Source: Girardinichthys multiradiatus (lineage: Eukaryota; Chordata; Actinopteri; Cyprinodontiformes; Goodeidae). Taken from it: DNA of 64,000 nt. Positions 1 to 64,000 of the stretch are shown here, one piece after another; positions within the stretch are counted from its first letter, which is position 1, and each line of letters begins with the position of its first letter. The stretch is taken from contig NC_061795.1 of the NCBI RefSeq assembly GCF_021462225.1, positions 47,518,880-47,582,879 on the forward strand, in the 5' to 3' direction. Below the pieces are notes generated by a model that saw nothing but the letters and a program-made list of their open reading frames with translations, was not told the origin of the DNA and did no database searches. Made by a program: the position numbers and the translations under genes.

Positions 1-162
1 AGCTGAAGGCAGGATCAGTGTGTGTGACGTTTACATTGACGTGCTGAAACATTTCAAAGTGCCAACTTTCTCCATATTCCTTTTTTCTCTCACTTTTTAA
101 AATATTGACAGGAGTCTTCGTAACCTGAGTTTCGCTACGTTTCAGAAAGTAACGATGCTCAG

Positions 163-327
163 GTTTCTCTTGTCTGTGTGCGAAGATGGGCCAGGATTCT
201 GGGCAGGACCCCGATAAGCTCTGCAGACAGAAGGTCCGTCATGCGATCCCTGTCTCTGCACCCCCGGAGGGCGCAGAGCAGGGAAAAGAACTTACTTAAA
301 GTACTAAACGTCCAGTATGTGGAATAA
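163..327 (+). CDS. possible 3' terminal exon of an unidentified gene
   Basis: An open stretch of 54 codons follows an AG acceptor-like site at 161-162 and ends in TAA at 325-327. An AATAAA signal lies 16 bases further on, at 343-348. The predicted peptide is rich in Arg and Ser and I do not recognise it. The combination of acceptor, open frame, stop and poly(A) signal is what a last exon looks like, but the preceding exons lie outside the window and chance is not excluded. A second frame across the same bases is also open for about 38 codons, which lowers confidence further. Confidence 0.2.
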   Translation, partial: VSLVCVRRWARILGRTPISSADRRSVMRSLSLHPRRAQSREKNLLKVLNVQYVE

Positions 328-359
328 CTTCTGCCTGAAATGAATAAAAAGTCTTTTTA

Positions 360-1060
360 CTTTTTAATTCAAGAAGTGTTTTCGGGCTCCGAAGATTGTA
401 TAATAGAACAAATTTTAAGATTCTGGTTTTGTAGATTCAAACCAGCGTATTTGGGGAATCTCTGAAACTTTTAGCGTTTTTGCTTTTGTTGGGTTTTGTT
501 TGTTTGTTGGGCAGCAGAGCTCAGTAAACTGCTGCTCCAGCATGCACGTTTATCTGATGTTACCTTTTAAGAGATTTCATTTGCAAACGTTGCAGCAGTT
601 TGTCAGAACCTCAGTTGTCTGGAGTTCAGATTTTATATTAATAGAAAATATTTTAAAAACTGAACATTATGATATTTGAGGAAAGATGTTTAAATAAAAG
701 ATAGTTTTGGTTCAATCTTTCAGGATGTTGTGTTTCTTTATTAGAGTAATATGAAACATTGTAACCCACAATGATTCAACGGGTTAGGGTTGTGCCTTCA
801 ACATTAACACCTGCCTTCGGCATCAGGACAGCACTTAGTCTTAACTCACATACCAGAGTTCTGGTTCATCTGTTCTTCCACAGGTTTCTGAAGGATTAAC
901 GCCAAATGTTTTAGAAGATCCTGCTGAAAGACCCAATGTTAAACCATTTTCTGTCTGAGGCCAACAATTTTCTATTTGAAATGTTTCGGTATTTAAGAGA
1001 GTTTACGATACCATTCTTTTCAACAAGATTCCTAAGGCTTTTAGAAAAACAATAAAGGTC
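360..1060. other. no gene seen
   Basis: AT-rich intergenic sequence. I found no splice-supported open frame and no clear repeat family here. Confidence 0.5.
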
Positions 1061-1069
1061 CAGAGCATC

Positions 1070-1620
1070 ATGAGTCCGACAGGAATATTGAGTCTAAAAC
1101 AAAATTATTTGGACATCAGGACAAGAGAGGTTCGGCATAAATCAAATCCAGAAATCCAGGAACCAAGCCTAAAACCAACAATGAAGTATGAAGGTGGAAG
1201 TTTTGTAGTTTGGGGATGCTCTGCTACACCCACCATGAATTCTACCATGTATCAAGGGGTGTTTTCGGAAAATGCCAGGCCATCTGTGAAAAAATGAAAG
1301 CAGAACCAGAAATGGACCCTGCAACATGACAATGACCCAAAACATAACAGTAAGTCCACTGGCTGAGAATGAAGAAATGGCCTAGTCAAATTTCAGATCT
1401 TGACCTTATTGAGATGCTATGGGGACACTTGAAATGAGCTAAACAAACCCCTCAAACAACTCAGAGCATGAAGAGTAGGGTAAACTTTCCTCAGAGTGAA
1501 ATCAGAGATGATGGACAAATACAAGCTTCTCAATGAAACCAGTCCAGCCTCCTACCCTCAAGGTATTAGGGGTTAGAGTGTCATAACTTATGAAAGCAAC
1601 CACACAAGGAGTCATTTCTT
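1070..1620 (+). mobile_element. decayed Tc1/mariner-like transposase relic
   Basis: The stretch keeps fragments of a Tc1-type transposase reading rightwards: an open piece of 75 codons containing the SFVVWGC-like segment that lies near the second catalytic block. A QHDNDPKHN-like region near 1,325 and a DLDLIEMLWG-like region near 1,400 follow in shifting frames. Stops and indels break it throughout. A related relic lies at 62.0-62.6 kb. Confidence 0.6.
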
Positions 1621-1629
1621 TTTCTTTGT

Positions 1630-2713
1630 AATGGCATTAACAACTAAAACTCTTTTGAATTCCTAATATCTGCCACTTAAAATGATTTCACTTTAAAAGC
1701 TTTTTAATGAACATTTTTAGGGTGTTTTTTTTTGTTGCTTTTGTAAAAACTTCAGCACAAGATGCCCATCAACCTTTTCTCTTTTTATTGCTTACAAAAA
1801 ACCCAACATAAATACATAAAGGATGCTGTAAGATATTGCAGGATGTGTGTGTGAGAAACAGAAGCAGGCAGGACATCCAGCGTTTTAACGAACGCTCCAA
1901 CCCTCTGTAACAAACAGCTCACCTTTACAAACTGCAGAAAGTCCGAACTATGAAATAAAATCACATTAAATAAAACAAACCAAAACAATAATAACACTTG
2001 AATATAAAGCAGCTAACCCTCAATGTGTTATGAAGATGAAGAGGAGGATCACGACAGCGGGCAGGATACTCAAGAGTTCAGCTCTTTCAAATAAACCCAC
2101 TGAGGAGGTGTTTGATTCCCACAGCGCTCTGAGCTGAACATTTGCTGGGAAATTCTCCGAAGGGATGAAACAAGGAAGACGAGGACACAACACCCCTTTC
2201 ATCCTCCATTCACACATGCAATCAGCTTCTTGTAGTAAGTCCAAAACTCAACTTGGTGACACTCCTCGGAACGCTTTTTTTTTTTTTTTACATTTCCGTG
2301 AACTTAATGCAAACTACAATCATCTGTTCTAAGAGCAAAGCAGTTTCCAATCATCTCAGTTACAGTGAAGATGCTTCAGGCAGGAAGGTCCAGGAATAAA
2401 AACATCCAAACAGGACCATGATGGGAATGTGGAAGCAGCAGACATCAAAGATCTACTCCATTTAGTTTCTGAGTTTCAAAACAAAAAATCCCAAAACTTT
2501 CAATAAAAACCTGCATAAAAACAACATGAGAACCCAGTCTTCCCATCCTATTTAATCTCCAAGCCTAAAGTTGGGATTAATAACTGCTTCATGTAAATAT
2601 TTATATAAATGGATCCATAGGGAAGTGGTGGAGCATTAGCCACCTTGATGTGACCTCACTACCTGAAACGTATTTAATATACATGAACATAAATACAGCC
2701 GAGGAATGTGGAG
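1630..2713. other. 3' flank and probable 3' UTR side of the LC3B-like gene
   Basis: No independent gene is seen. The part next to 2,714 should carry the 3' UTR of the minus-strand LC3B-like gene, and A-rich strings that could serve as its poly(A) region read in that direction. A T12 run lies at about 2,278. Confidence 0.4.
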
Positions 2714-18967
<16,254 letters not shown>

Positions 18968-19019
18968 ATTGCGTCAAAGTCAGCTGGCAGCGCTAAAAAG
19001 CGCAGGCAGATGCGGCGTC

Positions 19020-19260
19020 CAACAGAATAAACACTAAAAATCAGAAAGAAAAGCAGACACGTTTAAAGTTTCAGACGCTGCTGTCCTGTTAGCTCTTCTG
19101 CAGAGTTTAATGTCGACGCTCGCTCCCTTCCTCCCTTCCTTCCTGCCTTCCTCTGCCTCTCTATGTTTTTATCGAGCTCAGGCAAGCAAAACAAACCTGT
19201 CAGCTGATCTCTGACGTCACCAGCCATTATGTCTCTCATTGGGTGATATTCGTTTGGAAT
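19020..19260 (-). promoter_or_regulatory. putative promoter of the LC3B-like gene
   Basis: The start codon is at 18,967. Upstream on the minus strand lie pyrimidine/purine tracts (CCCTTCC repeats on the plus strand near 19,125-19,155), a perfect palindromic CRE (TGACGTCA) at 19,212-19,219 and an inverted CCAAT (ATTGG) near 19,239. No TATA box is obvious. CREB-family control of autophagy genes is known in mammals; its use here is inference. Confidence 0.45.
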
Positions 19261-19269
19261 AATTATAAA

Positions 19270-20500
19270 ATTTGTTACAAAAATAATATATTTTCTGAAG
19301 TAGGAAATAGTTTGAAGGGAGAATATATCTTGTTTGTGAATTCAAACGGTTATTTGTTATCATACACTGAATTTAGGTCATATTTTTCAGTTTTTTCATA
19401 GTTTATTCAGCTTCCTGTTACACCGGGTTTTGATGCAGCCCCCAGTGCTAATTTCCATGTCAAAGTCAAAATCATTCTGCTCCATGCTTTGATCCAAGAT
19501 CAGTTTATCTTGATTATGAATGACCTTAGCACGACCAACAAAACCATAAGGAATATGCTTTTAAGATCGTTATGGTCCAATATTGTTAAAACTCTTAACT
19601 GGATTTTTTGATTAAAAAAAATATATATATAAATTGGACCCAATGTGTATTCTCTGCTAAAATGATGAAGTAAATGTAGTTTAACTGTTTTGGGATTTCT
19701 TTTATTCAAGAATATTTTGGGCGGATATGACAAACTTTTTTCTTCAAAGAAATGTGAAAATTGCTTGTTTTGTTTGGAATGGAAAAAAGTATTTTGAGCA
19801 ATACAGAACTATTATATGTTGTTAACCTTCTTATTATCTACATATTCACACCTCCAAATATCTGCAACCAAACCTAATTTCCAGATTTTATTATCTTCAG
19901 TAATATCTGTGTAGACTCCCTTAAATGAAATTTAAATGCCAAAGCCATATAAATTATATCTGCCCTCAAAAAGCTACAACTCTCAAGCACCTTTTTACTT
20001 TTGACATAGTAATTTGCATGTTGTTAAGATGTTGTTTTTTTGTTATCTTGTTTTCTATGTCATGTTCTTTATTGTTCTTGTTTTACACAAAGTTAGAAAC
20101 GCTGGTCTTCCTTTAAACTCCATTCAGTTTAATATCACCTAAAGCAACGAAATATAGTACAATAATAAGCATATACACAGCCTTTAAATGGGTTAAATTC
20201 TGGTTTAGGTTTATTAGGTTCCTTTCCATGTCATTCAATAGACTCCATTCAGTTCAGTTTAGTTTATTTTCAAATAAATTACCAACTAAAAACTGAAGTC
20301 ATACTGAGGACATGCTGCGATGTATTCAGAACATAAAAATTAAAATTCAGTTAAGTTTTAATAAATAATAACAGTCATCCTCTGTTGGTAATAAATTAAA
20401 AGACACCACTTAATACATTAAGACATAATGGGGTGCTGTTTGTGTAATACAAGCAGGTCGAATTCAAATCTAAATAGAAAGATTTTCTTCCTATCTAATT
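19270..20500. other. intergenic, no gene seen
   Basis: AT-rich DNA with an A/TA run near 19,615. Short open frames here have no supporting signals. Confidence 0.55.
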
Positions 20501-20631
20501 AATTCCAATTAGGGCTGCAGCCAACGATTATTTTAGCAATCGTGTATTCTATCTATTATTCTGACTATTAATCAAGTACACACTGCAGATTTTTTGTTTA
20601 AATACTTAAACCTATTTTATGAGTAATAAAA

Positions 20632-21104
20632 TTACTTTGTGGTGAAGAGAGAGCTGAGCCGAAAGGCGAAGCTCTCGATTTACCGCTCAGTCTATGTTCC
20701 TACCCTCACCTATGACCATGAACTTTGGACCTTGACCGAAAGAACGAGATCCCGGATACAAGCGGTTGAAATTAGCTTCTAGGGTGGCCGGGCACTCCCT
20801 TAGAGATAGGATGAGGAGGTCGGCCATCTGGGAGGAGCTCGGAGTAGAGCCGCTGCTCCTCCACACCGAGAGGAGCCAGTTGAGGTGGCTCTGGCATCTA
20901 TACCGGATGCCTCCTGGACGCCTTCCTCTGGAGATGTTCCAGGCACGTCCCACCAGGAGGAGGCCCAGGGGACGACCCAGGACACGCAGGAGGGTCTATG
21001 TCTCTTGGAGGAGGTGTCTGGGGAGAGAGATGTCTGGGTGCCTCTGCTGAGTCTGCTGCCCCCGCGACCTGGTCTCGGATAAAGCGGAAGACGACGAGTA
21101 CGAG
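20632..21104 (+). mobile_element. Rex3/RTE-type LINE, 3' end
   Basis: The 3' end of a Rex3-like reverse transcriptase is recognisable: GAAGCTCTCGATTTACCG, the GTGGCCGGGCACTCCC block and a closing GCTGCCCCCGCGACCTGG. It is flanked by a 29-base direct repeat, TACTTAAAC-TATTTTATGAGTAATAAAA with one mismatch, at 20,603-20,631 and 21,105-21,133, which I read as its target duplication. The reading frame is broken. Confidence 0.8.
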
Positions 21105-21317
21105 TACTTAAACTTATTTTATGAGTAATAAAAAAACAAAAACGAGAAAATGCAAGTACAGTACAGACCAAAAGTTTGGACACACCTTCTCATTCAAAGA
21201 GTTTTCTTTATTTTCATGACTATGAATATTGTAGATTCACACTGAAGGAATCAAAACTATGAATTAACACATGTGGAATTATATACTGAACAAAAAAGTG
21301 TGAAACAACTGAAAATA

Positions 21318-21704
21318 TTATATTCTAGGTTCTTCAAAGTAGCCACCTTTTGCTTTGATTACTGCTCCGCACACTCTTGGTATTCTGTTGATGAGCTTCA
21401 ATAGGTAGTCACCTGAAATGGTTTTCCAACAGTCTTGAAGGAGTTCCCAGAGATGCTTAGCACTTGTTGGCCTTTCTGCCTTCACTCTGCGGTCCAGCTC
21501 ACCCCAAACCATCTCGATTGGGTCCAGGTCCGGTGACTGTGGAGGCCAGGTCATCTGGCGCAGCACCCCATCACTCTCCTTCTTGGTCAAATAGCCCTTA
21601 CACAGCCTGGAGGTGTGTTTGGGTTCATTGTCCTGTTGAAAAATAAATGATGGTCCAACTGAACGCAAACCGGATGGAATAGCATGTCGCTGCAAGATGC
21701 TGTG
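21318..21704 (-). CDS. Tc1-like transposase, C-terminal part
   Basis: This is the continuation of the transposase begun at 38,066. It resumes at the residue where the other part stops and runs open to a stop at 21,318. It contains the second catalytic Asp in FQQDNEPKHTS and the catalytic Glu in DPIEMVWGELDR, then the conserved ending KGGYFEEPRI. The spacing between Asp and Glu fits the D34E pattern of Tc1. It now has no start of its own. The two halves are in the same frame once the element and one six-base repeat are discounted. Confidence 0.93.
   Translation of the reverse strand, partial: HSILQRHAIPSGLRSVGPSFIFQQDNEPKHTSRLCKGYLTKKESDGVLRQMTWPPQSPDLDPIEMVWGELDRRVKAERPTSAKHLWELLQDCWKTISGDYLLKLINRIPRVCGAVIKAKGGYFEEPRI
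21699..21704. repeat. target site duplication of the Polinton, left copy
   Basis: GCTGTG here and at 37,404-37,409. Six-base duplications are characteristic of Polintons. Confidence 0.85.
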
Positions 21705-21739
21705 ACACACATCCTTCAATCAAACGAGGTGTGAACATT

Positions 21740-21822
21740 TTGACAGGTGGGCGGGACTTCCGGTGGCTGGGACATCCTAGGGCGGGACTTCCGGTGGCTG
21801 GGGCTTCCTGTGACGTAACCGG
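21740..21822. promoter_or_regulatory. GC-box/ETS/CRE cluster near the Polinton tip
   Basis: Two tandem modules GGGCGGGACTTCCGGTGGCTGG (each a GC box next to an ETS-type ACTTCCGG) are followed by a TGACGTAA CRE-like site near 21,811. The same cluster is mirrored at about 37,285-37,350. Function is inferred from motif content only. Confidence 0.5.
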
Positions 21823-22529
21823 ATATCATCATTAATCGGATGTTGTCATTAGCCGGATATCATCATTAATCGGATGTTGTCATTAGCCGGAAGTTGTCAT
21901 TACAAGGAAGCGAATCTTTCTAATTGTATGTTTTTTAGATGTTTTTTTACATCTAAAAACAAAACATGTAGTTTCTCCACTTTAAAAGGTCACTCAATTT
22001 AATGCAGGCACATCACACGAAATTCTGATAAGAAGAGAGAACCCGACAGATTGTAAATTTATTTTGTTTTAACACAGGGGGTTATTTAGATGCTATTTAG
22101 AAAAGAAGGATGAATTGGCTTCTGTTGTAGAGATGATCTAAAACAGAGAAACCAATGAACTGAAAAAAAAATGTTATGAGTGCTCAGCATCCTGTTTCCA
22201 AATTAGAAATGGATTCTACAGCTAAAAGACTTTGTTTGGAATCATGAGAGACTCCATTTGGTAAAACGGATGATAATTTTACTTACCTTAAGCTTTTCTT
22301 TTTTTTCATCTTAGAGATCTTGATGATTTAGAGAAAACAGTTTTCTCCTCATTCCACGTGGGAGCCAGAGGTTGTAACCAGTATGTCTATGTAAAACGTA
22401 ACAAGAAACTGAAAAAATAAAAAATAAAGGTTATAAAATCCTCAGACATGTCACTGTTTATTGAATTAAAGCAGACAACTTGTGTATTGTCTCAGACAGT
22501 CTTCACACCAACTGTACTCACAAAGTAAT

Positions 22530-22600
22530 TAAGAGGAAAATGGCACTTTCCTGGCTATAAGTCTGGAGCATTGTCTGACAATACACATCCACTGTTTGCG
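22530..22600 (+). promoter_or_regulatory. TATA-type promoter unit of the left block
   Basis: GGCTATAAGTCTGGAGC is followed by the interrupted palindrome ATTGTCTGACAAT, about 200 bases upstream of the ATG at 22,774. The same unit recurs, inverted, three times at the right end (about 35,945-36,000, 36,463-36,510 and 36,570-36,625). Confidence 0.5.
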
Positions 22601-22773
22601 TCTGCTAACTAAGCGCGCTGAAGGTGGAGCAGTCAGTCATCCCTGGTTCTATCGAGAGATACAGCGCAATCTTTACTGGGAGATCGGCTTCAAATCTGGT
22701 AGCTAAAAGTTTATTTTTAACCAGTTACACTGAAATATTTTTAGAACACTTGTAAGGAGAAGCTGAAAAAAAA

Positions 22774-23266
22774 ATGTCGGAAAATATTTCAGGAAACGAA
22801 GAAGGTGAACATTCTGCTTCTATCGAAAGATACAACGCAATCTTCAGTGGTAAGTATTCATCTTTAAGAATTCTTTAAGTGCTTGTGAATGCTCGTTGGA
22901 TAATAATATTGATTAACTTATATTCTTTAGAACCCACGAGTGACGAGCTGGATGGTATCGTTTTTACACAGTCTGACTATGGTAATTATTAACTGCAACA
23001 ACAACATCTAGTTTAGTCAACTGGTGAATGCAATTTTGTGATTTAAAAAATAAATGAGATAAATTCTACTTACAGATTTAACAAGAGAGGTCAGCGTTTG
23101 TAACCGTCTGCCTCCGAAAAAATCAAAGTTGAGACGGAAACTTGTCTTTAAAAAAGACAAGCCGATCCCAGCTAAACATGAAATAGAGGGCGAAGCCATT
23201 CATGCACCACAGTCCCCTGACCGTGCGTCGGAAAAATTAACAGCTCCGGAAGAGGAGAGTAAGTAA

Positions 23267-23302
<36 letters not shown>

Positions 23303-23908
23303 TTCTAAGCATATGTTTTCACAGGTCTATGCGATATTGCAGACTTGTTTTAACCCCTGATAAAATATTTTACAGATATATCGAATGATTTAATCCAGAA
23401 CCCAAGCCTGGATAACATTCAGCAGAACTGTAGCAGTTCAGTGCAGGAAGAGTTGGAACCGCCCGGAACCGTTCAAATACCCCGTAAGTTATAGTTATAT
23501 TCAAATCTTCACAGAAACAAGATTTTTTTTTTTCAAAAGACCTGCATTGTAAGGTAACTTTATTTTGTTTCACAGAATATCTTAAATTGAGGAAAAGACG
23601 GCGACTCTGTGCTCTTTATACCAGGGCAAGGCTTGTTAAAGGTTTATTGAATGGTAAGTTTAATTCTTCTTATACTCATTTACCTACTGAATTAATTCGC
23701 ATATTTCATTGATTTATTTTTTTTCTTTATCTTTCCAGAGGCAACGTTGATGGTGGAGCAGATTTCATCGAGACCTGGACAGCAACAGCGCAGACAGAGA
23801 GTTCCCCTATCCTTACGTGACCGTTGTAATAAAGCATCATGTTTAACGCTTCTGGCAGCATGTCAGACATTGTTAGTGAAACATTGCGCTGATATCAAGG
23901 TAATTTAA
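22774..23908 (+). CDS. six-exon Polinton accessory protein of 221 aa
   Basis: This gene is invisible to simple ORF search. Exons are 22,774-22,849, 22,931-22,981, 23,076-23,258, 23,376-23,483, 23,576-23,653 and 23,739-23,908. Every junction has GT and AG, mostly GTAAGT donors, and all five introns (81-117 bases) are in phase 1, so internal exons are multiples of three. The joined frame has no stop until TAA at 23,906. The product has an acidic N-terminus, basic clusters at residues 57-64 (KKSKLRRK) and 143-149 (KLRKRRR) that could be nuclear signals, and a Cys/Leu-rich C-terminus. I do not recognise it. Exons 1 and 2 lie inside the TIR. It precedes polymerase by only 37 bases. An alternative is that a 58-base intron (23,900-23,957) joins it in frame to the polymerase gene. 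Confidence 0.8.
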
Positions 23909-23945
23909 ACTGATCCCTGGGTCTTCTTCTTCTTCTGATGTTAAT

Positions 23946-26900
23946 ATGGAAAGCCAGATCACACATGCGCTGAATGAGATAAGGAATGTTGTTGCTCATC
24001 TTAATGAAATTCCTGTTAATGCTGATGTGGCAGATAACATCGGGTTAAATGCATCTCCTGCTAACAGTGAAAATGTAATAAATCAAAATCTGTATGGTGA
24101 CTTTTTAAGCTCATTAGAACAGGCTGTTGACGATTTAAATAGAACACCATCTCCATCCAGCATTCAGCAAAATGAATCAGCTGACTTACAAATTCCTTCA
24201 ACGTCACACGCCGCTGATCATACTGGGCAGCATGGCGGCAATTTAAATCCAGAGGTTGCAGTCAACCCTGATCAGATTGAGGGAGATTCTCCTGTGACTG
24301 TTGAACGTGAACGTTTTAATAACATTGAAATAAGGAGACCTTTTACCATCCCGCCTCCCTGCCCTGGTCATGTTCCTGATCTTGCTACAATCTATATAAA
24401 CATCATGCATATTCTCACTGAATTAGCCGATACTGCAAGATCGTTAGCCAGACGTAACGATGTTGTGCAGCTAGAATTAGTCGGGGAAAATCTGAACCGT
24501 AACGTCACGTTTACCGTTAACGATGATGGGAATATGATTCTGCCTGCTTTTGAGAATTTTCTGGATGAGTTAGTACAGTCCAATGCTGAAATGCCTGCAG
24601 ATAATAACCTGGAATTTGTTCTACAGGTAGTTAATGACCCTGCAGGAGGGTCAAAACGTAAGGTTAAAGGAACGTCAGACTGTGAATTGATTAATAAGTC
24701 ACCTGTATATTGTAGATAATACCAGTAATCAGTTATGCTTTGCCATAAGTCTTGCACACGTCTCTGACTCTAACCTTACTGATAATCAGGCTTTAGAGCT
24801 GTGGAGGGAGTGGCAACACAGGGCTGGTTTAGATGATCAGACAGCAGTAACTTTCAGCGACATTGGTAAATTTGAAAACATTCTAAAGAGAAACATTGTA
24901 GTGTTTCACAGAACCGTTACAGACTCTGCAGCTCTGTGTAAATTTGAGACCAGTTTCCCTGATCGATCAAACCCTCTCTTTCTGCTGTTATTTCAAGGTC
25001 ACTACTATGGGATAAAAAATCTCAAGGGTTTTATAGGATCGAGATACATCTGTGCATATTGTTACGGGAGCTATGAAAAGCCAGACACACACCATTGTGA
25101 AGGCTATTGCCCGGTGTGTCACTCATACCAGTGTATGCGTGAAATTAACGAACCTGTCGCCTGTGCAGGTTGTCACAGAATCTGTCGTAACTCTTCTTGT
25201 TTCAGTAGACACAGGGAACCTCGCAAAAGACCTAGTGCTGACAGGCCTATGAGTGACTGTGAGTTGGTAAAACTGTGCAAGGTGTGCAAAAGGATATACG
25301 TTATTCCAATCAGCAAGCAGGATAAACCACACGTGTGTAATGTAAAATGCCGTATTTGTGGTGAGAATATACCTCCTGATTTAGATGTGACGTGCGATGG
25401 TCATCTGTGTTACATTCAAACCGCCCAAGCCTGTAATCAGTTAGATGATAAACTGGTTTTTTATGATTTTGAATGCTTCATCGACGAGAACGGTGTGCAC
25501 ATCCCCTATCTGGTCTGTGTTAAAACGCTGAAAGGTGAGGAATGGCATGCTTATGGATTGAATTGCACCCAAACATTTCTTCTCCATTTCAGGAGACCGA
25601 TGTACAGAGGCTTTACCTTAATAGCTCATAACGCACGTGGGTATGATAGCTACCTGATTCTCACAGCTATGCTGCAGTTAGGCATTAAACCTCATCTCAT
25701 CATGCAGGGAAGTAAAGTTCTCTGTTTAACCGACCCTGATTACAGGTTAAAATACATTGATAGTCTGTCCTTCATGTGTATGAAGCTTAGTGCGATGCCG
25801 AAAGCATTAGGTTTTAGTGATAAGACCAAAGGTTTTTTCCCCCACCTATTCTCGTCTGAGCAACATCTCCAGTATGTGGGGTCTTTTCCTCCTCCATCCT
25901 GCTACGCTGTAGAACGCATGAGCCTTCAAGAACAACAGGTGTTTAGCAGCTGGTACAGAGAAGCGAGCAAAGGGGTCTTTGACTTTGAGAAGGAAGCTCT
26001 TCGTTATTGTAAAAATGATGTGGACATTCTTTATCAAGGTTGTGTTAAATTCAGGGATGAGTTCTTTAAGGAGACAAGTGTGGATCCGCTTAAATGCATC
26101 ACGATAGCCTCAGCCTGCATGAAGGTTTTTGTAACCAATTTCCTTCCTCCTAAAACTTTGGCCATCCCCTCACCTCTGGACTACAGGCGTAGTAGTAAGA
26201 CGTTTTCCAGCACGTCCATTCAATGGCTTGGCTGGATTTCAGACAGCAGAAAAATTGACATCGAACATGCATTAAACATGGGGGAAAAGAAAATTGGTCC
26301 ATATTCTGTGGATGGGTATGCAGAGATTAACGCTGTCAAAGTTGCGTTTGAATTTTACGGCTGTTTTTTCCATGGCTGTGAAAAGTGTTACATGCCTCAT
26401 GACAAATGTCCGTTGAGAGGGGTCGCATTTGAACAGTTTTACGCAGCCACTGTTGAGAGAAGCAAGGTGCTCCAAACTGTGTACGGTCTTCGTCTCGAGG
26501 TTATCTGGGAGCATGAGTGGACTGAAATGAAAAAATCAGACCCAGGGGTGATCAGCTTTCTTGAGAAAGTTAATGCACTCGAACCGCTATCACCCCGAGA
26601 TGCTCTGTATGGTGGACGCACCTGCCCTATGAGGTTGAGGTACACAGCGGGGGCAGGTGAAACTGTACACTATGTGGATTACACATCTCTGTACCCCTAT
26701 GTAAATGCTAGCTGCGTCTTTCCCCTCGGGCACCCCACCATCATTTACAAAGATTTTGATGACCCCAGCAGCTACTTTGGCCTCATCAGAGCTGTGGTCT
26801 ACCCCCCACGAGGGCTCTTTTTCCCTGTTTTGCCTTACAGAACATCCCAAGGTAAACTGGTGTTTACTCTCTGCCGCACATGTGCTGAAATAAATAACCA

Positions 26901-27933
26901 GTCAGGTCCCTGCAGGCATAATGATGAGGACAGAGCTCTGACAGGTGTGTGGGTGAGTGTAGAGTTTTGTAAAGCGTTACAGTGTGGTTATAGCCTAGCT
27001 AAAATCACTGAAGTTTGGCATTTTGAGAAGACCAGCGACACAATCTTTAAAGGTTACATTCACTGCTTTTTAAAGGGTAAGCAGGAGGCTTCAGGCTACC
27101 CATCTGAAGCGGTGGATGAGGAGAGCAGGTCGAAGTATGTCGCAGACTACAAACTTCATCAGGGCATCCAATTAGACCCTGAGAAAATCGAGGTGAACCC
27201 TGCCAAAAGACAGGTAGCGAAACTGTGCTTAAACAGCTTTTGGGGAAAGTTTGTGCAGCGAAGTGATCTGTCTCAGACCACAGTCATCACTAACCCTGAT
27301 GAGTTTTTCAGCTTCATGTTCTCGAGTAAATACAGGGTTAACTACTTCCATTTCTTCAACCCTGAAATGTGTGTAGTGCAGTGGGACTACAGCAAACTTG
27401 TCATCTCTCCCCCAAGCAAGGTAAACAATGTCTTTATTGCAGCATTCACCACCGCTTATGCGCGTTTAAAACTTCCCAGCAGCATGGAGCAATTGCAGGA
27501 CAGATTGATTTATATTGACACAGACAGTTTGATTTATGTGACAAAAAGTGGTGAAACTCCTCTGGAGTTGGGGAATTATCTGGGTGATCTTACTGACGAG
27601 CTCGCAGGAGACAGCATTTTGGAGTTTGCATCAACAGGACCCAAGAGTTATGCATATCAAACCAAAAACCAGAAAAAGCTAGTGATACGTGCTAATGGTA
27701 TCACTCAGACGCATGAATGCAGCGAGAGGGTCAATTTGGACAGCATCAAAGGGCTGGTCCAGGGCTACTTACAGGGGTCAACTGAGGGTGTCATTGAAAT
27801 CCCTCAGCACATGATCAGGAGGGATAAAAAGAGATTCCTCTTAAGAAATGCTGCATTTGTTAAAAGGTTTCGGTTGGTGTATGACAAGAGATGCCTTTTT
27901 TCTGACGGGACAACTCTGCCTTTCGGTTATTAG
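23946..27933 (+). pseudogene. polB: protein-primed family B DNA polymerase, one frameshift
   Basis: This is the Polinton replicase, expected to copy the linear element from a terminal protein primer. An N-terminal region of about 250 residues runs from ATG 23,946 in one frame. The rest continues one base out of phase from about 24,705-24,712 to TAG at 27,933, giving roughly 1,330 codons in all. In the second part, counted from 24,901, the exonuclease motifs are DFECF (aa 189), AHNARGYDSY (aa 242) and YCKNDVDIL (about aa 370). The polymerase motifs are DYTSLYPYVN (aa 593), KLCLNSFWGKF (aa 774) and YIDTDSL (aa 871). Cys/His zinc-like clusters occupy aa 45-150. The C-terminal TLPFGY is typical of Polintons. 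All catalytic motifs are intact; the only lesion seen is the frameshift. The apparent start at 24,901 is a GTG inside the open frame and not a real start. Confidence 0.93.
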
Positions 27934-27968
27934 AGCATAAGAAGAAGAAGAAGAAAGATAAAATAAAA

Positions 27969-28640
27969 ATGTTGCAATCTGCCAATTTACAGGAGGTTGA
28001 TTTTGATCCTAGATTTAGAGCACCTTTCTCATGTATAATAATAGGACCCAGTGGTTGTGGAAAAACCTTTTTTGTAAAAAGTGTTTTGCAGAACTGTAAC
28101 CATGTCATGGATGTTGTTCCAGAAAATATTGTGTGGATTTACACTTCTTTTCAATCCATGTATGCTGAATTGCAGAAGATGAATAAAAATATAAAATTTG
28201 TGGAAGGATTGCCTCATTCTTTTGAAGATGAAAACCTGTTTCCTCCTGATCAGAATCATCTGATTATTCTAGACGATGTTATCGCTCAAGCCTCAGATGA
28301 TGAAAACGTGATGAAGGTCTTTACCCAGTTTCGTCACCATCGTAATATGAGTGTTATGATGTTGACTCAGAATGTTTTTCATCAGGGAAAGTTCAGTCGC
28401 ACTATTAGTTTGAACTGTAATTATATGGTGTTGTTTAAAAACCCGAGAGATAAGCTGCAGCTGAATATACTGGCCCGTCAAATGTTTCCATCTCAAAAGG
28501 GTCTCTTCTTGGAGAGTTTTGAAGATGCGACGAGAGAAACTCATGGATATTTAATCATCGATTTTACGCCTACCTGCCCAGAACATTTCAGATTGAGAAT
28601 GTGCCCAGAACAAAGTAAGTCATCATGTCTGCACGTATAA
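27969..28640 (+). CDS. A32/FtsK-HerA type DNA-packaging ATPase
   Basis: The 223-residue protein has Walker A GPSGCGKT at about residues 27-34, Walker B LIILDDV near residue 100, and a TQN sensor-like motif at about residue 133. It matches the genome-packaging ATPases of Polintons, adenovirus-like and giant viruses, which pump DNA into capsids. The ATG at 27,969 lies 35 bases after the polymerase stop, behind a purine-rich GAAGAAGAA stretch, and its 3' end overlaps the start of the next ORF. No stop, frameshift or missing motif is visible, so the gene looks intact. Confidence 0.92.
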   Translation: MLQSANLQEVDFDPRFRAPFSCIIIGPSGCGKTFFVKSVLQNCNHVMDVVPENIVWIYTSFQSMYAELQKMNKNIKFVEGLPHSFEDENLFPPDQNHLIILDDVIAQASDDENVMKVFTQFRHHRNMSVMMLTQNVFHQGKFSRTISLNCNYMVLFKNPRDKLQLNILARQMFPSQKGLFLESFEDATRETHGYLIIDFTPTCPEHFRLRMCPEQSKSSCLHV

Positions 28641-29026
28641 AAAGGAATGTACCATTATTCAGAGCATTGTACCAGGCTACCCCGCAGAAGCGCAAAAATA
28701 TTCTTGCACACTGCTCTCCCGACTTTCTTCAGGCTCTGTGCGAGATTGCTCTGAATATCCTAAAAGGTAACATTAAACTATCACCCTCTCAACACCGACA
28801 ATTGAAGAAACAAAGAAATATCATCAGATTGTTGGGTGATAAGAAAAACGGAATAAAAACTAAACAGCTGGCTCTCAAAAGGCAACGAGGTGGTTTTATT
28901 CTCCCCATCTTAACGGCTCTTGCTCCCTTGATAGGTGATCTAGTGGGTGGTATAATCAGGAGAAAATGTCTCTCAGAACATCGCAGAAGATGTTTCTCAT
29001 TTCCCCTCATCAATTCAAGCGTCTGA
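28625..29026 (+). CDS. conserved small basic protein with hydrophobic C-terminal segment
   Basis: This 133-residue ORF begins at ATG 28,625, overlapping the end of the ATPase gene. The first two thirds are rich in Lys and Arg (KRNVPLFRAL, LKKQRNIIRLL, LALKRQRGG). A hydrophobic stretch then follows, GGFILPILTALAPLIGDLVG, at about residues 94-113. Short basic proteins with such a tail recur in Polinton/adintovirus gene sets and have been compared with adenovirus core or membrane-active minor proteins. The role here is inference. It overlaps the next ORF by about 60 bases in another frame, so the last 20 residues may be poorly constrained. Confidence 0.75.
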   Translation: MSARIKRNVPLFRALYQATPQKRKNILAHCSPDFLQALCEIALNILKGNIKLSPSQHRQLKKQRNIIRLLGDKKNGIKTKQLALKRQRGGFILPILTALAPLIGDLVGGIIRRKCLSEHRRRCFSFPLINSSV

Positions 29027-29316
29027 CCCAGTCAGACACGTCCATCAGACAGACGGCGGAGGAGAATTTGGATGCTGAAATGAGAGCGATAATAAATGAG
29101 CCCGGTTTGACTTCTTATGAAAAAATCAAGAAATATGATGCACTTTTCCAGAGGTATCTGACTCTACTCAAGCAAGGTGTGAAAGAAGAACAGCGGGTAA
29201 GTTTAACGCTGCAGCGTGACACAGAGGTTCCTGAACATGAGCGGTCCCAAGAAAAACAAGGCCCAGGGCAGGACGAGGCCCCTAAGGATCAGGTTGTTAC
29301 GGATAAACCGTTATAA
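28966..29316 (+). CDS. conserved small Polinton protein, function unknown
   Basis: A 116-residue ORF from ATG 28,966 to TAA 29,316 is the last gene of the rightward block. The first 80 residues look helical and charged (LISPHQFKRLTQSD, SYEKIKKYDALFQRYLTLLK). The last 35 are Glu/Lys/Pro-rich and probably disordered. Similar short proteins (N-terminal VLISPHQF-like motif followed by a helical EKIKKY region) are common next to the ATPase in animal Polintons. No activity is known to me. The bidirectional poly(A) signal lies 34 bases after the stop. Confidence 0.7.
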   Translation: MSLRTSQKMFLISPHQFKRLTQSDTSIRQTAEENLDAEMRAIINEPGLTSYEKIKKYDALFQRYLTLLKQGVKEEQRVSLTLQRDTEVPEHERSQEKQGPGQDEAPKDQVVTDKPL

Positions 29317-29342
29317 GAAAATGAAACATGTAGCCTATTTCT

Positions 29343-29355
29343 TTTATTCAATAAA
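29343..29355. terminator. bidirectional poly(A) signal at the convergence point
   Basis: TTTATTCAATAAA gives AATAAA on the plus strand (29,350-29,355) and, read on the minus strand, AATAAA at 29,348-29,343. It separates the rightward and leftward gene blocks. Confidence 0.7.
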
Positions 29356-29477
29356 ATATGTATTGATTATATTTTTAAGTCTAGCTTCATTCTCTACTTC
29401 ACACACTAACATATGATGTCATTACACAAATATTATATCATAAGAAAAAACAAACAATGGAAAAAAAAAAAGACAAT

Positions 29478-30020
29478 TTAAATTCCATAACAATCCAGAA
29501 ACATCTCCAAAGAGCATGTTCCGTGAGTATAAAATGTACAACTTTGATTAATGACACATTTCTGATATTTTTTCACAAAGTTAGATACCATTAAATCATT
29601 CTTAATCACATCTCCGGTGTATTTCGACAACACTTGCTGCATTGATAATCCGCACGCTCTATGACATAGATAAAAAATGCAATGGTGACCGCACACAGTG
29701 GACAGAGTGTTTTGAAGCTGATTATTATGATACAATATTTTTGAGGATCTGTCTTCTAAAAATGTTACGATGCTTGACGGGTAGAACTCGAAATCCGGAG
29801 AGAATCCATAAGAGTCAAAAAAGCTGGATTGACCATTCTCATCCAAAGTCAGAGCTAGCCAGTGTTCTCCAGGCATGTGTGAAGGATGTGTGTTCACAAT
29901 AAAGTAGGCCGGCCCTGGGAATTTGTCAGCTAGCAGCGGGAGCTGGTCGCACGGCCACACACCGCAAAACAAATCTCCCAGCAGATGATGCAGTATGTTC
30001 TCAATTTCATGATTATTCAT
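29478..30020 (-). CDS. adenain-like cysteine protease
   Basis: The 180-residue protein resembles the adenovirus maturation protease, which trims capsid precursor proteins inside the particle. Visible features are the N-terminal FCGVWPCDQLP block, the catalytic His in EHWLALTLD (about residue 53), the acidic residue of the SSFFDSYG block, and an NTLSTVCGHHCIFYL segment with the catalytic Cys at about residue 110-114. The frame is open from ATG 30,020 to the stop at 29,478, and no catalytic residue is missing. It starts 11 bases after the major capsid stop. This is the last gene of the leftward block, ending about 130 bases before the shared poly(A) signal. Confidence 0.92.
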   Translation of the reverse strand: MNNHEIENILHHLLGDLFCGVWPCDQLPLLADKFPGPAYFIVNTHPSHMPGEHWLALTLDENGQSSFFDSYGFSPDFEFYPSSIVTFLEDRSSKILYHNNQLQNTLSTVCGHHCIFYLCHRACGLSMQQVLSKYTGDVIKNDLMVSNFVKKYQKCVINQSCTFYTHGTCSLEMFLDCYGI

Positions 30021-30031
30021 GTCTGACTAGA

Positions 30032-31334
30032 TTAATAATAATCCACCAGCACACGCCTCTTTGAATCAATCTCTAAAATAGAGTCATAACAAGCGTAGAT
30101 GATCAGCGTGGTGGTATGAGGCAACGGGTTTCTGAAACGCATTTCCAGTCTTAAATTCCCACTGGAAACTGGAGATAGAGCATCTGTGTCCTCACCCGGG
30201 TTAAGATTAAATGTGAATAGAGAGTATCCTTGATTAAATTCCTGACGTGTTATACTCAGCGGAAGATCTTTTAGATGTCGTCCTGTAGCTGTAAACAAGT
30301 TGTAATACTCTCTCACTGAATGACCTTGGTTAAAATTTGGCTGGAAGGCCTGGAATTTGTCTGCCATCCTTACACAAAGCTAAATATTCCATATCAAAAT
30401 GATTAAAGTCAAACGGATTGAGATTGCGTGTTCCTGTAAAAGCGTCATGATCCAGTAACGCAATCACCACATACTTGGGAAAGATGCCTAAGAAAAGATT
30501 CTCTTGGTTGCATACCCTTGAATTTTCAGGGATGGACTATGTTTTTACATTCACACGTGAAAGTGGATACAGAGCATTTGCTTTCATTAAAGCTGTAGTG
30601 TGACCCAGTCGTACAGCTGGAGAGACAGTAACTTTTTTGATAAAAAGAGATGCTCCTAATATCCTGAGTTTGAAAGTAGAGTCTCTTGCGGCCATGAGAC
30701 AAAAGGCATCGTTGGCTCTTGTAAGTTTAATTTTGAGGTCAACAGAGTTTAAAAGAAGTCTTTCACAGAAAAATATGTCTGCATGCAGGGGGCCTAGGAG
30801 ATGTACCTCCCTGGAATTTTCCGTAAAGCCTGCTCTGCTGTTAAGACCTTGGTTAGGGCCGTTAGTTGTAACAATAGAGTTCAGAGCCCCTACAGTGTCT
30901 TTATAAAAAAGACCAGAGCTAAACTGACTTTTTAAAGAATCCTCAGAAAAGTTTAACAATGTCTCAATCATGGCTCTGTATGGATGTGTAGCGCTGGATT
31001 GTGAAATCAATCGATCTCCGAGAGTGACGTCACACTGACTGAAGATGGTGTTTAACGAGTAGTTGATGAGCCCTACAGGTGCATCATCCGGCAGGTTTGT
31101 TCCATCCTCGTTGGTAATTTTCACTCTGAGATGCAACAGCGTATCGTTGAGATCTAGATACTTTTCTCCGTCTCCCGGAATGAAAAACTCGATCGGGCCT
31201 CCATCGGTGATTGCTGATAAAGGCTGGATCTCGGTGTAAATTTTATCTTCAATCGATAGCTGCGTCATCGGGGCAGAAAATAAGTCCAACTCTGCCAGCG
31301 TGCACTCTGATTATTTGTTATGTAAAAGAGCCAT
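30032..31334 (-). pseudogene. major capsid protein (double jelly roll), three lesions
   Basis: This is the Polinton hexon-like major capsid gene, recognisable by ELDLFSAPMTQLSIED near the N-terminus, LFSQCDVTLGDRLIS, and a C-terminus ending in RRVLVDYY. The ATG at 31,334 overlaps the stop of the upstream pVI-like gene. Three independent breaks are visible: an in-frame TAA at codon 8 (31,311-31,313), an in-frame TAG at 30,537-30,539, and a frameshift between about 30,333 and 30,365. Between breaks the frame is open and the total length of about 434 codons fits the family. The gene cannot make a full capsid protein. I leave the pieces separate and give no repaired reading. Confidence 0.93.
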
Positions 31335-31778
31335 TATTTAAATATATCAAAACATGCGGATGACTTCCTTCCTCTTCGTTTGTCAGCTCCAACTGATCTC
31401 CTTTTTCGCGTTTGTCGTTGTTTTTTAACTGTCCTTAAACGATCACCAGGGGGTCTTGTTCTGGGTCTTTTGGATAAAATCATAATTCCTGAACCTTCTT
31501 GACCTTCGGTGTGTGTAGAACCACTCATTTTACTCACGGCTCTACCGATGACATCCGAAGCGATATTTGATGCAGCCGTTTTAAGATGGGGTTTTGCAAT
31601 AGCAAATCCTTTTCTTAACCAGAGGGGATACGAAGCGAAATAATTTTGAAAATAATGATCCAATTCCGCGTCCGTACATGACCGGGGCCCCATAAAACCC
31701 TGGCAGATTACCGCCTGATTGACTTACATAGTAATTTACAAAGCGATTTGGATCACGTCTCAGACTTAGCTGTGCCAT
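31334..31778 (-). pseudogene. pVI-like minor virion protein, one frameshift
   Basis: Read from ATG 31,778, the first 56 codons or so carry a Tyr/Gly-rich segment (NLPGFYGAPVMYGRGIG) and an amphipathic LFSKLFRFVSPLVKK stretch. The frame then breaks around 31,608-31,616, in a run of A residues on the coding strand. The remainder, in a neighbouring frame, shows GFAIAKPHLKTAASNIASDV and a very basic end (KKQRQTRKRR). An amphipathic Gly-rich N-terminal half and basic tail recur in the Polinton/adintovirus protein compared with adenovirus pVI, which helps membrane penetration. The comparison is by architecture only. Confidence 0.7.
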
Positions 31779-31890
31779 GTTCTCTCTTGCCTGCTTGATG
31801 CAGTGTTGAAGGACCAGGGTAATATGAATGATAATCAATCAGTCTTAGAGGTTATATACATATCTCTGGAATAGTTTATACAAATAAAAT

Positions 31891-32664
31891 TTATCTCAGG
31901 CTACGTTGTGATATCACCGGTTTGAAGTGTAGTCTTACGATGGTCTTACCATAGACGAAATTTACAGGAACATTTTGGTCCGATTTAATTTCTATATGGA
32001 TATTTTCAATATGTCTTCTGGAAACTGGAAGGTAGTGGGCGGGGTTAAACGTCAGAGTAACCATATCACTGAAGTCGCCTTGTACTTTGACGGTCCGCAG
32101 TAAAGGCGCAAAAGTGTCGCCTACTATTTGCGGGCTGACCACGTCGCTGTAACAGTATAGGTGATAGAAACCAGCCTTTATATCTGCCGGAAAAGGAGCC
32201 AGTTTTGGTTCAGATACATGAATCCATTCCCCTGGTTTCACGCCCATCAAATAAGCCAGAGTGTTGAAGAAGCGTATTTCATACGGACCGCTTGCTTGAA
32301 ATGCAAATCTCTTTTGAACTTTGCTGAATTTAATGCGGACACCCGAGTTCATTTTTTTGAAAAACATTTCCATCTCTGTCTCGAGTTGAATAGCGCTGTT
32401 ATAGTAGCCACTTCTGATCCTTTGCGTATTGATCTCCACATCGCCAACCTTCCTCCATTCAAAGTAGGCATCATAATCCGGTAAATTATGCCATGTATGA
32501 GGGTATGAAATCTCTACTAATGCAACCATCCATTGGCCTTCTAAATCAATATGTTGAGCTAAATTTACACGGAAACTCGAACTGGTATTATTTTTAAACA
32601 CTTCCATGCTAGCATTAGAGGGAAGGGTAATGTAAAAACCGTCATCCTCTGCCTTGCGTTCCAT
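31891..32664 (-). CDS. minor capsid (penton-like) protein
   Basis: The 257-residue ORF matches the Polinton minor capsid protein, a single-jelly-roll protein thought to occupy the fivefold vertices. Landmarks are FYITLPSNASMEVFKNNTSS at residues 10-29, QWMVALVEISYPHTWHN at residues 44-60, and a C-terminal IVRLHFKP strand. Length and start (ATG 32,664) agree with the family and the frame is unbroken. It lies between the integrase and the pVI-like gene, 39 bases from the integrase stop, in the usual Polinton order. The capsid set is therefore mixed: penton open, hexon broken. Confidence 0.88.
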   Translation of the reverse strand: MERKAEDDGFYITLPSNASMEVFKNNTSSSFRVNLAQHIDLEGQWMVALVEISYPHTWHNLPDYDAYFEWRKVGDVEINTQRIRSGYYNSAIQLETEMEMFFKKMNSGVRIKFSKVQKRFAFQASGPYEIRFFNTLAYLMGVKPGEWIHVSEPKLAPFPADIKAGFYHLYCYSDVVSPQIVGDTFAPLLRTVKVQGDFSDMVTLTFNPAHYLPVSRRHIENIHIEIKSDQNVPVNFVYGKTIVRLHFKPVISQRSLR

Positions 32665-32703
32665 GATGCTGTATGAATCATTAGGTTTTAGTACACACCT
32701 ATT

Positions 32704-33774
32704 TTATACGTTTCGTAGTTCATCAAACTTGATCCAACTGTTGAATTTCTCAGGCCAATTTTTCCAGCGTACAAAAACCTGTTTGACACCCTTGACGGTG
32801 CGTTGATTTAATATTTTCTCCACTTGATACATCTTGTCCTTAAATATTTTTACTTTTTGAAGTTCCTCAGCGTAAAAAGATCCCTCAATTGGTTTTCCAT
32901 CCAAATCTTTGAGTTTGTATACAGGAGGAGATCGGGGTATCCGCTCATACACTGTAAACACTTCATCCGTAAAACTCTGTTTGTATTTTTTGTCAAACAC
33001 TCCACGTACCTTGGATATTCTGACAAGATCCCCCTGTTTAAACATTGTCACTGAGTCCCTGCAATATCTGTTGGAGGTAACATCGTACAGATTCTGAAAC
33101 ACTTGAAAGGCATTTTCTGAGGTCACTTCCATTGGGCTCATCTTAATGCTGGTGTGGTAGCTGTGGTTGTAGCTTCTAGTTAAATTTTGCAGGACGTCAA
33201 TGTACCGCCGGGTGTTGTTAGCAGTAAAATATCTCCACATCCTTGTTTTTAACGTACGGTTAAACCTCTCAACCACATAGGCTTTTGCTTCACTTGCTGT
33301 GGCAAAATGTTCAATACCGTGTTTCTCCATTAGAAGCTTAAATTTCTTGTTAAAAAATTCTTTCCCTGCATCAGTCTGAAATTTTTTTGGGACCTGGCTT
33401 TCTTTAAAAACTGATTCAAAAGCCTTTAGCACCTCTGCAGCAGTTTTCCTCTTCAAAACACGTACATACGCCCTCTTTGAAAAGATGTCAATGACTGTTA
33501 ATAAATAATTGTAACCGTCATTTTCCTTAGCCAGAGCTTGCATGTCACAGAGATCGGCTTGGAACTGTCTCAATGGTCTGGTGACAAAAACTCTGTTTCT
33601 CGGGAACTTTATTCTTGCAGGTTTATGTAGAGTATAGGTATCTTCTCCCGATAAAAAATCTTTAACTTTTTCAACCGCTACCTTCTTCCCCGTTTCATCT
33701 TGTATAACCCTCCTCAACCTTTCTAAACCCCCTAAACTTCCAGGATTTGATGGGTTGTAATATACATTTTTCAT
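32704..33774 (-). CDS. retroviral-type integrase with C-terminal chromodomain
   Basis: The 356-residue enzyme inserts the element into target DNA and makes the six-base duplication. The DDE core is visible: Asp in FQADLCDMQA (about residue 79), Asp in FQTDAGKEFF (about residue 134), and Glu in YVVERFNRTLK about 35 residues later. An SH3-like C-terminal region is followed by a chromodomain (YQVEKILNQRTVKGVKQVF, then VRWKNWPEKFNSWI) at about residues 303-345. ATG 33,774 is preferred over a GTG eight codons upstream. The frame is intact. The chromodomain could bias insertion toward methylated histone sites. The insertion seen here lies in another transposon, which would fit heterochromatin targeting but does not prove it. 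Confidence 0.95.
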   Translation of the reverse strand: MKNVYYNPSNPGSLGGLERLRRVIQDETGKKVAVEKVKDFLSGEDTYTLHKPARIKFPRNRVFVTRPLRQFQADLCDMQALAKENDGYNYLLTVIDIFSKRAYVRVLKRKTAAEVLKAFESVFKESQVPKKFQTDAGKEFFNKKFKLLMEKHGIEHFATASEAKAYVVERFNRTLKTRMWRYFTANNTRRYIDVLQNLTRSYNHSYHTSIKMSPMEVTSENAFQVFQNLYDVTSNRYCRDSVTMFKQGDLVRISKVRGVFDKKYKQSFTDEVFTVYERIPRSPPVYKLKDLDGKPIEGSFYAEELQKVKIFKDKMYQVEKILNQRTVKGVKQVFVRWKNWPEKFNSWIKFDELRNV

Positions 33775-33914
33775 GATCCTTCTTTCAGACAAAAACACAT
33801 TCAGATAATAAAGATCAATTCAAACATTGCAATCTTTAAAAAAAAACAAAAAACTGTTATATATGTATACCAGTAGAAAGCTGAGAGAGAATACAGAAAA
33901 TACAAAACAAGTCA

Positions 33915-34754
33915 TCAATCATCTGAGATCGGATCGTAGCACTCTGAGACAGAGTTAAGCTGCTTGAGACAATCATTACCGCTCATCTTATCGTACATAT
34001 CAGTGATTGCACTATGGAAGCCTTGTACCGATTTCAGTTCATATAAAACCGTCTCAGCAATCGTTTTCACTCTGAAGTCATCTTCTTGTATGCGTCGAAG
34101 TGTCAGAAGTTTCCGAATAGCAGGAAGGAGCTTGGGGTTTACGAGTCGTCGCACGATGCGTTGAAAGTTGACTTGGTAATACTCCTCCTCCAATATCTCC
34201 AGGCACTGATGCTGTCGTTGGCTCGGGTGGTTCGTTATGCACCCTTAACAGGTTTCTTTGACATAGTTCAAACAGGTTATGTTGAATAAATGAAGTATTG
34301 CTGTTTTCACCGTATTGATGAGAGCGCTTGAGATCCAGCCGTCAATTTCATCACCCTGATTACTCTCCTCCTCCTCTGGTGAAGGCTGAGGGGCAGGTAT
34401 CGGGTCTGGAGTTGGTGGGGAGGGTGAGTAGCTGATGGTTGCCTTGTCCTCCACGATCACCCTCTTGTCTTCAGGTTGGATATCTGTGTGTACAGACTCA
34501 GCCACGCATAGTGGTGAATAGAGGCCGGGTGAAGGCGGATGATACGATCTGAGGTTGTATCCTGTCGGTGTCCCTGAACTGAATAGGGACTCAAAGAGCT
34601 GCGACGATGAGGCGACTGGTGAGTAGAGGTCTGGAGAAGGTGGATGATATGGCCCGGTGTTGAAGCTTTTATCATCATGATTAGGAGAGAAGACGGTCTC
34701 TTCTTGCTGGCTGTAGAGGTCCCAGTATGGTGTTTTCCCGTACGCTCCATACAT
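33915..34754 (-). pseudogene. unrecognised proline-rich accessory protein with an internal stop
   Basis: From ATG 34,754 the frame encodes 168 residues rich in Pro, Ser and Tyr, with the motif YHPPSPDLYSP/YHPPSPGLYSP twice (about residues 36-46 and 68-78). An acidic tract (SPEEEESNQGDEIDG) follows, then a hydrophobic end. TAA stands at 34,245-34,247. The same frame stays open for 110 further codons to 33,915, giving a helical, charged segment (LEEEYYQVNFQRIVRRLVNP, LLPAIRKLLTLRR) with no ATG of its own. The simplest reading is one gene with a nonsense mutation. Alternatives are a true stop plus a spliced second product. It sits just upstream of the integrase, where Polintons carry lineage-specific genes. 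I do not recognise a domain. Confidence 0.55.
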
Positions 34755-34819
34755 TCTCAAGGTCTGCCGCCCGCCGTTATGAAGAAGAAGAGTCTGTGAG
34801 CTCGCAGTTAGACCCTAAT

Positions 34820-34884
34820 ATATAGCGCAGGAAGGTGGGAGGGTCCTCAAGAAGGGGAGTGGGTCCTCAAAAGAGGGTGGGTCC
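34820..34884. repeat. short tandem repeat between accessory genes
   Basis: A unit containing GGGTCCTCAA followed by G/A-rich sequence is repeated about four times. It separates the two right-end accessory loci. Confidence 0.6.
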
Positions 34885-35776
34885 TCAAAAGAGGGTGGGC
34901 TTTAGATCCACAACAGGGAACGTCAGGATTCTTTTCACTGACATAACATCAATCCAGCAGCGTGAGTTTTCGAAAAGGTTGGAAAGACGCTGTCCAATTT
35001 CATTCATCTTCTCAACCCAAGCATCATACGGTAGAGCCAGCACAGTCTTGAATACACCGCAGTTCTGATTGAATGCCTCCAACACAAACAGATCTGAGGG
35101 GGTCGTCTGGTTATTCTTGCGTTTGCTTGCCTGAAAAGACCAGCGGCCATTTGCTGTGGTTTTTGACCCCCACACTGCACTAAAGAGAGGTTCTCTCGCA
35201 GCTATTTTGACATCAGAAGGACACATTCTCATCCTTTTTGCTGGTCGAGGAGAGCTTTCATCTTCATCCTCCCTTTCGTACACTGAGACTGATTCAGGGT
35301 TATCGTTAAGGTGTGGGATTGCCAGCCGTAACACAGCCCAGTCGTTGTGGGTGAGAGTACACAGAGCCAATGATCCATTAAATACCTCGTCTTGATCCAA
35401 TTGATACAGGCAGAGCTCTCCTATTTCGTACATATGGTTCCAAAGACCACTCTTCCTGCAGAGTGTCGAACGGAGGCCTTTGTACCTTGCATAGGTGATA
35501 TGTTGATTTCTTCGGGGCATCCATTTCACGGCGCGTATGCCTGTAGACGGTTACTGGGGTTTCACACAGAAGAGATGTACGTCTTAGCTGACCTGAGGCC
35601 TGTTTTTCATCCATTGTTGTTGGTGAAGTTGAATCATCATCTGCAGAGTATGTTACGATAGGAATTCCGATGGGTATCTCAGACGAGGAAATAGATGATG
35701 TAGATGGTTGTTCATCATCTTGGCACATCTTGCTTTTCTCCCCGGTTTGATGAAAAACTCTCTTAACTCTAACCAT
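34885..35776 (-). pseudogene. unrecognised right-end accessory locus, two overlapping frames
   Basis: ATG 35,776 opens a 132-codon frame with a Ser-rich, probably disordered N-terminal half. A second frame, with ATG at 35,520, overlaps it by about 150 bases and runs to 34,885. This second part looks like a folded domain: TYARYKGLRSTLCRKSGLW, MYEIGELCLYQLDQDE, ALCTLTHNDWAVLRLAIPHL, an acidic linker with the basic AKRMR, and a C-terminal FKTVLALPYDAWVEKM region. The overlap with no good intron suggests one gene of about 290 codons broken by a frameshift near 35,500-35,530, but two genes or splicing from the adjacent TIR exons cannot be excluded. It is the first gene of the leftward block. I do not recognise the family. 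Confidence 0.5.
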
Positions 35777-36001
35777 TGTTCAACAAGCGTTCTTTTCCAG
35801 CGAATGCTGCAGGTAAATTGTTGCGTTTTCCGCTAGTATTTAAAACAAACAATGAAGAACGCCCCTCTGTTTTTTAATTTGTTGATTCTAGATTCGCCTC
35901 CTAATGACAAAATCCGCAGACGCGTTAATTCATTAAACAGTGGATGTGTATTGTCAGACAATGCTCCAGACTTATAGCCAGGAAAGTGCCATTTTCCTCT
36001 C
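35777..36001 (-). promoter_or_regulatory. promoter-like region of the leftward block
   Basis: Immediately inside the right TIR lies a third copy of the GGCTATAAGTCTGGAGC/ATTGTCTGACAAT unit (about 35,945-36,000), and a TTAAATA box lies near 35,840 on the minus strand, upstream of ATG 35,776. Role inferred from position and motif. Confidence 0.45.
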
Positions 36002-37403
36002 AAAATAGCATTCACCAGTTGACTAAACTAGATGTTGTTGTTGCAGTTAATAATTACCATAGTCAGACTGTGTAAAAACGATACCATCCAGCTCATCACT
36101 CGTGGGTTCTAAAGAATATAAGTTAATCAATATTATTATCCAACGAGCATTCACAAGCACTTAAAGAATTCTTAAAGATGAATACTTACTACTGAAGATT
36201 GCGTTGTATCTTTCGATAGAAGCAGAATGTTCACCTTCTTCGTTTCCTGAAATATTTTCCGACATTTTTTTTTCAGCTTCTCCTTACAAGTGTTCTAAAA
36301 ATATTTCAGTGTAACTGGTTAAAAATAAACTTTTAGCTACCAGATTTGAAGCCGATCTCCCAGTAAAGATTGCGCTGTATCTCTCGATAGAACCAGGGAT
36401 GACTGACTGCTCCACCTTCAGCGCGCTTAGTTACGCCCCTTGGCCATACCCCCATTGTCAGACAATGCTCCAGACTTATAGCCAGGAAAGTGCCATTTTC
36501 CTCTTAATTACTTTGTGAGTACAGTTGGTGTGAAGACTCTGAGACAATGCACACCTGTGGATGTGTATTGTCAGACAATGCTCCAGACTTATAGCCATGA
36601 AAGTGCCATTTTCCTCTTGATTACTTTTGACTACAGTTGGTGTGAAGACTGTCTGAGACAATACACAAGTTGTCTGCTTTAATTCAATAAACAGTGACAT
36701 GTCTGAGGATTTTATAACCTTTATTTTTTATTTTGTCAGTTTCTTGTTACGTTTTACATAGACATACTGGTTACAACCTCTGGCTCCCACGTGGAATGAG
36801 GAGAAAACTGTTTTCTCTAAATCATCAAGATCTCTAAGATGAAAAAAAAGAAAAGCTTAAGGTAAGTAAAATTATCATCCATTTTACCAAATGGAGTCTC
36901 TCATGATTCCAAACAAAGTCTTTTAGCTGTAGAATCCATTTCTAATTTGGAAACAGGATGCTGAGCACTCATAACATTTTTTTTTTCACTTCATTGGTTT
37001 CTCTGTTTTAGATCATCTTTACAACAGAAGCCAATTCATCCTTCTTTTCTAAATAGCATCTAAATAACCCCCTGTGTTAAAACAAAATGAATTTACAATC
37101 TGTCAGGTTCTCTCTTCTTATCAGAATTTCGTGTGATGTGCCTGCATTAAATTGAGTGACCTTTTAAAGTGGAGAAACTACATGTTTTGTTTTTAGATGT
37201 AAAAAACATCTAAAAAACAAACAATTAGAAAGATTCGCTTCCTTGTAATGACAACATCCGATTAATGATGATATCCGGTTACGTCACAGGAAGCCCCAGC
37301 CACCGGAAGTCCCGCCCTAGGATGTCCCAGCCACCGGAAGTCCCGCCCACCTGTCAAAATTTTCACACCTCGTTTGATTGAAGGATGTCCTTTATGTGTG
37401 TGT
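36002..37403. repeat. Polinton terminal inverted repeat, right
   Basis: Inverted partner of 21,705-23,037. It is somewhat longer because a promoter-like unit of about 60-100 bases is duplicated between 36,455 and 36,660. It contains a mirror copy of exons 1 and 2 of the six-exon gene (36,190-36,265 and 36,058-36,108) pointing leftwards. Confidence 0.93.
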
Positions 37404-37409
37404 GCTGTG
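37404..37409. repeat. target site duplication of the Polinton, right copy
   Basis: GCTGTG directly after the right terminus, matching 21,699-21,704. Confidence 0.85.
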
Positions 37410-38066
37410 GTAGCCATGCTGGTTCAGTATGCCTTCAATTTTGAATAAATCCCCAACAGTGTCACCAGCAAAGCACCCCCACACTATCACACCTCCTCCT
37501 CCATGCTTCACGGTGGGAACCAGGCATGTAGAGTCCATCCGTTCACCTCTTCTGCGTCGCACAAAGACACGGTGGTTGGAACCAAAGATCTCAAACTTGG
37601 ACTCATCAGACCACAGCACAGATTTCCACTGGTCTAATGTCCATTCCTTGTGTTCTTTAGCCCAAACAAGTCTCTTCTGCTTGTTGCCTGTCCTCAGCAG
37701 TGGTTTCCTAGCAGCTATTTTACCATGAAGGCCTGATTCACACAGTCTCCTCTTAACAGTTGTTCTAGAGATGTGTCTGCTGCTAGAACTCTGTGTGGCA
37801 TTGACCTGTTCTCTAATCTGAGCTGCTGTTAACCTGCGATTTCTGAGGCTGATGACTCGGATGAACTTATCGTCCGCAGCAGAGGTGACTCTTGGTCTTC
37901 CTTTCCTGGGGCGGTCCTCATGTGAGCCAGTTTCTTTGTAGCGCTTGATGGTTTTTGCGACTGCACTTGGGGACACTTTCAAAGTTTCGCCAATTGACTG
38001 ACCTTCATTACTTAAAGTAATGATGGCCACTCGTTTTTCTTTACTTAGCTGCTTTTTTCTTGCCAT
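37404..38066 (-). CDS. Tc1-like transposase, N-terminal part interrupted by the Polinton
   Basis: The frame from ATG at 38,066 encodes about 220 residues of a Tc1/mariner transposase, which cuts and rejoins the element at TA sites. It shows a paired-type helix-turn-helix DNA-binding region (KKQLSKEKRVAIITLSNEGQ, VSPSAVAKTIKRYKETGS), the GRPR linker and the first catalytic Asp in WSDESKFEIFG. It then continues to VIVWGCF. The frame is open up to the Polinton junction and only four foreign codons follow before a stop. The rest of the protein is at 21,318-21,704. No other lesion is visible, so this Tc1 copy may have been intact when the Polinton landed. Confidence 0.93.
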
Positions 38067-38479
38067 AATACAAATTCTAACAGTCTATTCAGTAGGACTA
38101 TCAGCTGTGTACTGTATCCACCTCCTGTACAACACAACTGATGGTCCCAACCCCATTTATAAGGCTTGAAATCCCAGTAATTAAACCTGACAGGGCACAC
38201 CTGTGAAGTGAAAACCATTTCAGGTGACTACCTCTTGAAGCTCATCAACAGAATGCCAAGAGTGTTCAGAGCAGTAATCAAAGCAAAAGGTGGCTACTTT
38301 GAAGAACCTAGAATATAATATTTTCAGTTGTTTCACATTTTTTTGTTCAGTATATAATTCCACATGTGTTAATTCATAGTTTTGATGCCTTCAGTGTGAA
38401 GCTACAATATTCATAGTCATGAAATAAAGACAATTCTTTCAATGAGAAGGTGTTTCCAAACCTTTGGTCTGTACTGTAT

Positions 38480-39060
38480 ACAAATAATTTGATTCCTTCT
38501 TTCTCAAAAACAAAAATCAACATTGTATTGCCTAAAATGCAACAATACAGCATGTCTATAGTGTAAACTTGAACATTTATGGCAAAGGATGCATCTGTAG
38601 CTAAAACAAAACTCTTACATCAATATGTCAAAAGATCATCCCTTTCTAGTTGAACAACACAGTGCCAACAGCTTCTGTATTGAAAATGGTCAAAAACACA
38701 ATAGTCTGACCTACATATTGTATTCTGGATTTTTACAGAGATTTTTTAAAAACCATAATGTTATCTGGATATAATAGAACCATTGTAGAGTTACACTCTT
38801 CATTTTTTATCGCATATATGGAGAAGATGTTTAAAAAAGGAGAATTTTTGCAGACACTGTTTACATAGATTTTTCATTTTACATGCAAAAGTGTATTTAT
38901 GTGTTTATGTATATATTTTTTGTACTTTTTCAGCCTAATTACAGCTCTTAGTAGGTTGTTCTTTCAGCAAATGGTATGTTTTACAGTCTTTATACACCAG
39001 TTGATGATTATTCAATAACTAAATTAGTTTATGATTATTTTAGCAGTTGATTAATATGAT
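38480..39060. other. no gene seen (inner DNA of the hAT shell)
   Basis: AT-rich sequence with no coding signal. Confidence 0.5.
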
Positions 39061-39085
39061 AAATTGTTTCAGCCCTAATTTCAGT

Positions 39086-39420
39086 CAGTCAGTCACTTTC
39101 TACTGCTTATTCCATAGTGGGTCGCGTTATCTCCAGCAGTCTATGGGCGAGAAGCAGGGTACACCCTGGACAGGTTGCCAGTCCATCACAGGGCAACACA
39201 CAAACCACCACGCACACACCCATTCATACACCTAAGGGCAATTTAGAGTGACCAATTAACCTAACAGGCATGTCTTTGGACTGTGGGAGGAAGCCAGTGT
39301 ACCCAGTGAAAACCCACACATGCACGGGGAGAACATGCAAACTCCATGCCCGAGAATCAAACCCAGGACCTTCTTGCTGCAAGGCAACAGTGCTACCAAC
39401 TGCGCCACCGTGCAGCCCGC
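39086..39420 (-). mobile_element. tRNA-like SINE
   Basis: On the minus strand, the sequence near 39,420 begins GCACGGTGGCGCAGTTGGTA (box A-like). The box-B-like CTGGGTTTGATTCTCGGG follows about 40 bases later, then the usual body with TTTGCATGTTCTCCCCG. Partial relatives lie at 40.2, 40.6-41.0, 44.3-44.5 and 63.0 kb. Confidence 0.7.
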
Positions 39421-39827
39421 CCTGATTCCAATTTAATTGAAATTATTGTAAAGCAATTTATGGTGCAACCCTAGGTATGAGTGTGTGTGTGCAGGCTTGT
39501 TTGTCCTGTGTGCGAGATAGGGACCTGCAACATGACCCTTCATGGATAGGTCGGTATAGACATTGGATGAATTGTTCAACTTTGATCATTTCCAATTCAT
39601 TGTAAGCACCAATTAATCACTAAATTCAAACCAGGGGTGAATGCAATATTTAGAATGTAAAAACAGGTCAAAGTCCAATCTATTTTTATACAGTCTACTT
39701 TCATCAGATCTAGTCATCATTTAAAAAAAAAAAAAAATTCAATTTAGGGCAATTTTTCAAATAGCCAGATGGGTCAAAGGAGAATCTCATTACAACCACC
39801 CATTGTCTATATGCCCACTTATCCTTG

Positions 39828-40202
39828 CAGCCTGGTTCTGCTGGAGGTTTTTTCCTGTTAAAAGGGAGTTTTTCCTCTCCACTGTCGCTACATGCATGCT
39901 CAGTATGAGGGATTGCTGCAAAGTCAACGCCAGTGACTGTCCACTGTCTCTACATGCTCATCCAGGAGGAGTGAATGCTGCAAGTCACTGACTGGATGCA
40001 ATCTGCTGGGTTTCCTTAGATGGAAAAACTTTTTATCCAATTTGAATAATAAACTGAATCTGACTGTTTGATAGTTATGATCAATTGAAATGTATAAACC
40101 TGACTTGGAATCTGTATAATTGGATTAAACTGACTTTTTAAAGTGCCTTGAGATGACATTTGGTGGCAGTTGGTGCTAAATAAATAAACTGAATTGAATT
40201 GA
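39828..40202 (+). mobile_element. L2 LINE 3' UTR fragment
   Basis: Matches the 3' UTR of the 6.8-10.8 kb copy, from GGTTCTGCTGGAGGTTTTTTCC to the terminal AAACTGAATTGAATTG. Confidence 0.85.
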
Positions 40203-41020
40203 AATTGAGGTAGGTAAGAGGAGGGTTGCATACTGGACAGGTCACCAACCATCACAGGGCAACACAGAGATACAATAGACAACCATGCACACACACACAA
40301 ACACACACACAAAAACACTTATACCTAATGGTAAGACCCCAAAGCTTCTTTTACAAGGCGACAGTGCTAAAGTCTAGCTGTGAGAAGATTACATCACTAG
40401 ACTAAGGGTAAAGTAAGGTGATAAGCTAATGAATTACAAAATGTAATGTTTGCACAACAGTCAGTATTCAATAATAATCTGAATTGTTTAAAAAATAATT
40501 TTGTGAACTCATTGTTACTTAAATCAATTTAAGCTATATGTAATTAGATTTAAATGAGCTTTGCTTCGATTATACTTTTAATGGTGCTTAGTAATAAACA
40601 CACAGGGCAAACAACCATGCACACACGCTCACTGCTGGGGGGAATTGCATAAGTGGTGGACAATATTCAGATTTTAGAATATAAAAACAGGTGAAAGTCA
40701 AATCAGTCTCATAAAGTGCCTTTCCATCTGATCAACCTCTGTTGAGTTCAAAACAGTTTTTTTAATCATCAGTTCAAAGCTACAGTTATATTTACAGAGG
40801 TTAATGTAAATGTATCAAATTTGAAAGTGATTAGATATGATCCAGTTTCTTTTAATCAATCAAGTTTCAGATTAACCTAACATGCATATTGTTGCTCTGT
40901 GGGAGGAAGCCGCCGTACCCAGGGAGAGAACATGCAAACTCCATGCAGACCTCAAGCAAGGATTTAAAACCCAGGACCTACTTGCTGCATGGCAGCAGTG
41001 CAAACAAGTTTGCCCACCTA
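40203..41020. mobile_element. fragments of tRNA-like SINEs
   Basis: Pieces of the same SINE body occur at 40,203-40,390 (with an AC-rich run near 40,290) and at 40,600-41,010 (CTGTGGGAGGAAGCC and CATGCAAACTCCATGC). They are degraded and discontinuous. Confidence 0.5.
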
Positions 41021-41029
41021 TCACATTTT

Positions 41030-42100
41030 TCCTAATAGTTTCAGTTCAACTCAATTTATAACTAAGCACTTCTCACTGAAGTTATAAAAAGAAAATATCA
41101 ATAAAACATACAGGCCCAATAAAAATATGAAATGAACTGAAAATATGTCTGAAATAATAACTCAAAATAACTATGTGTCTTTAGATAGAAAACAAATGCA
41201 AAGAGAAGAAATCTCAAACTGGATTTCATGTAACTGAAAAAACGAAAAAAAAAAAAAACATGTATTTTACTAAAACAGCAGCTGAATCTGAATTAAAGCA
41301 CAGAGAAAGCATGGAAAATTTCTCAAGCTTCACACTAAACTTTACAGAGATGGATAAGACCAGAAAGATGCTAAAAGATACCAAATAAAGATACATCTTC
41401 ATTATAAAATATCATTCTGTTGCTCACAGGTTGAGTCTTTTACACTGAGTCAAAGCTCAATGTGCATAAAAAAGGTTTATATTAATATCTTAAAAATCAG
41501 AGTTTGCTAACAAACAGAGGTTTTTTCAGTGCAGGTCTTAACTATAGATGCTGAGGTTTAGTTTCAGGGTCATATCCTGGAAGAAACTGCACCAACATTT
41601 GTAAAAACAACAACAACAAAAAAGGTAACCATAACTCAAAGTTAGCTAGTAAAACAAAATGGTTTTGCTCAGGAGAGAAAATCAAACAATTTATAGCTCA
41701 GTGTCTGCAAAATAAATGCAGTCAGATTTAAACATGTAATTTAAAAGCTACCAGTTAAATTTAAAAACCTTGAATATGTTAATAAAATAATTTTGCTTTA
41801 CAATTTGCTCCTCATTTTACCCTGCTGGTAGCACTTCACTAAACTCTGAGAAATCATTTTTCCATTAATGTGACAGACTACACAATCAGTCTTGTCTTCC
41901 TGCAATGTTAATGAAAGACAAACATCTGATCTCCGCTGAAGCACAGGAAGGTTGCAGGTTTACTGTCTGACCAGCAGGAGGAGCACTCTGACTACGTGTA
42001 GCTGTTAGGGGGAACAACTCTGAGGTCAGAGACATCTTCAGTCTGCATAAACACCAGATAATATTTTACTATTTTAAACGTAAAGAGCTCTTGGTGGAAG
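41030..42100. other. intergenic, no gene seen
   Basis: AT-rich DNA with A-runs near 41,250. No supported open frame. Confidence 0.5.
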
Positions 42101-42129
42101 AGGGTTGGGATCAAGAAATCAAGAATTTG

Positions 42130-42405
42130 ATCAATCAGGCTTGAAGCAACTGTCCACTGTCTCTACACACTCCTCCAGAAGTGAATGTTATAAGTCAATG
42201 ACTCAGTGCAATCTGCTGGGTGTCCTTAAATGGGAAACCTTTGAAGTAATTTATATACTGAACATGACTGCATTGTTTGATAAGTAGGATCAGCTTCAAA
42301 TGTTTGTAATTGACTTGGAATCTCTTTGTATGATTGGACTAAGTCAACGTTTTTAAGATAACATTTGTTGTGAAATGGTGAATAAATTAACTGAACTGAA
42401 TTGAC
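42130..42405 (+). mobile_element. degraded L2 LINE 3' UTR
   Basis: Shares CAACTGTCCACTGTCTCTACA, TGCAATCTGCTGGGT and the terminal AACTGAACTGAATTG with the other L2 copies, with many differences, so it is an old copy. Confidence 0.7.
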
Positions 42406-42409
42406 ATTG

Positions 42410-44270
42410 TCACATATCTCTGTCACTGTTAGTTCATGGGGAAGAAAAGAAAGTGAACCTCTGCATTTATCTCTTCATATCAAACTAAGAAGGAATCGGC
42501 TAAACTCGAATGATGTTCTCCAGGTGGTTCAAAGTATTCTTTGATATATATGCTCTGCTACCAGAACATAGAAGGCCTTTGACTTCACTGGTTTCACTGT
42601 GCTTGTTCGTAAACAAAAGACCTCCCATCACTTTGTATTTTTAGGTCAACCATGCTGCGAACCCTTCCCAGTGGACTTCCACCTGAACTCCCCCCAACCG
42701 ATGCTCAGTCAGGTGTTTGTGTGTGTGTTGTGTGTGTTATTGAGAAACAGTAATGTTTGTATCTGTCCAGGTGTTCACCCCCAACCGAGTGTGTCTGGTA
42801 TAGAACTAAAGCCAGTTAGAAATGATCTCCCACAGTCAGACTGTATATTAGTCCCAGCGTGGCGCAGGGTCTAAGGAGCAACTGTGTACCTGAAGCACCT
42901 CTACCTCTGCACGTCAAACTTAGCTGATAACGCACCTAGACAGGATCAGGTCTCTGCATAGGACTCACAGGATGTCTGTACTCAACCAAATATTACCTGT
43001 GAATACCTGGACCTCTCTCCTGCTGCCTCTGCTCATTAGGAGGTGGTGTGATTTCACAGGAGGCTCTAATGCTGAAGAGCCGGGGTCTCAGCAAGCTGTA
43101 CGGTTGGATAAAGAGTTCAATGTGTGAAATGAAATGTTGACATTGCTGTATATGTTATAGCAAGAAACAACACTAGTGTGGCTGAAATCAAAGAGAGGGG
43201 ATGGTGGTGAAGGTAGCAACGGAACAAGGTAAACACAGGCAGTTGGTTTGGAATGAAACTACCTTTTCAAATTTATTATGAAAGAATGATTCTTCTTAGA
43301 AAATGGACTTTAACTAAACAGTGTTCTGGAGTTTCACATGTTTCCCAATTGTTTCCAAGAACATCTAAAGTTCACAACAACGAGCCGCAGTGGTCTGCAG
43401 ATGCAGTCATTTCATCTCTTGCATTCAGAGAAAGGCCTCCCTGTCAGTCTGTTTAGGCATTTCAGGAGAATTTGCACAAAAAAAAGTGAAGGACAGCTGA
43501 AAAATTACAATTTAACAAAAGATCGTTCAGTTATCCTCCAATAAAAGCATCCAAAGATAAATTTAGTTTGGTAGCACAAGAAGAATTTCTCAACATGAAG
43601 GATAAATCTTCAGCACATAAAAGTCCAATATGCTACCAAACATACTCAGGTCTGGAAAAGACTTCAGCATGAGGAAATATTGGGTTCTCAGCTCAGATGC
43701 CTCACTTCAGAAGGAATTTAACAAATCAACTAAAGAGTTTGTAAATGACATAAAAAAGAATAAGACAAATAATGGTAAGAGCTGACCTAATTCCTGTCAA
43801 AGCCATTCCCTTTGTAAATTATCTGCCATGAAATCTAGAAATCTTCATCTTTCCTGTTTAAACAGCCAGAATTCCTTGACTCTTCTGAAGTGGTCTTGAT
43901 CACAATTCCTCCTGGGTTTTTTTAATGTCCCTCATAGTTTTTCTTTTGACATTGGCTGATTTTTTCTCCTATTTTCTGTCCAGAACCTGGTCAGTTTCAG
44001 AACAATGTTTCTTGTTTGTAAGGGTCCAGAGGTCATCATGGTCCAGTGTTTTCAATGTCTTCGACTTTTGTTGTTTCCACACTCCTGATTTCAACAAACG
44101 GCTCATTGACGGGAATTTACAGAACATACATAACATGGGGGGGAGATAATGCAATTTTTTTGATTCAGGTGGGCTGGAAAAGAATGTAAAATGTGCAGGT
44201 GAGTGGTCCCTGACGACCAGGGTTGGGGAACCCTGTGTTAACCCATTTACCTGATGCATCATCAATCAAT
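42410..44270. other. intergenic, no gene seen
   Basis: Open frames of up to 98 codons occur by chance on both strands but show no splice signals, known motifs or plausible composition. Confidence 0.5.
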
Positions 44271-44274
44271 CCAT

Positions 44275-44470
44275 GTTCTAGACTTGCTTTCTCCTCCCAG
44301 GGTTACAGGAATGCTGGTGCCTGTCTCTGGCTTTATGGCTATGAGTCATGATACACCTGGGACAGGTCAGCAGTCCATCACAGGGTTACACTGAGATGCA
44401 CAGGACAAACAACCATGCATGCTTGCTGCAAGGCAGCAGTGCTAACAACTGTGCTGCCATGAAGCCCAAC
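44275..44470. mobile_element. SINE fragment
   Basis: GACAGGTCAGCAGTCCATCACAGG and TTGCTGCAAGGCAGCAGTGC are shared with the SINE at 39.1-39.4 kb. Confidence 0.5.
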
Positions 44471-44479
44471 TAATAAATC

Positions 44480-46090
44480 ATTTGGGTGTGAAACGCTTTT
44501 AAATTAAAGGTATGGGTCCAGTGGCGGTTCCTGTATGAATCTTGTTGAGACCCTCCTTCTGCAGCATATCAGTAACTTCTTACAACATAGCTGATCAGAG
44601 ACACATCGGTGCTAGCGTTGATTTCTGGATGAACCAGTGTTGTGTAAGAACATAGCAAACCACTTAACAAAGAATGACATTTAAACGAAAACTTTTAGGC
44701 TCTTTGTTACCAGCAGTCTGGCACAAACAAAGTTTGAGCTCATTTCCATTGTTGTTTCACATTTCCTTCCCATAGAAAGTACTCCTGGATCAGTGCCACA
44801 CCTCACTGAAGGCACACCTCACTGAAGACACTAATGCACTCACACTCAACTGCTGCCAGTGTTGTGAATGCTCTGCACTGGTGGTAGCATGAGGCTGCAT
44901 CTTCCTGGTCAGGAGGAGATGGTTCTGGAACAAGCTGAACACTCTCATCCTGAAACCCTGTTCTCTCGAGCAGATTCTCTCAGCTTGAACTACTTGGTCA
45001 TCCAGGAAACTGTTCCTTCTACTGAAATACTCCTTGCAGAGGTTTCCTGCATGTGAGACCAAGTGATGAAGGTAGCCATTGCTGATACAAGAAGACTACG
45101 ATCTCAGAACATCTGCCCTTCTTTAATAGCGACAGGGTAATTTCAGCTGGACTCTTTCATAGCTTCACCGGAGCCGGTATGACAGTCCTGACATGAGGTC
45201 AGCTGATTATTTTGTACAGAAATACAGAATATGTTTTTTTTCTTGTAAGTGAAAAATAATTTATTTTTCCTTCAGTAAGCTGAGCCCTTAAACCTTCTGG
45301 AACATCAGTGCATCTGGATGAATAGAGGTGATATTTTTAAACCAGCTTGTCTTATTTCACTTTATTTTATCCTTCAGTAAACATCTCTCTAAGTGTTCCC
45401 AGTAGTGGTGGCTTTAAAAGAGAGGAATTAGATTTAGATTGTGTGTTTAGGATGTTGCTCCAGGATATACTATTTTTCTAGAATCTCTTCAGTGGTGGAA
45501 ATGTTTTTTTTAACCTCTCACAGCTTAAACTATTCCCCTTTGAGCATAAGCAAATGAAATGTCATCACCGAAGGACACAAACACAAGAATCTGATGAGCT
45601 TTATAGTTAATCCTGCAAAAACGAAATTTGCTGCTAAGAGAAAACAACCATGCCTGCAGTTACAACTAAATCTATTTCAGGGTCAGGTCTGCTGCGACAT
45701 CTGGTAGATGTTCATCCATGGTCTGTAAACGTGCGTGTGCAAGTGTGTTCGAGACGTTTCTGCAAGGATGCTGCAACAGGAAACATTCAGGATAGTGGCC
45801 TTTTTTTGCTTGCACTGTTGCCAAGACAACAGCAATTAGAAAGCAGAGAGCGGTTATGTTTCCATGGCAGCGAAGGTCAGAGAGGCGGCTCTGAGTTTTA
45901 CCTGATTCTAAGGAATGAGACGAACACAGGAGCATATTTACCGACAGTGGAAGAGCAGTTTGTTTCCTGTTCTGTCACCAGAGACTTTGGCAGGAACTTT
46001 AACCCCACAGGACCCTGAATGAGAAGAAAACTATAAATGTGCAGAAATGACTGACAGTTGTGCTTCTTGTCTATAAGCGAAGTTTGTAGA
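44480..46090. other. intergenic, no gene recognised
   Basis: A 122-codon frame at 45,650-46,018 is the longest here. It shows no motif I know, has no splice context, and overlaps an 87-codon frame on the other strand. A short L2-derived piece may lie near 44,770. Confidence 0.4.
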
Positions 46091-46882
46091 GCTAAAGACG
46101 ACATCCAGTATGTGATAGATCAACACAAAATACTGTAAAGTGGAAGAAAAATGGTACATAATTTAAAATATACTTAAAATTTTTCAAATAAAAATCTGAA
46201 AAAAGTGGCTTGTTATTTAGCCCCCCTGCGTCATTTGTGGTTTGTCTTTACCATTCTGCCATACTAGATATTAAGATTTTTTTGAGTTTACCCAAAGCAT
46301 GATGCTGCCACCTCCATGTGTACCCATGGGTGTTCATGATGATGACTACTTAGCTTCTGCACATAGGCCAAAAAGTGCAGAATTGGTCTCATCTGACCAG
46401 AGCACATTCTTCCACGTTTGCTGTGTCTCCTTCATGACTCATGACAAACTGCAAGCGGAGCATCCTTAGGCTTTCTTCTTGCCACTCTTCTTTAAAGGCC
46501 AGATTTCTGATTTGCACAACTAATATTTACCCTGTCAACATATTGTCTGTGGGTCTCTGCAGCTCCCCATGAGTTACCATGAACCTCTTGGCTGCTTCTC
46601 TGATTATTGCTCTCCTCCTCCAGCCTGTCAGTTTAGGTGGACGGTCATGTCCTCGTAGGTCCACAGTTGGTCCATCTTCTTTCTGGGCCAGTTTCACACT
46701 CAGGGCTCAAATAAAACCTGGACTAAACTACTCTGGTCTAACTTAATCCACACTAATCCAATTGCTTTCTGAGATGTTGTTTAACTTCAGATCAACTCGT
46801 TCCAGACTACAGAGTCTCTGACTAAAGTGATCAAGGGCCAGTCAGATCATGTGTTGGAAGCCGAATCAGATTAACAATGTCT

Positions 46883-49010
46883 TATGGAGGTAAATTTGTC
46901 TCAATATTATTCAATCAAACAAAAACCTAATCTCAATAAAAAAAAACCTACTCTCAATCAAAAAAATAAATTGTGGTCAAACCTTTTGGAATATTCAATT
47001 AAAAAAAAACTAATCTCAATCAAAAAATATTAAGTTGTGATCAAAACTTTCAGAGTTGTAACGATTATTTTGTTTTAAATGGAATATTTTATTTTGGGGA
47101 GAAAAAACAATTGTTTGATAAAACCTTTTTTTGATTAAAATGACTCATTTTTTCTCACGAAGAGAAAAAAGTTATTTGCAAAACAAACTTTTATTTGCGC
47201 ATGTCAAAAATCTTTGGTTACGAGTGTCGCTTTTTTGGTTTTGACGCTCTCTGTTTTTGGTTGAACTCAACGAATTTTGAGTTCTGGGAACATGAACATC
47301 CTGGGCGGGGCCTAAAGACGAACGCTGTAAGACGTTTCCCTATTGGTTAGCGCTGACTAAAGCCGCAGACTCTGACCCCCCCACCTCTGAACTTCTGCTC
47401 CAACTGCAGGGCTTGCAGCGTTGCTTCAATGAGGAGACATCAACTGTACAGAAGAAAACTGCGGTCAAGTGAGCCGACAGTCAGAAATACGCGGTCCTGC
47501 CAGCCGACACCAGCTCTCTCTTAAAGATTAGCGTCATACAAGGTGCATTACGCTAATGGAGCAGAAAGGACCCCGATCCTGGCAATGGTTGAGAAAATAA
47601 GAGGAAAACAGAAAAGTAACCTTCAGAACATTTATATTAATTACATTTTTACAACTTTCACATTCATGTTTTATGTAAAAGAATAAATATTTAATATTTT
47701 ACTGTACAGTTTTGGAGAAATACACAACTCAATGTACCTCAAAATGCTCAATCATTATATGCTTTTGTCCCACTTTCAGGAATTTATTTCTCCAAAACCA
47801 AGAGAGGTGACAACACAATCTCTTTAGATTATATTTGAGGGTCATCTACGCTATAACAAGAATTAGTATTTCATAATTTCACTGTAGGTTTCTGGAGAAA
47901 TACACAACTACCCCAACAAAGTCCTGGGAAGTGGTCTGGACAACTTAAAGTGCAAGAGCATCCAGATCTCCTTTGACCTCTCCTGGACCGGAAACGCCCC
48001 TCGCCTGTTGAAGATGTTGAAGATGGGATGCCATCTGCCCGACATGGACTCTTGTTTTATACTACACTTGGGGTAGTTGTGTATTTCTCCAAACCTTTAC
48101 AGTAAAATTATGAAATACTAATTCCGGTTATAATATAGATAACCCCCTAATAAAATCTGAAGAGATTGTGTTGTCGCCTCTTTTGGTTTTGGAGAAATAA
48201 ATTCCTGAAAGTGGGACCAAAGCATATAATGATTGAGCATTTTGAGGTACATTGAGTTGTGTATTTCTCCAAAACTGTACAGTAAAATATTAAATATTTA
48301 TTCTTTTACATAAAACATGAATGTGAAACTTGTAAAAATGTAATTAATATAAATGTTCTGTAGGTTACTTTTCTGTTTTCCTCTTATTTTCTCAACCGTT
48401 GCCAGGATCGGGTCCTTTCTGCTCCATTACCGTAATGCACCTTGTATGACGCTAATCTTTAAGAGAGAGCTGGTGTCGGCTGACGTCACCGCGTATTTCT
48501 GACTGTCGGCTCACTTGACCGCAGTTTTCTTCTGTACAGTTGATGTCTCCTCATTGAAGCGACGCTGCAAGCCCTGCAGTTCGAGCAGAAGTTCAGAGAT
48601 GCGGGGGATCAGAGTCTGCGGCTTTAGTCAGCGCTAACCAATAGGGAAACGTCTTACAGCGTTCGTCTTTAGGCCCCGCCCAGGATGTTCATGTTCCCAG
48701 AACTCAAAATTCGTTGAGTTCAACCAAAAACAGAGAGCGTCAAAACCAAAAAAGCGAGACCAAAGATTTTTGACATGCGCAAATAAAAGTTTATGTTTTG
48801 CAAATAACTTTTTTCTCTTCGTGAGAAAAAATGAGCCATTTTAATCAAAAAAACGTTTTATCAAACAATTTTTTTTTCTCCCCAAAATAAAATATTCCAT
48901 TAAAAAAAAATAATTGTTACAACTCTGAAAGTTTTGATCACAACTTAATATGTTTTGATTGAGATTAGTTTTTTTTGATTGAATAATATTGAGACAAATG
49001 TACCTCCATA
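46883..49010. repeat. 2.1-kb near-perfect palindrome (foldback element)
   Basis: The left arm, 46,883-47,916, and right arm, 48,068-49,010, are reverse complements with few differences and flank a 151-base unique spacer. The left arm has an extra tandem block of about 85 bases near its tip. The outer ends read TATGGAGGTA and TACCTCCATA, with a possible TA duplication. Each arm holds a GGGCGGGGCC box and a CCTATTGGTTAG CCAAT-type site. No convincing ORF is present. Confidence 0.9.
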
Positions 49011-49041
49011 TATGGAACAGGAGTTTGACTTCTGACTAAGC

Positions 49042-49880
49042 ATGGACAATGGAAAAAGAAAGTATTCAAAAACCGTCAGTGAAAGTGAAAAGATGCTTTT
49101 GAAGGAAATTATTTTTAAAAATCCCATAATTGAGGACAAACATCATTATTCAACCACAGAAATAAAAAAAACTAAATGCATGGACTGCAATTGTAAATAA
49201 ATATAACTCGAATGAAAAAGTTAACAACAGGACCCTCCAAAAGATTCAAGTAAGATTTAATTATATTATTTACATTATCCTGATTGTTCTAATCACTCAT
49301 GGTGAAATGTATGTTTGCTCATATGAGATCATATATTGCCTTGTAAAGATCCTGTGGGAAAACATCAAAATACAGCTGAAGAAAACAGCAGCCATTGCTC
49401 GTAGGACTGGGGTCCCCCTCCTGTTCAAGACAGGAGGGGGACCCCAGACCGATAACCTGGAGAATTGTTGACTGGGATGAGCCAAAACCCTTGGAAGGCA
49501 TCCCAGATGTTGATCATCTACAGTTCAGGTGGGGATTCTTCAATACTCTTTGTTACAATGTGTGTCTGAGTGTATTTATTGTCGTGCTTGGGTAAGCTAA
49601 ATAGTACCATCTTTTGCACTATGAATAAGAAGGCGAAATACTCCTGAAATCTTATTTCTTATATTGTAATTCTCTCTAGAAAAAGACAACCTGAGATTGA
49701 ATCATATGTCGGAGAAGCCAGAAAAGAGTCAGAAAAATCAGACCTCTGTACCCGTGGCTACAGCCAGTATCTCCATCCCAGGCAGCACAGCAAGATTACA
49801 ATATCTAAAAGAAGAACATGAACTCAAGATAAAATCCTTCAAGTGGATTTGTCAGTCAAAGAAATGGAGAGACACATGAA
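49042..49880 (+). pseudogene. Harbinger Myb/SANT-like DNA-binding gene, broken
   Basis: From ATG 49,042 the frame shows SESEKMLLKEIIFKNP typical of the Myb/SANT-like domain of Harbinger accessory proteins. It shifts near 49,170, after which a neighbouring frame continues the domain with conserved Trp and NNRTLQKIQ before a GTAAGA donor near 49,250. Later pieces (GVPLLFKTGGGPQT near 49,410) fit the same family, and an acceptor CTCTCTAG lies near 49,679. The accessory protein normally binds the element ends with the transposase. Frameshift and stops make this copy inactive. Confidence 0.6.
49407..49447. repeat. perfect 17-bp hairpin with 7-base loop
   Basis: CTGGGGTCCCCCTCCTG and its exact reverse complement flank the loop TTCAAGA. 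Confidence 0.9.
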
Positions 49881-50092
49881 GCAACAGCAGCAGCTAAACA
49901 TCAGTGTTTTTCCTGTCAATGCCTCTGTTGTTGCCCCTTATGAAATAAAGATGTTCTATTACAATCACAATTCAACCAACATTTATTCAGTAATAAACCA
50001 TATTTTCTCTTCATGTTTACCATTTTTTTTCAACAAAATCAAACAGATCACTTGTGGATCACTCAACGGCTTCCAGCTTCCTTTCTTTTTCC

Positions 50093-51121
50093 TTATGAAA
50101 AGTGCTGCACAACAAAGCTGTTTCTATTAGCGTGTCCAGTTTTGTCATTGGCTACCTCCATGGGAACATGTGAGTCATTGTAATATTCAGTTGGTGGGTC
50201 TACACAGCCATGCTGTCTGAGGTAATTATGAAGCACTGCAGTTGCCATAATAGCAATACAGCATCTTCTTGGTTCAAAACGTAACATATTCCTGAGACAT
50301 TGGAAACGATTCTTCCAGATACCAAACATGCGCTTCACCAGCCCTCTGGTGTGGAAGTGGGCTTGGTTGTAGCGTTGCTGTGCAGGCCTGACTGGATGCA
50401 GATAAGGAGTAAACAAGAAGTGTGTCTGGACCTAACCACGGTCTCCAAGAAGGACTGCACTGTGTTCTCCAGCTTCAAACTGAGCACACAAAGAGGAGTT
50501 TTGGAAAATCCTTGAGTTGTGAGTTGAAACGCTCCAATGTGCAACAATGTTTTAGTACTGCATAGTGGTAGTACAGACACCCTGTACGTTTACTGAAAAC
50601 CAGTTTTTACGATTCCTGTACTGCTCAGTATCTTCTGTAGAAGATTTGCATTTCATGGGAATATGACATCCTTCAATACAGGCAATTACTCCAGGAAAGT
50701 CCCCATATTCATAGAACTGTAGCTTGTAGGTTGTCTAATCAACAGCAGCTGGGAACTTGATGTAATCACTTCTCAGTTCACATATAGCTTTGTAGACTTT
50801 GTGCACTATTTTGCAGACAGTTGATTCACTCACACTGCACAAATCTGCATTTTCACAGTGGAAGGTTCCACATGCCAAAAATCTCAGTGATAAGTACTTG
50901 TAAGGAAGGAGATATGTGACTCTTACTGAGTCACATGAAATCTTTGTCTGAACCAAACAAATTATTTCAGCTGCAGTGTTTTTGTACAAAGGAAAACAGT
51001 CACGGAAATCTGTATCATCAAATTCATTTAGCAGGTTACTTCTGTCTCTGAGAAATCTTCTTTCTGGTCTTGGTGGTGGTCTTCCATCATTGATGTAGTC
51101 AAGATAATCCATTTTGCCCAT
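50093..51121 (-). pseudogene. HARBI1-like Harbinger transposase, broken
   Basis: The N-terminal part, 50,735-51,121, is open for 128 codons (YLDYINDGRPPPRPERRFLR, then FDDTDFRDCFPLYKNT, helix-turn-helix-like SVSESTVCKIVHKVYKAI). The C-terminal part, 50,093-50,416, keeps the family block RGLVKRMFGIWKNRFQCLRN with a catalytic-region context and TAVLHNYLRQHG. The central part between them, including most of the DDE region, is broken by stops and shifts. The enzyme would cut and paste the element at 3-base targets; this copy cannot. Confidence 0.8.
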
Positions 51122-51789
51122 CCACAGTGAAGCATACAGCCTTTACTCTGAGGTTAAACCTGCCTCTGGCCAGGTTTAATTTAAGTCTTCATTTAGACCT
51201 GGATTAGCTCAAGTCTTCCTTTAAGACAGAAGATTATTTAACTCAAGACTAGGACACACCTGGAACTACTATAATCCATATCTAAGAAAACTGTTTCCAT
51301 AAATCCTGGTTTAAAATGTGATTTAATCTAGAACTAGGGCTTAATCCCTATACAGGAAACTGGGCCTCTATGTCCAGATGATGGACTGAACAGAGCTTTG
51401 AATATTGTTTTAGAATCTAAGTCTTCTCTAAACATCTCCACAACGTTCTCCCCGACCTGTCTGCTGTGGTCCTTGGTCTTCATGGTTTCTGTTGAGCCAG
51501 AAACAGAACAGCTGGATTTAGACTGAGACTACAGTAGACACAGGTGGACTTGATTTACTAATTAGGTCACTTCTGAATCCAGCTGGTTTCACTAAACTCT
51601 ATTTAAGGGAATGAGAGTAAAAGCTTTTCAGATTTTTATTTGGAAAAAGAATTGAAAACTTGGAGAATTTTTTACATCAATTTTGCATTACCTTGTGCTG
51701 ACCAGTCTCATTAAATCCCAATAACAAGCATTTTGGACTCGGGTTAATGTGACAAAATATGAAAAAGCTTTAAGGGTATAAATATGTGC

Positions 51790-53100
51790 TTTGTGTCTAC
51801 CTCTATGCACTCCCGCCATGTGTTTCCCAAAATTAGTTGATTATTACTTCTTGTTGTCACACATCTGGAAGACTGCATTCACTCCAGAGCAGCTCCGTCT
51901 CTCTGCTTTAACCTTGTTGGTCTGTCGGACACACAAACATGAAGCTCCCATGTCTGCTGTTCTGTGTAACCAGAGGCAGCAGAACACTTAATCCCCCCTG
52001 CAGCTGCTTTCCCTCGCAGCATTGGCCTCTCTCCAGCTGCCCGGACAACTGCACCTTTTGGCCCTCATGTGTTTGTTATACATGTCGGTGCAGCTCGAAG
52101 GTCTTTGTGGCCATTTGCATATTTGCAGCTTCTGTTTGTGTCTGTTTCATTAATCATACATTTGAGCCAAACAGGTGGCCTTTCGTGTGGAGAACAGATG
52201 GATGTAGTGAAGAACAGAAGTGTTATAAACATACGCTGCACAACATACTGCAGAGATCAGCCTTAGGTTTACATACGATGACACCTGAAATGTGTTTTTA
52301 GCTCCATGTGTGCAGCTTTTACAAAAAAGCTAAATAAATGATGGAAAAAAACTAAACAGATATAGCTTCCAGTTCTCTGTCACAGCTGAAAATGTCTTGG
52401 AGAAAAAAACCAAACATTCTTGGTGCTAAAGCTGAAAATCAAATTGAACTTTATTGGTTTTAGAATATGTACAGTCAAACATTAAAAAGTAAAACAATAT
52501 AAAAATTAAAAAAACAAAGTTTGTTGAGGATCAAACGATAACAATGGATGACATAAAAACCCTTCTGAATCCCACCTCTGTGGAACATCAATCACCCTCT
52601 TACACATTTACACTTTTTCCATCCTCTCCTCCCCACAGCTCCTTCTTTGTTCTGCAGACAAAAAAAAAAAAAAAAAGAGGGAGGCGGAAAGCGCTGCGTG
52701 ATGAGGAGGAGAGTGGCGGGCCGGAGGAGGGATCAAGGATTCTATGGCGTATGGAGAAAGAAGAGTATGGAAAAAATATCGGCATGTCAAGACTGGATTC
52801 CTTATCCCATTGTTTAAAACATCCATCCATCCATCCATCCATCCATCCATCCATCCACCTGTTTTTTGGTTTCATACTTAAATCCTGACCAGTGTGAGAA
52901 CATCAGCTGTGATCTGCTGAACGTTTATATTTAGACTTTAAAAAATTGACAAAACACACTGAGAACTCTGAAAATTTGAGCCTGGACATTTGATATGGAC
53001 AATGTCCCGGAGCCCTGAGTGAGGAGCAGAAGAGTGGACGCTTCTCAGTAGGAGAGCTGGGAGTTGCACTCGAGGGCTACAGTTTATCCCTCCACACGCC
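51790..53100. other. intergenic or 3' flank of DET1, no gene seen
   Basis: Contains an A17 run near 52,660 and a CCAT microsatellite at about 52,822-52,856. Open frames across the microsatellite are compositional. Part of 52,900-53,106 may be DET1 3' UTR. Confidence 0.5.
52822..52857. repeat. CCAT microsatellite
   Basis: About nine tandem CATC/CCAT units. Confidence 0.95.
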
Positions 53101-53106
53101 TGTTCA

Positions 53107-57564
<4,458 letters not shown>

Positions 57565-57654
57565 CGCAGTGTTCAAAGCAACTTTCTAACATGCTCCAGC
57601 CGTTGCATTAGATGAGCGGCGAATTAAGAAAATTCATTAAACATTTTCCCGTCT

Positions 57655-57700
57655 GCTGTGGAAGTAAAAACAAGCCAGGTTAGGATTCAAATATGAAACC
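57655..57700 (-). promoter_or_regulatory. splice acceptor before the DET1 start exon
   Basis: The minus strand reads TTTTACTTCCACAG with the AG ending next to 57,655, about 90 bases before the ATG. It pairs with a GTGAGT donor at 59,671, suggesting a non-coding first exon. Confidence 0.55.
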
Positions 57701-58079
57701 AAAAAACAGGTGGATGGACAGATGGATGTTAAACCATTTTATTGATGGGCCAATAGGTGCCAATCTTTAGACCTATTTTGTATTAAGATGTGTCTTAAAA
57801 TCCTAATCAGTTCAAATTTGCCAGAAGTCTAAACATCATTTAAAATGTTTTTGGCATTATTGAAACGAACCTAAAACATAATTGTCAATAATAGTCAATT
57901 TTCTTTACATTTGAAACTACATGTATACAAACCTGTATAAAAACACACAAAAAACATTTTTATCACCATCTTCCAATAAGTCAGATTAAAAGTTTATCGT
58001 TTTATGTCAGTTATGATTACTGACATTATTTCTAATAAGTTGCTAAATGGGCAGAATAAACAGGGAGAGTTTTGGAGAG

Positions 58080-59240
58080 ATTTCCGGTTACTTTCGTCAA
58101 GATCATAAGTTTACATACACTAAGATTACTATGCCTTTAAACCATTTGGCAAAGGCCAGGTGACAATTTTATGACTTTGTAAGCGTCTGGTTGGTTAATT
58201 TACAATATTTAAAGTTAGCTGGAGCCACGCCTCAGGAGTTATTTTAGAGCAATACCACACACTACTTTCTTGTGTGACGTCATGGGAAAATCTAAAGAAA
58301 GCAGGTAGAGAATTGTGGAACTTCAAACGTCTGGTTCATTTATGGACACAAGTTCCAGATACGTGAAGGTGCCACGTTCTTCTGTTCAAACAATTATACA
58401 CAATTATAATCAGCATGGGAATGTCCATCCATCCTACCATTCAAGAAGGAGACGGGTACTGTGTCCCAGAGATATGCGAGTTTTGACGAGCAATTTGTGA
58501 ATCACGGGCAGAACAAAGACATGGACCGTGAAGGTGTTGGCCGAAGCTGGTAAGAGCGTGGTATCACAATCAAAAAAGTCCTGTACCGACTGGGCTGAAA
58601 GGCCATTCTAAGAAGAAGAAGAAATTACTCCAAAAGCAACATAAAAAGCCACATTACATTTTATTAATGTACACAGGGACAAAACCATTTTTTGTCGAGA
58701 CACCCTGTGGTGTAAAGAAACTAAAATGTAAGTGTTTCTTCATAATCCCCATTCTTACATTTAGAGGAAAAATTGGGAAGCTCGCAATCCTGAGAATACC
58801 ATCCAAATTGTGAAGTATGGTGGAGGCACCATCATGTTGTGGGGCTCTTTGCTGTAAGTAGGACTAGTGCTGCCTCCAGAATAGAATGCATCATTAGGAA
58901 AGCATATTAGGTGGAAGTATTGAAGAAACATCTCAAGACCTCAGGCAGGCAGTTAAACTGGTCTTCCAAATGGACAGTGACCCTAAGCATACCACCAAAT
59001 TAGTTACAAAGTGGCCAAAGGTAATATTTTGGAGTGGGCATAACAAAGCCCTGATCTCAGTCCCTGAATATTTGTAGGAAGAGCTGAAAAGGTGTTTGTG
59101 AGCAAAGCAGCATACAAACCTGACCCAGTTACACCAGTTCTGTTAGGAGGAACGGGCCAAGATGCCACTAAACTATGGGGAGAAGCTTAATGAAGAAAAC
59201 CCCAAAACATTTGACCCTAGTCATACAGTTTAAAGGGCTA
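58080..59240 (+). mobile_element. decayed Tc1-like transposon in the DET1 5' intron
   Basis: It starts with a CATAAGTTTACATACACT end typical of Tc1-like elements. It continues with ATGGGAAAATCTAAAGAAAG at 58,282 and helix-turn-helix remnants (VPRSSVQTIIHNYNQHG in a 61-codon frame), then fragments of the catalytic region near 58,800-59,050. Many stops interrupt it. Confidence 0.7.
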
Positions 59241-59671
59241 ATGAATACTAAGGAAATGTACATGAATGTCAAGGTTTAAAGAAAACTTAAAAACATGACT
59301 AAGAATATTCTCCTTCATTATGGCATTTGAAAAAGAAATGCCAGAGCAATATAACATAAAAACAGCTAAAACGCACACAGAGACATAAAAGACTGAGGCT
59401 GAAGCCAGCACAGAAAACAAGATCTGACCCTTGCATTAACAGCGGAACATGTTGGGTAAAAATAACCGAAACTGTGGAAGCAAATATATGTTTTAGGCCA
59501 GATAATGGAATAAAAACTGCAATGTCTTAAAGGTTGGTTAATTCATTTGTCCTTAAAGCTCAATATTAAGTCTAAGCTCTCTCTAAACACAAGCCATCCA
59601 ATAATGTGACAATAAATACAGTTAAACATTATTTTACAACCTTATATTTGCCTGAGTGAGCTGACACTCAC

Positions 59672-59960
59672 CTGCTGTCTGTTCTTCCAAGTTCAGATGT
59701 TTAATCAGACAAGGTTTAACTTCGATAAAAAACAAAAAAAAACGTCTGTTAATGGGTTAGCTTCCCGCTCCTCAGCCTGTATCTCCGCTTAAACTGAGAA
59801 ATCCAGCTTCACTTATCTTATACAGCCCCAAAGTATATGATGATGTAGCGACAATAAACCATATTTCTTTAAACAGTCCGACTAAATCTGGAGGTTCTGC
59901 TCTGTTTGTTGTTAAGGAAGCGAACAGGAAACACAGAAGAAGACGGTGGGACACAGCGCC
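59672..59960 (-). promoter_or_regulatory. probable DET1 5' UTR exon and promoter region
   Basis: A strong donor, CAG then GTGAGT, is seen on the minus strand at 59,672/59,671. The sequence just upstream is less AT-rich than its surroundings. The start of transcription cannot be placed from sequence alone. Confidence 0.4.
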
Positions 59961-60206
59961 ACCGCCTTTGGTGGAGGCAGAAAACGGTATTACACTCTCT
60001 CATCCATTCAATGAACATGAAGGAAGAATACAAGCAAGATTATAACTTATAAGGTCAATATGCAGGACAATACCATTGCGTATTAAAACTAATAACCTGA
60101 AAAATATTTGTTTTTATCTGTGTTTATTAATCTACATAAAACCCTGAACTAGAACATTAATATCTCAACAAGACCAAATTTATTTTACAAATTTTGTTCT
60201 TCCATA

Positions 60207-60348
60207 AAAGGCACCCTGGGCAAGTCCCGCCTTCTCATCCAGGTCAACATTTTTACATATAATAAAAGTTTCATAAAACAAACCCATTTTCTGAAGAATC
60301 TGTCATTGACATAGAATATTTTAGCCCAGGTTGGACCAGGTTTAGAAA
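60207..60348. repeat. direct repeat, copy 1
   Basis: AAAAGGCACCCTGGGCAAGT to GGACCAGGTTTAGAA, nearly identical to 61,228-61,370. Confidence 0.9.
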
Positions 60349-61227
60349 CTAAGGTGGCCCTGATGCTAAACAAGCTTACAAAATGCTGTTTTTCTTTATT
60401 TTCAAAAACAGAATTAAAGTTTGTAATTCCCAAACTGTATTTTAAAGAAAGTCTCTTCAGTTCCAAATTGTCCAGCTCAGATCAGAAGAGTTGACTATTT
60501 TCCTTTTTGAATTAGAGATTAACAACAGTAATTCAGATTTCCTAAAACAAGATTGTAAGAACATTCTAGTTTGGTGCTAAACAGGAACCCACAAATCAGA
60601 TACCAGCTTCAGCTCCGTAGCCTCCAACGGTGTCCTTCCATATTTTCCTAAAGCACTTACTCTGTCACAACACAAGGGGGCGTCCACTCCCCAATGACTG
60701 GACAGGGAAGCAACAGAAAACTTTTTCTAGGTGCCACTGAGGGCTTCGGCTGCCCCTGATGGAATGGCGCCCTGGGCAGAGATCCATATCTCTCATATCA
60801 AAAACAACCACCGATTTTACTGAATTTAGCTAGTGGCTTTTACATTTATTCATATCGTTGTTGATTTAAAAGCGGATAATGCACATTAATCAACATGAAT
60901 ATTTCAGGCCATCATGGAAACGTTTTCAATTAGTCACAAAGGTAAATTTTCATTGGTAAGCCCCTCTTGTTCGAGGCAAGAGAAGTTTATTTGTATGACA
61001 CCCTTCATACCATGGCTGGCTTATGGTCTTATGAGGTCTAAAACAGAATTTGATTTGGAGCCCCTCTTGCTTTTCAGAACATCACCATCAGTAGCAGCAT
61101 TTCAATACAGATTTGGTGGAATTTGGGAAAGGGGGGTAAGTTTAACTGGATGAGCTTAAAGAAATCATGGATAACTGATTATTATTTGCTGAGATACATT
61201 TATGAACAACCAAGTTCAAGCACAACG

Positions 61228-61370
61228 AAAAGGCACCATGGGCAAGTCCCCCCTTCTCATCCAGATCAACATTTTTACATATAATAAAGGTTTCATAAAA
61301 CAAACCCATTTTCTGAAGAATCTGTCATTGACATAGAATATTTTAGCCCAGGTTGGACCAGGTTTAGAAC
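61228..61370. repeat. direct repeat, copy 2
   Basis: Partner of 60,207-60,348, with a handful of differences. Confidence 0.9.
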
Positions 61371-62029
61371 CAAAGAAAAGATTAAACTACTAGTATTGTA
61401 TATATTATATTATATTATATATAGATTGTAACTATGGTAACAAAACAAAAGTAAAATTGCCAATTCCTGTGAAATCAGCACATAGATTTATTAACTTAAA
61501 TGTAAAAATCAGTGTATAGCAGAATAAAATGCAACCACTACTGTTGACTGGTTACTGAAAAGCATATTTTCAGTGTTTGCATGGAAACAAATCTGAATAT
61601 CCTCATATGTTTTTTAACTTATCAGTGATTCATTTTCATTGTTTTATGGCCCAAATTACATAAAAGTGGACTCTCTACAGTTTTGTCCAACAGGCAACTT
61701 TAAGGAGCTTCTTATCAGACACCCCCACATTAATTTCCACTAACATAGCTAAAATCACATATAGTCATATCACATCAGCTGCTCTGGATGAGAACATAAT
61801 TAGGCTACTTAGCATTTTGAAGGAAAGTTTGTCCTGTTTAAACTTCAGACATTATAATTTGGTGTTCCTGACTGTTGAAGTGAGAGTGAACATCATAGTG
61901 AGATCCAAAGAAACTGTCTATCTGTCCAATTATAAAAGTACTGATGACTATTTACTTTCATGGTAGGTGTGCGAAGAAGAACCCTTAGGTCTGTAAAGCA
62001 AACACGAAGGCCAGACTGAGGTTTACCAG

Positions 62030-62580
62030 AGAATGTGGAAAGACCAGCACTTCTGGCATAATGTTCATCAAACAGATCAGTCTAAAACTGATTTATTTGG
62101 ACATCAGAACAGAGGACATGTTTGGCTCGAACCAAACTGCAGCATTCCTTAAAAATAAGTGTTATGGTTTGGAGATGCTTTGCTGCAGCAGGACCTGATC
62201 AACTCACCATCATGAATTTTATAGAGTTTCAGATGGTTTTGAATAAAATGTGAGACCATCTGTAAAACAAATTAAGTTAAAGCAGAATTGGAGCCTGCAA
62301 CATGTCAATAACCCAAAGTATACCCGTAAAACCAAGAAATGGAAAGTCCTGGGCCTAGTCAAAGCTTAGATCTTGATCTCATTGAGACGCCGTGAAATGG
62401 CTTGAAACTGGCTCAACATGCGAGAAATCCCAAACATTTCACAGCTGGAAGTGAGGAGAGAAGCAAACCTTCCTCAGACAGATGTCAAAGATTGTAGATG
62501 GATACAAGAAAAGTCTCAATGAAGGTGTTTCAGTCAAAGGTGTAAAAGTATTAGAGCATAGTGGTGCCTTGACTTTTTAC
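62030..62580 (+). mobile_element. decayed Tc1/mariner-like transposase relic
   Basis: Related to 1,070-1,620: TTTATTTGGACATCAGAACAG, then GTTATGGTTTGGAGATGCTT, then the CTTGATCTCATTGAGA catalytic-Glu region near 62,372. All frames are interrupted. Confidence 0.6.
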
Positions 62581-62589
62581 ATTTTTGTT

Positions 62590-64000
62590 TATAATTTTTG
62601 TTTAACAAGTAAAATAAAGTTGCTTTTGTTGTTTAAAGGATATTACATCACTTTATTTTCCAGAAATAAAAAATAAGATTAGATTTCCATAGGTAAACAT
62701 ATCTTCATGGAAAAACAATTTTTTTAATGATGCATTCACATTTTTCCCTTGCCTGTAAATTGTTTCATTTCCAAGACAGCCAGGACAACGGAACAAGCCC
62801 CAGAGGACATAACAAGGAAGGCAAACGTGTTTTCAGGAAGGTGGTGCAGCCGTGGCTTTACTCCAAGCTCACCCTATCTCTATCGCTGAGTCCTACAGAG
62901 GAAGCTCATTTCTACCGTCTGTATCCTGAAGCTCAGTCTTTCAGTAATGACCTATATCTCATCACCAGAAGTGAGGGAACATAGGACAAATGGTAAAGAG
63001 AACTCATGTATGTATAGGGAGAATATCGAAACTCCACGCAGAGATCCCAGGCTGGGATTCCAGTGCTACCAACTGCACCACCGTGCAGCACTAAAAGGAC
63101 CAATCCACCATTTTCCACATGAGAACAATGCTCTAAGTGCCACTTCAGTTGTTTATTTGCTCTGAATTCAACAAGCACCACGGTCACATGACCTTTCAAC
63201 AGGTCCCAACTTCATTTTACATCCACAACTGAAAGCACTGAACTTTGCCAGTGACTGTTGTTGATGTTATTTTAACTACAGATGCATCCAAAATGTGGTA
63301 TTTGAAAATCTTAGATTATCTGTATTGTAACTTGACAGCTAAATCAAAATATTAATAATTAAAAAATAACAACCAAGACAGTTTGAATCTCTGGGGATCC
63401 CAGTGCACGCTTTTACCAAGAATAAGTGGATAATTGTAATGAGATTCAATGTGTAGAAAAGCCTCATCGTGGCCAAAGAATTTAGGGCAAATATACACCT
63501 GCTGATCTCACTGCGGTGGCAATTTACTGATCAGTGGGAGGGTTAGCAGGTGAGGAGTGCCCCAGAAAACTTTCAAATGATTATAATTGCTTTGAGTAAA
63601 ACTGGCAGGAAAATAAAGAAGGAAAATAAAGAAGACACGATTTCGGCTACAGTACGCAGAGTGTATATGACAATCTGGTTTATTTAGCGAAATTTATTTA
63701 ACTGACTTGTTTATAACAGAATGCCGCATATGCCAACCGAGGCGACCTGCGTTTTGCTCCCCCTAATGGCAGATAATTAAATTATGATTATCCTCTTTCT
63801 GTTGAGTATGTTCTCACAGACAGGGAACGTCGTTGTAAAAAGAAAAAATAAAAGTAGATCGGTCTTGGACGGCCACTAATGGTTCTTTGCGCAATTATCT
63901 CTGACCAAAGAGTCTCGATTAAATGTCGTAATTTTCCATAAAAGCACGTGTATCAGGCATAAAAGGCTAGCTTGAAAAGAAAAATGAAGAAATGAATGAA
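62590..64000. other. no gene recognised
   Basis: A SINE fragment lies near 63,000-63,090 (CCAACTGCACCACCGTGCAG). An 85-codon frame at 62,727-62,984 has no recognised domain. The rest is AT-rich with no signal I can support. Confidence 0.45.

What the first reader, a model, noticed from the sequence alone, without database searches (positions are those of the whole stretch)
22774..23908. Hidden six-exon Polinton gene with all introns in phase 1
Six exons with strong GT/AG sites, five short introns all in phase 1, and total coding length exactly divisible by three are hard to get by chance. Simple ORF calling misses the gene entirely. It encodes a 221-residue protein with two nuclear-signal-like basic clusters and no family I recognise. 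A multiply spliced gene placed ahead of the replicase suggests nuclear expression and host-type splicing control.
Basis: partly seen in the sequence, partly recalled or inferred. Interest (0 to 1): 0.85.

Follow-up and report, generated by a model that had tools for sequence, protein, structure and literature searches.

The report
Spliced gene in fish virus-like transposon
A virus-like jumping element in a fish genome carries a small gene split into six pieces that begins inside the element's repeated end; gene models from related fishes encode the same protein, yet such elements were reported to lack introns, and what the protein does is still a guess.

Summary
Six exons give 666 nt / 221 aa, with five GT-AG introns (81-117 nt), all phase 1. 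A simple splice-chain search returns exactly this chain as its optimum; 0 of 500 shuffles reach it (constraints were set after seeing the chain). All ten protein hits come from goodeid fishes; their alignment blocks end near the proposed exon edges, and the most divergent full-length one is 40% identical. Expression is untested.

Beyond the finding: the gene sits in a 15.7-kb Maverick/Polinton (21705-37403; 6-bp duplication GCTGTG). Its presumed promoter and exons 1-2 lie inside the ~1.3-1.4-kb terminal inverted repeat, so both ends carry them. Its stop is 37 nt before the polymerase's start codon. The product has an acidic TIR-encoded N-terminus, a basic stretch and a very basic, predicted two-helix C-terminus; no Pfam or PDB relative was found.

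Best reading: a fast-evolving nuclear accessory gene, probably an early regulator. A published vertebrate survey reports no introns in intact Mavericks (PMC8097293, passages), but its gene models covered the core genes.

The parts
21705..37403 (.). Maverick/Polinton element, 15,699 bp, flanked by 6-bp duplication GCTGTG (21699-21704 and 37404-37409), termini ACACACA
   Evidence: end-motif class and size range in PMC8097293 section 7
21705..23041 (+). left terminal inverted repeat (approximate inner end)
   Evidence: (95.9-99.3% identical blocks)
35998..37403 (-). right terminal inverted repeat, with second copy of exons 1-2
22556..22561 (+). TATAAG in a repeat whose other copies lie at 36593, 36480 and 35976 on the minus strand; presumed promoter
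   Evidence: promoter role is inferred
22774..22849 (+). exon 1, ATG start
22931..22981 (+). exon 2 (exons 1-2 encode an acidic segment; inside the TIR)
23076..23258 (+). exon 3 (basic cluster KKSKLRRKLVFKKDK)
23376..23483 (+). exon 4
23576..23653 (+). exon 5 (start of basic helical C-terminal part)
23739..23908 (+). exon 6, stop TAA 23906-23908
36190..36265 (-). right-TIR copy of exon 1
   Evidence: 2 differences in 127 nt of exons 1+2
36058..36108 (-). right-TIR copy of exon 2; exons 1-2 read on into the cut-off intron 2 give a 45-residue acidic peptide ending DYGNY
23946..24719 (+). N-terminal part of the polymerase gene; start codon 37 nt after the six-exon gene's stop
24691..27933 (+). 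main open frame of the protein-primed DNA polymerase (PF03175); out of frame with 23946-24719 in this copy
34885..35776 (-). right-end accessory gene, two overlapping frames with a possible 52-nt phase-1 intron (35541-35592)

Best explanation
A genuine six-exon accessory gene of a vertebrate Maverick/Polinton. It is transcribed inward from a promoter in the left terminal inverted repeat, with exons 1-2 in that repeat, spliced by the host in the nucleus, and ends just before the polymerase gene. The 221-aa product has an acidic N-terminus (net charge about -10, TIR-encoded), a linker with a basic stretch, and a strongly basic C-terminal part (about +14) predicted as two helices. The likeliest role is an early nuclear regulator that binds DNA or chromatin through the basic helices and contacts the transcription or cell-cycle machinery through the acidic and linker parts; in position and expression logic it resembles the terminal spliced early genes of adenoviruses, without sequence kinship. 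Shown: exon chain, frame, relatives with matching exon edges, location in the TIR, synteny with the polymerase gene in this copy. Inferred: transcription, splicing, nuclear location, regulatory role. My odds: real spliced gene 0.92; nuclear regulator 0.4.
For: Exact chain and frame; optimum of the chain search, 0 of 500 shuffles; exon/intron GC contrast 44% against 25%; ten goodeid proteins, E 2.7e-76 to 4.5e-8 (family of all five species checked); tblastn blocks ending at exon edges: exon 2 at 22980 in 6 of the 8 proteins that reach it, exon 5 as 23575-23652 in 5 of the 6 that reach it, exon 6 from 23738 in 3 of the 4 that reach it; P0009, 40% identical over the whole length, keeps 48 of 82 aligned residues in exons 5-6 and 23 of 42 in exons 1-2, against 18 of 65 in exons 3-4; TIR, target duplication and core genes; charge partition; two helices in both models.
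Against: No transcript evidence. The goodeid proteins are themselves gene predictions and several are partial or probably wrong (P0003-P0007 partial or cut, P0008 joined to unrelated sequence, P0010 TIR sequence only), so agreement between them is not fully independent. Three of ten (P0003, P0004, P0006) use a different 5' exon that skips the proposed ATG. Acceptor 3 is weak (1.2 bits). Structure models are poor (mean pLDDT 48 and 58, pTM 0.23 and 0.28). No LxCxE or CtBP motif and no family match, so the regulatory role rests on position and charge alone.
Confidence: 0.55

Rival explanations
1. A host gene captured by the element: a multi-exon gene of fish origin was copied, introns included, into the terminal accessory region.
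For: Short spliceosomal introns and 1-1 symmetric internal exons (51, 183, 108, 78 nt) look like a host gene; PMC8097293 (passages; section 7) places diverse proteins in the accessory regions of Mavericks.
Against: All ten hits among about 5.8 billion proteins are goodeid proteins with no annotated host family; no Pfam or PDB relative. The search needs shared 5-residue words, so a distant host parent could be missed.
Confidence: 0.2
2. The six exons are a 5' extension of the polymerase gene: splicing from the donor-like AAG|GTAATT at 23899/23900 joins them to the polymerase frame.
For: The donor-like site overlaps the stop region; an acceptor-like AG at 23956-23957 would keep frame (read by eye); the Xenoophorus model P0007 leaves exon 6 at exactly this point and ends ECEL, letters also found in the polymerase of Xiphophorus (P0011).
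Against: 25 of the 31 polymerase relatives carry sequence like 23946-24719 in one protein with the polymerase; P0014 and P0018 start at the matching place; P0001 and P0009 read past the donor and keep the ending DIKVI; none of the 31 carries the 221-aa sequence beyond one weak hit (P0016, E 0.017).
Confidence: 0.08
3. Chance: an ORF-like chain assembled from AT-rich introns and unrelated open stretches.
For: Chains of five introns can be found in 4 of 40 stretches outside the element; splice matrices were recalled and constraints chosen afterwards.
Against: 0 of 500 shuffles and 0 of 40 outside stretches reach the score; protein relatives down to 40% identity with matching exon edges.
Confidence: 0.03
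4. A once-functional gene, now silent in this copy: the element is inserted in a Tc1-like transposon and its polymerase frame is broken, so no product is made today from this locus.
For: Polymerase halves 23946-24719 and 24691-27933 are in different frames although relatives are continuous there. Compatible with the best explanation for the gene family.
Against: The six-exon frame itself is intact, and TIRs are still 95.9-99.3% identical in their main blocks.
Confidence: 0.5

Closest known systems
Vertebrate Mavericks / Polintons ('alphaproteoviruses', adintoviruses), PMC8097293 and PMC11071296
   Same: TIRs, 6-bp duplication, end motif (AC)3A//T(GT)3, PF03175 polymerase, A32-like ATPase, C5-type protease, rve+chromodomain integrase; two facing modules; accessory regions at the ends
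   Different: [quoted passage not shown] here the left accessory gene has five, and its first two exons lie inside the TIR
Adenovirus terminal early transcription units (E1A at the left end, E4 at the right end; recalled)
   Same: position next to the inverted terminal repeat, spliced, read inward, ahead of or opposite the replication genes; presumed nuclear regulator
   Different: no sequence match in Pfam, no LxCxE motif; exons inside the repeat itself
Polinton-like viruses with group I introns (PMC12220804, passages)
   Same: introns reported in a relative of Polintons
   Different: those are self-splicing group I introns of 309-376 bp in protist elements; here 81-117-nt GT-AG introns

Membership tests
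Vertebrate Maverick/Polinton (the element) | terminal inverted repeats within the published 46-1,447 bp range | tested here: met
   about 1,337 and 1,406 bp; range
Vertebrate Maverick/Polinton (the element) | 6-bp target site duplication | tested here: met
   GCTGTG on both sides
Vertebrate Maverick/Polinton (the element) | conserved end motif | tested here: met
   ACACACA at both ends, the (AC)3A//T(GT)3 type
Vertebrate Maverick/Polinton (the element) | polymerase, ATPase, protease, integrase | tested here: met
   PF03175 E 6.1e-41; PF04665 E 6.3e-9; PF00770 E 7.4e-6; PF00665 E 1.9e-12 with PF00385
Vertebrate Maverick/Polinton (the element) | major and minor capsid genes | tested here: inconclusive
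   ORFs lie at 30537-31289 and 31891-32664 but match no Pfam family at E up to 1; assignment would be by position and recall
[quoted passage not shown]
   for the left accessory gene only; this copy is also not intact, since its polymerase frame is broken. A reported observation, not a defining rule; does not remove the element from the group
Adenovirus E1A/E4 proteins | sequence kinship | tested here: not met
   Pfam scans at E up to 1 and 10: no adenovirus family
Adenovirus E1A/E4 proteins | LxCxE retinoblastoma-binding motif (E1A; recalled) | tested here: not met
   absent in the 221-aa protein and in P0009
Basic helix-loop-helix factors (considered from the two-helix C-terminus) | Pfam HLH match | tested here: not met
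   no HLH family
Spliced host-type gene | junction reads | not testable with these tools
   no RNA-seq on hand

The most novel reading that the evidence does not exclude
The inverted repeat carries a shared 'regulatory start cassette' (promoter plus the two exons of an acidic segment). The left end splices it to a basic helical, probably DNA-binding, part to make a full regulator; the right end, where intron 2 is cut off, can give only the short acidic part (45 residues). One cassette would thus make an activator from one end and a competing short form from the other, and copying between the repeats keeps the two matched. All four internal exons are multiples of three with phase-1 edges, so any can be skipped without loss of frame, which would add further forms.
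Probability: 0.15. Interest if true: 0.75.

Novelty: new variant of a known kind. Interest (0 to 1): 0.5.

Why it matters
Vertebrate Mavericks are thought to be integrated relatives of adenovirus-like viruses, but nothing is known of how they regulate their genes. A spliced gene that starts in the terminal repeat implies nuclear transcription by the host and gives five defined junctions that any goodeid RNA-seq set can test. It also warns that ORF-based or core-gene surveys, which reported intronless elements, can miss spliced accessory genes at the ends.

Tried and rejected
Polymerase extension. I first thought the six exons were the N-terminus of the polymerase, because donor- and acceptor-like sites of 58 nt spacing seemed to link the frames (notes). 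Polymerase relatives are continuous across the region and have their own start, so I dropped it as main reading.

Introner origin. The five introns are no more alike than shuffled ones: 85 of 200 shuffles match the best pair score and 138 of 200 the summed score.

Cyclin-docking motif. RRKLVF in exon 3 looks like an RxL motif (recalled). A strict form occurs in 2.6% of shuffles of the 221-aa protein and 4.5% of P0009 shuffles, a loose one in 72% and 56%. P0003 and P0005 have RQKLVF and do not match the pattern used, and RRSLF of P0009 is placed near it by one alignment but not by another. Left as a weak lead.

Fold search. Not run: both models are of low confidence. One PDB hit at E 0.93, ribosomal protein L36, is taken as chance, as is the single Pfam hit PF25621 at E 0.097.

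Other copies of the DNA. Three scans of viral contigs found no relative. The genome search on the window's own assembly was unanswered in all 12 tries, so copies in the same genome were not examined. Contigs behind the goodeid proteins could not be fetched. A bacterial-type promoter/terminator scan is irrelevant to a fish gene and is not used. AATAAA occurs at 23828 inside exon 6 and at 24077 in the polymerase gene; since the motif is common here, the 3' end of the transcript is unresolved.

Papers. Kapitonov and Jurka 2006 and Starrett 2021 were not held; what I say of the first comes from PMC8097293. Eight literature searches listed no paper whose title or abstract start describes a spliced gene in a vertebrate Maverick; most of the listed papers were not opened.

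Full report
OBSERVATION. The chain at 22774-23908 is as described: 666 nt, 221 aa, five GT-AG introns of 81, 94, 117, 92 and 85 nt, each in phase 1. Donor scores are 4.6-9.4 bits and acceptor scores 1.2-10.0 bits with recalled matrices, so 'strong' is true of most sites but not of acceptor 3. Exons are 44% GC, introns 25%, and every retained intron would end the frame within 2-19 residues. A chain search over the left end returns exactly this chain as the optimum; 0 of 500 dinucleotide shuffles and 0 of 40 stretches outside the element reach its score.

RELATIVES. One search of about 5.8 billion proteins gave ten hits at E up to 10, all in fact at 4.5e-8 or better, from Ameca, Characodon, Goodea, Ilyodon and Xenoophorus, all Goodeidae. 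They are annotation-pipeline models, several partial. Against the window their tblastn blocks follow the exons: exon 2 ends at 22980 in 6 of 8 proteins that reach it (P0001 and P0010 run on to 22989), exon 3 alone is matched as 23075-23257 by P0006, exon 5 is 23575-23652 in 5 of 6 (P0007 starts 9 nt earlier), exon 6 starts at 23738 in 3 of 4 (P0009 at 23729). Four of ten start at the same ATG (P0001, P0002, P0008, P0009); three (P0003, P0004, P0006) use an upstream exon ending near 22703 spliced to about 22789. P0009 is 40% identical over the full length; it keeps 23 of 42 aligned residues in exons 1-2, 18 of 65 in exons 3-4 and 48 of 82 in exons 5-6. Relatives carry a short in-frame segment (VFLNVGE-like) that the window lacks. 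A 40% identical protein that keeps the same exon joins is the strongest argument for a coding gene.

THE ELEMENT. The gene lies in a Maverick/Polinton of 15,699 bp (21705-37403) with the 6-bp duplication GCTGTG and ACACACA ends, one of the three end types of PMC8097293 (section 7). Core genes: polymerase PF03175, A32-like ATPase, C5-type protease, integrase with chromodomain. It is inserted in a Tc1-like element, whose halves flank it. The TIRs are about 1.34 and 1.41 kb, 95.9-99.3% identical in the main blocks.

EXONS IN THE REPEAT. Exons 1-2, and the region upstream with a TATAAG at 22556, are inside the left TIR; the right TIR holds the same at 36265-36190 and 36108-36058. In the 127 nt of exons 1-2 the two ends differ at two places: one changes E to K (most goodeid relatives have K there), one is silent. 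On the right, intron 2 is cut off at the end of the repeat, so exons 1-2 read into intron 2 give a 45-residue acidic peptide. The TATAAG-bearing repeat occurs four times: once left, three times right, the innermost (35976) about 200 nt ahead of the right-end gene at 35776. That these are promoters is inferred.

POLYMERASE NEIGHBOUR. The stop TAA at 23906-23908 lies 37 nt before ATG 23946. The ORF 23946-24719 is the polymerase N-terminus: 25 of the 31 polymerase relatives found contain sequence like it in the same protein, and goodeid models P0042-P0045 align from its first residue. In this copy that ORF and the main polymerase ORF (open from 24691) are out of frame, where relatives are continuous, so this copy's polymerase gene is broken there. 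The six-exon gene is thus separate from the polymerase; the Xenoophorus model P0007, which leaves exon 6 at a donor-like site and ends ECEL, is the one hint otherwise and also hints that the same neighbour is present there.

PROTEIN. Residues 1-43 are acidic (charge about -10), 44-139 near neutral with a basic cluster (9 K/R in 15 residues from residue 57), 140-221 strongly basic (about +14). AlphaFold2 on goodeid relatives gives low-confidence models (mean pLDDT 48 and 58) that agree on two helices in the C-terminal part and no structure before it. No Pfam family, no PDB relative; no LxCxE or CtBP motif.

MECHANISM. Steps shown: gene structure, relatives, place in the TIR, order with the polymerase. 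Steps inferred: host RNA polymerase II reads inward from the TIR, the host spliceosome removes five introns, the basic protein enters the nucleus and acts on DNA or chromatin early in the element's cycle. I put the spliced gene at 0.92 and the regulator role at 0.4. The four internal exons are 51, 183, 108 and 78 nt, all multiples of three, so any may be skipped in frame; five of five phase-1 introns would be rare by chance (about 0.002 if phase 1 is 30% of introns, a recalled figure).

KNOWN AND NEW. [quoted passage not shown] PMC11071296 (passages) describes adintovirus gene content and a class of short-motif 'Oncoid' genes. I found no description of a spliced TIR-borne gene in eight literature searches, judged from listings and from passages of three papers; most full texts were not read, so this is weak evidence of absence.

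VERDICT. Observation confirmed; interpretation partly supported; a new variant of a known kind of element, with a protein family that in this search is confined to goodeid fishes. Function is open.

Noticed in passing
34885-35776 (minus strand): Right-end accessory gene in two overlapping frames; a 52-nt GT-AG intron (35541-35592) would join them in phase 1, and the Ilyodon model P0006 leaves the first exon at about the same place (aligned to 35594). A frameshift is the alternative.
   Followed up: partly
P0006 (Ilyodon) against 35776-35594, 22656-22703 and 23075-23257: One predicted protein runs from the right-end gene into the TIR exons and exon 3 of the left gene, an order not possible in this window's layout; assembly chimera or a variant element.
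   Followed up: partly
21318-21719 and 37392-38066 (minus strand): Two halves of a Tc1-like transposase that the Maverick insertion separates.
   Followed up: partly
35976, 36480, 36593 (minus) and 22556 (plus): A repeat of about 60 nt with TATAAG, three times at the right end and once at the left; perhaps promoter copies.
   Followed up: partly
22649-22684 and 22818-22854: The end of exon 1 (coding SIERYNAIF) has a similar copy about 170 nt upstream, in the 5' leader; three goodeid models use that upstream stretch as an exon.
   Followed up: partly
24691-24719: The polymerase gene is out of frame between 23946-24719 and the main ORF, although relatives are continuous there.
   Followed up: partly
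30537-31289 (minus strand): ORF in the capsid region with no Pfam match; by recall like the start of a major capsid protein, and it seems to end early.
   Followed up: no
47002-48976: Large near-perfect palindrome, arms about 0.9 kb with a short centre (inverted repeats I3, I6, I7, I9, I10).
   Followed up: no
7142-9739 and 14930-15526: ORFs that look by eye like LINE endonuclease/reverse transcriptase pieces.
   Followed up: no
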